Origin: Vanrija pseudolonga
Taxonomy: Eukaryota; Basidiomycota; Tremellomycetes; Trichosporonales; Trichosporonaceae
NCBI RefSeq assembly: GCF_020906515.1
Contig: NC_085854.1
Location: forward strand, 2,418,001-2,482,000
Reading direction: 5' to 3'
Length of the DNA stretch: 64,000 nucleotides
The position numbers were made by a program, and so were the translations under genes. Under the pieces are notes generated by a model. That model saw nothing but the letters and a program-made list of their open reading frames with translations, ran no database searches and was not told the DNA's origin. Of the stretch, positions 1 through 64,000 are shown piece by piece (within the stretch, counting starts at the first letter, position 1; each line of letters begins with the position of its first letter).

Positions 1-275
1 TCAACGCTCCTAGTTCAAGATCTCGTCCTTCTCAAGACGCTGCCATTTGTCCAGCTTCGACCCCGACGATCCCGCCGCCGGTTCTTCTTACGAGGTGGGT
101 GGACGTGCGAGCGCGCCGCAGGGCGCGCGAGGACGGACGCGGTCGGCGGCGAGTTGCCGCGCCGCGCCGCACCCCATCGCATTGCTCAGCTAACCTACCC
201 TGCAGCAACACCCCGAGTTCATGCAGCATCGAGACTCTGCCGTCCCTAGGAATCCAGCCGCGCGTCTACTCATAG
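1..275 (+). CDS. Possible 3' end of an unidentified gene (partial)
   Basis: A convincing intron lies at about 105-203: a GTGGGT donor and a GCTAAC branch site followed by CCCTGCAG. Reading in the frame that starts at base 3 and splicing across it gives an open tail that ends at TAG 273-275, with last residues QPRVYS. A second frame also stays open across the junction but stops earlier, and the codon bias of neither is decisive. I do not recognise the protein. The splice signals support a plus-strand transcript entering from the left; the exact frame is a guess. Confidence 0.25.
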   Translation, partial: NAPSSRSRPSQDAAICPASTPTIPPPVLLTRWVDVRARRRAREDGRGRRRVAAPRRTPSHCSANLPCSNTPSSCSIETLPSLGIQPRVYS

Positions 276-353
276 TTCATCCCCGCTAGGTGCGTGTGCG
301 TGCGTGTGTCGGCGCTGACCCCGGCCGTAGATTACTCATTACTCTTGCCCAAC

Positions 354-1749
354 ATGACGACTGTCAACATCCGTCGCGATGTCGAAGACAAGTTCTACGT
401 GAGTGTCACAATGTTGGGGAGGGTGGGGCTGACGCGTACAGCGCTACAAGATGCCCCTGCTCCAGACCAAGATCGAGGGCCGCGGTAACGGCATCAAGAC
501 TGTCGTGCCCAACATGGAAGACGTGGCGAGGGCCTTGAACCGCCCCCCTGCTTGTGAGTTTTGCTCGGTCGGGCGAGGCGAGGGCGTGGGCGAGGTGTGC
601 GTGCGTGCGTGCGCGCGGGCGTGCTGCACGCGAGCGCCATGACCACTGTCGCATGGTCGCATGACGACGCGCATGATCACCACGTACCTCGCCGCCCTCT
701 TCCACCGCGGCCACCATAACCCCATGCTGACACCCGCAGATCCCACCAAGTTCTTTGGCACCGAGCTCGGCGCCCAAACCACAATGGCCAACGAGCGTTA
801 CATTGTCAACGGCGCGCACCAGCCCGACCGCCTCCGCGAGCTCCTCGACACGTTCATTGACAAGTTTGTTCTCTGCGCGTCGTGCAAGAACCCCGAGACG
901 GAGCTCGTCATCACCGGCCGCGGCAACAATGAGCACATTCACCGTGACTGCAAGGCCTGCGGTGCACACACCGACATTGACATGCGCCACAAGCTCACGA
1001 CGTTCATCCTCAAGAACCCTCCCAAGAAGAAGAAGGGCAAGAAGGGCATGACCGCCGAGGCCAACGTTGGCGGCCCTGTCGTGTTCGACGAGAAGGACAA
1101 TGGCAGCGGCGAGGACTCGCCCTCGGCCACCCCCGCCCCTGGCGACCAGGGCGTTCCCACCTCGGGCACCGACATTGACGCTGCGCTCGGCAGGGGCGGT
1201 GACCCCATCCTTGACAACCCCGACGCCATTGCCAACAAGGTTGCCAACCTCAACGTCGACGACGATGACGAGGACGAGGGCTCGCCGTACTACCAGCTCC
1301 GTGTCTGGCTCGAGGAGACCGAGGACCCGTCGGACGCCGACGTCATTGGCCAGATCAAGGAGCTCGAAATTGTTGGCAAGCACAAGGCGCTCGTTGAGAT
1401 TGGCCACAAGCTCTTGGGCGAGAAGGTTGACGCGGACATCCAGAAGCGCGCCCAGCTCCTCAAGGTGCTCGTGACCTCGGAGAAGCACCAGAAGTCGCTC
1501 CTCGGTGGCCTCGAGCGTCTCCTCGCTCTCTCGCCCGACTCGGACGCGCTCATCGCGTCCGGCGCGACTTCCAAGGCCCTCATGGCCCTGTACCAGGAGG
1601 ACATTCTCGAGGAGGAGGTTATCCGCCAGTGGGGCACGCACGTGAGCAAGAAGTATGTCAGCAAGGACCAGAGCAAGAAGGTGCGCAAGAGCGCCGACGC
1701 GTTCCTCAAGTGGCTCGACGAGGCGGATGACGAGAGTGACGAGGAGTAA
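354..1749 (+). CDS. TIF5: Translation initiation factor eIF5
   Basis: This is eIF5, the GTPase-activating protein for eIF2 in the scanning 43S complex. Exons are 354-398, 442-553 and 740-1749, giving 388 residues. The N-terminus [20 protein letters not shown] carries the family arginine finger (Arg16, equivalent to yeast Arg15). It is followed by the GRGNGIKT segment and the ELGAQT block. A C-x2-C...C-x2-C zinc ribbon (CASC and CKAC) follows. A lysine-rich linker ([10 protein letters not shown]) leads to an acidic region and a C-terminal W2/HEAT domain ending in aromatic-acidic boxes ([13 protein letters not shown]), which in this family bind eIF2-beta and eIF3. The second intron splits the conserved Tyr codon of the RPPAYPTKFFG segment and is 186 bp, long for this window. 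The start is fixed by the first intron and homology. Confidence 0.96.
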
Positions 1750-2484
1750 GCGAGCAGTTTTGCAGCGCCGCAAGGCGCTGCGAGCTGCATGCTGGACGTC
1801 CACCTCACTGAATGTCCGACCATCCAACCCCGGACCCCGACCCCCGCCCGACCCGATTCCGATTTCCGCATGGCCGAATGTAAAGACACAAGAAACCCAT
1901 AAACTCATATGATCGTACCAAGGCTCGGCTCTGTGACTGTATGCACCGTTCTGCTGTGACTGCTGTGAGGGGGGCGTGAAGGCCGCGGGAGCATCCGTCG
2001 GGATGCCGGAGGCGGGGGGGGCAGGGACGTGGGGGCGGCTTTGTAAGTGTTCGCAATGAGGGAAGGCGTTTGCAAGGTGTGTGTTGCAATGGCCGACGGC
2101 GAGGCAGCCAGGGATGGTTGCGGCGAGAGCACCGCAGTGCGTCAGCGCGCACGCCTTGTATTATCTCGCAGGTTGCGAGTCTGCAACCGGCACATTCGGT
2201 GCGAGATAGGGTCAGTGGCCGGTTGTGTGCTTGGCAAGTGGCGAAATCGCACGCCGATAGCACGAAATTGATTCGGGAGGGTGTGGCGGGCGGGCAGTGG
2301 GTCGGCTTGCCTGGATAGATCCGAGGGTACATCCCGCGAGTGTATGGTGCTGTCTTGCGTTATCGCTCGTTCGCTCGCTCATCGGCGCAGAGGGGAGCGG
2401 TGATGGCCGAGGTGTCGTAGAGGGGTATGTACATAAACGCGAGCTGTGCGCAGCCGACCACCCACAACAGCACGAGCAAGCACC
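1750..2484. other. Intergenic, TIF5 to dioxygenase
   Basis: This 735-bp stretch holds the TIF5 3' flank and the promoter of the next gene. I see no credible coding exon, tRNA or repeat. The open frames here lack splice-supported continuation and typical codon bias. Confidence 0.5.
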
Positions 2485-3860
2485 ATGTCGCCGCCCATCG
2501 CAGTCGACTCCCCGTCCCCGCTGGAGGACTACACCGACCTCGTCACTTCCATCAAAGCGGCCAACGACGCGCGCCCACAGGGCAAATACTACGCAGGCTT
2601 CGGCACGCCCCCACCGAACGCGCTCAAGCGGTACCTCGCCGCCGGGATCGACTTGACGGCCGGCTATCCTGCATACCCCGACATTCCCGAGGACGTTGCG
2701 GCCGCCACGGCGTTCGAGAACCAGGGGCGCGAGGGGAGCTCCTATGTCGACCCGGCGGGGAGGGCGGATAAGGACAAGAAGGCGTTGTTTGCGGCTGCGA
2801 AGGAGGTGAACAACCTCACCAAGCACATTGGGGTGAGTGGCCCCGGGCGGGAGACAGTCTAGCGACGCCGCGCGCACTCGCTGACGCTCGTGCGCGCAGA
2901 CGGAAATCGTCGGCCTCCAGCTCAAAGACCTCACCCCTACGCAACGCGACGAGCTCGCCCTCCTCGTGGCGGAGCGCGGCGTCGTCTTCCTGCGCGACCA
3001 GGACCTGAGCCCACAGCAGCAGGTCGAGCTCGGGCTGCACTTTGGCGACGGGCAGATCAAGACGGACAGCGTGCTGCCCCACGTGCCCGGGTTCGACCGG
3101 CTGGGCATCATCTGGGACTCTGCGCGGCCTGGCCAGCGCAGCTTCCGCCTGCCGTGGCCTGGGATCCCGGCGCACGGGTGGCATATTGACACGGCGGCCG
3201 ACCCGATCACCAACGGCTACACGCACCTGTTCCAGGACACGGTGCCGAGCGACTCTGGGGACACGCTGTGGAGCTCTGGCTACGCGGCGTACGACAAGCT
3301 CTCGCCTGCGCTGCGCAAGTTTGTCGACGGCCTGACTGGCATTTATCGGTCAACGGTGACCTTCAAGAATCCGGACAAGCCCGACGGCCCGCCCATCCCG
3401 ATTCTGGAGCGCGCGCCCGTTGTGCGCACGCACCCGGTCACCAAGTGGAAGACGCTGTTCGTCACCCGCCAGCTGGTCGGCCTCGAGGGCTTTGACAAGA
3501 AGGAGAGCGACCACCTGCTCAAGTATCTTGTGGACGTGGTCGAGAACACGGTCGACATCCAGGTGCGCTGGCACTGGACCAACAATGCGAGTGCCATCTG
3601 GGATAACCGTGTCGTCGCGCACACTGTCAGCGTGAGTACTGTAGAGGGGAGGGCGTGTGGCAACAGGCAACAGGCAACGTGCTAACAGGCCCCAGCGCGA
3701 CTTTGACGGAGAACGCCACGGCACACGCGTCCAGTCGTACTCTGACCGGCCCTTCTTCGACCCCGAGTCCAAGTCGCGCGGAGAGGCACTCGGCCTGCCG
3801 GGGTGGAACGTACCCGCGTTCGACACCGAGGCGCACCTGCGCGCCGGGTTCCAGTTCTAG
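2485..3860 (+). CDS. TauD/TfdA-family 2-oxoglutarate-dependent dioxygenase
   Basis: A non-haem Fe(II)/2-oxoglutarate oxygenase of the taurine/alkylsulfonate dioxygenase type (yeast JLP1-like). Such enzymes hydroxylate sulfonates to release sulfite for sulfur assimilation. Exons are 2485-2832, 2900-3631 and 3696-3860, giving 414 residues. Visible iron ligands are the H-x-D of GWHIDTAAD and the distal His in IWDNRVVAHT. A downstream arginine (ERHGTRVQS), expected to bind 2-oxoglutarate, sits in the last exon. The core has the usual FLRDQDLSPQQQ and LHFGDGQ segments. The N-terminal 115 residues hold a GKYYAGFGTPPPN segment typical of fungal members. The real substrate cannot be read from sequence. 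The neighbouring MFS gene is on the same strand 665 bp downstream, which may or may not be functional linkage. Confidence 0.88.
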
Positions 3861-4525
3861 GCTGGCTGGCTGGCTGCGCTTCAAGGCTTGTTCAGTTGTC
3901 ATGTATTGCGTCTTGTGGTACAGTCGAGCGGCATGAGTCGGCACGGCAGCAGCCTCGGAGGACGAATCCGTGTCTTGCGTGGTGCCCAAGTTACTCATAG
4001 CAACAGCTGACACCAAGCCTGCCTGCCTCGACGGGGTGGCGCACCTTGCCAAGCTCGGGACGCAGTCGTCCGCGAGTAAGTAACCTAGCACTTCCGGGGC
4101 CTCGGTATGTGTACCTCGCCTCCTGTCGGTGTCGGCGTCCCAGCTCACACGCTGGGCGATGATAGCGCGTTATTGACCGGTGTTGAGCGGACGACGTCCG
4201 CCCGCGAAATGCCGAGTCGGGCCAATGTGTGTGTTCCTGGTGCGTTTGTGGTTTCCCCACCGATTGTGCCGGATATGCTAGTCGTCTGGCTCCACATGGT
4301 CCACTTGTTCTCTTCCTCAGCTGTGTCTCTGACGGGCTCTTCGGCGCAGAGAGCGGGCAAGCCCCCACCTCACGGATATGCTGCTGCAGGCACGCGCGGG
4401 CCGGGCCGGGCGGATCGGTCACCTGCACGTCCGTCCAGTGCCCCACCCACTGCATCCCGCCACCGTCGTCGGCGTCATGATACAAAACACGCAGCGAGGG
4501 AGCCCCACGTCGCCCCCCACACACC
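3861..4525. other. Intergenic, dioxygenase to MFS transporter
   Basis: A 665-bp stretch with the dioxygenase 3' flank and the transporter promoter. Frames on both strands are short and without splice-supported structure. I see no gene in it. Confidence 0.5.
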
Positions 4526-6500
4526 ATGTCCACTGACCCCTACAACGACATCAAGCCAGACCCGCACGCGGCGGTACGCACCCACCGTGTTGACAATGTA
4601 ATCGACATCGAGAACCCGCTACAGCGCCTCCCAGCGGCACAGGTGGCAGCCGACGCGCGCGCGTTTGCCGAGGCTCACGACCTAGGCGACCACGCGGAAG
4701 ACTTTGTCAAGGGTGCGCTGGTCGCGCGCTCCCCCGACGAGCTGGACACCATCCCGGAGCTCAGCGACGCCGACCGCGCCGCGCTGGCCTTTGAGAAGGA
4801 CCACAAGTGGCGCTGTACGGGCCAGCTGTACTTCGCTGCCCTGATCTGCGCGCTCGGCGCCGCGACGGAGGGCTGGGACATTGTCGGGTCGAACGGCGCC
4901 AACTTGTCTTTTCCGGTCGAGTTTGGGATCGCGCGGCCCCGCCCTGAGCCAGGGGCGAGTCGCGACGAGTGGATTGTAGGGTTGATCAACTCGGCGCCGT
5001 ACCTCGCCGCGGCGATGGTGTAAGTGGCTGCGGTGGGGATTGCATTGCCCCGTGCTAATATGTGCCCAGTGGCGTGTGGGTGTCCGACCCCCTGAACAAC
5101 TGGCTCGGCCGGCGCGGGCTCATCTTCGTCACGGGCCTCGGGCTCATCGCGACGCCGCTCGGCATGGCCTTCACGCGTTCCTGGCAGCAGCTCCTCGCGG
5201 TGCGCCTTCTCATGGGCATTCCGTACGGCGCGAAAGCCGCCACCGTCAGCGTTTATGCCGCCGAGATCTCGCCCACGGCGATCCGCGGCGCGATTACCAT
5301 CGGGTGGCAGCTGTGGGTCACGTTCGGGATCTTCATCGGCATGGCGGCGAACGTCATCGTCAAGGACGTGCCGCGCATCGCGTGGCGGCTACAGCTCGGG
5401 AGCGCGTTCATCCCCTCTGTCCCGCTCGTCTTTTTGGTGTGGCTCGCGCCCGAGAGCCCGCGCTGGCTGATGAAGAAGAACCGGTACCCCGCCGCATTTG
5501 CAGCCTTCTACCGCCTGCGCAAGACGCCGCTCGCCGCCGCGAGGGACATGTACTACTCGCACGTGCTGTACGAGGAGGAGGTCGCGCTCGCAAAGGGCAC
5601 GACGTACTGGTCCCGCCTGACCGACCTCTTCACCGTCCCGCGTATCCGCCGCGCGAGCCTCGGCGCGTTCACGACCATGATCGGGCAGCAGCTGTGCGGG
5701 ATCAACGTGATCAGCTTCTACTCGTCGACCGTGTTCCGCGAGGGAGGGTACACCAACGACCAGGCGCTGTATGCGAGCCTGGGGTTCGGCGCGCTCAACT
5801 TTGCGTTCTGCATCCCTGCGCTGTTCCTGGTCGACACGTTCGGCCGCCGCAGCTTGCTTTTGTCGACGTTCCCGTTCATGACGCTCTTCCTCCTGCTTAC
5901 CGGCCTCGCGTTCCTCCTGCCCGACTCGCAGGCTTCGACGCGCACGTCGCTCGTCGCGGCCTTCATCTACATCTACACCGTGTTCTACTCGGTCGGCGAG
6001 GGACCCATCGCGTTCTTGTACCCTGCCGAGGTGTTCCCCGTGAGTTGAGCGCCAAGGGTATGACGGCTCGCTGACGCCCGCCTGCAGACTGTCCACCGCG
6101 AACAAGGCATGGCGTGGGGCGTGTGGGCGAACAACTTCTTCGCGTCCCTCCTAGGCCTCACCTTCCCCTCGCTCCTGCGCGGCCTGACGCCTGTCGGCGC
6201 GTTCTGCCTCTACGCAGGCCTGAACACGCTCGCGCTCAGCTGGGTGTGGTGCTTTGTGCCCGAGACCAAGGGTCTCACGCTGGAAGAGATCGACCGTGAG
6301 TGCGCCGTCGGAGCCAGAGCTGACGCGCCGCAGAGGTCTTCTCGGTCCCGACGCGCCACTTCATCCACTACGAGACGACGCAGTGGCTTCCCTGGTGGTT
6401 CCGCCGCTACGTCCTCTTCGACCGCAAGGCGCACCTCGTGCCCCTGCTCGACTGGGAGACGGACCGGCAGGCCAAGGCTGCGCGCCGGGTGGCAGCTTAG
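4526..6500 (+). CDS. MFS sugar-porter family transporter
   Basis: A plasma-membrane facilitator of the sugar porter branch. Exons are 4526-5019, 5070-6039, 6088-6295 and 6334-6500, giving 612 residues. Family signatures are present: LGRRGLIF after TM2, PESPRWL at the end of TM6, GRRSLL in the second half and PETKGLTLEEID after TM12. GQQLCGINVISFYSS is the sugar-porter TM7 block. A long cytoplasmic N-terminus of about 110 residues precedes TM1 (CTGQLYFAALICALGAATEG), as in fungal alpha-glucoside and general hexose-type carriers. Introns are 38-50 bp. Substrate is not predictable from these motifs. It follows the dioxygenase on the same strand, so uptake of a related compound is possible but unproven. 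Confidence 0.92.
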
Positions 6501-6726
6501 GTGGAGGGCGGAGTTGGAGGGGAGTAGAAGTGGCTCGATGTCTCTATGCAGCGAATGTCGTGATCGTGGGTGTTAGTGGGCGAGCAACACCTAGAACGCC
6601 AGGTGTGCCGTCCAAGACTGAGTGTCCAGTCATCCGAGGAAGGCGTCTCACATCAGCCCGCCAGTCGCAACCATTTATCCCACCAAAATCCCCCCGCATC
6701 ATTTCTCTTCCCCACCATTACTCAAA

Positions 6727-8354
6727 ATGCGCAAGCCATCACCGCACGACCGCGGCCGTAGTGCCAGCACCCCCATCGACCTGAGCGACAACAATGACGA
6801 CGAGGACCCCATCGTCGACCTAACTGGAGACGAGGTGGGCGCAGCACAAGGGCGGCGCTAACAGCAGGCGTCCGGCGAGGAAAGCGATAGTAGCGGCGCG
6901 GAGACGGTGCACCGTCGTCGGGGGAAGGCCTCGCGCCGCCGCCACCGTAGTGGAAGCGAGGAGCGCGCCGAGGTCGTCAAGTCTCGTCACCGGCTCCACC
7001 GCCGCCGCTTGGATGAACCCGCAGAGGTGGTCAAGAGCCGTAAGCGCCGTAGCGAGCCGTCTTCTTCCGAGAGCGAGAGCGACAGTGATGGCGGCGAGGA
7101 AGGAGGCGAGGTGAGTGGTGGCGTTGAGTCTCGCTCACCGCGCCAGTACTACTTCCCCGAACCGCGCAACATACGCTACGGGAGCGAGAGCGGCAGCGGG
7201 TCTGACAGTGTGGGTGCTGACATCACATGCGTGTACCCAATTGACGCGCCAGTCCGACTCGGTCAACTCCGACACCAATAACCGCCGCCCCCAGTCCCGC
7301 CACCGGCACCGTCACCGCGCGCGAACCTCGGAAAGCGAATCCGGCACCCCACCCGACAGCGATGACTCCGAGTCGGACGACGAGTGGGGGCACGATCATG
7401 ACCACAACGATGACCCCGGGCACGAACTCCCCCACAGCTGTCCCAACCCGGAGCAGTATGCAGAGGTCTACGCACGGCTCCGCCGCCCCGCCGTCGCCGC
7501 GCGCTTGGCGGGGTGGATGCGCAACCACCCGCACGGCGGCGCCATCAATATGGACGAGGTTGCGCATCTCGTCTTCCCCCATCCCTGGATCAGGCGGTTC
7601 ATCGGCAGCCGCATGCCGAGGAACATCAGCGGCGTGTACCTCCCTCTGCTGCCGCGCCTGCTCGCCGTCGCCGTGTCCCTGTTCAGGCCCGTCCGCCACC
7701 ACACCACGCGATCCAAGGCATACCGACTGCGCAAGGCGATCGAAATGCTCGCCGACGACCTCCCGCACCACAACCCACCGTGTAACCTGTGCAAGAATAT
7801 GAACATACCCTGTGTCGACCTTGGCGTCTGGGAGCCACGCTGCTGGCTCTGCAAGCTACACGCTAAGCTAGAGAAGACGTGCAGCGTCATCCGCGCGTAC
7901 CGTGGTAACCGCCGCCGTGTCGACGCCGCGGACGAGCTCGAGGCCGAGGTGCGCCAGCACATGGTGGTCGAGGAGGAAGGCCGGCGCCGGCGCACGGCGG
8001 CGAACGCGCTGGTGGAAGAGCTCGGTTCGCTGCTTGACAACCCTCACGATGATGAGGAGAAGCGCGACGTGTTGGCCCGGTTGAGCCAGCATGCGTTGGT
8101 CGAAGAAACCGTGCAGGAGCGCCGGTGGGAGGCGGACCAGCTGCTACGCAGGGTGAGGCGGTTCCTGCGCGCCCAGTCGAAGAGTATGTGCTGTGCCGGT
8201 GGGTGTGGGTAGCTGACGGGTAGTGAATGGTAACGGACCCGGCCAGAACAGAAACAGGTTCAAGAGACAGCGAATCGTGACGAGCGACGAGGAGGAGGAC
8301 AGCGAGGTCATGCTGGACGGTGACGAGAGCGAGGGTGACGACGACGACGAGTGA
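6727..8354 (+). CDS. Array paralogue A: SIM-like, Zn-cluster protein
   Basis: First member of the tandem family. Exons are 6727-6834, 6865-7110, 7147-7209, 7253-8183 and 8224-8354, giving 492 residues. The first exon encodes two SUMO-interaction-like cores, PIDLSDNNDDED and PIVDLTGDE, and ends in GAC GAG before the intron, as in its relatives. A basic/serine-rich linker with RRR clusters follows. The family core is GWMRNHPHGGAINMDEV then LVFPHPWIRRF. The internal cysteine cluster at residues 316-349 reads C-x2-C-x6-C-x9-C-x2-C-x9-C. Two helical repeats of the family type follow (RQHMVVEEEGRRRRTAA and SQHALVEETVQERRWEA). The tail FKRQRIVTSDEEEDSE is basic then strongly acidic. No catalytic motif is visible. 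A nuclear, DNA- or chromatin-associated role is inference from the cluster and basic/acidic segments. Confidence 0.8.
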
Positions 8355-8461
8355 TGGGCTGAGGTCAAGCAACAAGAACAACGCACCAACAGTGTGAATA
8401 GATCAATAGAACGGTCGAGCTGGTCGTCTGCTCGCCATTGTGTAAGCTGCAAGTGCCATGA

Positions 8462-8650
8462 ATGCCATACAGCAATGCCGCCGAGGTGGCCATTGCCGCA
8501 GTGATGTCCGCCCTCGTCCTCACCGAGCTCACCGTTTACGGCTGCCTAAGACTCAGCCAGCACAAAGTCCGCCAAACACCGGCGCGCGCTCCAGTCAGTC
8601 AGGATGCGCAGACGACAGAGGCAGAGGTCGAGGCATACGAGCAGGAGTAA
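8462..8650 (+). CDS. Possible small membrane protein, 62 aa
   Basis: An intronless frame between paralogues A and B whose codons mostly end in C or G like the real genes here. It would encode a short protein with one hydrophobic segment (AIAAVMSALVLTELTVYG) and a polar, acidic tail. Its TAA stop lies inside the shared upstream element of paralogue B, so it may equally be chance openness in a promoter region. I recognise no family. Confidence 0.3.
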   Translation: MPYSNAAEVAIAAVMSALVLTELTVYGCLRLSQHKVRQTPARAPVSQDAQTTEAEVEAYEQE

Positions 8651-8663
8651 AGGCGTAAGGCGG
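8644..8663 (+). promoter_or_regulatory. Shared upstream element of array gene B
   Basis: The sequence GGAGTAAAGGCGTAAGGCGG lies 119 bp before the ATG of B. It resembles the [20 protein letters not shown] element found at similar distances before D, E, F and G. Function is inferred from conservation of position only. Confidence 0.5.
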
Positions 8664-8781
8664 GTTGACGGCGGTGTGTGTGTGTGCGGCGCACTTATCA
8701 TCCTTCTTCTGCCCTCAACTCGACTCTCATCCTTTCTTTGCCCACTATCATACCCAATACTTTCACCTACCCATACATACA

Positions 8782-10869
8782 ATGAGCAGTCGAAGGAACC
8801 AGCCCACAGGCAGCAGGAGCGAGAGCCCGATCGATCCGACTGAGGAGGTGGGTGGATGTGGCAGGGTTATTGGCTGACAGTTTCAGGTTTCTGCGCCGCG
8901 CGACTTCGACGCGGAGGCGTACTGGCCACGAGACGACGAGAGCGATGACGACAGCAACCATCACGGAGACGAGGGCATGGACGGCTACGGTGACGAGGAC
9001 GAACAGGAGGCAGCCGCCAACGACGAAGTCGACGAAGAGCACAGGCCCAGTGGCACGTACTTGAGCTTGTCGCCCACCGAGCTCGCCACCGACGACGAAG
9101 GTGCCAACGCCGACGTCCACCCCGAAGAGTCGGACGAGTCAGACCCCGACTCCGACGACGAGTCCGAGTCTGATTCGTGGAGCCGGAGCAGCTCCAACGT
9201 GGGTGGAGATTACCTGGCCATGCTCACACCCCAGCACCGCGCAGCCGCTCGCCCGTCAACGTCCCGGACCAACCCCAAGCACACGCCAAGGGCCCACCGA
9301 GACTCCGACGACGAACCGGACAGCGGTGCTGACGCCGCGGTCGACACGTACGACAACGGTGTATCGTCACACGCTGCGACCTCCACCGCTGGACGGAAGC
9401 GCAAGCGTGACGCACCCTCCAGTGAGGACGAGTCGGAGCACCAGGCCAGCCACGAAGACAACTTCGCCTCCTGGCCGAAAGGCCGAGAGAGGGAAGAGAT
9501 CCACGCCGACCTGAACGACGCCCAAGCCACCCTCGAGTGGTGGGACTCCCTCGCCGAGCACCCGGGCGACCTGGACCCGCGTGGGATCAAGCTCCTCGTT
9601 CTCCCCCACCCGCTCCTTCGGGGCCTGTTGGAGAGCGACTGGCCCGTCGGACCGATCGACGAGGCGTACCGCGAGCAGGTGGGACACATCCGCGACGCAG
9701 CAATTTGGCTGTTCAAGAAGCTCCAGTTCAGCACCTTCCGCGGCAAGGTCATCTACCTGCGCCGCGCACTGCGCCTCATCACCACCCCTCCGGCGCCCCA
9801 CATGCCCCGGTGCGCTCCGTGTGCGCGGCAGAACCAGTCGTGTGTCGAGGGGGTGGAGGGACGCTGCCAGTACTGCAACCTCTTCCCCACCAAGATTTGC
9901 GACCCCGCGAAGGCGCAGCGCGAGAGGAAGCGGAAGAGGGAGGAGTACGAGCGACGCAAGGCGGTCGACGTCCGGGGTGGCAAAGACAAGGGCAAGCAGA
10001 CCTCCGACGGGAGCCGCGGGAAAGACAAGGCTCCGAAGAGTACACCACTCCGCCGCTCTCGCCGTCCCTCCAGGAGGCAGGAGACCGAATACAATACCCC
10101 CACGGGGGACGCTGGGGACGATGAGTTCGAACCCCTCGAGTCCTCGCGACCTGGCCCGGGACCTGGCGTCAACCGCAACGACACCGCAGGTCGGAGCAGG
10201 ACGACGGCGCGCTCCTCTCCGCCTCCTGGGACTGCTGTTGGCACCCCGGGGCCGAGTACCCAACGTGGCGGCTCATCAGCAGACTCAGACACCCCGGCAC
10301 CCACGTCAAGCACCCCAACTCCAGGCCGCCAGCCCCTCACCCTCCCGCGCGTCCTCGAGCTCCTGCGCGCTCACGTCGACGAGGACGGCGACACCCGGCG
10401 CCAGTTCCAGGGCGGGGTCATTCTCGACGAGCTTGAGAGTGACCTCGAGGTCATCAGCTCGTCAGTGGATGTGTCGCATCTCTCCCGGCACCTCTTGGGC
10501 AACGAAAAGGACGCGGCGCGCAAAAACTGGGCCGAGTTCCTCCTCAAGCGCCTCGAGGTGGCCGTGTCACGGCGCGTGTTCGGCCTGGGTGCCTCTACAG
10601 GTGAGCGGGAGGAAGGTCTTGCCTGCGCTGACTGGGCAGGTGATGAGATAAATGCTTCGGCGTCAGGCTCGGCATCACCACTGGTAGACCGTCCCGATGC
10701 GTCGCGCTCCTCCGGGGCGCCGGAGGGCACGGACAGGAAGGGCAAGAGGCGCCAGGTCGACGACGGGTCATCAACTGCAGCAGGTACGCAGGTCAGTGGG
10801 GAGGCCTCGCCGGCGGGGAAGAAGGAGAGCAGCTGGGGATTCTTTGGCATGGGACTGTTTAGGAAGTGA
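8782..10869 (+). CDS. Array paralogue B: Zn-cluster acidic protein
   Basis: Second array member, 669 residues, exons 8782-8847, 8887-10600 and 10640-10869. The first exon ends with a degenerate form of the N-terminal motif (SPIDPTEE). A long Asp/Glu/Ser-rich region follows, then the family core: FASWPKGREREEI, LVLPHPLLRGLLESDWPVGPID and IRDAAIWLFKKLQF. The cysteine cluster at residues 331-360 is C-x2-C-x6-C-x7-C-x2-C-x7-C, within classical Zn2Cys6 spacing. A Lys/Arg-rich segment follows it. The C-terminal half holds paired helical repeats (RAHVDEDGDTRRQF and LGNEKDAARKNWAEFLLKRLE) and the TDRKGKRRQVDD basic motif shared with C, D and E. The last intron (39 bp) is a multiple of three with no stop, so retention would add 13 residues in frame. 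Function unknown. Confidence 0.82.
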
Positions 10870-11335
10870 TTGTGTGGTGTGTGCATGGACAATATACGCT
10901 TGTGGCGGTGATGTGGCGCAGGTTGCGGCCGGAAAAATGGATGTGCCACAAGGTGTGCCACACAAAACAAATCAGGAAAAATACGTGCTCCGCATCACAG
11001 ATCACAGGCGAGCACCAAAAGGTTGCCAACCTCCCAGGTTCGACTCTGCTACTGATTCGAACCCAGTACCCCGGGTTTTGTGCTGTAGCCGCTCTGCGTC
11101 GGAACGTCTTACGGGTTCGACCACAGCGCCCGAGGATGTCGAGCATTGTGTCTACTACCTTTCAGCCCGCCCCGTGTCCTTGCCCGACATCAGCCCAAGT
11201 ACAACCAATACCAGTTGCTCGCACAACTAGCGTTATCGTCACAGCTGCGTCCAACGGCAGTCCGCGCGACACACACAAGCGCTCTGTAATCCAACAACAC
11301 ACGTCTCCTCTTCTCTCCATACCACCATACTCAAA
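10870..11335. other. Intergenic, B to C
   Basis: A 466-bp stretch. A weak relative of the shared upstream element (GGAAAAATGGATGTGCC, 10931-10947) lies here, 389 bp before the ATG of C and so further away than in the other genes. Three RNA polymerase III B-box-like strings (11040-11120) do not fold into tRNA T arms. The ATG context of C (TACTCAAAATGCG) closely matches that of A. Confidence 0.45.
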
Positions 11336-13149
11336 ATGCGCTACAACACCCGTCTGGCCCACCGAAAAGAGCTTGCGAGCATCCCCATTGACTTGACGGA
11401 CCCTGACGACGAGGTGAGTTGCCTGCGCGGGTGGTGTGTCCGGTAGCTCACACTACTCGCAGAGCGTCCAAAGCGAGCGTGGTAGCGAGACGAGCCGTCG
11501 TGCCATGAGTCCGCTTGTCAAGAACGAGGCCGATGACGTGGCGGGGCATGACGCTCCACACGGCACCAGTTACAGTGAGGAGGACCACGACGGTGCGGGT
11601 GACCGTCACCCCGGTAGCAGTGACCCACACACATCCCACACCGCCGACAACGACACCAAGCCCACCCCGACCACCAGCCGCACACTCCCACACGCCTCCA
11701 ACGACGTCCACTACCCGACACTCGCAGAGGAGCTCCAGGACTGGGCGCAGGGTGCCGAGCGCGAGGCCATCCTAACCCAACTCGAGAGCCGCGCGTCCAA
11801 GCAAGCGTGGGAGGACTGGCTCGCCGCCAACCCAGAGGGAGAAGTCCACCCGGACCACATTCGCGACTTTATGCTCCCCGACCTGGATCTGCAGCGCGTC
11901 TTCGGGAGGCACTTCCCTACCACACCAATCCACTCCGACTGGTACCACCTTCTGGGCACCATCCGAGCGAGCGCCATTGGGCTCTTCAAGCCCTACAGGA
12001 CAGACGAGACATTCCAGGAGAGCGCGCGGAACCTCGCACATGCGCTTGAAGGGCTCGCTGTGCCGCCGACCCTCCGACAGCTCGCGTGCGAGCCGTGCAC
12101 TGCCGACAGTAGCATTTGCCTCGTGAGCGCCATGTCGGGGAATGAGAAGGGGCCGTGCATGAAGTGCCTCCTGCTCGGTACGGGTAACTGCAAGGGTGAG
12201 GAGGCTGCCGAGTACGCGGCAGTGCAGCGCGAGAGGACGAAGGGGCAGCGTTCCTATAGCGCGGGAAGCTTCAGCCGCGCGAGCGCGACCAGCTCCACAA
12301 ACACACCTGCGCTCCCATTCCCCAACCCCGAGAACAGGAAGAACGCAGAGGAAAGTCCTGGAGCTGCACCACGCCGGAAGAAGGCCGCGATCATCATCCG
12401 GCCTGGTCTTTGGATCGCGAAGCCCAAGACCAACAAGGTGCCCCCCAAGTCCAGCGAGCCCAAGTCCAAGCCCATCAGCGCGGCGCCCACGTCCGTCCCG
12501 AGGAGTTCGGAGGTCCCCAGGAGCTCCGAGGGCAGGTCACCGGCGCCAGGCACTCCGACGTACCAGTGGATCCTGGACCACCTCCGGCGCCACTTGGACA
12601 AGGACGACTCGGATGACCGCAGGGAACATGGCGCCTTCATCTTCACCCGTCTCCAGAGGGCGCTCGCGGACGGGGACGACACCAGCGACACCCTTGGCGA
12701 GCTGCGCCGGCACATGACCTCGCCGACAGATGAGCTCGACGAGAACCGTCGCCAGAGGGCGCAGTTCGTCATCAATTCATTGGAGGATGAGATTTGGAAG
12801 GACAGGGCCAGTGAGTTGATTGCGGCGTGGGGCGGGGATTTGTCGCTGACGGTACTCAGAGCGCGAGATGCCTCCGCCATCCTCGCCTCAGGGTTCAAGG
12901 TCATACTCAGCCACGCAGTTCACGAGCCCAGCCCCGTCTATCGACAGGAAGGGCAAGAGGCGCGCCGTAGACACCGAGTGGGAGGAGGACGCCCCGAGTC
13001 ATGGCGCGGTCGGCGGTGGCGATGAAGATGACGATGATGATCAGTGGGAGGACCCGCGCCTGTTTGACCTCTTGGACGTTGACCACGGCGGTGCTGGCCC
13101 GTCTGGGGAGAGTGGGGGCAATGCATACAAGAGGTGGCGCGGGGGTTGA
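11336..13149 (+). CDS. Array paralogue C: SIM-like, Zn-cluster protein
   Basis: Third array member, 571 residues, exons 11336-11413, 11463-12810 and 12860-13149. The first exon ends in SIPIDLTDPDDE, a SUMO-interaction-like core with acidic flank. The next exon has SPLVKNEADD, which contains a psi-K-x-E SUMO-acceptor-like site. The core reads LQDWAQGAEREAILTQL, WLAANPEGEVHPDHIRDFMLPD and FGRHFPTTPIHSDW. The cysteine cluster at residues 235-269 is C-x2-C-x6-C-x12-C-x2-C-x7-C. Two C-terminal repeats follow (RRHLDKDDSDDRREHGAFIF and RRHMTSPTDELDENRRQRAQ). The last exon carries the PSIDRKGKRRAVD basic motif, an acidic stretch and a LFDLLDVDHGGAGPSGES tail related to D, E and F. Function unknown. 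Confidence 0.83.
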
Positions 13150-13331
13150 GCTTTGTGAGCACAGGCCGTTCCCGAGAAGTTGTCGATACCAGTGGGTGCA
13201 TCCATATCTATGGACGATCGGCGTAGCTATCTTTTGTCCTTGTATTAGCGAGCGACGACTGCTCTATTGTGCTTGGATATGCAAGCTTTTTGTCTGGAAA
13301 TGTGAGATGGCTGCCTTTGTGGCGCCACAAC

Positions 13332-13352
13332 GGGAGCAAAACTGGAGGTGGC
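13332..13352 (+). promoter_or_regulatory. Shared upstream element of array gene D
   Basis: GGGAGCAAAACTGGAGGTGG begins here, 105 bp before the ATG of D. It aligns with GGGAGTAAAAGGAAGGTGGC before F. Confidence 0.5.
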
Positions 13353-13456
13353 GGTCCGAGCGCACGGGGGTGACCCGCGACGATCACGAAGCAACAACAA
13401 CAACAATACAGACACGCACACTTTCTCTCTTGCGTCACATTTCACAACAGCTCACA

Positions 13457-15394
13457 ATGCGACACTTAAGGCCAACACGCCGCCCCCCAGGTAGCGCACA
13501 CAACCCAATCGACTTCACCGAGGACGACGACGACTACCACGACGATGCCGACATTCCCGAGGCCAACGGGGTGAGTGTGTCTGTTGCTACCTAGTTGATT
13601 GCACCAGCTGACAGTGTTCGGAAGATTGCACCAGCTGACAGTGTTCGGAAGACGTTAGCTGCAAAGGAAGAGCCACAATCAGAGTGGGGAGGCGACGCCG
13701 ACAATGGTGACGTGCCGAACGCCGACACTGTGAGTTTGCTCAGTGTGGTTAACGGCGCGGGCTCATCAGCGCGCGGTAGACACCCACCATCAAGGCAGAA
13801 CCCCACTCGGAACGCGAGGACGCCGACACCCCCTCTGAATTCACCGACCTCGAGAGCGGAGACGAGAACGGGTCATACGTTGGTAGTGATGACGACGTAG
13901 GCGGCGACACCAGCGACAGCGAAAGCGCGGAAGACCAACGTGACCTGGATTGTGACCTCGACATCGAAGGAAGCGACCATGACGTCAACGACGGCGAAGG
14001 CAACGAAGACAGGCAGCCCCTATCCGTTCTTTACAAGACATGGCCTCGCGTTGCCGCTCTTCTTGGCATAAGGAAGGCCCTGGATACCCGAGCAAGCACA
14101 CGATCCTGGGACGATTGGCTTCGGAACAACCCTCCATTCGGTGACGTGGATCCGAACGGGCTCCGCGACCGCTTACTTCCACATGCGGCCCTCCGCGGTA
14201 TCGTCGGATGTCACTTCCCTACGACACCCATTCGTGCAGAGTACTACTCCCACCTAACCTCCATCCGAGCTTTTGCCATCGACATGTTTAAGGAACGACG
14301 CTATGTCACCTTCAAGGAGCGTATCGCTCGCCTTGTCAGTGTGCTGAAGAGTCTCACTGTGGAACCGGAGCCTCGCGAGCCACAATGCGAACCCTGCCGG
14401 AGCCGCGCTTTGCCTTGCATGGAGATCACAGCAGATGGACGCTGCTTCAACTGCCGGCTCCACCGTATTAAAGCATGCTTGCCACAGAGCGCCCCTGCCC
14501 AGCCCACTCGACGGACGGAACACCCCCGGCGGCACACGGGGAAGAAGGGCACTGAACCCAACGACCGCAAACGACGCGCTCGAGCCGCATTGTACGGCAG
14601 TACTCCGCACACAGTCGAAAACCACCAAGGTGTCGAACCTGATAACAGGGGCCATCGCAGGCGGCACCAAGCTTCCAGCCCAATAATCAACCGTCGCGTC
14701 AACGAGGTCCGCGACAGCCCAGACCAAACAGAGACCACCCCCAACAATGACGACTCCGGTTTCCAGCGTCCCACCGATGCTCCTCAACCCCCACCAAGTC
14801 TTGCCAAGGGCAACAACAACCCACTCAGTCTTCAGGGCATCCTCTTAAATCTTCGCAATCACTTGGAGGAGGATACCCCCCATCGACGCAAGGCGTACGG
14901 CGAGCTCGTTTTCTCCGCATTGGAGCTAGCGATCGATGAGGACGGCGACTATGCGGACGCCCTTGAAGAGATTAGTCAGCATACCACCAATCCCAAGGAT
15001 GAGCCCGACGAGACGCGCCGGCGAAAAGCCAAGTTCATTCTCGGCTTGCTGGAGCGTGAGCTCGCCAAGAGCGCTGCAAGTAAGTAGCGGTATTCTTCTT
15101 AGCCAGCTGCTGATCATAGCAGGGCCGTCAGCCTCAAGCATTGCGTCTCCTGAACGGCCGCCACTGTCAGCCCAATCTCAGCCACGGTCGACCGACAGGA
15201 AGGGCAAGCGGCGTGCTACAGATACTCTGAGCGACACCTGGAACGACGTTGCAATTCATTTCCAGGACGAGGACGACCGTCTTGACCACAACGGCTTTCA
15301 GGATCACCGGATGTACGACCTGCGTGATGTCGACCCCAACGGTGCCGGTTCGTCACGAGCGGCTTCGGGCGCCCGCAAGAAGAGGCGCGTCTAA
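13457..15394 (+). CDS. Array paralogue D: SIM-like, Zn-cluster protein
   Basis: Fourth array member, 588 residues, exons 13457-13570, 13652-13729, 13780-15079 and 15120-15394. The first exon encodes NPIDFTEDDDDYHDD, a variant of the IDLT core. Exon 3 opens with TPTIKAEPHS, containing a psi-K-x-E SUMO-acceptor-like site. The core is LYKTWPRVAALLGIRKAL, WLRNNPPFGDVDPNGLRD, LLPHAALRGIVGCHFPTTPI. The cysteine cluster at residues 267-297 is C-x2-C-x6-C-x8-C-x2-C-x7-C and has basic residues in its first loop (CRSRALPC). Two C-terminal repeats follow (NHLEEDTPHRRKAYGELVF and ETRRRKAKFILGLLERELA). The tail has STDRKGKRRATDT and MYDLRDVDPNGAGSSR. Intron 1 contains a duplicated 3' splice region (separate entry). 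Function unknown. Confidence 0.82.
13598..13651 (+). repeat. 27-bp perfect tandem duplication at a 3' splice site
   Basis: Two identical 27-bp copies (13598-13624 and 13625-13651) each contain a CTGAC branch-like site and end in CGGAAG. The second ends at the acceptor that keeps gene D in frame. Using the first would add exactly nine codons (IAPADSVRK). Confidence 0.9.
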
Positions 15395-15672
15395 GAGACA
15401 ACACTGGTGTGCAGAGGAGAGGCGACGGGTGACGTGTGAACCTCTTTCAGACGATATGTAGCTTGCCCGTTGGTATGTATGAAGACATGTGCATACCTCT
15501 ACTGTATGACCCAGCGACGTTGTCGTGTCTGACCTCACCGACATTTGGCGACTGTGCTGGCGTTGTCGAGCTGGCGGTGCTCCTCCTCAGTGTGCATTAC
15601 AAGTGCCAGTCTCTACAACGGATCCGCACACATGCTGCACCTCAGTCCGTGTGCACCACACACACAAGCGAC

Positions 15673-15692
15673 GGGACTAAAAGGAAGATGGC
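15673..15692 (+). promoter_or_regulatory. Shared upstream element of array gene E
   Basis: GGGACTAAAAGGAAGATGGC, 118 bp before the ATG of E, matches the element before F at 18 of 20 positions. Confidence 0.55.
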
Positions 15693-15809
15693 ATGGTGTG
15701 AGGGGCGCGCAGTGTCGCGAGGAGCGCGTGTGTGTGCGTACGTCACACTCGGCAACAACACTCAACACCACCACATTCCCTTCTTCCCTCTTCACAATCA
15801 CAACTCGAC

Positions 15810-17647
15810 ATGCGCTCGTACAGGCCAATCCCACAACAGACGGGGACGAGCCGTCGTCAGGCCATCGACCTCACCGGAGACGACAGCGACGACGACGATG
15901 CAGGCCCGACACGCTCTACAGCCCCCACTCGTAGCAACTTTGGTGAGGTACGCCCTGTGGCCCGAGGAGGAAGGACACCGCTGACGCCGTGACTGTAGGT
16001 CAAGGTCAAGATGGAGCCTGGGTACGCGCAGCCACCTCTGAGGGGTCCGGGGGAGAGCAACGGCGGTGGTCGCGACCACAGCTACCACCAAAACGAAGGA
16101 CACGACAGTACCAGCGACAACGACCACGACGACTACAGCGATATCGAGGTCTTGGACGGTTCTGATGGCGAATACCAAGACCCCCAAGGCCCACAGTTGC
16201 TCAAGGATCTATTCACCAAGTGGCCCAAGGGGGATGCCAAACGCGCCATTCTCCACGAACTGCAGAGTCCCGAATCCGAGCGTCTCTGGAGCACCTGGCT
16301 CGACAAGTACCCGCCAGGCAATATTGACCCGGCCGACGTTCGTGATTTCCTTCTTCCCCACCCAGCACTTCACGCCGTCTTCGGGTACCAGTATCCAAAA
16401 GCCCCTATCAACGACGCCTACCGACCTCACCTCACCTCCATTCGAAAAGCTGCCATTGGGCTGTTCAAGCAGATTAAACCCGAAACCTGGCGACATGGCG
16501 TTGGGCGTGTGACTCGAGCTCTGCACGCGCTCTCTCAGACTCCTACCCGCCGTCTTCAGCCCTGTTCAGCCTGTCACAAGCGAGGCACCCCCTGCATTGG
16601 AGAGGACGACCAGAGTCAACCCTGCTTCACGTGTCGCCTTCACAACACTTATTCTGGGTGCACCACCAACGCATCCGCGAGCAGTAGTCGCCCAAAGCCA
16701 CGCGAGCGCTACCTGTATGGCAGTGCAAGGCTCCATCCAATGATTAAACCGAGGCTCTCAAGGCCAAACGACAGCCAAGAGAAGGAGGACACAAACAGCG
16801 GTGACGCGGCCATTCCTGGGCTCCCCGGAACGGCGACCGGGTGCCACTTCGAGCCCCGCGAGAGGCCATCGACGCGCAACACCGTCAACGACGATCCAGG
16901 CTCAACGCGTGACACCATCAACGACCAGCCTCACTCGACGCCGGCCACCATCAACGACAAGCTTGGCTCGACGAGTAACACGCTCAATATGGATGGCCTT
17001 GATCAATTTTCCGCGGCCGAATCCAACACAGTCATGCGCGAGGGGGACGACGACGAGGACTCGAAAGCCCACGTTGCCATTGTTCGCGACAGGCAGTTGG
17101 CCCTCGAGATGCTCGCCACCCACCTCAGACACGATCCTGACGAGGAGCGCAAGGAATACAGCAAGTTCGTCTTCGGTCGCTTGGAGAGGACAATCGACAG
17201 TGGCGACGATCTCGATCCCGTCCTCCTCGAGCTTCACTACCACGCGACCGAGGACGAGCCGGACGAGAAGCGCCGCCGCAAGGCGCTGTTCATTCTGATG
17301 CAGTTGGAGCAGGGGGTGACCAAGGTCATCAGTGGTGAGCTTGTCGTCCAAATTCCACTCGTTGCTGACATCAAGCACAAGGAGAGAAGGACCGTTCCGC
17401 TCACGAGGCCATGCGTACCACAACCTCCTCGATCGACCGTAAGGGCAAGAGGCGCGCGACGGAGACCGAGACCGAACCTGAGGGCTGGGACAACTATATG
17501 AGCCACTTCACCAGCGTCGACGACGAGCTTGACGCCGATGGGTTCCAGGACCACAGGCGGTACAACCTCCGTGACACAGATGCCCGTGGTGCGGGATCGT
17601 CGCGAGCTTCGGGGAGTGCACCCAAGAGGAGCCGCGGTGGCGCGTAA
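15810..17647 (+). CDS. Array paralogue E: SIM-like, Zn-cluster protein
   Basis: Fifth array member, 579 residues, exons 15810-15947, 15999-17334 and 17382-17647. Exon 1 encodes QAIDLTGDDSDDDD, the clearest SUMO-interaction-like core of the array. Exon 2 opens with VKVKMEPGY, a psi-K-x-E acceptor-like site, and a second acidic hydrophobic core DIEVLDGSDGE precedes the family domain. That domain reads LFTKWPKGDAKRAIL, WLDKYPPGNIDPADVRDFLL and FGYQYPKAPINDAY. The cysteine cluster at residues 235-267 is C-x2-C-x6-C-x9-C-x2-C-x8-C. An 11-residue tandem repeat lies between the cluster and the C-terminal repeats (THLRHDPDEERKEYSKFVF and DEKRRRKALFILMQLEQ). The tail has SSIDRKGKRRATE and RYNLRDTDARGAGSSR. 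Function unknown. Confidence 0.84.
16876..16989 (+). repeat. 33-bp coding tandem repeat in paralogue E
   Basis: Three full units and a partial fourth encode an 11-residue motif of the form x-x-T-[IV]-N-D-x-x-x-S-T. The units are diverged at the DNA level, so it is an older expansion, and it is absent from the sister genes. Confidence 0.85.
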
Positions 17648-17783
17648 GCAGGAGGACAATAGGTGCAAGACAGGGGGCCTGCAGCAGCTTGATAAACTTC
17701 CTTGTAGCGAGTGAGAGATGAACAAAGACTGTGCATCAGAGCTTCAAACTTGTGGCGGAGAAAATGGCTGTGTGGCACTCGAC

Positions 17784-17803
17784 GGGAGTAAAAGGAAGGT
17801 GGC
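17784..17803 (+). promoter_or_regulatory. Shared upstream element of array gene F
   Basis: GGGAGTAAAAGGAAGGTGGC, 142 bp before the ATG of F. This is the best representative of the element and is nearly identical to the copy before G. Confidence 0.6.
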
Positions 17804-17944
17804 GCTCGGTGCGTCGCAATGTTTACTGATGTGCGCTGGTCAGAGTGACGCCCCCGTCGTCGATCAACTTTCACCCCCCTGTCTTCTCTGTTTCTCATTG
17901 TCTCGTTTTCTCTTTATCATTCACCATTATCTTCTTCACCAACA

Positions 17945-18134
17945 ATGCCGTCGACCAGGGCGAGCATCCGGCGTGCAGCCCTCGCAGCCGCAACCGAGGA
18001 CGATGCCGACGCCGCTGCCAACATGGCCAACATGGCCAACATGGACAAGGTGGGTCTGGTGCTTCAGGTGCAGGCTGACGAGGAAGGCGGATCATGATGA
18101 CGGTGACGCACGGTCGCAGTTGAGTCAACCAAGA

Positions 18135-18179
<45 letters not shown>

Positions 18180-19404
18180 CTCTTGAACGTCGGTGACGGG
18201 GACTGGCAACAGCCCGACGACGACACACTTTCTCTCCGAGACCGCTTCAAGGCGTGGCCAAAGGGCGACGCGGCAGTTGCCATTCTCGAGGACCTGCAAA
18301 GCCCCGAGTCCGAGTTCACCTGGAGCACCTGGCTTGACAAGTACCCGCAAGGCGCCATCGACCCCTCCGACATACGCGACTTCCTTCTCCCACATCCGGC
18401 GTTACACGGTATCGTTGGCACCTTCTTCCCAACAACTCCAATCGACGCCGGTTACCGGCCTTTCCTCAACGCCATTCGAAAGAGAGCCATCGTTACCTTC
18501 AAGGAGACGACAGTTGGCACTTGGGCGGGGCGCATATGGACCCTGGCTCGTGCCCTTTCCATCCTCTCTCAAACCCCAACCTACCGCGAGCCGCCATGCG
18601 CCGTCTGCAAGATGCGGAAGGTCAGTTGTATCGCCAACGAAGAGCAGCAGCGGTGCCTACACTGCCACCTCCACCACGGCAAGCTGAAAAGCTGCCTTGG
18701 GGTTGATGAATTAGGCACCCGCAGGAGGCCTGTCTGCCTCTCCTACGGCCGACGCGCGAGCAGACACCACCAGTCGAACATGGGAGCGGGAGCTTCCAGA
18801 GAGAACCAGAACGCTGCGTCGCGCGCCACAGAGTCGCGCATCACAGAGTCGCCCAACCGGCGCGAGAGTCTCCTTAAACTCCTTCACACCCACATGGGAG
18901 TTGAAGGTGACAACAAGCAACACGAATATTCTGAGTTTGTGTTTACGTGCTTGGCAGATGCCGGCAACGACCATCATCAAGAAGCTGTTGCCGAGCTCCG
19001 AAGGCACATGGCATCGTCCAAGGAGAGTGCCGAAGAAAACCGCCGCGCAAAAACGGATTTCATCCTGCGCCAGTTGGAGCGCGAACTGGCGAAGCGAGCC
19101 GAGGGTAAGGGGTGAGGATGAGGAGAGATCGTTAACACGCGCAGAGCCGACGACAAGCACTCTTCATCCACCCGAGCCCACCGTCCCCACCACGGACAAG
19201 ACGTCGGCCAAGGGCAAGGGCAAGAGGAGGGCAATCAGCCCAGTGAACAGAGACGAGGAGGACGAGCTTGAAGGTGACAACCTCATGGACCAGGACGGCT
19301 GGCAAGACCATCGCAGGTACCACCTCCGCGATGTCGACCGCAATGGTGCTGGGCCGTCTCGGCGTCGTGGGGAGGACAGTGCCGCCAAGAAGCGTCGTGC
19401 GTGA
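17945..19404 (+). CDS. Array paralogue F: Zn-cluster protein with poly-Asp tract
   Basis: Sixth array member, 449 residues, exons 17945-18049, 18120-19104 and 19145-19404. The first exon lacks the IDLT core and instead ends in a short NMANMANMDK repeat. A run of twelve Asp (12 GAC codons) leads into IELLNVGDG, an acidic-flanked hydrophobic core that could serve as a SUMO-interaction motif. The family domain is RFKAWPKGDAAVAILEDL, WLDKYPQGAIDPSDIRDFLL and VGTFFPTTPIDAGY. The cysteine cluster at residues 195-227 is C-x2-C-x6-C-x8-C-x2-C-x9-C with KMRKVS in its first loop, closest to a true fungal Zn2Cys6 loop. Two C-terminal repeats follow. The tail has KGKGKRRAISP and RYHLRDVDRNGAGPSR. Function unknown. 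Confidence 0.84.
18138..18173 (+). repeat. (GAC)12 trinucleotide run in paralogue F
   Basis: Twelve uninterrupted GAC codons encode an Asp tract beside IELL. A perfect run of this kind is expected to vary in length between strains. Confidence 0.95.
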
Positions 19405-19527
19405 GCCTGACAGCCGCGTGACGCTGCAAAGCATCACTAAGAGAAGTGCATTTTTAGGCAGCCTTGTAGAGATCAGTAAAGGGAAAGACGAGGTGCATGT
19501 AGATGATTGTGTTCTCCGTGTTGTGAT

Positions 19528-19547
19528 GGGAGTAAAAGGAAGGTGCC
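19528..19547 (+). promoter_or_regulatory. Shared upstream element of array gene G
   Basis: GGGAGTAAAAGGAAGGTGCC, 101 bp before the ATG of G, matches the copy before F at 19 of 20 positions. Confidence 0.6.
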
Positions 19548-19647
19548 ATTTGGGCCATTGTTGACAAGTGCATCATTGGGTCGCCGAGGGATCCTCTTCA
19601 ACCCATTCACACTTGTTTATCACTCTGCACCTAGCCAGCCTTAAAAA

Positions 19648-20888
19648 ATGTCGACGACGCGTAGATCAGCGAGTAGCAGCTCAGCGACCGCCCTTGCTCG
19701 CGACCCAGACGACGTGAGTCACATGTGCATACCTCTGATTGACACTGACGCGACCCAGTGGCCAGTCAAGGAGGAGCCGCTCGCCCTTCGCTCAGTCAGC
19801 CCCCTGTCAGCCCCACCAAGCGACAACGATCACGATCAGTCTGATGGAGGGCATAGACCCAGCCGTCGCCTGAGAGGTCTGTCGCCCGAGTTCGCCGCGG
19901 AGAGCGACGACGAGGCGATCGTAAGGGTAAGTCAACCCCCTACCGCCTTCCCTGGCTGACTCCAGCTGCAGACCCCTGCCACTTCAGTCCCCACCTTCGA
20001 GCCCATGGAAGTCGTGTACACCGACTGGCCTCGCGGTGCCGCCCGGGCCGCGATCTACGCGCAGCTGAGCAGCGCGTACGCCGAGCAGCAGTGGGCCGCG
20101 TGGCTCGCAAGCAGCAAGGACCCGCTCGAGCCGGCACAGCCGCACCACAAACTCCTTCCGCACTCCGCGCTACGCCGACTGGTGGAGTGGTGCTTCACCG
20201 CGCCAATACACCCCGGGCACCGTGACCAGGTGGGCCAGATCCGCGCGCTCGCCGTCTCGCTCGTCCGCAAGATCAGCGCCTCGACATGGAAGGTCAAGGT
20301 GTACGCCCTGCGTGCGGGGGTCAGCTCGCTGCGTGCCCCGCCTGTGGCGCGCGAGACGCCGTGCTACAGCTGCGCCGAACTCGGTGTCGCCTGCGTCGTG
20401 TGTAGTGGGCACAAGCGGTGCCTGTCTTGCGTGCGTGCTGTTGAACCTGCCGTACTGCGGCGAGCGGGACCCGAGGGCCATTGGGGCCGAGGTGGCGGGT
20501 AAGCGGAAGCGGCGTTGGGCGGGCGGCGAAGACAACGACGACGGCAAGACGAAGTCGAGAGACGAGCCGAGCGAACACCACGACAACGACAAAAGCGAGT
20601 GGATGGTCGACGCGTTCCGCAGGCACATGGTCGACAAGAAGCGTGACCCCGAGCGCCAGACCGAGCCGAAGTGGCTCCTGCACTGGCTGGAAAATCGGAG
20701 CGGTATCGTTGATCGCCCTCCGACGGCCTGGCGGAGTGGTGCGTGCGGCTTGTTTACTTGTGCTTTTGCTAACGCGTGCAGTGAGAGCCAACGGCGGCTC
20801 ACAGGCGATGTTGGGAGCGGCAGGCGACGAGAATGCGGGCGACGAGGACGTGGGCCATGACGGCTTTGCGTTCTTGTGGGACGAGTAG
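19648..20888 (+). CDS. Array paralogue G: shortened, possibly decaying family member
   Basis: Seventh array member. Proposed exons are 19648-19713, 19759-19926, 19972-20430, 20492-20738 and 20782-20888, giving 348 residues. No IDLT core is present, but exon 2 opens with WPVKEEPLA, a psi-K-x-E acceptor-like site. The family domain is shortened (YTDWPRGAARAAIYAQL, LLPHSALRRLVEWCFTAPI). The cysteine cluster begins at residue 209 as C-x2-C-x6-C-x8-C-x2-C. The sixth Cys is not in frame. It would follow as VLLNLPYC but for a GTGC duplication at 20431-20438, which shifts the frame. The downstream sequence stays open in the shifted frame, so either an intron at 20431-20491 (GTGCGT donor, CCGAG acceptor, no clear branch site) removes this piece or the gene is recently broken. 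One C-terminal repeat remains (FRRHMVDKKRDPERQTE). Confidence 0.6.
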
Positions 20889-21234
20889 ACGCCCGATGCT
20901 TGAGTCGTCCAAGGTGACGGAGACGAGAGGTGGTGCGGGTCGTAATTACGCAGAGTGCGCGACGAGCTAATGAAGTGAGGAGTTGCAGTACCCCGCCGTG
21001 TTTGTTAATAGGATACCATGCAGTACACAAGTCCCCATGGTGCACAGGTTGCGCACTCGAGTTCACTCGCTCTCGGCGCGAGGTGAGTTGGCAATAAAGG
21101 ACGTGGGTGAGCGCGAAGACACGGCGGCGCGAGTGAGGCGTGTTGTGTGCGCGCCGCCATCCCGCCAGCTGGCTTCTTGACTCAACCCTTACACCTTCAC
21201 TCTCCCCTCTTCACTCGTCTCCAACTTCACAGAA

Positions 21235-23368
21235 ATGTCTCACAACACTCACATATTCAAGCAAGCACGCCCTGACCAGCACCAACTTGGTGAAGTGAGT
21301 ATCCCCTCTGCAGAGCCCACACAGATCCGCGAGCAAGCTCACGCAAAGACCTCGACGCCCACCGCGCCCCACTCGTCGCGCTTCACCAACACGGACGATC
21401 GTGCCGTTGCACACTCTGCCCCTCGCAACTCGCTGCCCAACATGACAATCGGGAACCAGCCTCTCGGCAGCTCCTCGAACAGCACCCCCCAGAACCGCCC
21501 GCGCGTCGCTCAACCTCCTCTGCACCGCGCCACCCAGCCCAGGCAGTCGGCGAGCGGTGCCGTCACCCACCGCCGCCCCGAGCCGCCGGCGGGTACTGCC
21601 GAGCCCATGCCCCTCCGCGACATGGTCGCCCAGGCGCGCACGCGTGCCACCCCGCAGCTCAACGGCCCGGCCAGGTTCGCCCCCAAGCCCGCTGGCAGCA
21701 GCTCGCAGCCCACGCGGCGTGTCACTGCCAGTGCCGCCGCCAGAGTCGCCACCAGCAGCCTCCACACGCCGGCCAGCGTCCACCCCACTGACGCCGGCAC
21801 CCACCCCAAGCCCCCCAAGACCCACCACACGCCACTCGCCGTCTTCAAGTTCAAGGGCTCGTCCGTGACCTTTGTCGCGTCCAAGACCCAGCCTGGCACC
21901 CCCGTCGCCAGTGGCTCCGGTGCGCACACGGGCGAGTCTCCCACTCGCGCCGGTGCGAGGGCCCAACGTGCCGCCGGGTCGTCCAACTCCAGCGTGCCTG
22001 CCCCGCACAACACTCCCGCGCACGACGACAGCGAGGCCGAGAGCGGCGTCGACGACAACGAGCATACCGTCGCGAAAGGCAAGCGCAAGACCACGCCGGG
22101 ATACCTCAACATGGCCAACCGCATCAACAACGGCCGCCCGAGGAACGTCGCCGAGCTCTTCGCGGAGTACTCGAAGCCCGAGAGCAGCCGCGAGCTCGAG
22201 GACTGGGTCGCGAACTACCCGTTTGGCCCGTTCGACTGCGAGAAGGCGCTTGCGCTCGTCTTCCCCCACCCGTACCTCCAGGCCATAGTGGAGGACAAGT
22301 TCCCCGTGACGCCCATCCACCGCGGGTGGGGCCCGCACCTGCCTCGCCTGCGCGAGGTCGGCCTCCTCCTCCTCAAGAGCAGCAGCGAGTCCACGCTCGT
22401 CGCGTCGGCTCGCCGGCTCCGCACCGCCGTGACTCACCTGGCGGACCGGCCCGTCGCCTGCAAGGTTGCTTGCGCGCCATGCGTGCGCCACAAGATCCCG
22501 TGCAACGAGGTCGTCGGCCGTGTCGCGTGCTTCGACTGCGCGACGCGTGGCGGCAATAGGTCGGCTTCGTGCGGGAACCACAAGGCGGGCAAGACCGCGG
22601 CCACTGCCATCCACGTCGGCGACGAAGACGACATTGAGGGGGGTGATGCCCGTGAGGCTGATGCCGCGTCTGGTACGCTCGAGGCTGCCGAGGTCGCTGC
22701 GCCCATGGTCACCGCGCCGGTGGTCGCCAAACCCAAAGTCGCGGCGCCGAAGGCCACTGCCGCGAAGGTCGCCACGCCCAAGGTTCCTGCTCCCATTGTC
22801 GCGCGCCCGCCGGCCATAGCACCGACTGTCGCCACTGCCCCGACTGTCGCCACGCCGGTTATCGTCGCCCCGGCAGTTGCCACGCCAATCGACAAGGACG
22901 ACGACGACACCATCAACATGCTCACCACGGCCCGCTGGCACATTGTCACCGAGGAGAAGGACGAGAGTCGCAAGGAACTCGCCGACTTCGTGTTCCGATG
23001 GATCCTCGAGAATAAGGGCGCGCAGGTCACAGTCGAGGGTGGGTACTGAGCTCGCGAGTGAGTGCTGACGACGACGCCCAGAGCTCGACGGCATGATCGA
23101 GGACCAGAGTCGCCCCCGCCGTCGCCCCGGCCGCCCTCCCCAGCCCAGGTTCTCGGCTGTCACCGACCTCCAGAGGGGCGTGCAGAAGAGGTCGGACGCG
23201 TACTACCAGAAGCAGAAGGACGAGGTTGCCGCGTGCCGCAAGACGCGCTCGCAGACGGCGCTGGCCCTCGGCACCGTGCCCAAGATCGAGGACGTCGAGG
23301 CCGACAGCGACGACGACCGTCCTGGGCCCAGCACCCGCTCGGCGAAGAAGAAGGCCCGTCTCAGCTGA
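21235..23368 (+). CDS. Array paralogue H: Zn-cluster protein with AT-hook-like motif
   Basis: Eighth array member, up to 696 residues. Exons are 21235-21294, then coding to 23038, then 23082-23368. The first exon ends HQLGE before a GTGAGT, the conserved family position, but the acceptor is uncertain: candidate introns of 30 and 54 bp are both multiples of three and readable through. No IDLT core is present. A Pro/Ser/Thr-rich region precedes the domain: ELFAEYSKPESSRELEDW, LVFPHPYLQAIVEDKFPVTPI. The cysteine cluster, about residue 413, is C-x2-C-x6-C-x8-C-x2-C-x10-C. An Ala/Val/Pro-rich stretch with repeated APTVAT-type units leads to one C-terminal repeat (WHIVTEEKDESRKELADFVF). The last exon has RPRRRPGRPPQPR, which resembles an AT-hook, and a basic end. 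It is the array member most like dispersed paralogue I. Confidence 0.8.
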
Positions 23369-23858
23369 GCTTCGTCGGCTCCCAAGCAGCAGCCGTAGCG
23401 TTCAAAAGCCCCGCCCGCGAGGCATCTAGGTTTGACGTCCCAGGTTGAGGTGACGGATAATGTGACTTGTTCAACCCGACGGCGCATGCTGGGCGTTGCC
23501 GAGTATGCCGAGCTGAGCCGAGCTGATCTGACTTTGACTCGTATTGACGTCGGAGCTGATCACTGGCATAATGTGGCAAGTGAGGGTGGATGAGAACTGA
23601 CAAAGAGCCATGGTGTTGCGAGACAATAAGTGACGCTTGCTCCCGACTCCTGCACCCCTCCCTCCACTAATTGTTCAGAGGTGATGAACGTCACCTCGTC
23701 CTTCCTCGGTCTATCAAACACGAGCCTGACGACTGTATTCCGTGCCATTACATCGTACACCACTCTTGTAATCATGATGCATTGTGACTTCGTAGTGATA
23801 ATCATGCGTGCTACTACTGCGTGCCGTGCTACTCCAACTGAGCTCTCCCCACCACCGC
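23369..23858. other. Intergenic, H to NPL4 (convergent)
   Basis: A 490-bp stretch between two converging 3' ends. I see no further array copy, tRNA or repeat. Confidence 0.55.
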
Positions 23859-26079
23859 CTACAGAGGCAGGCCGCACACCATGCAGTCGGTGGCCGTTGC
23901 CTCGTTGATGAACGTGCAATGAGGGCAGGCCTTCTCGCCGCCGACATCTGGGGCGACCGCAGGCGTACCGGTACCCGACCGTCCGGCGCTGCCCGAGCCG
24001 CCAGGCGACGCGATGCCCATGCCTGCCAGCTGCTCGGCCGTCGTTCCGCTGTCGTTGCCAAAGCCCGCCGATGCACCCTTGGACGACTCGGCGAGCATCA
24101 GCAGCGTCTGCCATCCTGGAGAGTGGAAGAGCTTTTCCAACGCGTTGGCGTGCTTCGGGTTGGCGTGCGCCGTCGCCACCTGCCCGATGAGCTTCTGCTC
24201 CTCGGTGGAGAAGGATCCGTGCAAGCACAGGAAGGTGACGAGGTGGAAGTCCGACAGCCACTTCTCCACCTCCTTCTTGATGCGAGCGGGCCAAGTGCCC
24301 GTGTCTGACACCTCGAGGTCGGATCCGCTGAGAATCTTGAGGAGCTCGCGAATGACGACCTCGAGAGACTGGTTGTGCAGGCCCGGGCGGTTCTCGACGG
24401 GGAAGTTCGAGGAGACAAACAGCGGGTCGGGGTCAACGGGGAAACCGTGGGTGACGTTGACGAAGAGGTACTCGACGGGGAAGGTGGGCTTGGCAGGCAT
24501 CTTGACCTGGATGCCGTACTCGTTCTTGAAGCTGTAGAAGACCTCGGGGATGTACTCGCCAGGAGAGGGCTTGCGGACGCGGACCACCGACGGGTCGACG
24601 CTACCCTCCACAGTGTTGGCCTTGACCATGGCCTCGGCCTGCTCTGTTGCCTGCCAACACGTCGCGTCGATGCCTCCCTCCTCGGTGCCCGTCAGACAGC
24701 AAGTCACGAAGCGCGACGAGAACGAGCCCGTAGGCGACGCCTTGGTGGCGAGTGGGTGGGCGACCTGATACTGGGCACTGGCGAGCATCTCAAGACCCGA
24801 CGCCGTGTAGCTCTGCGCGTGTCGCTTGTACAGCGTCTTTGTAATGTCCTCTGGGTCACTGCAGGGTCAGCATATAGTCATCCCACTCGTCACTCACGGA
24901 GTCAGATCCGTGTAGATCATGCCGACGACACCAAGGCCCTTCTGGCACCACGCCGAGATCTCCCCTACACGCTTCTCATCCTCCCATGGAACCTCGATCG
25001 TCAAGCCGTCGACCTCGCCCTCCTGCTGGGGCTCCCACACTGCCTCCACTACGGCCTTGACGCCCATCGGCACCTTCTCGTACTTGTCGTAGCGGCCGAT
25101 AAGGAAGCCGAAGCGCTGGGTACCGGTTCTTCGCCATGCGCTGAGGAGTGTGTCGATGATGGCAGGGGTCGCAAACTCGACATGGTCGACCATGCGGAAC
25201 GACTGCGACTGGAGGGTGAGGGCCGAGGGCTGGCACTTGGAGCAGATACCCTCTGGGAACGGCGCGTGCGTTCCCGAGGGACATGGGGTCAAGACGGCAA
25301 GGGAGAGTGGAGTGAGTGGCGGGACAAACGAGGACGACGCGGCTGATGGTGGGCGGCCGGCGAGGAGCTTGCGAAGATGGGCGTGGAACGACAGGTGCTT
25401 GATCTGGTTCTCGGCCTGGTATTTTGCGTCGTATGGCTGTACAGTCAGCGGCACGCCGTCCCAGGTTACTCACCTCCAGAGGCATGCAGTAGTCACACAT
25501 GGCCTTCTCGCCGTGGCGGCAGAACGCGTTGTCGCGCTTACGGTCAATCTTGCCGCTCTGGCCGTTCCAGTACACGTCGATCTCGGGCTCGACAACATGG
25601 TCGAGGTTAGGACCGACAGGCGCAGCTGACGGGGTGGCGGTTCCGGACGTTGAAGTCGACGGCGCACCCGAGCCGCCGCGGAGCGTGGCTGGCGCTGGCG
25701 CAGGGGGCGCGAGTGATGGGCTCGATGAGCCGGCCTCGAGCGGCTTGTACGACAGGAACAGGAGGTCACCGTGGCTGAGAGGTTAGACGAATCCGACGCG
25801 AGCACCTCACCTGAAGCCCATGTCCGACACCTTGCGGCCCTTGAGCGCGTCGAGGCCGACCTTCTCGGCCGCCGCGCCGGGCTGGTTGCTCAGCGTGACG
25901 GTCGACAGGTCGGGCTGCGGCTCGCTCTTGGGGATCGTCTCGAGGATCTTGGCGGTGAGGTCCTCGCCCGACGTCGTCGACTCGACTGTTATCCTCGCCG
26001 TGCCTGCTGGCGAGCGAATGCGGAGGAGCTGTGGGGGTCAGTTTGGCCACGGTGATGTCAGCTCGACTCGGCTTACCAT
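23859..26079 (-). CDS. NPL4: NPL4, Cdc48/p97 ubiquitin-recruitment cofactor
   Basis: NPL4 pairs with UFD1 to bring ubiquitinated clients to the Cdc48 unfoldase in ER-associated degradation and chromatin extraction. Coding exons from the start are 26077-26079, 25811-26028, 25474-25774, 24898-25436 and 23859-24858, giving 686 residues. Domains in order: an N-terminal UBX-like fold (LLRIRSPAGTARITVES...), the zf-NPL4 region ([20 protein letters not shown] and GICSKCQPSALTLQSQ), the inactive MPN/NPL4 domain (VDHVEFATPAII...RFGFLIGRYDKY) and a C-terminal NZF finger (residues about 664-686, C-x2-C-x10-C-x2-C, with CTF and CMVC). The NZF is present in animal NPL4 but absent from S. cerevisiae Npl4. 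The first coding exon is the ATG alone. Introns are 36-48 bp. It is head-to-head with the LENG1-like gene. Confidence 0.96.
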
Positions 26080-26451
26080 GGTGGGAGATGGAGATTGAGC
26101 TGTTGGGCGTGCGCTACGAGTGGAGATATAGGCGAGCGGGTATCGAGGGATGCTGGTTCTCGTCGCTGATTATAAAGTCGTCGAGAGACTTTTGCTCTTG
26201 TCGTTGTTGTGAATGGTGAAGATGAAGAGAACAATGTCGAATCACTCAGCAACTGGTCGCTGCCTGGACATTGATCGCACACACTCGATTCCACAGACGT
26301 CAGCGCTGGATCGGAAGCGGGAGTATTTCCACGTGACACGGAGACGCATCTCCGTGAATCTTGTTGCCACCCAACGTCACTGGCGTCGGCTTGAGCCGCC
26401 GTGATGCAAACGACGTCGAGCTGACTTTTGATCACACTCGCAGCCTGCACG
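26080..26451. promoter_or_regulatory. Divergent promoter region, NPL4 / LENG1-like
   Basis: Only 372 bp separate two outward-facing start codons, so the promoters must be here. No specific element can be named with confidence. Confidence 0.5.
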
Positions 26452-27760
26452 ATGCCGAGGCTACAGATCTTGCAGTGAGTAGGGGTACAGAGGAGCGGCT
26501 CAGTATGGCTCCGCCGCATTGACAGAACAACTAACACTCCCAGACACAAGTCGTACCACCCGTACAATGAGAAGAACAAGCAGCGGGTGCGCGAGGACGA
26601 GGCCAAGGCGGCTGCCGAGCAGCTGGCACGAGAGCAGCGCGACATCGAGGCGGTGGGTGTTAATGCAGGACTGTGATGCTCACACTCAGGCATCAGAAGC
26701 GCGCCTGACAGAGCTGCGGCGGCGCGCCGGCTCGCCAGACGACAACCTGCCTTCCACCTCGTCCTCCCGCCCAGCGGGCGACAGCCTCCTCGAGCGGCAT
26801 CGGCGTGACAAGGCGAAGCAAGAGAAGCGAGAGAGGAAAGCGCGCGACCGGCTCGACTTTGACTTTCCCAGCGAGTCCAGGGGCAAAGGCAAAGAGAAGG
26901 CGGTGGAGGTCGAGCGAGCCGAGGACGACGACGACCGGCGCGCGTACGAAGACCGGTTCACGACGGGCGGGCACCTCAACTTCTGGGCTGACCTCGAGAA
27001 TGTGCGTGTGTTGCCAAGCGCTTGCTGACGACAACAGGGCAAGGACACGCCCGCGCCCGTGCCGACGCTCGCGGACATGGCCAAGAAGAAGGCAGAGCAG
27101 GAAGCAGACAGGTTCACAATGTACCTCGGCCGCCCGGAGCGCGAGACCAAGCCGTGGTACACTGACCGCGAGCTCAAGCGCGTCGAGGAGAAGGAGACGG
27201 GCGAGCGGGCCGAGGAGCGGCGTGCGCGGGACCGGTGAGTGTGGCGGTTGTTGGCGCGTTGGTTGGCGTTGGGGTGGGGTTCTGGCATGGCCTGCGTGTC
27301 CCCTGGTGCCTACGGTGCACTAGCACGCACGCGATTATCGCGCCGTCGGTACTACCCCACCCGCCCCCACCCATCGCGCCACCCCCACGCCATTATCGCG
27401 CGGCGGCGACGCAGCGTTCGCTGACCGATCGGCCCCAGGCGGAAAGACGTGCGATCGAAGGAGCGCCACGACCCACTCACGAGCATCAAGAAGTCGCTGG
27501 CGGCTCCGACAGCGCGGGCTTCTGGCGGCAACACGGCCAGTGGGCGCGGTTCGGGGCAGCAGAGCGAACGCGAACGCGCTCTCGCGCTCATTGCTAAGCG
27601 TCGAGGCGAGCCAGAACGGCGCAAGAACCCGTGGGACACGCCCGACTCGGCCGCTGGCTGGACTGAAGACTTTGAGCGGCGCAAAGACCTCGCGGGGCAC
27701 AAGTACACTTCGACATGGGACGAGCCGCGGCGCGCGGCGCGTCGCGGCTGGGAGGTGTAG
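26452..27760 (+). CDS. LENG1-like protein with Cir_N domain
   Basis: A homologue of leukocyte receptor cluster member 1, a nuclear protein family linked to the spliceosome and carrying the CIR N-terminal domain. Exons are 26452-26474, 26544-26652, 26690-27001, 27038-27234 and 27439-27760, giving 320 residues. The start MPRLQILQHKSYHPYNEKNK and the following VREDEAKAAAEQ are the Cir_N signature, with the intron inside a Gln codon. A second family block is FTTGGHLNFWADLEN. The rest is highly charged: a basic coiled-coil-like stretch, a PWYTDRELKR motif, and a C-terminal NPWDTPDSAAGWTEDFERRK segment. The fourth intron is 204 bp, unusually long here. The ortholog assignment is good; the precise role in splicing is inferred from the family. 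Confidence 0.85.
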
Positions 27761-28276
27761 TGTGGCGCGCTGGCTCGGCGCGGCTGGAAGGTGCAGCACT
27801 GTAGTGGTACGACGCGTTCGCTCGAGGTACAACGTGTGCAGTGCCTTCACCACCTTTTGGGAACTGGTCACGCCGCGTCCGCTGGAACGTGGCATTGACA
27901 TGTGACACCTCGATGTGACGAACATGACGAGAGAGGCCATTCATCGGGTCTGTATTGGTTTTTTTGGGTTCGCGGAAGTGACACAATTCCAACCCCCTTC
28001 ACGCAGAGGAAGGACCTAGTTCTCGTTTCTTCTCCTTGACGACTGGTGCGACTGACACGCGTCGTAGTTGATGTTCATGGTTGCGGCCGACTTGAAACGA
28101 AGCGGAGCGGAGCAGAGCAGAGCACAAGCTTTACACACTCGGGAGTACGTAGCGTGACGTTCGCGCGTCTCGAATGCCTCTCGGGCTGGTCGTGGTGTTT
28201 CTGGTTTTGTGTTTTCGATCACAGCGGGCTCGGCGGGGCGGCAGCGGATGATGCTAGCTGGGTGGCGCGTGCCTTG

Positions 28277-28528
28277 CTAGAGAACCATGGCGGCTTCGGC
28301 GGCCTCGGTCCAGGAAGACGAGCGGCGTGCAGCCTCGGACTGTACGTCCTCCTCGGAGGCAGCGGCGGCGTCCTGATCGTGTGACATGCGTGTCAGAGTG
28401 TCGCCTGTGTTTTTGTGAAGTGGCCCGGAGGTGACATCCAGCCGCCAGGGATCCCGATTGGAATGTGAATCATCAAGGACGGGTTTGTACCCGAGCCAGG
28501 GGTGGGTGTAAGACGCCGCCGCCGCCAT
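28277..28528 (-). CDS. Doubtful small ORF, 83 aa
   Basis: An uninterrupted minus-strand frame whose last 40 codons show the genome's C/G third-position bias (SEEDVQSEAARRSSSWTEAAEA). Upstream the bias fades. No family is recognised and no splice structure supports it. It is listed only because it is the best frame in a gene-poor stretch. Confidence 0.2.
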   Translation of the reverse strand: MAAAASYTHPWLGYKPVLDDSHSNRDPWRLDVTSGPLHKNTGDTLTRMSHDQDAAAASEEDVQSEAARRSSSWTEAAEAAMVL

Positions 28529-31500
28529 GAGGCCGCAGAGCATCCGACAAGGGGAGGGTAGGCAGGCAGCAGCAACAGCCAAGCAAGCATAAGGACGAGG
28601 CGACAAGGGATCGTGCGTTTCATCGCCGCGTGGCACGCAAAGCAAGATTCATGATGCATGCACGGGCGGTCGGGCGGTCGGGCGGGAACGGGAGAGCAAA
28701 GTGAAGCAAGGCAAAAGTGGTTAGTGACGAGAAGAGCTGGCAGAACAACAGCGGTGACTACTCTGCTCACGCAGGAGCGACGTCGTGTCAGCGACGTCGC
28801 GCGCGCGCGCATGGCTCTCGGGCAGCGCGTCAGGGGTGTCGATGCCATGAAGGTTTGAGTTGCAGTCCATTGTGTGTGGGTTGCGCCGGGGAGGGCAGTA
28901 CGTGTACGGGTTTGTCTCTGTCTCGTCTGATGGGTGAGCGATGAGGAGGAGCGAGAATGTGGCGTGAGAAGCGGCCGTGGGGGGGCTGGGCTCATGGCTG
29001 CGGCGAGCTCCGTCTACATGCACACCAAGCGCCAACGACGCTAGGCGCATTCTTTACTTGGTCGCTCGTTCCAGTGGCGTCACCTCGCGGCGGCGTCATG
29101 CACGCAAAATGGCCTGGCGGATCTTGGTGCAGCGGGCAACACAAGCTGCCTGCCACATGACCCCCTGTACCCGTGACGCCAGCACCAACAACCTTATACG
29201 AGCACTTCGCTCCTCCCGACAAAACTTTTAAACTTGGCGCGCGCCGTGCCTGTGAGGTAACCGGGCGCCCAAGAGAGAGCGAGCAGAGCACCGCCACGTC
29301 GAGGTCTGGCCTCTCGCAGCGGAGCAGGCGCAGTGGTCGGGCGGCGTACTACACCGGCTAGTTCCGTAGCTTCACAGACGACAGGCTAGAATTGCAAGTG
29401 TCTGCCCGCAGAATGGGCAGAATGCAATTGGTGGTGACTGAGTGAGTGGGAGTATGTGTGCCGAGGCGGCCGTGCCGTGGTGATGGTGGCGGCGCGTGCC
29501 GAATCAATCAATGCACATACGCACAATGCCAAGCCTGCCGCTCGCCCCCGGCCAAGCCAAGCCCATCTCATCGTCGGCATTGTAGTGCATTCGTCGTTTG
29601 ACGAGAGACCCGAGTCTCGCGGTCTGCCCGTGAAGCCCGGGGTGTAACCCGGTTGGTTGCCAATGGGAGCCGGGAGCGAGTAGCATCGCTGCTGCTGCTG
29701 CAGCTGTTGCACGCCAATTCCGGGGACGAAACGAGGTGCCCACTTTGCTCGCAGCTGGAACATGAGACGCGTCGCCGCTGGTCTGGTCTGGCTGGCTGGT
29801 CGTCGACGTGTCCGGCCAGCCGGCCGGCACTGAGCCTGCCTGCCTGGCTAATTGGCGGCGTTAGACTGCTATTAGTGGGATTTGATGCGGCATGAATGAT
29901 TCTCGCGACGATTCTCGGCTCAAAGGCAGCGCACAAAAGTGATCGAGAGCAGAGCAGAGCATGAACACACCGGGAGCAAAGTGGTTATTTGTATCGATAG
30001 CATGTCGTAAACCGTTTAGCTCAAGGGGGGGTCAGGGGATGCTCTGGTGTCGGCCTCCTGCCCAGTCTACTTGCCGTAAGGTACCCTCTATAGTAGGTTC
30101 CGCTGGGAGTGGTCATTCAAAGCAGAGCGACCGAGGTGGGCAAGCAGTTCCAGCAAAAACACAAACCTGCACTAGGCAAAACGCGTATGGTATGTGGGGT
30201 GCCAGGTGGTGGTGGGTGGGTGGCAGCTGGTGCTGCTGCTGCGACACTGCGCACACCCACTTCCCCCACCACTCGGCCATGGCACCTGCATGGCACTTGT
30301 TTGGCTCAAGATGCCACCTGCGCCGCAAGCATCCAGCCAGCCCAACCCTAAGCTAAAGTGTGCACAGTACTGGCTAAATGCATCATCTGTGCCAGTCGAG
30401 CAGAGCCAGAAGGAAGGCCCACGGCACAGCGCAACCTTGGAAATCGCCGCCGCCGCGTGTCAGACAAGACACGTCGCAGCTTGTTTGTCCGAAGACGACG
30501 ACGATCGGTCGGTCGGCACACACGCCCCGGTGTGACCGCGCCGGGACGGGGGGGTCAGGTGTCAGATGCTGGCCGTGTGCGTGTGTTTAGCATTATTAAT
30601 CGTGACGCAGGCCGAGTGGGCCGGGTGCCTTCTCGCTCGTCGTCAAGGTGTGTGCGAGCCAAGGCAGAGAGAGGGCAAGGGATGACACGGGGAAGAAAGG
30701 CCACGACGACGACGACGACGAGCAGCAACAGTGCCAGTCGCTGCCGACCGACTGCCCGACCTGATTGATGCCAAAAGGTTGTTACCAGAGCTTGAAGCGC
30801 CGTGTCAGGCACGGCATGTTATTGGACACCCCCCATCCGTCCCTTGTCTCAGAAGGAACAATGAGAAGAAGAGATGCTTGCGGCGGCGTGCAGACGGCGT
30901 GCAAGTAGCATACAAGCGATCACACTGACGACCCGTAGATGACTGTACTAATGCGGGCTGCTGCATGTTTGTTGGCCGCAAGCTGCATAGTGTGTCTTGT
31001 GGCCCGGCTTTGGGGTCAGACGGTGCTGCATTCGTCGTTTTGTTCCCAAACGACTGTGCTCTGCCTAGACGTCCGCTGGTCGTTGTTGGCGTCGCCGTGG
31101 CCCGTTCCTGGACGAGTTTTTGGCTTTTTCGCCGACCAACAAAGGCTGGCACTAGGGGCAAGGGAAGGGAAGGGGGGGGGCCAAGGGGGCGCCGGGGGCG
31201 AAAAGGGGGGGAAGTGCTGCAGCAGTGACACCCTGAAAGGAGGCGAAAGTGGTCGTTCTTTTGCCCAAACGTAATTTGTCGCCCCTGGTCCCTGAAACGC
31301 TCTGCAGCCAGCCAGCAGGTGGGCCGAGTGCGAGCAGCAGCGCCGCGCCGGTCTCGCCTCGCCTCAGGCGGCGGGCGCCCTGAGCAAAATGTAGATCACA
31401 ACAAAGAGGGACCAGCGTCATTGCAACGAGCGACATGGTGGGTGGGAGAATGGCTGCCAGCCCGACGCTGCTGCTCCTCGGCCACCCACGCCTGCTGCTG

Positions 31501-31895
31501 CTACACCACACCTTACCACACTCGGATCTGTGCACTTTTCGAGGGTTCCCGGGTCGAGGCCGTGTGCCGTAGAGTGTACCGTATGCCGTGAGCGTTAGCC
31601 CTCGTCGCGTGTTTACGGCTCAACGTCCCACCTGACAACGTTTAATTTTCAAGCGTCAGTCAGGCAAGGGGGCGCTCCCCCCGACCGACCGACCCCGGTC
31701 GGTGTGAAGCGCCCAGGTCACTAACGCATTGGCGCGTTCCGGGTCAGCAGACAGATTAGCAGGGTTGTCTCAGCCAGGCGAGTTGCCATGCCATGGCCTG
31801 CCCGACACGCACGACGCTTGGCCTTGCTTTCGCCTTCCCCCCCCCCACCCGGGCACCTTCCCTCTGACTCCCCCCCTCCCCCCTCGCCTCTCGCC

Positions 31896-31901
31896 TATAA
31901 G
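31896..31901 (+). promoter_or_regulatory. TATA-like box of the aquaporin
   Basis: TATAAG lies 71 bp before the ATG, followed by a pyrimidine-rich leader, as in strongly expressed fungal genes. Confidence 0.4.
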
Positions 31902-31971
31902 AAGATTGTTTTCACGCGCCCTCTTCCCTCTCTTCCCTCCTCAACCGTACATCATCTCTTCAGCCTAGACA

Positions 31972-33232
31972 ATGTCCGCCGTCACCAAGCAGGAAGAAGA
32001 CCGCCTTGCCGGCTCCACCTCGACCGCCGCCGAGGTCCCCGCCGCCGCCATCCCCCCCGGCAGCGATGTCGCCCGTAACCGTGAGTACCAGCAGCGTGTG
32101 TTTGTTTGGCTCGCGAGGCCGATCGCGCTCGCCACCATCACAACCAACCAACCCGACCACGCCGCTAACATCCCCCCGCAGACGGTGTCGCCTTCCTCGG
32201 CGAGTTCGTCGGAACCACCATGTTCCTTCTCTTCTCGCTCGGTGGTACCAGGTGAGTTGGTTGTCCCACGCGTCGCCCCCAGCGACGAATCGCGTCTTCT
32301 TAGCACGCCCGCTGACTCTTCTCTCAGCGTCGCCCTCCAGGCCGCCAACTCGGTCACTGGCAAGATCAACGACGGTGGTTCGTCGGTTGCCAACTCGGAC
32401 AACCTGTGAGTTTGTTGTTATTGCCCGCAACCAGCGGGCTCCACCTATGTACGGCACCACTGACGGCATCGACAGGCTCTACATTGCCATCATCTTCGGC
32501 GCCTCGCTCGCCGCCAACGTCTGGTGCTTCTTCCGTATCTCGGGTGGTCTCTTCAACCCCGCCGTCACCCTCTCCTTTGTTGTGATTGGCGGCATCACGC
32601 CCATCCGTGGTGTCCTTCTCTTCATTGCCCAGATCGCTGGTGGTCTTGCTGTGAGTGTCGAGATTTTTTTGGGGGCTCGGGGGCTAGTCGATGCGATGCT
32701 CAGTGCGCCGTACTAACTCTCCCAGGGCGCTGCTCTTGCCGATGGCCTCACCCCCGGTCCCCTCTTCGCCGCTACTACCCTTGGCGGCGGTGCGTCGACT
32801 GTCCAGGGCCTCTTCATCGAGGTCTTCATGACCGCCATGCTCGTCTTCACCATCCTCATCGTCGCCGTTGAGAAGAACAAGTCGACCTTCATCGCCCCCG
32901 TCGCCATTGGCCTCTCGTTCTTCATCTGCGAGATGTTCTCGGTCTACTACACCGGTGGCTCGCTCAACCCTGCCCGTTCGCTCGGCCCCGCCGTCATGAA
33001 CCGCAAGTTCCCCCACTACTTCTGGATCTACTGGATTGGCCCTCTCCTCGGATCCCTCCTCGCTGCGGGCTTCTACAAGCTCCTCAAGCTCGTCCGCTAC
33101 GAGACCAACCTCGGCCCTGACTGCGACGGTGACGGTGTCACTTACGAGTACGAGAACGACCTCCGTGCCCGCCTCAACCGCATCGAGGGCCTCCTTACCC
33201 AGCAGGTCAAGCACTCGCAGTCGGCCGTCTAA
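31972..33232 (+). CDS. Aquaporin (orthodox water channel, MIP family)
   Basis: A six-helix membrane channel of 312 residues, exons 31972-32080, 32182-32251, 32328-32405, 32476-32650 and 32726-33232. The two pore half-helices are visible: GGLFNPAVTLS (NPA at about residue 113) and GGSLNPARSLGPAV (second NPA at about residue 225). The second lacks the NPARD signature of glycerol facilitators, so an orthodox aquaporin is more likely. Helix 1 is GVAFLGEFVGTTMFLLFSLG. The cytoplasmic C-terminus ends in a charged helix (YENDLRARLNRIEGLLTQQV). The fourth intron has a TACTAAC branch site. Codon use is strongly biased to C-ending codons, which suggests high expression. It may work with the glycerol-synthesis pair 14 kb downstream, but that is inference. 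Confidence 0.93.
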
Positions 33233-35548
33233 GCAAGCAGCTGGTCTGTCTGCCCTCCCTTGGTTACAAACACACGGCGTCCATGCCGCTGTGTTCTTAC
33301 AACAAACACACCAACCAACCAACACACATCCCCACACCCGCCTCCGTTAAACCAAACAGATACACGATGTGGCCTCACGGACAATAGCATGATATCAGGC
33401 GTTGGGCGTCCCTAGCTGCAGTCGCACAAGTTTTTCTATGCAGCTCCCTTAATACGTATACTACTGCTTCTCATTGTTTGCGGTGCTTGATCGGGGTGGG
33501 AGTTGTTGACGCCACGCCGTCACGCCCCCGTGCCCAACGACGCCCACATGCACGTCCAGCAGCCCGGCGTGGCGACGGGGTGGCGGCGGCGTCGGCGCGG
33601 CGCATGAGCTCATACGTCGGTGGGAAGCACGATCTCACAGTTTTTTAATCACCCATGGTCAGTCCTAGATCAGTGGCGGCGGCGTCGTGGACACGTTTGA
33701 GGCATGCTCCGGGTCGTTTCCAAACACGGCCGGCTGTCGCCGCTGCCACAGCTGCGCCGCCGACGTCGCCTGACGTCGTCGTGGTGGCAGGTATAAAACA
33801 TGGCGCTCAGGAACATTTGGGCGCAGTCTACGGCCTGGGCTAGAGCGACAGAATGCGCCGACTCAGGAGTCGCCCGACGCCACCAAAACGCCACGGCGCC
33901 CCAGAGTAGAGCGACTAACGGCCGGTGCTTGCAGTGGCATGCATGCATGCGGAGGGACGGAGCATTGCATCGCGTCCTCCGCCGGAGATCGCGACCAAAT
34001 CCACCAAACGATGGTACGCTGATCCCTGTGATATACAACAAACACCCCTGATGGTTGGTGGGTGGTGTACAAACATCCATCACTGGCGGGCTGGTCGTAG
34101 GTTGCCTCGTAGGTTACCCCTCCCCCCTACTGCGTCGGCGTCAAACTCTACAACCCGCCGGAACTCTGTGCGTCATGGCGACGAGGCAGCAGCGACGACG
34201 ACGCGCAGGCCCGTGCGACCTGCTCAAAAGTGGGCAGTGCATTGTCGTGCGCGACAGTGCACAAGGGGCTACTGTTGGTGGGCAGTGCGTATCATGCCAC
34301 CTACCTTGTGAGTGGTGCGTTTGTGTGGCCAGGTGTCACTGTGCTCTTGCTCGCTCGCTCGGCAGGGCGGTCGTCGTGCCTACGCACTCACTACGCGCTG
34401 CGCACCGCGTCTTCTCTTCACCGAGTTCGAAACCGCCCCGCGCGCGCGTCGACGACGACAGACACAATGCACGAGACCAGACCATGCGCTGCGTGCGCGT
34501 GCGGCGCGCGCGCGCGCGCGCTCACAACTCTGCGCGAGTGTCTGTTCGCGAACCAATGCGCCGTGACACCAAGCACCAGGAGGCACGAGGTACGACGCAA
34601 CGCAACGCCAGGTGCCCAGCTCGCCAATGCACGGGGCGGAGGGGACACTGGCCCATGGCATGGTGCTCTGCGCTGCTCTGCGCTGCTCTGCGCTGCGCTG
34701 GGCGACGCCTTCGCAGCTTCGCGTCTTCGCGACATCCCGTTCCAGAGCATTCCGTGCCGGGTGTGTGCGGTGTGTGCGGTGGGACGACGCCGGGTGCACT
34801 GGGCCGGTGACAACGCGCAACAACCCGACGACAACGGGCCCGGACGCGTTCGCGTCCTTGTCGTTGTCGTCGTCGAGCGGCCCTAGCGGCGTGCGCGTGC
34901 ACGTCGACTCGACGCGACGCGACGCGGCCCGGCATGCATGTTGCTCGCCGCCGTGCCGTGCCGTGCCGCAACGCACCGCTACGGCAATGCCGGCGCCTGC
35001 CGCCGCCGTGCCGTGTGGCCTCGGCGTCGTCGGGGAATGTTGCTCGATCGTTACCACGGCACCCGGCACGGCACGCCGCTAGCTAGCCCCCGCTCGCCAG
35101 ATCTCGGATTCACTACGGCACGGCCGGCACGCTGTGTGGTGGTCACATGCCGCTTGTCGCCGTTATTGACGGCCAGCGTTACTGGCTCGGAGGATGCATA
35201 AGTAAGTAAGTACACACTCTAGTCGCAGCAACAGGCATGCTTCAGTGTGGCGTGGCGCTTGCGAGCGACAGTGTGGCTGCTAGTAGCACTGACTAGTACT
35301 CACTTTTAAAACTCGCATGGTGTGGCGGTGATCAGCATGTGTGACATGACACAGGACATGACATGCTCCTGGCTCTGGTCCTGTGTGACATGCTTACACT
35401 GGTCCTGACGTAACGGCACACTACGTACACTACGACACCACTGAATGTGCATAGACATGGTACTGGTTGTATTACAATGAGGTTGGAATCGGGGCGCTTG
35501 ACAGACACTCCCGTCTTGCTATGCGCCGTGACAAAAACACTTCGCCCG
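33233..35548. other. Gene-poor stretch after the aquaporin
   Basis: A 2.3-kb region with no supportable gene. It contains an alternating (GC)n run at 34504-34521, able in principle to form Z-DNA, and a short 10-bp repeat related to GCTCTGCGCT near 34660-34700. Overlapping open frames on both strands around 34050-35080 reflect GC richness and lack splice structure or conserved motifs. Confidence 0.45.
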
Positions 35549-38500
35549 TCACTGGGCCGCCTCCGCCTTCATCGCGTCTTCGCGCTCCTGGTTGAGCGCA
35601 AAGATCTCCTTCTCCGTTCGCAGGACCTGCAGCTTGAGTGTGCTCGCCTGCGCCGGGAACGCATCGAGCATCTGGGTCCACTTGCCGATCGCAGTCATCT
35701 TGCCCTCCAGTTCACTCGTGATCTCGGCGACCGAGCGGCCGGGGGCTGCCGCCGCCGCGGTGCCACTAGGGCGGGAGGTGGGTGTGGGGGTTGAGGTCGA
35801 TGAGGAGCTCGGAGTAGGCCGCACCGCCGTCCCGGCGGGCACCGCGGTGATGACCTTGGCTACAGGTGCGGGCCGGACAGCTGCCTGCGGCAGAGGAGCC
35901 GGGGACGGCCTGGCAAACGAGCTCGACGAGGGCGCTGATGCACGGGACGTCCCTCTCGCCAGTGAGATGCTCTGGCGGGGTTTGTCCGTCTCCGTTGGCG
36001 GCGGGTTAGCAACCGCCGGCCGCTTGGCCGCCTTGGCCTGGGAAATCCCAGTCATAGCCTCGGGCACAAGGGCCCGTTTGGGTTTTGCCGTGCCCACTGG
36101 AGCCTCTGGCGCCAGCGCCGGGGTCGACTTGGTCTTCTTGGGCTCCTTGACTTCCGGAGGCGAACCCTCGGCCCGGCTGCGCTTGACTGGACGGGACGCC
36201 GAGCTTGACGTCTCGGCACTTTGCGACGGCGGCACTGAACGGGAGGCACCGTTAGCACCAGGGTCGGGGTGGTAGAACCAGCAGGCATCTCCAAAGCTGC
36301 ACCTACCCTCGCGGAAGAAGGTGCAGGCCGGGCCAGTCCCGGCAGCCTTGCTGGCAGAGGGATGAGGCCGAGTGCTGCTCATGTTTTTGTTCATGAACAT
36401 CATCTCCTCATCGTCCTCGGCCGACGACTTCTTGGATTTTGCGGCAGCGGTTGACTTGGTCGTCGAGCTCGACCCAGCTCTGTTCATGAAGGCCATCTCC
36501 TCCTCGTCCTCGGCCGAGGGCTTCTTGGCTTTGGCAGGGGCAGCAGACTTGCTCGGACCAGCGGAGGTGGCTGAAGCCTTCGTCGCACTAGTCGATGACT
36601 TGGCCGCCGAGCTCGATGTGGGAGGCTTCGCACTGCTGGTCGACGGCTTCGTCGCCGAGTTCGGTCCCGCAGAGCCGCTAGGCGGAGCAGCCGCAGTCTT
36701 TTTGGGCTTTGGTGCAGGCCCAGGTCCATCTCCCCGGCGATAGATCTCGATCATGTTGGGTTCGACGTACGCGAACGTCAGCTGAATTGGCTGGCCGTCG
36801 TCTCCAAGGCCTTGGTAGGCAGTAGCTCGGTCCTCGAGCCAGCGCTTGTAGTTTGGCCTGTCTCGGTCCTCGTCCGTTCTGTACTTGACCGGTAAGATGA
36901 GCTTGGTGAGGAACACGTCGTTGACCACGTCGGCATTTGAAGTCAGAGGCGCGACAAAGGGGACAGGCTTGGGCGGGAGCTTGGGCGGTGCCGGCGGGGC
37001 AGACGTTGTTGGGGTCGGTGCCGGCGTCGGCAGAGAAGCTGGGCGTTTCGTCGAAGGTTGAGATGGCTGAGCAGGTGGCGGCGGAGTCGGTGCAGACTTG
37101 GCAGGCGGTAAAGGTGATGGTAACCTTGGCGGCGCCGATGTCGTCGCCGGCTGCCTGTGATTCTTCAGAGCAACCTTTAACGTGGGTAAAGGTGTCGGAT
37201 CGGGAGTCGGCTGGGTGGACGATGAAGCTCCTGGCGTCGCGTCTACCGTGGTCCACTTTGGTGCGCGAGGCGCGGTGGGCGGAGCAGAAGCCACATCGAC
37301 AACCTCGACAGGAGTCGCAGGTGCAGGAGCCTTGGGCGGGTCGATGAACTCGATGTCCGAGTCTGACGACGATCCGTCGCCGTTCGGCGTGCTAGGAATA
37401 GCCGGCGTACGGCTACTCGATTGTGGGGGATCGATGATCTCAATGTCAGACGAGAACTGTCCCGGTTCGATGCGCTTCCAGTCCACCGCGCAGCCGTCGT
37501 CGCGCCAGTGGATGCCGACGTCTCGCTTTCCTTCCATTCTGAGCTGAGCCCTGAGCCGTGAGCGATATGCATTGCGGTTCTTGCGCCGCGTCTCGGCATC
37601 ACCGCCATACAGGTTTGTAGGAAGATCAGAGCGCCTGGAAGGGTTAGCAACGAGGCCACGATTAGCAACCCACTTGACGGCGTGAACTCCCTCCAGCTGG
37701 AGTTTTGGCGGCTCGGGTGTCGGCTCGCGAAAGTCATCCTTCTCGTCAATCAGCTGGTCCTGCTCAAAGTCCAGAATGTCAGGCTTGACATCTGGGCCAT
37801 CGGAAAACAGCTTGGCCTTCTTGCTTGTTGGCTTGGTCGCCTTGGTAGCCTTGGGGGCTTTGGGTTTCGCTGCAGCCTTCTTGGGTTTGGGCGAGACCGC
37901 AGCCTTCTCTGCCTTCTTTGACGACGAGGCCTTGGGCGGGATATGGCCGGCCAAGATACCATCGATGGGATCGAGGGAGGGATGAGGCGGCGGTCTAGCC
38001 ACCTTGCGTCGTAATGGCTCCTCGTCGGACGACTCGGAGTCGACCGACGGTTCGCGCTGGAGAGCTCTTCTCTCCTCGGACTGCTGCGGCGCTTTCCCCT
38101 TTGACGGTCCAGCGGCGGCCGACTTTGGCTCGTCTGGGCGGCGGTTGTAGTTGTGTAATGTGAACTTTAAGGGCGCGGGTTGGGACTGCTGGGGCTGGGG
38201 CTGGATCGTGGGAGGCGGAGGGAGTTGGGACAATGGCGTGGGTAATGATGGAGGTTTTGAAGGCGGGCGCGAGGGCTCTCCAGCTGAGCGAGACGAGCTT
38301 GCGCGGGCAGCTCTCGAGGGTCCAGTGGTACCGTTCATTGGCGGGCGGTTTCGTCTTGGAGAAGGAGTCCGCTCACGCACACGAGGAGCGGCGTCATGCG
38401 ACCAGCCGCCAGAAGCCGGAGGCGAGTACCGGCGATGCCTTTCGTCAGGCGGGCACCAAACACCAGACTCACCTATTAGGCGACGGGCTGCGCGATGTCC

Positions 38501-38888
38501 TGCCGCGGGTCTGGTTCACGCGGTGCGCTTCGGGGCGAGGGGGTAATGGGTGCGGAGCTGCAGGCGCGCGCGCTCGCGGTGCAGCTGCTGGCGCCGGCAC
38601 ATACGTCTGCGAGGAGTAGGAGCTTTCGCCCCGGTTCTCGTAGTACGCGTTGCGCTCGGCGTCCGCCTGCGACACGGCGCCGCCCCGCCCACCACCCCTA
38701 GCGGCACCGCCGCGCCCGCGCCCGCGAGCAGGCAGCGCGCCGGTCTGGAACCGCAGCGGGACGGTGCGTACTGCCGGCGGACCAATGTTGGCTGAGCGCC
38801 GGATTCGCCCTATCGGCGGGTCGTTCCAAGTGTCTTCGGGATTGCGGGGCGCGCTGGTCGGCGCACCCCCTCGACCCCGATAGGACAT
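35549..38888 (-). CDS. CCCH zinc-finger, RGG-rich low-complexity protein
   Basis: A 1101-residue protein from exons 38473-38888 and 35549-38438, separated by a 34-bp intron. The acceptor at 38439 is the only one that keeps the frame. The N-terminus has an RGG-type RNA-binding stretch (ARGRGRGGAARGGGRGG). The middle has an SNADVVNDVFLTKLILPVKY segment. Residues about 844-862 form one CCCH finger, CTFFREGRCSFGDACWFYH (C-x7-C-x5-C-x3-H), the type that binds RNA. Two near-identical acidic hydrophobic cores, SSDIEIIDPP and SDSDIEFIDPP (near 37420-37450 and 37335-37370), look like tandem SUMO-interaction motifs. The C-terminal 60 residues form a predicted coiled coil (ITSELEGKMTAIGKW). Long Ser/Pro/Ala and Lys-rich tracts fill the rest. 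Probably a nuclear RNA-associated protein. I do not recognise an ortholog. Confidence 0.78.
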
Positions 38889-39169
38889 GGCGCTGGAGTT
38901 GGGAGGAGAGACAAAAGTAGAGAGTGAGAGAGATGTTGTCGTCGAGTGAGAAGTGTCGAGCAGACTGGCGCGAAGTTGGACGCCTTGGGAGATTTCGACC
39001 CATTCAATGGCAATCACGTGACTCGCCACCAAAGAAGTCAAAAGGGCGAACAACGAATGCGGCGAGAGTGCTCCAAAGGCAAGTTTACATGCATACGACT
39101 TCTACTGAGCCTCCATTTTCATCATAGACGGGACACGAGCTGCTCTGGGACCGGCGTCTTCTCTGGGAG

Positions 39170-41182
39170 TCACGTCTGGATATCCAAAAGGGACTGGCGA
39201 GTCAGTATGATCCAACACTGCACCCACCTTGCCGTTGCGGATCTCGTCGAGGGTGGGAAGCTTGCCCTCGATGAAGAGCTCTGACGCCTTGGCCACGATG
39301 GGGTCGCGTCCCATCGACGCGACCGTGGTGATCTTGCCGCCCTTGGCCTGGTAGAGCACGAACTGGTGTCAGCGCTGCCCCTTCCACAAACACCCACCTT
39401 GAGGTCCTCGGCGCTGCCGTCAAAGTATGTTTCGTCGGACGGCGCGCCAGTCGAGACGAAACGCAGGCCCTTGCCGATCGTGGACCAGAAGTGCGGCGCG
39501 CGGCGGTACGCGGCCGGCTGGTCGGGGTTGGCGATGGTGCGGCCAACCTCGCGGCCGTGGTTGCCTGCGACGTTCCAGTGCTCGACGCGGCGGCTGAAGC
39601 CGTCCGGGAACTGGGGGTAGTGCGCAATGTCGCCGATCGCGTACACGTTCTTGTGGCCCGCGACGCGGAGGTACTCGTCGACCGTGACGCCGCCGTCGCG
39701 CTCGAGCGCGATGCTCGACGCCTTGAGGAAGTCGGTCGCGGGGCGCACGCCCGTGCCGACGATAACGACCGACGCGGGGAGGGTACCAATGTCCTTGATC
39801 TGGATGCCTGCGACCTTCTTGCCGTCGGGCGAGGCGGTGAGCGCCTCGATCTTGGCACCGCGGTGCAGCGTGATGCCCTGGCCCTCGAGGTTCTGTTGCT
39901 GTCAGCAGCGAACCTACACCTTCACCCACCTTGACGAGCGAGAGGCCGACGTCACGACCGAGGATGTTCTCGAACGGCACCTCGTCAACGCCGACAACAA
40001 CGAGGCTCTTGTGCTCCTTCTTGGCGAGCGCCTGAGCCGCCTCGATACCAATGAAGCTGGTGCCGATGATGACGACGTCGGCGTCGGGGCCAAGCGCGTC
40101 GTTGACAGCCTTGACGTCGGACGTGTGGCGGATCGTAACGACGCCATCCAGGTCGATGCCGGGGATGGGAATCTTGCGCGGGATCGAGCCGGGCGCAAGC
40201 ACCAGGTGGTCGTACTTGACCGAAGCCCCCTTGTCCGTCGTGACCGTCTGCGCCTGCGTGTCGATGGCGGTGACCGACGTGCCGAGCTGCAGCTCGACGC
40301 CAAAGTCGTTGGTGAGCACCTCGGGCGTGCGCCACTCGACCTTGGTCGCGTCGTCGACCAGGCCCTTGGACAGCTTGGTGCGGTCGATGGGCGCGTACGG
40401 CTCGGCCGAGATGACGGTGATGTCGCCGGCGTAGTCGCGCTGGGGTCAGCTAAAGGGCAGAGGGTATCAGCTCACCTCGCGCAGGCTCTCAATGGTGTGG
40501 ATCGCGCCCGCGCCGCCGCCGACAATGACGACCTTCAGCTTCTGCGTCGCGGCGATGGGCTTGCGCGCGCGCGGGATCACGCGCCCGACCTTGGCCTTGA
40601 CCTCCTTCTCGGATGCGCTGACGAAGATCTTGCCGTCCTTGATCTCGACAGCGTACTTCCACAGCGAGTCGAGGCCGGGCGAGTCCTCAATGTCGCCGGT
40701 GGTGACGTTGAAGCAGGCTGAGGCGTCAGCGGCGCCGAAGTAACGACTCACCATTGTGCCAGGGGCACACGAGGCGGCCGCTCGAGTCGAGCACGCCCTC
40801 TGGTCATCGTCAGCTGTTGCATGTCGCCTTGGGCTCACTCTCAAGCGGCGCGCCGTACTAAGCGTCAGCACTTCCCACCGCTATGTCACTCACATGCGTG
40901 CAGTGGGCAGACGTCGCGTGCTGCTGTCAGTGCGCTCCTCGCAGCCTGGCGACTCACCACCTCGCCCTTGACGCGCGAGAGGAGGATCTTGGTGCCGTCA
41001 AACTCGACGGCCTTGTGCTCGCCCTCGGCGAGGTCCTTGTCGTCGAGGACGGGGAGGGTCTTGATTAAGGACATGGTAGAGTAGTAGCGGGGGATGGAGA
41101 GGATGCGTGCGGGGGAGACGGTCGGCGTGAGGATGATGCGGCGAAGGGGGAGGAGAGATGTGCGGCGCAGTCCTAGGATCAT
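39170..41182 (-). CDS. Rieske-FAD oxidoreductase, AIF (AIFM3-like) family
   Basis: A probable mitochondrial NAD(P)H-dependent flavoprotein with an N-terminal Rieske [2Fe-2S] domain, 575 residues. Exons from the start are 40958-41182, 40894-40923, 40839-40857, 40752-40799, 40476-40717, 39930-40439, 39398-39892, 39228-39362 and 39170-39193. The sum is in frame. The Arg-rich, acid-poor first 36 residues look like a mitochondrial presequence; a second Met (MSLIKTLP) could give a cytosolic form. Rieske ligands are C83-T-H85 and C103-P-W-H106. FAD and NAD sites are VVIVGGGAGAIHTIES and VVIIGTSFIGIEAAQA, and YAIGDIAHYPQF is the FAD-binding GD motif. The last intron (34 bp) is inferred. Without it the protein would instead end at 39102 with an unrelated tail. 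Three of the exons are 19-48 bp. Confidence 0.88.
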
Positions 41183-42084
41183 GAACTGGATTTCTCAGCG
41201 ATGAGATGGAGAGTACCCGACTGATGCGAGAAGGTCGAGCCGCCCTGTTGCCCTGTTGCTGTTGCCCACTGGCCACTGGCTCTCGTTGCTGGCTTTGCTG
41301 CATTCCTGGTGCCATCGGCCATGTGCGTGGCTGCGATGGGGGTTGTCATCATTGCCCATGACGTTGGCGGCCTTGTCGTCCAATCAACGTCATTGCAATT
41401 GCAGTCATTTGGTTTAGATATGACGACACTGTCGGCTTGGGCAGCAGTCAAACAAGCCGCGTCCCGGGCACACAATACCTATGCATGCAAGCTGCATGCA
41501 TGACCAGTGAGCCGGGACGAGGCCGGCAGGTGCCGAGCTGGGTTGAGCCTTGTGCATGGGCCATTTGGAGGCCAGGAGGGCACAATCGGCTGGTGCCGAG
41601 ACTGTGGTATCTGTACCCAATCCTGGCTGGTGAATTACAGGTTGGCTTGGCTGGGACCACCATCGGCTTCTTGCCAGCTCACATCCATCAGCAATGGTCA
41701 CATATGCGACCTGTAGCCAATGCAGCGGAGGTGGAGGAGAGATGGGCACAGATGCTTGGATGTGACTTACAAGTAAGTGTTCGCGAGGGTGGAGGAGGAG
41801 GGAGGGTGCGAGTGGTGTGCAATGCAAGAGGAGGAGGGAGCGAGTGGCACTTTTGTCTCGCACCGTACCTCCTCGTGTGCGTATCAGTTCGCATAAGTAG
41901 TCATCTGCAAGCATTGCCCCCCGTGCCATAGCCCAACCGACACTCCAGGTCCAGTTCAGCAAGTCAGCAAGCACATAGAGTCGACAAGTCACAGTTTTCT
42001 GTCAACTCGTACTACGAAGGGCGTCTCAAAGGTGACTTCAGAACGCACACCAAGGCAGCCCGTGGCGGCAGGGGCACACGGCGA
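41183..42084. other. Intergenic, oxidoreductase to paralogue I
   Basis: A 902-bp stretch with the oxidoreductase promoter (minus) and the 3' flank of paralogue I. Repeated TGCATGCA palindromes at about 41480-41505 are the only notable feature. Confidence 0.45.
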
Positions 42085-44431
42085 CTACTTGCGGCGGCGA
42101 GGGTTGCCGCGCGCCTTCTTATCCATGCGGATGCCGTATGGGTGCTGCTCGTAGTCGCTGTCGCTGTCGTCCATGCCGTCGTGGTCGCCGTTGTCGTTGG
42201 CCTCGTCCTCGTCGCTGTCGAGGTAGTGGTGGAAGTCGTCGTCAAAGTCGGTGCGCTTGCGCTTGCTCTCCCTCACGGGTGGGACTTGGAAGGCGTGCCT
42301 GCTCGGGCCCGGGGCTGAATTCTCTCGGCCCCAGGCAGCCCCTGCGGGCTGCTTGTCCTTGGCCTTGTTCACTCTGCCCACGGGGACTTGGGCGACCTGC
42401 TTCTCCTTGCCCTTGTACACTCTGCTCACGGGGACCTGGGTGTTCTCCTTCTCCTTTCCCTTCTTCTCCTTGTCGACAACGGCCTCGGACTGGGAGGCAG
42501 CGTCGGGCTCTGCGGTGTCAGCGTTGGTCGGCACACGTACTCACCGTCGGTGGTGTGCTTGGTACCGTCCGGCAGTTCAAGAAGCCACTGAAACAGAAGC
42601 GCGGCATACTCCTTGCGCTCCTCATCCTTCTCGTCGTTGACCAGGTGGCGGAGGAGGAAGTGGTCAAAGAGCATGCGCGCCTTGCCCTTGCGAACTGGAA
42701 CACCGGCAGCCGCTTCCTCGGGCGAGGGAAGGCGCTCGAGAAGAAACTTGGCTTGAGTCTTGCGCTTCGCGTCCTTCTCCTCGGTGATCATGTGGAGGTG
42801 GAGGAAAGAGAGGACGGCGCTGGCGTCGTTGCCCTCGTCGACAGACTTGAGGGCAGCCGTGTCAGTGGCTGACCCGGGCACGGCGTCACCGGCCGAAGCA
42901 CCTTGGGAAGCACTCTCATGCTTGGCAGGCTGGGCTACAGCGCCGCCGTTACCAGCGGCCACAGCCTCGGCGATGCCAGCCTTGTCGTCAATGTAGTGCT
43001 GGCACGCGGTCACGCGGCCGTTGCCACGCGTGCCGCAGTCGAAGCAAGCGCCGGGGCCGACATCGATGCAGCTGATCTTGATCTTGCGGCTCTCGCAGTT
43101 CTTGCAGCTGACCTTGTGGTCCGCGGGCCTCTCGGGCCCGAGCATGGCGACGGCCTTGCGCAGGCGCGAGGTGATGGTGTAGAGGCGCTCCGGCTTGCTG
43201 GGCTTGAGCACGTATGTGGCGAACTGGCGGAGACGCGCAAAGTTCTGGCCCCACTTGAAGTTGATGCCGTTGCGGTGGAAGGGGAAGTCGCCCTCGACAA
43301 GGTTCTTCAGGTAGGGGTGGGGGAAGATGAGGTCGAAGACCTTGTGGGGATCGAAACGATAGAAGGGGTGGTTGTTGACATACTCTGTCAGCTTACCGAC
43401 GCTCTTGGCGCTCTTGAGCTCGTTGAAAAGCTCCTTCGCCTCCTCCTCGTCAGGCCTGCCGTTGTGGACGCGGTCCTTGTTGGTGCGGTAACCGGGGGGC
43501 TTGCCCTTTCCCTTGCTCTTGTTCTTAATCTTGCCCTCGATATCGACGTGGTCGCTGCCGCCCTCATTGTCGTCGTCTTCCTTGTCCTTGGTCTCCCCCT
43601 CCTCCTCGTCCTCGTCCTCGACGACAACGACGGACTCCTCCTCATCCTCATCCCAATCCTGATACTCCTCCGCCTCATCCTCGTCCTCACTGTCGAGCTC
43701 GATCAGAGAGCTGGGTGCAGGCGATCCGATGACGCGGCGAGACGAGGAAGCGGCGTTCGAGGCACCAGCGTCACTCGCGGCAGTCTGAGCGAACATGGCA
43801 GCAAAGTTGGGCGGCGCACCAGGCGAGTTGCTCTTGGAGGTGTAGCCGCCATTGCCAGGGCCGCGGCCACGGACGCTGGCGTCGTTCTCGAACGCGAGCT
43901 TGGCGGTGCGGAGGCGCTGGAACTCGGACGAGTAGGACGGCGCGGGCGTGGACTTGGGGTCGGCCTCGGGCTCGACCTGGGGTGTGGCGGCCTGCCTGAC
44001 GCGGCGCGTGATAGGCGGAGGGGGCGGACCCGCGAGAGACTTGCGAACACTGCTGGCAGCGTTGAGTGGTGTCGGCGGAACATTGGTACCGCCCGACGAC
44101 GACGTGTTGGTGGGGACGCGGGTGGGCGGGGCAGTGCTGCCACCAGGAGCGGGGGCGACACTCGAGCGGCGGGACGCGCGACCAGAAGCCATGCTGCCGG
44201 CGAGCAACTGGTTAAGGGGGGTGATTGGAGGCGTGGGAGCAGCAGCGACGACACTGGTGCTGCCGTTGGCCGGGTTGGGGGTCGAGTAGCGCGACGAGCG
44301 CGGCATGCGCGTCGAGCGCGTCGAGCGCGCCGAGTTCTCGTCGGGCGTCTGTTGTTGGGTCAGCGTGTCCGTGCCTCTGGAGCACTCACAGTACGCTGAA
44401 GCGCCGCTTCCTTGGAGCTTGCGTTGGCCAT
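42085..44431 (-). CDS. Dispersed paralogue I of the Zn-cluster array family
   Basis: A ninth family member, 756 residues, exons 44390-44431, 42545-44348 and 42085-42509. The short first exon and the intron positions resemble the array genes. The acidic linker carries SSLIELDSEDEDEAEE and ESVVVVEDEDEEE, both acidic hydrophobic cores that could bind SUMO. The family domain is LFNELKSAKSVGKLTEYV and LIFPHPYLKNLVEGDFPF, then ARLRQFATYVLKPSKPERL. The cysteine cluster at about residues 429-463 is C-x2-C-x8-C-x7-C-x2-C-x10-C. Two C-terminal repeats follow (LHMITEEKDAKRKTQAKFLL and LRHLVNDEKDEERKEYAALL). The last exon has three KGKEK-type repeats and a basic tail (YGIRMDKKARGNPRRRK). It is closest to H, so these two may represent the ancestral form. 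Function unknown. Confidence 0.84.
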
Positions 44432-46099
44432 TTTGATATGTATAGTGGGATAAAGAAGAAGAGAAAGGAGAGGGGGGGGAAAGGGGAAGAGGGAGAGAAG
44501 AGGTGGACGGATCCTGGCGCCGGCGGCGGCGTGACTCGACCAGCGCACACAACACACGCCTGCCGCTCGTCCTGGCTGTGCTCGCTCCCCCTCTGCTCCC
44601 TTGCTCCCGGAGTCGGATTATGGAGCCTGTACAGCGGATTACGAGTGCAGACTGCGGCTGGTATTGAAGCGCTGCTGGGGTTAGGAGCTTGACGACTCAT
44701 TAATCCACTTTTATTACAACCGACGTTGTCGAGCCCGACCACCGCTCGACACCAGCTCGTTTCTCTCCACATACTCCACTAAACTCCTCAACTTGTTCAA
44801 AGACACCCTATCCTGTCACTTGCCTACTCCTCGACGCGCAATCCTCGTTCACTGGCGGCGCTCCTGCTCCTCGACCATTGACACGGCCGTGGAGCGGCTC
44901 CTCCTCTCGCTACTCCTTGACACCTGTTCTGAGCAGTGCCCCGCCCACACCAACATAATAGGGCCTGCACTCCGCTTAACCACCACCCTAATTCCTCTTC
45001 TCGGAGCGTAGAAGGCTCCTGGCTTGCCTGGGTTCGGCTGAGTCATTGTTCCCCATTTGCTTCCCGAAGGCTTCGCTCGCCCAACCGCTCGCCCTCGTCC
45101 TCGTCATTGTCACTTTGCTCCATCTCTTTCTTCCCTTTACTTGTCCCTCTCGGTGCTTGAAGACTGCACACGGCCCTCCTGGGGTATGGCTTGACTCCTT
45201 GTCCGCCATGTGCCTCCAGAAGGCTTTGCTCGTCGTCCACTCAACTCACCATCGTCCTCGTCGTTGTGCTCAACTGCACCTCTTTGTTCCCCTTTTTCTG
45301 GCTCTCGTTGTCTCGCCCCTCGGCCCCCATGTGTCCGAGACTATACACCCACTGCCCTGTCCTCGGCGGGGCGAAACGGACCGATGAGCCGGAGGCACCG
45401 GAGCGCGGGTGCGCGCCACTCCGAGCTGTCTGTTGTCGAGCAGGCCAGACGCAGCAGCACTTGATCTGCCCCTCCTTCTTCACATACTGGCCATCATCTT
45501 CTTAACAGTGGATCTCCCTGCTCGCGGGACTGCGTGCATGGGCGACGCTTGAGGAGCGGCCTGTCACCAAATTGTGGCATGGAAGGTCTTTTAAAGATCG
45601 CTTAGGGGTCTCTCTCGCGCTGAGCTCACCGAGACATGGGCTACAGCTGCTCCGGGTATCATCTGTTTCCCTAGTTCAAGATAACACGCTCGGCTGTCCC
45701 GCCAGGTGGGAGTACAATGTTGCACGTGTTGGGATATAATAGCCCGACGACTCCAGCGATAACTAGTACCTTTTGTGGAGCTGTATAAATCCCTACAGCA
45801 CGAGCTGTGTTCGGCGGCGTCGAGCGCACACAGAAGTATCGCCGCGATGATACATCTCTGGCCGCACTGTCTTTTCGTGCGGTCGGGTTTCGCTGTGCCG
45901 AGCCCGCGAGATGCTCTACAAACAATGGATAGCTGATCATGGGCATGTTTGTAACCATAGGGCATGGAAGACAGGGCTGTTGGGTACCAGTGTCAAGGTG
46001 CTTAACCGTAAGTCGCCTCGTTCAATGGCCACACACGTCACGTGATGCAAAACTGGAAGCACTACAAAACAATTGTAATGAGGCATTACAAAAGATTTA
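44432..46099. other. Intergenic, paralogue I promoter side to tRNA pair
   Basis: A 1.7-kb stretch. It contains a pyrimidine-rich region with an old tandem duplication (separate entry) and otherwise nothing recognisable. Confidence 0.45.
45025..45330 (+). repeat. Diverged tandem duplication, about 150-bp unit
   Basis: Two neighbouring segments (about 45027-45175 and 45180-45330) share blocks in the same order: GAAGGCTTYGCTCG, TCGTCCTCGTC, then a TTTCTTCCCTTT-like run. They differ by many substitutions and small gaps. The copies are too diverged for a recent event. No gene is evident in either. Confidence 0.45.
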
Positions 46100-46182
46100 A
46101 GCCTAGTATGGGGCTCGAACCCATGACATTTTGATGTCTTAGTAGTAAGAGTCAAACTATCTACCGACTGATATAACCAGGC
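46100..46182 (-). tRNA. tRNA-Lys (CTT), intron-containing
   Basis: Read on minus, the sequence folds as a full cloverleaf. The acceptor GCCTGGT pairs with ACTAGGC. The D stem is TATC/GATA, the anticodon stem TTTGA/TCAAA, and the T arm ATGGG-TTCGAGC-CCCAT. The anticodon loop region is 17 nt: C T CTT A, a 10-nt intron CTACTAAGAC after position 37, then A. Oddities are a TATATCAGTCGG A-box with T where G10 is usual, and a T discriminator base, so a pseudogene is possible. Confidence 0.65.
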
Positions 46183-46189
46183 TTTAACC

Positions 46190-46276
46190 TGACCTCTGGC
46201 GGGATCGAACCGCCGACCTCATGCGTAACGCGTTCAAGTGTTAAGCATGCGCTCTAACCAGCTGAGCTAAGTGGCC
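46190..46276 (-). tRNA. tRNA-Val (AAC), intron-containing
   Basis: On minus the cloverleaf is GGCCACT / AGAGGTC (one A-A mismatch and one G-T), D stem GCTC/GAGC, anticodon stem CATGC/GCATG and T arm GGCGG-TTCGATC-CCGCC. The anticodon loop is TT AAC A ... C, interrupted after position 37 by a 13-nt intron. A and B boxes are canonical. It lies 7 nt upstream of the tRNA-Lys on the same strand, so the two may be co-transcribed. Confidence 0.8.
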
Positions 46277-46890
46277 TTGGATGATTTCGGGGTGTTTGGG
46301 TTGCATACGAGGGAGGGGGAGGGAGGGGGAAGGTGGTGGCAGTTAGTGGTGAGGGGCGCCGTCGAGGTTCCGAGACAACGGCAAGCATTCTGGGGCCACG
46401 GGTGTCCCCGGCGCCGAGGGGGCCTTGTCGAGCACCACCGCGGAGCTCATGAGCCCATTGGGGCCACTATGCATGCCCTGCGGAGGGATCCATTCGGGGG
46501 CTGTCGGTGGCCCCTTGGCCTTCCCCACTCGCCCGAGATAAGGCCCTAAGTGCAGTGCGATGCCGCACTCGCCGAGCTGCGGCGTGGTTGCCTGTGGCTG
46601 AGGGTGACGTACTGCGAGATAGGTCGTTGTGGTGCCGGCCCTTGGGTGTGCTTGCTGCGTCGACTACTCGCGCACGCACGTTCTAGCGGGCAGCGCATAA
46701 CCACAGCCTGCGCCAATCTTGGCCGTGGTCCATCTCGTCCAGTTCATTCCGTCTCGTCTTTCCGGCCCAGCCATCTCTCCCAGCCCACACCCTCCTCCCC
46801 ATAGCCCTATGCCAATGCCTGCATTGTGCTGCTGTATGTATGTGTCTATGCTCTATAAATCTATGCTACAACCATGTGTACTCTGCTCGC
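46277..46890. other. Intergenic, phosphatase 3' side to tRNA pair
   Basis: A 614-bp stretch with no supportable gene. It must contain the 5' flank of the tRNA-Val and the 3' flank of the phosphatase. Confidence 0.45.
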
Positions 46891-48036
46891 CTACTCGGCG
46901 GCAGACAGCTCGCCGTTGCGGAGGGCGTTGCCCGCCAGCGCGCGCTTGAACGCGTCGAGGGTGACGCTGGCCGCGGCGCCCTGGGACGCGGTGCGCTCCT
47001 TGTCGTTGGGGTGGGGGGATCCAGGGCGCGAAGGGACCGGGCTGCCGACGACGCTGTCGTTGCCCGTAAGCTCGCCGGTGGGCTTGATGCCGGCGGCGAT
47101 GTGCTGGCGGTCGCCCGAGAACGAGGCGGCGCGCGAGCCGGCGGGGGTGACGAGCGGGGTCGAGTCGGGCGTCGCGCGGGGCTCCTGGCGGCCAACAGGC
47201 TGCTCAATCACCAGCTTGAAGGTCTGACTCGCGGCGTCCCAGCTCGCCTTGACGTGCGAGAGGTCCTCGACGAGGAAGTCGGGGCGCTCCTTCTCGAGGT
47301 CGGCGGCCGAGTGGCTAGTGCACGTCGCGAGCACGCGGCAGCCGGCAGCCTTGCCTGCGCGGATACCGGTGGGTGCGTCCTCGACAACGAGCGACTCGAA
47401 CGGCGAGGCGTTGCAGCCCTCCGCGCCGAGGAGGTACGGGTCGGGGAAGGGCTTGCCGCGCTTGACGTCGTCGGCGGTGACAAACACCTTGGGGGTGGTC
47501 AGGCCGGCGATGGGGATGGCCTTGCCGGCGTAGAAGTAGGTGGACGAGGTACAGATGGCCCACTTCTCCTCGCCGTTGCGCTGGTCGTTGGCGGCCGAGA
47601 GGTCGTTGAGGAGGCGCTCAACGCCGGGGAGGACCTCGATGCCCGACTTGCCGGTGCGGGCGCCAATCTCCTCGGCGTTGGTGAGGATGGCGGTCTCGAA
47701 GCGGACGACCTCGGCGGGCAGCTTGTCCTCGGGGATGTTGCACCACTTGCGGAGGGCGTCGATGGTGCGCATGCCGTGGGCCGAGTGGAGGATGTCCTCG
47801 AGGTCGAGGGGGTACGACTCGGCCATGAGCTCCCAGGCCTTGACGACGGCGGGGGACGAGTTGATGAGCGTGCCGTCCATGTCGAAGAGGACCGACTCGA
47901 CGTTGATCTCGACAATGTGCGGCGTGGCGGAGTGCGCAAACGAGCCGCGGCGCGAAGGCGCGTTGGACGTAGGCGCCGACGAAGCGGGGGTCGGCATCGC
48001 CGACATCTGGAAGGCCTCCTTGGTGAACACGGACAT
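46891..48036 (-). CDS. HAD-family glycerol-3-phosphatase (GPP/DOG-like)
   Basis: A haloacid dehalogenase-superfamily sugar phosphatase of 381 residues in one exon. The nucleophile motif is LFDMDGTLINS (Asp52). Motif II is WAICTSST and the later motifs are KRGKPFPDPYLLGAEG and VVEDAPTGIRAGKAAG. This pattern fits yeast GPP1/GPP2 and DOG1/DOG2. Pairing with GPD1 favours glycerol-3-phosphate as substrate and hence the last step of glycerol synthesis. Yeast GPP is about 250 residues; this protein has a 40-residue Ser/Pro-rich N-terminus and a C-terminal extension of about 110 residues (SRAASFSGDRQ, DKERTASQGAAASV), possibly regulatory. An in-frame ATG 26 codons upstream exists, but the MSVFTKEAFQ start is preferred because the upstream residues look like leader. 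It is divergent from GPD1. Confidence 0.85.
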   Translation of the reverse strand: MSVFTKEAFQMSAMPTPASSAPTSNAPSRRGSFAHSATPHIVEINVESVLFDMDGTLINSSPAVVKAWELMAESYPLDLEDILHSAHGMRTIDALRKWCNIPEDKLPAEVVRFETAILTNAEEIGARTGKSGIEVLPGVERLLNDLSAANDQRNGEEKWAICTSSTYFYAGKAIPIAGLTTPKVFVTADDVKRGKPFPDPYLLGAEGCNASPFESLVVEDAPTGIRAGKAAGCRVLATCTSHSAADLEKERPDFLVEDLSHVKASWDAASQTFKLVIEQPVGRQEPRATPDSTPLVTPAGSRAASFSGDRQHIAAGIKPTGELTGNDSVVGSPVPSRPGSPHPNDKERTASQGAAASVTLDAFKRALAGNALRNGELSAAE

Positions 48037-49709
48037 TGTGGAGATTATGGGGGGTTTGGTATAGGCTGCGGTGGTAGGGTAGCGGCGAGTGGCGAAGGAG
48101 GTCTGGACTTGCAAAGTCTTTTCGTCGCGTCAGAGATGATGTTAAGTTCAAAGATCAACAAAGGCCGCGGTTTTATCTGCCCCGCCAGCGTGGGCAGCGT
48201 GCAACTTTGCACTCGAAGGCTCGAGGGAGTTGTTGCACGCAGCGGACACGGAGGCCGCCGAGGTGTAACGTTTGCGCGTTCGTTGGGGGACTTGTTTTCC
48301 GCCCGCCTGACATGACGCGGTGGCTGGGCCGCTGTGCACCCATCAGTCCCCTCGAAATCAACGCGGCGATAACCCTGTTTCCTGCGGCACGTGTCAGCGA
48401 GAAACGGGGTGTTTGAGTGGCGATTAGTGACGTCGGCATGTCACCATAGAGGATATTTGGCCGACAAATGGTGCTATCTGCGACGTCATGCGTGTTTCGA
48501 TTTTGGTGCGAGCGAACCAGCGCGAAGAGATGGGCGATTCGAGGTGTTTGAGGGATTATGTCGGCGCCATTGGACGTCCGCTGGGCAGGGTGCGCTGCGG
48601 CGAGCGTGCAGGGGGTAGGAGGGGATGCAGGGGTGTGCAGGGGATTGCAGTGCTGGAACAGTATCTATGGTATCAGCTGGAACATAGGGGAATCGCCGCT
48701 GGGTGTATGTAGGTGGGGAGTGCCAGGGCAAAGGATGCCGAGGAATCGTTCACTGCAGGATACACAACCGCTGCCAGCCTCTCGCAGCACCATATCACGC
48801 CACGTCGACACGTCGACGCCAAGCTGGGAAGGAATGTGGCCATGTTCGGTGCAGCATACCACGTCAGCGCGCGCGACGCTCGTGTCCAGGCTGGTGCTGT
48901 ATGCAGATATCAGTGACGCCGGCGTCGCACGGCGCGCCGAGACCATCCACGGCCGGCCGTTGTTGTTGTGAGCGGCAACCCGAGAAACCCGGCTACGTGT
49001 GTGTTGTCAGCTAGCTGTTAGCTCGTCGCCGCACGCATCGTCCCGCACATTCCATCGCTCTAAGCCCGCTGTTGCCGCACCTCGCATCGGCAGGCAGTGG
49101 TTGTCGTCGTCGTGGCGATAAAGTCATAATTGGGGTGGTTGCAGATTTTTTTATCTCTACTCAGGGCAGACATGTGATTCAAATTACCCTGAATGCACTT
49201 GCCCCTGCCGCCGGTAGGACAGGACAAGGTTGCGTGCGCGTCACCACTTGCATCTACAGCTCAACAACCACCGCACCGCACTCGATTCCAGGGTGGTCGG
49301 TGCTTGTTTTGTTCGGGGGAATTGTGAGGATAAGGGGGGGGGGAAGGGAGAGGAGGGAGGGAGGGGGCTGGACGGGCAGGCAGGTGCAGGTGCGTGCGCG
49401 ATAATACTTGCGCCGCCTGCGTCACGGCTGCGCGGCGCGGCGACAGGTGGACAGGCAGGCAGTGTCACTCGAACGAACAGACGGACGAACGTTGTGTTGT
49501 GTCGCTGCTGGCCAAGCAAGGCGCGCAAGTCGCGCGACTGGCAGCGGGCAGCCAGAGTTGTTTTAAGACGGCACGGTCTGCGCACCGTATCGTCTTCTTA
49601 GCCCTCGCCACTGATACAGGCATATAGAACGACTTAAAAGACTTGAAACAAACTTGAGCCTCAACGACCAACTTCATAACACGTTCATTACACCTCACCT
49701 CCCTTCACC
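48037..49709. promoter_or_regulatory. Divergent promoter region of phosphatase and GPD1
   Basis: A 1.67-kb region between two outward-facing glycerol-synthesis genes, the only place for both promoters. It includes the AGGGG cluster described separately and a G-rich run at 49333-49371. No convincing coding exon is seen. Confidence 0.6.
48610..48690 (+). promoter_or_regulatory. Cluster of five AGGGG (STRE-like) motifs
   Basis: AGGGG occurs at 48610, 48620, 48629, 48639 and 48686, four of them in 34 bp. AGGGG/CCCCT is the stress-response element bound by Msn2/4-type factors in ascomycetes. Whether the same code holds in this lineage is unknown. It lies about 570 bp from the phosphatase start and 1.0 kb from the GPD1 start. 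Confidence 0.45.
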
Positions 49710-50996
49710 ATGTCCGCCGCCGCCTCGACCGTCTCCACTGCCCCCTCCTCCCCGCGCCAGTACCCAATGTTTGACGACCTGCACATTGCGTCGGGCGCGA
49801 CCACGCCTGGTGAGTGCGCTGCCTTGTCGCTGCTATAGATAGCCCGCTAACACACCCCCTTAGAGCGCCGCCTGTCCCTCGGCGACCTCCCCCCCTCGCC
49901 CCTGCCGTCCGGCAAGCACCGCATCGCCGTCATCGGCTCGGGCTCGTGGGGTACCGCGCTCGCCAAGATTGCCGCCGAGAACGCTGCGCGCCACGCCGAC
50001 ATGTTCGAGCCGACCGTCAACATGTGGGTCCGGGAGAAGCAGGTAAGTTGCTTCTTGGGGCTGTGGCGGTCGGCGTCAACTAACACACTCTAGGTCAACG
50101 GCAAGAAGCTCACCGAGGTGATCAACAAGACACACACGAACCAGCGCTACCTCCCCGACGTGTCCCTCCCCGCCAACCTCATTGCGGTCCCCCGCCTGCC
50201 CGACGTCGTCCGCAACGCGACGCTCATCGTCTTCGTGACGCCGCACCAGTTCCTCCCGACGGTCATTTCCGACCTGAAGCGCGCGGGTGCCATCCACCCC
50301 CAGGCGCGCGCCGTGAGCGCCATCAAGGGCGTCGAGGTGGAAGGCAGCGAGATCAAGACGTTTGCGAGCGTTATCGAGCGGGACCTGTCCATTCCCTGCT
50401 CGGCCCTCTCGGGCGCCAACATCGCGCTCGAGGTCGCGCTCGAGCAGTTCTGCGAGACGACCATTGGCTGCCCCTCTGCGGCCGACAGCGCGCTCTGGCA
50501 CGCCGTGTTCGACGCGCACTCGTTCCGCGTCACGTGCGTCGAGGACGTGAACGGCGTGTCGCTCGGCGGCGCGCTCAAGAACGTCGTGGCCTTGGCGGCC
50601 GGCTTTGTCGACGGCCTGCGTCTCGGAGGCAACACCAAGGCGGCCATCCTCCGTATCGGCCTCAAGGAGATGACCGAGTTCTGCCTCGAGTTTTTCGAGG
50701 GCGCGCAGCGCAACACGTTTTCCAACGAGAGCGCCGGCGTCGCAGACCTCATTACGACGTGCTACGGCGGCCGGAACCGCAAGTGCGCGGAAGAGTTTGT
50801 CAAGTCTGGCGCGTCGTTTGACGACATTGAGCGCCGCCTGCTCAACGGCCAGAAGCTCCAGGGTACCGCGACGGCAGAGGAGGTGCACGCCTTCCTCAAG
50901 GCGCACGGCCGCGTGGCCGCGTACCCCCTCTTCGAGCGCGTCTACCAGATCGCGTTCAACGGCATGCCGCCCGCGCAGCTCGTCAAGGGCTTGTAA
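49710..50996 (+). CDS. GPD1: NAD-dependent glycerol-3-phosphate dehydrogenase
   Basis: Cytosolic enzyme that reduces dihydroxyacetone phosphate to glycerol-3-phosphate with NADH, feeding glycerol (osmolyte) and phospholipid synthesis. Exons are 49710-49809, 49864-50042 and 50094-50996, giving 393 residues. The NAD-binding loop is IAVIGSGSWGTALAK. Further family blocks are IVFVTPHQFLP, AVSAIKGVEVEG, GANIALEVALE, and the catalytic-domain GVSLGGALKNVVALAAGFVDGL with LGGNTKAAILRIGLKEM. CYGGRNRKCAEEF is the substrate/NAD block. The 45-residue N-terminal extension contains RRLSLGD, a basophilic phosphorylation-like site as in yeast Gpd1 (inference). It is divergent from the phosphatase gene. Confidence 0.97.
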
Positions 50997-52123
50997 GCAA
51001 GCGGTGTGTGTGACACTTGTACATTCGTGCGCAGATAGCGCTACTGTATCCCTAATTCCACTGCATTCGCCGGCGCCGCAGCGCGCGCGCGCCCGGCCGC
51101 AACAGGTGCAGGCCACCGCATAGATTCATAGAGTACTTTAAACACAATGCATTAGACGTGGGAACGAGAGCGAGAGCGAGAGCGACAGCGACAGCGAGAT
51201 CGCGGCTGGCTGGGGTGGAGGTGACGCAGGGTCGGACGCCGCAGAGCATCGACAGTCTGAACACCCAGGACCCACGAGCTGGATCGATGACACGCGGCCT
51301 CGCTTCTAGTTGGCATGGCATGGCGTGCATGGATGGATGAATCATGGTCGTCCGCGTCGTTCGTTCGTTCATGGCGTGCTTCAACTCGTGCTTCCACCCA
51401 GATCAGCGAGACCGCGGCGCGCGTCGCGCATCGCGTCAGTGCCACAATCCACGTAAGTGCATAAACTTGCTCTCGTCGTGACGATTCCAGCACATTCGTA
51501 CTCTCCCTTCCCATGACGCGCAGTGTGCCTCGGCTCAATGATGATGACTATTCACCAATGCTTTCATTTAGCATTCAAGCACGTCACAGCAAGTAAGTAC
51601 TTGAATGACAGACAGCTACGCACTCTCAATTGCTGTTCGATACCGGCAACTGCCAGCAACGACAAGACTGCCATTAACCCTACTCCTCCTGCCTCTCCCT
51701 CCCTTGCTCACTTCCTCCCTCAGCCCATCCCTCCCTGCCCCGACCCTCGGTCGCCCCTTCGTGCGCCACACGCCACATCCCACTTTATGACGCCGTGGCG
51801 CACCCCTTCGCCACTCATTACCCCATCCTCCCCGACCTTGCCACTCCCTTCGCCAGACTCTCCATGCATGCTACTCTGCCCTGCTCTATACTCGATGCGT
51901 GCGATAAGAACCATGGTATCAGAGGTCGTTGAATCGTCGTACAGTTTGCAATGCCACGATCGGCAGAGCCAGCACAAATCTGGCGATCAGTCGATTACGA
52001 GTGATCGACGCCGCCTGCCGAGGCTGCCCCTGCAACGGAGGCAACCCAGACAAGCTCGGATGTTCCTGGCTGCGGCAGGGCAGCCAGCCAGCCGGGTCAT
52101 GTCCCGTCGGCAAGTCTACACAC
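50997..52123. other. Intergenic, GPD1 to low-complexity gene (convergent)
   Basis: A 1.1-kb stretch between converging 3' ends. It contains a short GAGAGC/GACAGC purine-rich run at 51163-51200 and no supportable gene. Confidence 0.45.
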
Positions 52124-55100
52124 CTACTCCCCATTCAGATGCTTGCGGAAACGCTCGCTCACGCTTGCCCTGATGCGGTTGCCCTCGGCTGTGCCAAAGG
52201 TGCCAGTGCGCGAGACCTCGGTAGGGAAGATGGCGGCCGTCGGCGAGGCGATCGAGTCGTGCTGCGAGTAGATGCTGCCCCGGCTCGGAGCGCCGTCCGA
52301 CTCGTCGCTGTGGTGAGAGTACCGGCTAGCGAGCTCGGCCACGGGTGCGGTCGTGCTGTAGGCAGGCGATGACGACAACTGGGTTGTCGGCTCGGGCGCG
52401 TGGCTTGGCATAAAGTTGCTTAAGCGTAAAGTCGTCGTCGACGTCGACGAGGCCTTCTTGCTCAGGTGGCGGACGGGCGGGGCGACGCGGTCGTGCTGCT
52501 CCTCCTCGTCGTCGTGCCCGTCGTCGGTCATGTCGTTGTACCCTGGCGTTGAAGGCGCATCGGCCTCGTCAGACCAGTCGCCCTGTGCAGACTCCCGGCC
52601 AGGCGACGTCTGCACGGCCATCATCCCAAGGCCTACAGGCCGCAATGGCGACTCGGGGAAAGTTGTCACTGTCGGGGAGCCGCGCTGGCTAGTTGCGACA
52701 GCGGGGGAAGCTCTCGCCGACTTGGGAGGCGACTGCTCAATGGGGTCGAGAACGCGCGGAACGTTGTCAAAGCGGGCTGCGTTCGAGGATGTCGGAGGAG
52801 ACCTCGGTTCACGGCTTGAACCCGGGCGCGTGGGCAGATCGACGCGTCGGTATCCCAGAGGCGAGTGGACGCTGGGAGTCGATAGAGACAGCGAAGGGCT
52901 GTGCCGGGCAACGTTGGTCGCGGGCTTGGGCGAATCCACAGCGTGTGACCAGCGTCGTGTGGGGTCCGACGGTGTTGTATCTCTAACCAGCGTGTGAATG
53001 CTATCTGGCCGCTTGCCCAGTCCACGCGCTGGGGTGCTCGTCGTTGATGACTTCGAGGCATCCGTGGTGCGACTTAATAGGGCATCGGTCAAATCGCGCA
53101 CCGCTTGGTCTGACAATCTTCCAGCTTCACGCAGAGTCACGGCCAATCTTGGCAAGCGGTCGCGAACCGTCTTGACTGCCGCCGCATCGTCAATCTCCAC
53201 ATCCACAGCCAGCTCGGCCGCGATGGCGATAGCCGCCTTGACGCCGGCATTCGCGCGCTCCACTGAAGTCGAAGCGCCACCAAGCTTGGCAGTGAAGTGA
53301 GGGTCCGCAGCCTCGAGCTTGCGATCCAAAAGGCGCGCCGCGTCGACAAGGTTGCGCCCATGCTCGGTGACGGCGTGTTCGCTGCTCGCCTGCGACCGGC
53401 TACCGATCGACGTCTGGCTTCGGCGAGTGACTCTTGGCTCCGTCTGGGGGATGGTGAATGAGCCAGATGCGCGGCTGGAACGGCCAACTAATGGGCTCTC
53501 GAGCGTGTCGCCAGAGTTGGTCCGACGCCGGCTCATGGGCAGAGTACGGGGACCGGAGCCGTGGCTGATGAACGAATCACGGACAGACGACATTGACGAT
53601 GTCGGCCGGGCAGGATACTTGCCACTGTTGGACATGCGGGACGACGGCCGCGCGAGGTTCTCCTCTACGCGTGAGGATGGTCGCCCAGCAAGCATCTCGC
53701 GCTCGCCGTATCTCGACGAGCGGTCACCAACGACCGAAGGCGCCCGGTCGTCACTGTACCGTGACAACCGGTTGGTCCCAAGAACGGACGCCGCGCGGTC
53801 CTCCTCCCAACGACGGTTCGAGTCGCTGCGGTTCTCCTCAATCTTGCGCAGGAGGTCGAGCGGGTCCTTCTTCCCCGAGCCAATGTCGCTGCGCCCACCG
53901 ACGGCCGAGACCGAGTCATTGGGGGTGAGGCCGATCCTTGATGAGAAGTCGCGGTTCAGCGGCGAATCCCGGTTGAAGTCGCGGCTGAGAGGCGAGTCTC
54001 GATTAAAGTCGCGACCGAGTGGCGAGTCACGAGCAAAGTCGCGGCTGCCGCCATAGTCGCGCTCTCTGACGTGCGGCATCACAGGGTTGCTCATTTCCCT
54101 CGAGTGCCGGGACATTGACCGCTGGGCATTGTCTCTCTCGTTCAAGAGAGCGCTCAGCCTGCGAGACCGCGCGCCGTCGTCAAAGCTGCTTAGGCGGTTG
54201 GGAGTGTTGTAGACGCCACCAGAGTACCGGTGGTGCTCATGCGACGTTTCCAAGACACTTTCTGGGCGAGCTCGAGATAAGTGGTCGCTCCGGCGGTGCT
54301 GGATGAACGGCGAGTTTTCTGTAAACTCTTGCCGTGACGCCGCTCTCGGGTACCGCGATGTGGATGCGGCGCCCGCCGAGGTTCCAGGCCGTTGCACCAA
54401 CCTCGGGTTGTCGAGCACACTTTGCGCCCGTGCAGGGGAGTATGGGTTAGAGTTGAACGACGTGCCGTCAAAAGAGGTCTCGCGTCGCGCCGAGCGGAGC
54501 GGTGACCGCGACCCTGGTGAGTCGTTGAGATCAACCAGGCCGCCCCTGCTTCCGCGCACATCAGGCGACGGTGTGAACTGAGGGGTTTAGCAATCAGCGC
54601 ACAGGCGTTGGCACTCACCAGTCGGCCATTCTGGAACTCTGCGGGAATAGCTCCTCTAGCCTTGCCACCTGACCGACTCCCCGATGTAGGTGTGTTGTTC
54701 TTGTCCTTGCGGTCGCCGCCGCCACGGTCGCCACCCGGCCTGGCGTCGCCGTTGCCATTTGCCCGAGAATCTGCACGAGTATGGGTGCGATGGTCGCCAT
54801 TCGCCCCATCATCGCCTGCCTCCCAACTCGCTTGTCTGGTCGGGGACGGTGGTTCACGCGGTGATTCCATCCAGCTCGGCGACTGAGCGCCAGTTGGCGA
54901 ATCTTGTCCTGCGAGAGTGGACAGGTTTGACCGCTGCGAGCTGAACCGCTTGAACGGTGTTTTGGTCGGTGACGGCGAGGCCTGCTGTTCCGAAGCCGCG
55001 CGAGCCGCACGCAACGACGCTCTGCGCGCCAGCTTCTCCTCCGCTTCGCGGATGCGTTCGTCGACAGAAGCCATACTGTCTTGCCGCTGGTGCTGGTGAC

Positions 55101-56116
55101 TGTACTCTACACCTTCGGGTACTGCTTCGGTGGCGAGTCCACTGCCGCTGGCTCGTCTTGTCGTCGCTATCCGACGCGAAAAGCGACGTTCCAGCGGACT
55201 ATTCGTCGAGCCTCCTGGACGCGAGTCCATTAGCGGAGAGTCGATCCCAGAGCTCGCGGGCGAGCCAGGCGAGTGGATGCTGAATCGATGTGATGCGCGG
55301 CTTCCCGCGCTGGCATTGCTCGTCTCGCGACTCAGCTCGCGCGACGATCGCTGGGGAGTTGACAGGTTATTCCGCAGCTGGTCTCCCGCGCTGTGGATGC
55401 TGTCAGATGTCGACTGACGCGCGCTGTTGCCGTTTGGACTGCGCGACGAGTCGATACTGAGCGAGGACATGGAGTTTGCTGATGGGCTCGCAAACCCTCG
55501 CCGCAAATGAGGAGCGTTGGACGGGTACTGGGGACATGTCAGCATCTCGGCTTCGCGCACACACAACGACATGACTGGAGCGTTCACTTACCCCTCCATC
55601 GAGGGCGCCCCGAGGCGCAGTGGCCATGGTGGTAACGTCGCTCTGTTGCGGGCTGGGCCGAGCAGTATGCGAGTCGTCGTATGGGCCGCCGTGAGGTACG
55701 GCGAGGTTATGATAGTGGCCAGACGCGTCGTCGTATCGTCTGGGAAGTCCGTGTTCGTCGAGCAGCTCGTCGTAGCCGCCGCCGCCGCCGCCGCCTCCGT
55801 GGCCGTTGCCGTTGCCGTTGGGGTTGCCGCCGCCGCCGTCACGGCCCGCCTTGACCCAGTCTTTAAAGTCTATACGCGGGTGGCCAAGTCCTACACCTGC
55901 AGCGCCGAGACCCACAGACCCAGGACCAAAATGGATGCCAGGTGACGCGGGCTGTGCATTGGGCGATCCGGGACGAGCCGGTGTTGTCGGCCCCAGAAAG
56001 AGGCCTGATGGAGGACGCCCCCACCTGCTTGTTGCCGGGACACGCTGGGTGGTGTCTGATGGCGAGTGCGAGTGCTGCTGCGTCGGCGACGAGTCGTATG
56101 CCGATGCGGATTGCAA
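52124..56116 (-). CDS. Large Ser/Arg-rich low-complexity protein, unknown function
   Basis: A 1295-residue protein from exons 55592-56116, 54619-55527 and 52124-54577, all phase 0. Most of it is Ser/Pro/Arg-rich and predicted disordered, with many SP and RxxS sites that could be kinase targets. The N-terminus has an IDFKDWVKAGRD block and a Gly-rich tract. ASVDERIREAEEKLARRASL is a likely short coiled coil. A 10-residue tandem repeat (RDF-x-RDSPL-x) lies near the middle. One ordered region is visible, from HGRNLVDAARLLDRKLEAAD through ATVKT-like helices to SDQAVRDLTDALLSR, probably a helical bundle. The C-terminus ends ASVSERFRKHLNGE. Codon use and splice sites show it is a real gene. The organisation resembles fungal cell-cortex or polarity proteins, but I cannot assign a family. 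Confidence 0.75.
53946..54044 (-). repeat. 30-bp coding tandem repeat
   Basis: Three full 30-bp units and part of a fourth encode RDF-x-RDSPL-x decapeptides within the 1295-residue protein. Each unit offers one SP phosphorylation-type site. Confidence 0.85.
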
Positions 56117-57622
56117 TAAAGATAGTGGAGGTGAAGGGTACGAGTGTTGCAGTGGTGGAGAAGAGTCAGGTTGCGGGCCGCTGTGTTTCGTCGACTATGG
56201 AAACCTCGGCGAGGGGTTGTCGCGGTCGCGCCGGCTGCTGGGCCAGGCTGTTGTCTGATCCTCAACGCGGGAACAGTCCAACCAGTCGGGTCTCGTCGTT
56301 GCATCTCACACATCCCCTCGCCATCCTGCACGTCGCCATCACTGTGCTGCAGCCTGTCTGCCCTGCCTGTCGGTCGGTCCGGTCGGTCGGCCGCACGCGC
56401 ACACACGCGTCAGACAAGTGTCCATGGTCTCGCCCCTCGCCCCCCCCTCCCTCGTTGCGTTGGCTTCCCGTCTTTCAACCCATGGCCAGCAGCAATGGTA
56501 GCTTTGCTTTATAAATTACCCCAAACAGTGTATTCGGCGCGTCACAGTCTGAAACTGATTTCCTTTTACGTAACAATGTAAGCTGGACATGGACATTGCC
56601 TCTGGCGGGAGGGGCGTCAAGCGGCGTCGAGTGGCGTCGAGGGAAGAGAGAGAGAGGCAGCTGTGCTGCTGCATGCTGCAGAGACGGGGCGTACCGAGGG
56701 GCGTCGAGCGGGTCAGGGAAGGGGCACACAAGAGTGCAGGCAGTGGACAAGCAGGGGGGGGGCGTCAGTGATCAAGTCAGAGGGGCGCACTGTAGCCGGC
56801 TGTTTGGGCCCTGCAACTTGGGCCTGCGCCCTGCTACCCTGCGGCCGCCCAACGAGGGCTTAAGTGGGCCCCCCCCCCCCCCTCTCCTCCTGCGTCTCAG
56901 TGCCTTTTTGGCTGGGCCCGGACCTAGACTAGACTACCTGATCTAATAGCCAGCCAGGCTGCCAAATAGCTAGGTTAAGTGACACGTGCAAAAAGGCAAA
57001 TAGGTCTAGCGGGGAGAGACACCTTGACGCCTTGACGCCCAAATACACGCCAAACACCTGTAGTGAGTGAGCCCAACCCAAATAGGGCGCGACCGCCGCG
57101 CGCCGCGCTGGCTGCACCGCGCGCGCATCGGCAAGCAACTTAAGGACCCGGTATAGGACACGGAGGACACGGGGAAACAACGGTACAACGGCAAGCTGGC
57201 CAGGTACCCAGCCAGTTGGGCCAGCCAGCCAGCGTCGCGCGCCGCCGCCGCCGCCCACCCCACCCATCATCACGGTACCCACACGTAACGGGCGACACGA
57301 GCGAGCGACAGGCGACACGGCGACCATCCTGCAACTCGACCCAACCCAATCCACCGGCCCACCACCACCACCACTACCACTCGACAACCCCACCCCACCC
57401 AACGACATCATCATCATCATCATCATCGACACCACCACCACACATCTTGCTCGTCTTCCTCGCCTTCCCTCGTCTTCCTTCCCTCCTTCCCTTCCCCCTA
57501 ACCCCAACCAATTGCTGCACACAAGCAACTTGGTCATCCAACTCGCTCTCTCATCCCTCTGCACCGCCTCATCACCCACACCTTCCCCCCACTCCCCGTC
57601 CCCTCCCCCCTCCCCCCTCGCC
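56117..57622. promoter_or_regulatory. Divergent promoter region, low-complexity gene / STE7
   Basis: A 1.5-kb region between two outward-facing genes. It contains a long C run near 56868-56882, a pyrimidine-rich (CAT)n-containing leader just before STE7 (57405-57430), and no supportable exon. Confidence 0.5.
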
Positions 57623-59480
57623 ATGTCCGACCGGACGCCCCGTGCATCCGCGGCACCCACTCTGCACCCATTCGCCGCTGCGGGCTCGTCGTCGGCGTCG
57701 CCATCACCTACCCCGTCGCCATCATCGTCATCACGGTCGGGCCCCTTTGGCATGATCAAGTCGTCCATCTCGCGCAAAAAGCCTGCAAACCTAGACATTT
57801 CGCGCAGCATTCCAAAGCCATCGGCCAGAGGCGCAGCAGTCGTAGGCCCCGATTCGGCAGGAAACCCAGACTGCACAGGCGTCACCTACATCCCAGAGGC
57901 AGACCGGCTCCGCGACGAGATTGCCCGCTTGCAGCTCTCGACGCCTTCCTCGTCGTCGTCGTACGCCTCGGGACCAGAGTCGCCGCCCGGTCTCTCGCCC
58001 TCGGCGGGGACGGGGACGGCTGCAGCAGCAGGCGGCTCGGCATCGCGCGATCCTGGACCTCCCCCGCCACGCCCACCGCGACGCCAGCAGGCTTCGCACT
58101 CGGGCGCCGACGCGTCGTCGACCCTGTCGCACTCTACGTCAGTGTCCACGCTCGACTCTACGCCCAGCCGTAAACACACAAAGGACAAGCACGCTGGTAA
58201 TGGCAGCAAGAGGAAAAAGGACAAGAATGGCGAGGATCTCGTCAAGGACGAGGACCTGCAGATCCTCGCCGACCTGGGTTCTGGCAACGGTGGCACCGTC
58301 ACAAAGGTCTGGAACAAGAAGCGCAAGTGTGTCATGGCGAGAAAGGTAGGCTATAGCAAATTGGGGGCAACCGCTAACCATCATAGCTCATTCTTGTCGA
58401 CGCCAAGCCCTCTGTGCGCAAGCAGATTCTTCGCGAGCTCCAGATCATGAACGACTGCAACTCGCCATTCATTGTGTCATACTATGGCTGTTTCCCAGTC
58501 GACGTGCACGTCGGCATCGTCATGGAATTCATGGACATTGGGTACGTCGTGGCTTTTTTGACAACACCACCCGCTGACCCCACTAGCTCCCTCGACTACA
58601 TCTACAGACATACCGGCCCCGTCCCCATTGACATTGTGGGCAAGGTTGCCGAGGCGGTGCTACGTGGCCTCGTTTACCTGTACGACGTCCATCGCATCAT
58701 CCACCGTGGTGCGTGTTGTTTCAAGGCACCAAACCCCCTTGTTGCGAGTGACCCCGCGCTGACGACAACACAGACATCAAGCCGTCCAACATTCTTGCCA
58801 ACACGGCCGGCGAGATCAAGATCTGCGACTTTGGTGTCTCGGGCGAGCTGATCAACTCGATTGCCAACACATTTGTCGGCACCAGCACCTACATGAGCGT
58901 GAGTCACCCGGAGTTGCCTGGGTACCTTGGCGGGAGTGGGAGTGGTAACTGACCCAGCCTTTAGCCGGAACGCATCCAGGGCGATGACTACACGATCAAG
59001 TCGGACGTCTGGTCGCTGGGCATCTCGCTGGTCGAGCTTGCCCACGGGCGCTTCCCGTTTGCCGAGCCGCCTGATGGATCGGGCGACGAAGGGGACGTGT
59101 ACGCCGACGACGACGGGACCCCTGTCGAGGACAAGTTTGACCCCGACGCTACGTTGCCTGCGTCTGCGCAGCGCCCAGACTTGAGCGCCAAGAGGCGAAA
59201 CCGCCGGCGCGGTGTGAGCCTCGGCGGTGGAGGCACGACCATGTCGATCCTCGACCTCCTCCAACACATTGTCAACGAGGCTGCGCCTCGTCTGGTCGAC
59301 CGAAACCAGCGCTTCCCGCTCACGGCGGTCACGTTTGTCGACTCGTGCCTCGACAAGGCCCCGCAGCGGCGCAAGAGCCCGCAGGAGCTGCTTGAAACCG
59401 ACTGGATCAAGGACTCGACCGTGACGGCCGACGACCTCAAGGCGTGGGCGCAGGGCGTCGCGAACCAGACCAAGGCTTAA
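57623..59480 (+). CDS. STE7: MAP kinase kinase, STE7/FUZ7 type
   Basis: Dual-specificity kinase of the pheromone/filamentation MAPK cascade. Exons are 57623-58345, 58387-58541, 58587-58708, 58774-58898 and 58965-59480, giving 546 residues. The P-loop is GSGNGGTV and the ATP lysine is in [24 protein letters not shown] and [10 protein letters not shown] are MEK-family blocks. The catalytic loop is HRDIKPSN (split by an intron after HR), with DFGVSG and an activation segment containing [17 protein letters not shown], where S-x-A-x-T is the MAPKKK target site. An Asp/Gly-rich insert before the last helices is typical of MEKs. Residues 51-59, RKKPANLDI, fit a MAPK docking D-site. The N-terminal 200 residues are Ser/Pro-rich. 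An in-frame upstream ATG at 57512 is less likely because the preceding codons read as leader. FUZ7 of Ustilago is the closest named relative I recall. Confidence 0.93.
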
Positions 59481-59757
59481 TTCAAACATGTCGACTGTCT
59501 TACCTCCACAATGATACCCTCCAACCCCAAACCCCATCAATCACCTCAACTTCACCAACAATAGCCCCCCTTGCTTGACCGCAGCGCGCGAAATTGTATA
59601 TATACGACGACGACCCGCGGGCTTGTACCCTGTCCATACACACTGCATACAGCACACGTACAGAGCGGCGAGGTGCGCCGGTGCGACCGCCGGGGCGCCG
59701 CACCTGCTGCTGATGTTACAATCAAATCATAAGGCGGGTGAGGGGGCGTTGCCAGAG

Positions 59758-60216
59758 TTACTTGTCCTTGGCCTCGAAGAGCTTGAGCAAGTCGTCGCGC
59801 TTGAACATTTTAGCGCAGTCGAGCGCGTTGGGCTGGCCGGCGTGGATGTCGGCGCCGCCATCGAGGAGGGTATGCACGACGTCGTTGTGTAGCTTGAAGA
59901 CGGCGCCGGCGATGGGGCTCTGGCCCTTTGCGTTGAGTGCGTCCGGGTCGGCGCCCTTGCCGAGGAGCATCTTGACCGTGTCCGCGTGGCCGTGGTACGC
60001 GGCGAGCATGAGGAGCGTGTCGCCCGACTGGTTGGTGAGGTTGGCGGGGATGCCGGCGTCGATGTATTGCTCGAGGTCGGCCGTCGTGCCCGCGCGCGCG
60101 AGGTCAAACAGCTTGCCCGCGAGCGCGATGGCCTCGGGCGGGAGCGTGTCGACCGTGGGCCGGGTGTGCGCGGTTGCGTCGGTGGCTGCGGCTGGGGCGA
60201 CGGGAGGGCCGGACAT
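59758..60216 (-). CDS. Small ankyrin-repeat protein
   Basis: A single-exon protein of 152 residues with about three ankyrin repeats: NQSGDTLLMLAAYHGHADTV, GADPDALNAKGQSPIAGAV and LLDGGADIHAGQPNALDCAK. The rest is a short helical N-terminus (EAIALAGKLFDLARAG) and a C-terminal helix. Similar small ankyrin proteins in fungi are cytosolic and act as binding adaptors, but no partner can be inferred. It converges with STE7 (277 bp between stops) and diverges from WSS1. Confidence 0.88.
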   Translation of the reverse strand: MSGPPVAPAAATDATAHTRPTVDTLPPEAIALAGKLFDLARAGTTADLEQYIDAGIPANLTNQSGDTLLMLAAYHGHADTVKMLLGKGADPDALNAKGQSPIAGAVFKLHNDVVHTLLDGGADIHAGQPNALDCAKMFKRDDLLKLFEAKDK

Positions 60217-60696
60217 GGTGATGTGTTGTGATGATGGGTGGATGCACGAGTGATGTTGTCGTCGTCGCTCGGCTTATTGAGCTGCCTGGCCGGATGCCGG
60301 GTGTAAGAAGACGTTGAGGCCGAACAAGTAAGTAGGCGCCGAATAGCGATGACGCCAATGGTGGAGGCTGGTTATCTGGCGGGTCAAGCGACGACGCGAC
60401 GTCGCGCCGCGGCGACGGTGAAGGTGGACGCTGTTCGCTGTGATTGCTGCCCTGCCGCCTTCGACATGCAACAGGTTCGAGGCGCTCACAGCGATCATGC
60501 ATGCATGCAAGTGCGCGGCGTGCGTGCCGCCGTAGAACTGGCAGCTGGCAGCTGGGGGGTGACTGGACTGCCGTCACCTCCACTCTGACGTATTGTTGTT
60601 GTCGAATTTCCACCTTCCTTCCTCTGTCTCCTCATCATCATCCTCTCCTCTCGTCCTCTCCTCTCCTCGTTGCACTCCACAACCGACATTGGCGCA
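60217..60696. promoter_or_regulatory. Divergent promoter region, ankyrin gene / WSS1
   Basis: A 480-bp region between two outward-facing start codons. It includes a short palindromic GCATGCATGC. No named element is evident. Confidence 0.5.
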
Positions 60697-62684
60697 ATGC
60701 AGCGCCCAGGCCAGTACGTCCCTCCTCCCTCTGTCCCTCATGCACCCGCTCGCGCCCGCGCTGACGCGCGCTCACAGCAAGATCAACCCCGTCGAGGCCA
60801 ATCCAAACGAGTATATAACCTTTATCCGCGCGCTACCGCGGTTCAAGGACCATGCGGTGGGTTTCTTCGTCCGAAGGGCAAGCTGACGCCGCAGGACGCC
60901 GAACACATCCTCAAGGCCGTCGCGGCGCAGACGAAGCGCATCTTCCGTGACCGCTTCATGCTAGTTGGCACCCTCGAGGAAGCAGGCTACAACCGTGTCT
61001 TTGCGGGCCGCAACTGGAACCACGGGCAGAGTATTGAGCTTGTCTTGCGGCGCGCGGACGGGCGGTTCCTGCCGTTGAAGTATATCATGGGGGTCATGTG
61101 CCATGAGATGGCGCACATCACTGTGAGTGGGGCGCAGGGGTGACCGCCTTCCTCCGCTGACGCCACAGCACATGAACCACGGGCCAGAGTTCCAGAAGGT
61201 ATGTGTGGCTCACCCAACACCAGCTGACGCCAGCTCAACGCTGCCATCAAGCGCGACGTGGCTGAGCTCCAGGCGAAGGGGCACTATGGCGACGGTGGGT
61301 GGCATACTGGCAGCGCAGGGCTGACGATAGGCTTCTGGTCGGACGGGCTGCGGCTAAGCGACCGCGCGCGTCTCGGGGCTGAAGGACTGAGTGGGTCACG
61401 CGGCCGACGTTCACCCACTAACACACAGAGGAGGACGACTTTCCAGAGTACATTTGTGGTGTCAGCGCGGGGTGAGTGACTGTGTCGGCGCAACTGTGTC
61501 GCGCAACGCTCACACCTCAGCGACGCCCGCAAGGCGCGCGGCGGTCGCCGAGCTGGCCGCGGCCCAGCGAGCTCCCGCGCCCCAGGCCTCGTGCAGGGCG
61601 AAGCGTCGCACCGCTCGGGCCGGCAGACAGACTACAATCGCAAGCCGGCACGGCGCACCAACGTCGACATGGGCGAGGGCGGGAGCCGGCTCGACGGGCT
61701 GCAGGGTGAGTCAGCTTGGCTGGACAATGTCTGACGCCAGCCATTACGAAGGAGGAGCGCGAGACGCGCAAGGCGGCGGTTGATCGTCGTGCCAAGCGAC
61801 TGCAGAAGCAGGGGCTGTCGCTTGCCAAGGCGAAGAAGCTCGCTGCGGAGGAGTATGATCGCGCGAACCCTTGGTTCAAGGAGGGCAGTTCGTATGGCAA
61901 GCGGTGAGTGGGGCTACAAAGTACGACCACCAGAGCCGTGCTCACGCCGCAGTGCCAAGTCCAAGACTGCGGCCGAGCTCCGGGCCGAGGCGGCTGAGCG
62001 TCGTCTGGCCGCCCTCGCTGGGCCGCCGCGCAACGGCGGTGCTGGCGTCAAGGAAGACCCCGACGAGCTCGACGAGCTCGACGAGCTGGAAGACGAGGAG
62101 CGTGACTTCAAGCCCGACATCAGCGACGACGACGACGACGTCATTCTCATCGAAGACCCGCACCTCTCTATCGAGGACCGCAAGGCCGAGCTCGAGTCTG
62201 AGATGACCGAGGCAGAGAGGGACATGCTTAGAGGCGGGTGGGACGAGTTTGTGGAGACGGCGGCAGCGACGTCAGCGTCGAAACGCAAGAGTCCCCCGGA
62301 GGCCGATGCCCGTGCCAACAAGAAGACTGCGGGCAGCTCGTCGACTTTGCCACACTCGCGCAAGTCCAACTCGGCGACGGCGACTAGCTTTGACCACGCG
62401 AGCATTGTCCGTCAAGCCCGCCTGCAGGCTGTGGGGCTCGCAGCAACGACGTCATTGCACACATCCCATCGCCTGGGTGGTGCAGGGACTGATGAGGGTC
62501 ACGGCAGCAACCCTGGTCGTCCGATCAAGCAAGAGATAACGACCGAGTGGCACTGCGCAATGTGTACTTTTATAAACGGTGTGGGCAGCCGTCGCTGTGG
62601 TGAGTTGGGCTGTCGGGCGCCGTGGGGTGGACTGGCTGACGGGGTCTAGAAATGTGTGATTCGTTGCCCGCCGATGAGGAGTAG
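60697..62684 (+). CDS. WSS1: WSS1-like SprT/WLM metalloprotease with SIM and NZF
   Basis: DNA-protein crosslink protease of the Wss1/SPRTN type, 515 residues in eleven exons (60697-60713, 60778-60856, 60895-61122, 61169-61198, 61234-61294, 61331-61390, 61429-61471, 61521-61705, 61741-61903, 61953-62599, 62650-62684). The start fits the WLM domain (KINPVEANPNEYITFIRALP). The zinc site is HEMAHITHMNH (His102, Glu103, His106, His112), split by an intron after HIT. A basic DNA-binding-like stretch follows. Residues about 347-357 hold DDDDDVILIED, a strong SUMO-interaction motif. The C-terminus is a RanBP2-type NZF finger (about 488-508, W-x-C-x2-C-TF...C-x-M-C). In yeast Wss1 acts on sumoylated crosslinked proteins with Cdc48, the partner of NPL4 at 23859-26079. 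The seventh exon boundary (61391-61428 intron) is the least certain. Confidence 0.9.
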
Positions 62685-63634
62685 GAGGAGCAATGCTGCT
62701 GCCCTTGTAGCGGTGTCAGGCCAGCCTGACCTGTTTAGCCCTGGCAGTGTCATTTCAGGCGTTTAATAGGTATTATTAGTATTGGGCGCATAGTGTAGAT
62801 GACTGTAGCATGTGTCGTGTCCACAATTCAAATTCAAGCAATGCATGTGTCTGGGTATGTCGTCTGCGTCGTCGCGTATCGCGCCGAGCTATGCATGGGG
62901 TTTGCATTGCATTAACTGGAGGCGATGCAAGGTGTCAACGAGTTGTAATAGAGTTGCCCTCTCTCTGCCTTTACGTGATATAGTCACCGGGCGCAAGCAA
63001 AGGGGCGCAATGCCACAGTGGGAAACGCCGACAGCGCCAGGCTGGCACGCAGTGGTGCTGACTGTGCACGCTGACACGACGTCCAAGACGAGGACAATGC
63101 GTCGTCAGCGACGATAAGTGCGTCAAGTGGTAGTGGTGGTGACGAGCATGCAGTGTGTGCTGACTGGCGCGTGAGCAGTGCGACGCGATGCATGCAGTGT
63201 GGTGGGGGGGAGAGTGTAGAGTGTGCAGTGTATGGTGTGCAGTGTACGTACGGCGTGTCGGGCAAAAGGGACCAGCCAGGGCAGGACAGCAGCAGCCAGC
63301 AGCATTCCTGGCAGTGTCGTTGCTGTCGTCGTCGCACGCGCGTGCAGTGTGTCGTTTCTGATTCCGGGACAGACAGACACAATACCCCAACCACCACCAC
63401 CGCAACACATCCACGCCGCGGTGTGTCAACTACATCAACGACGATACGACGACGACAGCGGCAGCAGCAGCAGCGAACAGAACCCAACGATAAGGATACG
63501 AACGACGAAGACGACGACGGCTGTATCGACGACGACACGTAACCCCCCCCCCCCCCCACGGCCTGGCGGACACGACCACGCCCTCCCCCCCCCGCCCGAT
63601 CCCAATCCCACGCGCACAGCGCGCACTAAACACC
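62685..63634. other. Intergenic, WSS1 to the last gene
   Basis: A 950-bp stretch. It includes GTGCAGTGT-type repeats near 63170-63250, a CGACGA-rich tract and a run of C at 63543-63557 shortly before the next start. No gene is supported. Confidence 0.45.
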
Positions 63635-64000
63635 ATGGTGAGTCGATGTCGTGGAGGGGGCCGTGCGGCGACGATGACCAGGCCGGCACTGCTGCTGCTG
63701 CTGGCCATTGTCATTGTCGTTGTCGGCGGCGGCGGCGTCGAGCCGCACCACGGTATCGCATGATGCATGCTGCGGGCGGTGACTAGGCGCCGCGCCGCGC
63801 CGCGCCTGCCCCCAGCCCGCGCTCACTCGCTCACTCGCCGCAGCCACCACCCAACCTCCCGCCGTCCAATCCGGACATTGCGACGCTCCTCCAGACGATC
63901 CAGTCGGAGCGCCGCAACCTCGAGGGCGCGCGCGCCGTCATGCGCGCCGTGCAGGCGTCGAGCCGCAACGAGGCCGTCATCCAGCAGGCGCAGAACGAGG
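63635..64000 (+). CDS. Partial gene, N-terminal HR1-like coiled-coil segment
   Basis: The ATG at 63635-63637 is followed at once by GTGAGT. The next exon starts after CGCCGCAG at 63844 and continues in frame to the window end. The protein begins MPPPNLPPSNPDIATLLQTI and goes on QSERRNLEGARAVMRAV, a helical, charged segment. The arrangement resembles an HR1/REM-1 Rho-binding repeat, as at the N-terminus of fungal PKC1, but only 54 residues are visible. The real family needs the sequence beyond the window. The first coding exon is the start codon alone, as in NPL4. Confidence 0.6.

What the first reader, a model, noticed from the sequence alone, without database searches (positions are those of the whole stretch)
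6727..23368. Tandem array of eight paralogues of an unnamed nuclear-like protein family
Genes A to H are consecutive on plus and unbroken by other convincing genes. All share a short first exon, an acidic linker, a core with FPHP and FP-x-x-PI, a six-Cys cluster (five in frame in G) and HM/HL-type C-terminal repeats. Exon positions match, yet the proteins are strongly diverged outside these blocks. That is the pattern of an old, fast-evolving, repeatedly duplicated family. I recognise no named domain for the core. Roles could include transcriptional control, chromatin or conflict/recognition; none is shown.
Basis: partly seen in the sequence, partly recalled or inferred. Interest (0 to 1): 0.88.

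Follow-up and report, generated by a model that had tools for sequence, protein, structure and literature searches.

The report
Yeast gene array with SUMO-type motifs
A yeast carries a row of eight diverged sister genes for zinc-cluster-like proteins, several with motifs for docking or receiving the small protein tag SUMO, and the same genome also holds a row of about sixteen extra SUMO-like genes, which hints that both halves of a tagging system expanded.

Summary
The array is real: eight tandem paralogues (A-H, 6727-23368) plus a ninth (I, 42085-44431, minus strand), in Vanrija pseudolonga, about 167 kb from a telomere. Genome searches with five of the nine (A, C, E, H, I) found only these genes at E<0.01. 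Three protein searches gave a fragment of E and two metagenomic relatives (of E and H). The helical core folds confidently in silico (pLDDT 89.6) and matched no solved structure. Several N-termini carry SUMO-interacting motifs and SUMO-acceptor consensus sites above shuffle expectation (patterns chosen after seeing them). This led to a second tandem array on C2: 16 SUMO-like units, beside one canonical SUMO gene on C7; 13 of 16 can end in di-glycine. Best reading: lineage-restricted nuclear SUMO-client proteins with a zinc cluster. Zinc, DNA and SUMO binding, and any link between the arrays, are inferred. dN/dS was uninterpretable and synteny with other fungi could not be tested.

The parts
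6727..8354 (+). gene A (exons 6727-6834, 6868-7110, 7147-7209, 7253-8183, 8224-8354); core 7442-7903
   Evidence: ORFs and GT-AG introns; core alignment
8782..10869 (+). gene B (8782-8847, 8887-10600, 10640-10869); core 9454-9921
11336..13149 (+). gene C (11336-11413, 11463-12810, 12860-13149); core 11721-12212
13457..15394 (+). gene D (13457-13570, 13780-15079, 15123-15394; first intron 209 bases, model uncertain there); core 14020-14499
15810..17647 (+). gene E (15810-15947, 15999-17334, 17385-17647; last acceptor has alternatives); core 16197-16682; metagenomic relative P0002
17945..19404 (+). gene F (17945-18049, 18120-19104, 19145-19404); core 18234-18716, the sequence folded
19648..20502 (+). 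gene G (19648-19713, 19759-19926, 19972-20502); the frame breaks after the fifth Cys, the family-like tail continues in another frame
21235..23368 (+). gene H (21235-23038, 23082-23368); core 22147-22590; metagenomic relative P0003
16563..16661 (+). Zn2Cys6-like six-Cys cluster of E (equivalents start near 7781, 9811, 12087, 14386, 18597, 22471 and 43106 minus; five Cys in frame in G)
   Evidence: pattern scan; alignment; hhalign
6772..6825 (+). two SUMO-interacting-motif (SIM) matches in exon 1 of A (PIDLS, IVDLT)
11384..11398 (+). SIM match in exon 1 of C (PIDLT)
13505..13519 (+). SIM match in exon 1 of D (PIDFT, widened pattern)
15861..15875 (+). AIDLT in exon 1 of E (SIM-like; not counted by the SIM patterns)
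18165..18185 (+). SIM match in the acidic region of F (DDDIELL)
43611..43706 (-). two SIM sites in the acidic region of I (LIELDSE; EESVVVVEDE, matched by two patterns)
11517..11528 (+). SUMO-acceptor consensus VKNE in C
13789..13800 (+). SUMO-acceptor consensus IKAE in D
16005..16016 (+). SUMO-acceptor consensus VKME in E (VKVE in relative P0002)
19765..19776 (+). SUMO-acceptor consensus VKEE in G
15673..15692 (+). 20-base element upstream of E; near-identical copies at 17784-17803 (before F) and 19528-19547 (before G)
   Evidence: only these three exact matches to the pattern in the genome

Best explanation
A-I are a lineage-restricted family of nuclear proteins. Each has a conserved helical domain joined to a Zn2Cys6-like cluster, a long N-terminus (acidic in most) that in several copies bears SUMO-interacting and/or SUMO-acceptor motifs, and C-terminal helical pairs; B-F also carry a KGKRR-type basic motif. 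I propose that the zinc-cluster core binds DNA or a chromatin partner, and that the N-terminus docks SUMO and/or is SUMOylated, so that the proteins are assembled or switched through the SUMO pathway; tandem duplication then diversified the copies. Shown: the array, its homology, the Cys pattern, the motif statistics, and a separate tandem array of SUMO-like genes in the same genome. Inferred: zinc binding, nuclear site, SUMO docking and modification, DNA or chromatin binding, and any tie between the two arrays.
For: Array and homology. All six Cys invariant in ten aligned sequences, G left out; sub-threshold Zn_clus in 3 of 9; hhalign P 4.6e-4 and 2.7e-4. SIM patterns: 8 matches (7 distinct sites) in 5 of 9 N-terminal regions against 0.17 matches expected in shuffles; psiKxE 4 against 0.73, P 0.005; 33 background ORFs of 8249 aa hold 3 and 6, the array regions 8 and 4 in 1533 aa. 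E's VKME and DIEVLD are VKVE and DIEVFD in P0002. SUMO-like array of 16 units on C2. Confident helical core model, pLDDT 89.6.
Against: SIM or acceptor motifs are absent from B and H by these patterns, and only C and D have both. The patterns are recalled, widened in one case, and were chosen after I had seen the motifs; paralogues are not independent. The Cys cluster fails Pfam's cut-off in 9 of 9 (best 11.4 of 21 bits) and none is among 145 Zn_clus matches in the genome; the basic loop between Cys 2 and 3 has two or more K/R in only 5 of 9, against 18 of 18 canonical clusters (read by eye). The shared upstream element of E, F, G was not found near the SUMO array at 5 or fewer mismatches. Ulp and SP-RING genes are not expanded. 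No binding, expression or co-evolution data.
Confidence: 0.45

Rival explanations
1. Diverged paralogues of a Zn2Cys6-type transcription regulator that act on their own targets, with no special SUMO link; the SIM-like and psiKxE matches are short motifs inherited from one ancestor or ordinary acidic activation-like sequence.
For: Cys spacing, weak profile similarity to Zn_clus, acidic N-termini; many transcription regulators are SUMOylated anyway (general knowledge).
Against: Zn_clus cut-off not met in 9 of 9 and no fungal transcription-factor domain found by Pfam; basic loop poor in A, B, C, G; SIM density well above shuffles and background ORFs.
Confidence: 0.3
2. A conflict or self-recognition family (against transposons, viruses or non-self nuclei) whose copies diversify under an arms race, SUMO being one possible wire.
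For: Tandem, diverged, narrow distribution in searches, 167 kb from a telomere; a second diversified array in the genome.
Against: No test of positive selection was possible: silent sites near saturation. No copy-number comparison between strains. No known recognition domain.
Confidence: 0.17
3. A relic family in decay, with little function left.
For: G has a frame break; motifs lost in some copies; a very weak match to the G tail near 45.2 kb (E 2.5).
Against: Eight of nine genes have open frames with consistent introns, five Cys invariant in nine, and E and H are kept in metagenomic relatives.
Confidence: 0.08

Closest known systems
Fungal Zn(II)2Cys6 binuclear cluster (Pfam PF00172; e.g. 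GAL4, CBF3 subunit B)
   Same: Six Cys with CX2CX6C-loop-CX2CX(6-9)C spacing; weak profile similarity located on the cluster
   Different: Below Pfam's cut-off; sits after a helical domain in the middle of the protein instead of near the N-terminus; basic loop often lost; no fungal transcription-factor domain found
SIM-bearing SUMO clients (e.g. RNF4, PML; recalled)
   Same: [PILVM][ILVM]D[LF][TS] next to acidic residues, and psiKxE sites
   Different: No RING, TRIM or other E3 domain found; not in every copy; binding untested
SUMO gene families of angiosperms (PMC6680281, title and start of abstract seen in a listing)
   Same: Tandem duplication of diverged SUMO genes, as in the C2 array here
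   Different: Here in a yeast, 16 units in about 15.6 kb; 11 of the 13 with GG stop right after it; a candidate client family is expanded in the same genome

Membership tests
Zn2Cys6 (PF00172) | six Cys with CX2CX6CX5-12CX2CX6-9C spacing | tested here: met
   A-F and H, and P0002, P0003 by alignment; I deviates with CX2CX8C; G has five Cys in frame; C's middle loop is longer than the usual range
Zn2Cys6 (PF00172) | score over Pfam's curated cut-off | tested here: not met
   0 of 9; best 11.4 of 21 bits; absent from 145 genome matches at E up to 1
Zn2Cys6 (PF00172) | basic residues between Cys 2 and Cys 3 | tested here: inconclusive
   two or more K/R in 5 of 9 (D, E, F, H, I) against 18 of 18 canonical clusters, by eye
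Zn2Cys6 transcription factors | fungal transcription-factor middle domain | tested here: not met
   no such Pfam domain up to E 1 in 9 exon-2 proteins
Zn2Cys6 (PF00172) | binds two zinc ions and DNA | not testable with these tools
   needs protein
SUMO-interacting proteins | hydrophobic SIM core beside acidic residues | tested here: met
   5 of 9 proteins (A, C, D, F, I) by recalled patterns, one widened; 0.17 expected by shuffling. Not in B, E (AIDLT only), G, H
SUMO-interacting proteins | binds SUMO | not testable with these tools
   needs binding assay
SUMO (for the C2 array) | SUMO/Rad60-SLD domain over cut-off | tested here: inconclusive
   3 of 5 units tested pass Rad60-SLD, 4 of 5 pass ubiquitin; 5 of 16 units were tested; S9 matches SUMO-1/2 and SMT3 chains to their last residue
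SUMO (for the C2 array) | di-glycine at or near the C-terminus | tested here: met
   13 of 16: 11 of 15 plus-strand units by script, which accepts any acceptor that yields GG, and two by eye. Not in S5, S6 and the unit at 3061395
SUMO (for the C2 array) | intron positions of the canonical SUMO gene | tested here: met
   after ...LK, after ...[LI]R and inside the codon before [VLI]GG, in C7 and in most of the ten modelled units (S4, S5 and S6 deviate in part)
SUMO (for the C2 array) | conjugated to proteins by the SUMO E1/E2 | not testable with these tools
   needs biochemistry

The most novel reading that the evidence does not exclude
A two-array code: about sixteen diversified SUMO paralogues on one chromosome, with a conserved C-terminal half and a diversified SIM-groove half, are read by a diversified tandem family of SIM- and SUMO-site-bearing zinc-cluster proteins on another, forming a lineage-specific recognition or silencing system built from the SUMO pathway.
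Probability: 0.17. Interest if true: 0.88.

Novelty: new variant of a known kind. Interest (0 to 1): 0.62.

Why it matters
The family pairs a helical domain that matched no solved structure here with a degenerate Zn2Cys6-like cluster and SUMO-type motifs. The same genome carries some sixteen SUMO-like units, whereas fungi usually have one SUMO gene (general knowledge). If the two are linked, this yeast would allow a direct test of whether SUMO paralogues and their binding motifs can diversify into private signalling pairs. Even if unlinked, the SUMO-like array is unusual and easy to test.

Tried and rejected

dN/dS: computed for all 36 core pairs and rejected as evidence: pS 0.47-0.77, two pairs without a dS, GC3 differs between copies. 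A-B and some pairs with I come out near or above 1, which I do not trust.

Antisense coding opposite H: rejected because P0003 keeps the plus-strand protein.

Promoter element shared with the SUMO array: not found at 5 or fewer mismatches in C2:3046000-3081000; two matches at 6 mismatches.

Decayed copies in the window: nothing significant outside A-I by tblastn; the G-tail match near 45.2 kb (E 2.5) stays unproven.

Core tree of ten sequences: H+I is the one well-supported pair (98/94), A with H+I has 88/83; five of seven inner branches are unresolved and long branches meet.

Literature: searches (titles, abstract starts) showed nothing on this array or on SUMO expansion in Trichosporonales; the lists were capped in several and subscription papers are not covered. 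Of PMC12820176 I saw passages only; it has 0 occurrences of 'SUMO' and of 'tandem'.
Full report
Where it is. The window is C6:2418001-2482000 of a 24.9-Mb genome in nine contigs. The one named public protein of the family, LOC62_06G008754, is from Vanrija pseudolonga and lies on a contig of 2,608,619 bases, the length of C6. C6 ends in (TTAGGGGG)n repeats, so the array at C6:2424727-2441368 is about 167 kb from a telomere.

Observation. I modelled eight plus-strand genes with GT-AG introns and a ninth on the minus strand at 42085-44431. The nine cores share about 160 columns; five Cys, one Pro and one Ile are invariant. Whole-genome six-frame searches with E, I, H, A and C returned only these nine genes at E below 0.01; B, D, F and G were not used as queries. 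With H, three unrelated-looking places appear at E 0.016 to 0.5.

Relatives. The first profile search could only see proteins of 0.55-1.75 times the core's length and gave one fragment of E. The second gave P0002, an unnamed metagenomic protein 49% identical to E, and the fragment again, with only 8000 candidates scored. The third, words from the H core alone and E up to 10, gave a single hit, P0003, 79% identical over the core of H. No protein of another named fungus appeared, and of V. pseudolonga's own annotated proteins only the E fragment did. This fits lineage restriction, but the searches need shared exact 5-residue words and annotation may be poor, so distant relatives can be missed. 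P0002 differs more from E than P0003 from H, but they may come from different species.

The six-Cys cluster. Spacing is CX2CX6CX(n)CX2CX(6-9)C; I has CX2CX8C in the first half. All six Cys are invariant in ten aligned sequences, G left out. Pfam Zn_clus appears below cut-off in E, F and H (10.2-11.4 of 21 bits). The best PDB profile hit, not significant at E 1.3, is a Zn2Cys6 subunit of CBF3 aligned on the cluster. hhalign against 18 canonical clusters of this genome gives P 4.6e-4 and 2.7e-4, probability 33 and 41%. Against membership: none of the nine is among the 145 Zn_clus matches at E up to 1 in the genome, no fungal transcription-factor domain is found, and the basic loop is poor in A, B, C and G. 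I call it Zn2Cys6-like.

SUMO-type motifs. Exon 1 carries PIDLS and IVDLT (A), PIDLT (C), PIDFT (D) and AIDLT (E); B has PIDPT. F has DDDIELL and I has LIELDSE and EESVVVVEDE in acidic regions. At or near the start of exon 2, C, D, E and G carry VKNE, IKAE, VKME and VKEE. Over the nine pre-core regions (1533 aa) the SIM patterns match 8 times (7 distinct sites, 5 of 9 proteins) against 0.17 in shuffles; psiKxE matches 4 times against 0.73, P 0.005; both occur together in C and D only. Thirty-three background ORFs (8249 aa, chosen by GC3) give 3 and 6. The patterns are recalled definitions, SIM-b widened to allow F/V and S, used after I had seen the motifs, and paralogues are not independent. 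P0002 has VKVE and DIEVFD for E's VKME and DIEVLD; its exon 1 is not in the record.

A second array. A search of the genome for SUMO-like domains, meant only to check the pathway, showed a row of partial matches on C2. Translation and splice-aware alignment gave ten units. An HMM of their penultimate exon, searched over C2:3046000-3081000, found those ten and six more, 16 units at about 3057374-3072950, one on the minus strand; three of the six are weak, 16-23 bits. A last exon ending in GG can be read in 11 of 15 plus-strand units by script, which accepts any acceptor that yields GG, and in two more by eye, 13 of 16; S5, S6 and the unit at 3061395 lack it. Eleven of the 13 stop right after GG; S3 and S4 have tails of five and four residues. 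The canonical SUMO gene is on C7 with the same intron positions and scores 84.9 bits for Rad60-SLD; of five array units tested, three pass that cut-off and four pass that of ubiquitin. S9 matches SUMO-1, SUMO-2 and SMT3 chains up to their last residue; the top rows of that list are polyubiquitin, whose scores add up over repeats. The ten modelled units are 25-34% identical to canonical SUMO. Among them the half with strand 2 and helix 1, where SIMs bind (recalled), averages 33.5% identity, the C-terminal half 58.5%; the first half also aligns less surely. Ulp proteases show two loci and SP-RING one over cut-off; E1 and E2 were not searched.

How it may work. The most likely reading is a family of nuclear SUMO-client proteins anchored through a zinc-cluster core.

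Other features. A 20-base element starts 137, 161 and 120 bases before the ATGs of E, F and G; its pattern has three exact matches in the genome, these, and one other place at two mismatches. It may be a regulatory site or a relic of duplication. B-E share DRKGKRR and F has KGKGKRR; D-F share a C-terminal QDHR..Y.LRD block.

Novelty. Searches listed under Tried and rejected found no report of either array. I rate the C6 family a new variant of a known kind (zinc-cluster nuclear proteins) and leave the two-array reading as the bold case.

Noticed in passing
G000 C2 about 3057374-3072950 (L035, L036, L039): Tandem array of 16 SUMO-like units, one on the minus strand, 13 of 16 able to end in di-glycine; canonical SUMO is a single gene on C7 (L040).
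   Followed up: yes
window 20430-20760: Frame break in G after the fifth Cys; the sixth Cys and a C-terminal repeat lie in another frame. Could be a mutation, an unusual intron or an assembly error.
   Followed up: partly
window 45198-45242 (minus strand): Very weak resemblance to the tail of G upstream of gene I (E 2.5), perhaps a relic, unproven.
   Followed up: partly
window 46100-46276 (minus strand): Two adjacent tRNA genes by Rfam.
   Followed up: no
window 643-6045 and 23859-25466: The array is flanked by ordinary genes: eIF5, a TauD-type dioxygenase and a sugar transporter upstream, NPL4 downstream on the minus strand.
   Followed up: partly
window cores of A-H: Third-position GC varies between neighbours, 0.60 in D and 0.63 in E to 0.91 in H, hinting at different ages or conversion histories.
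   Followed up: no
G000 C6:2607120-2608619 (L045): The contig ends in TTAGGGGG repeats, a telomere of unusual unit.
   Followed up: no
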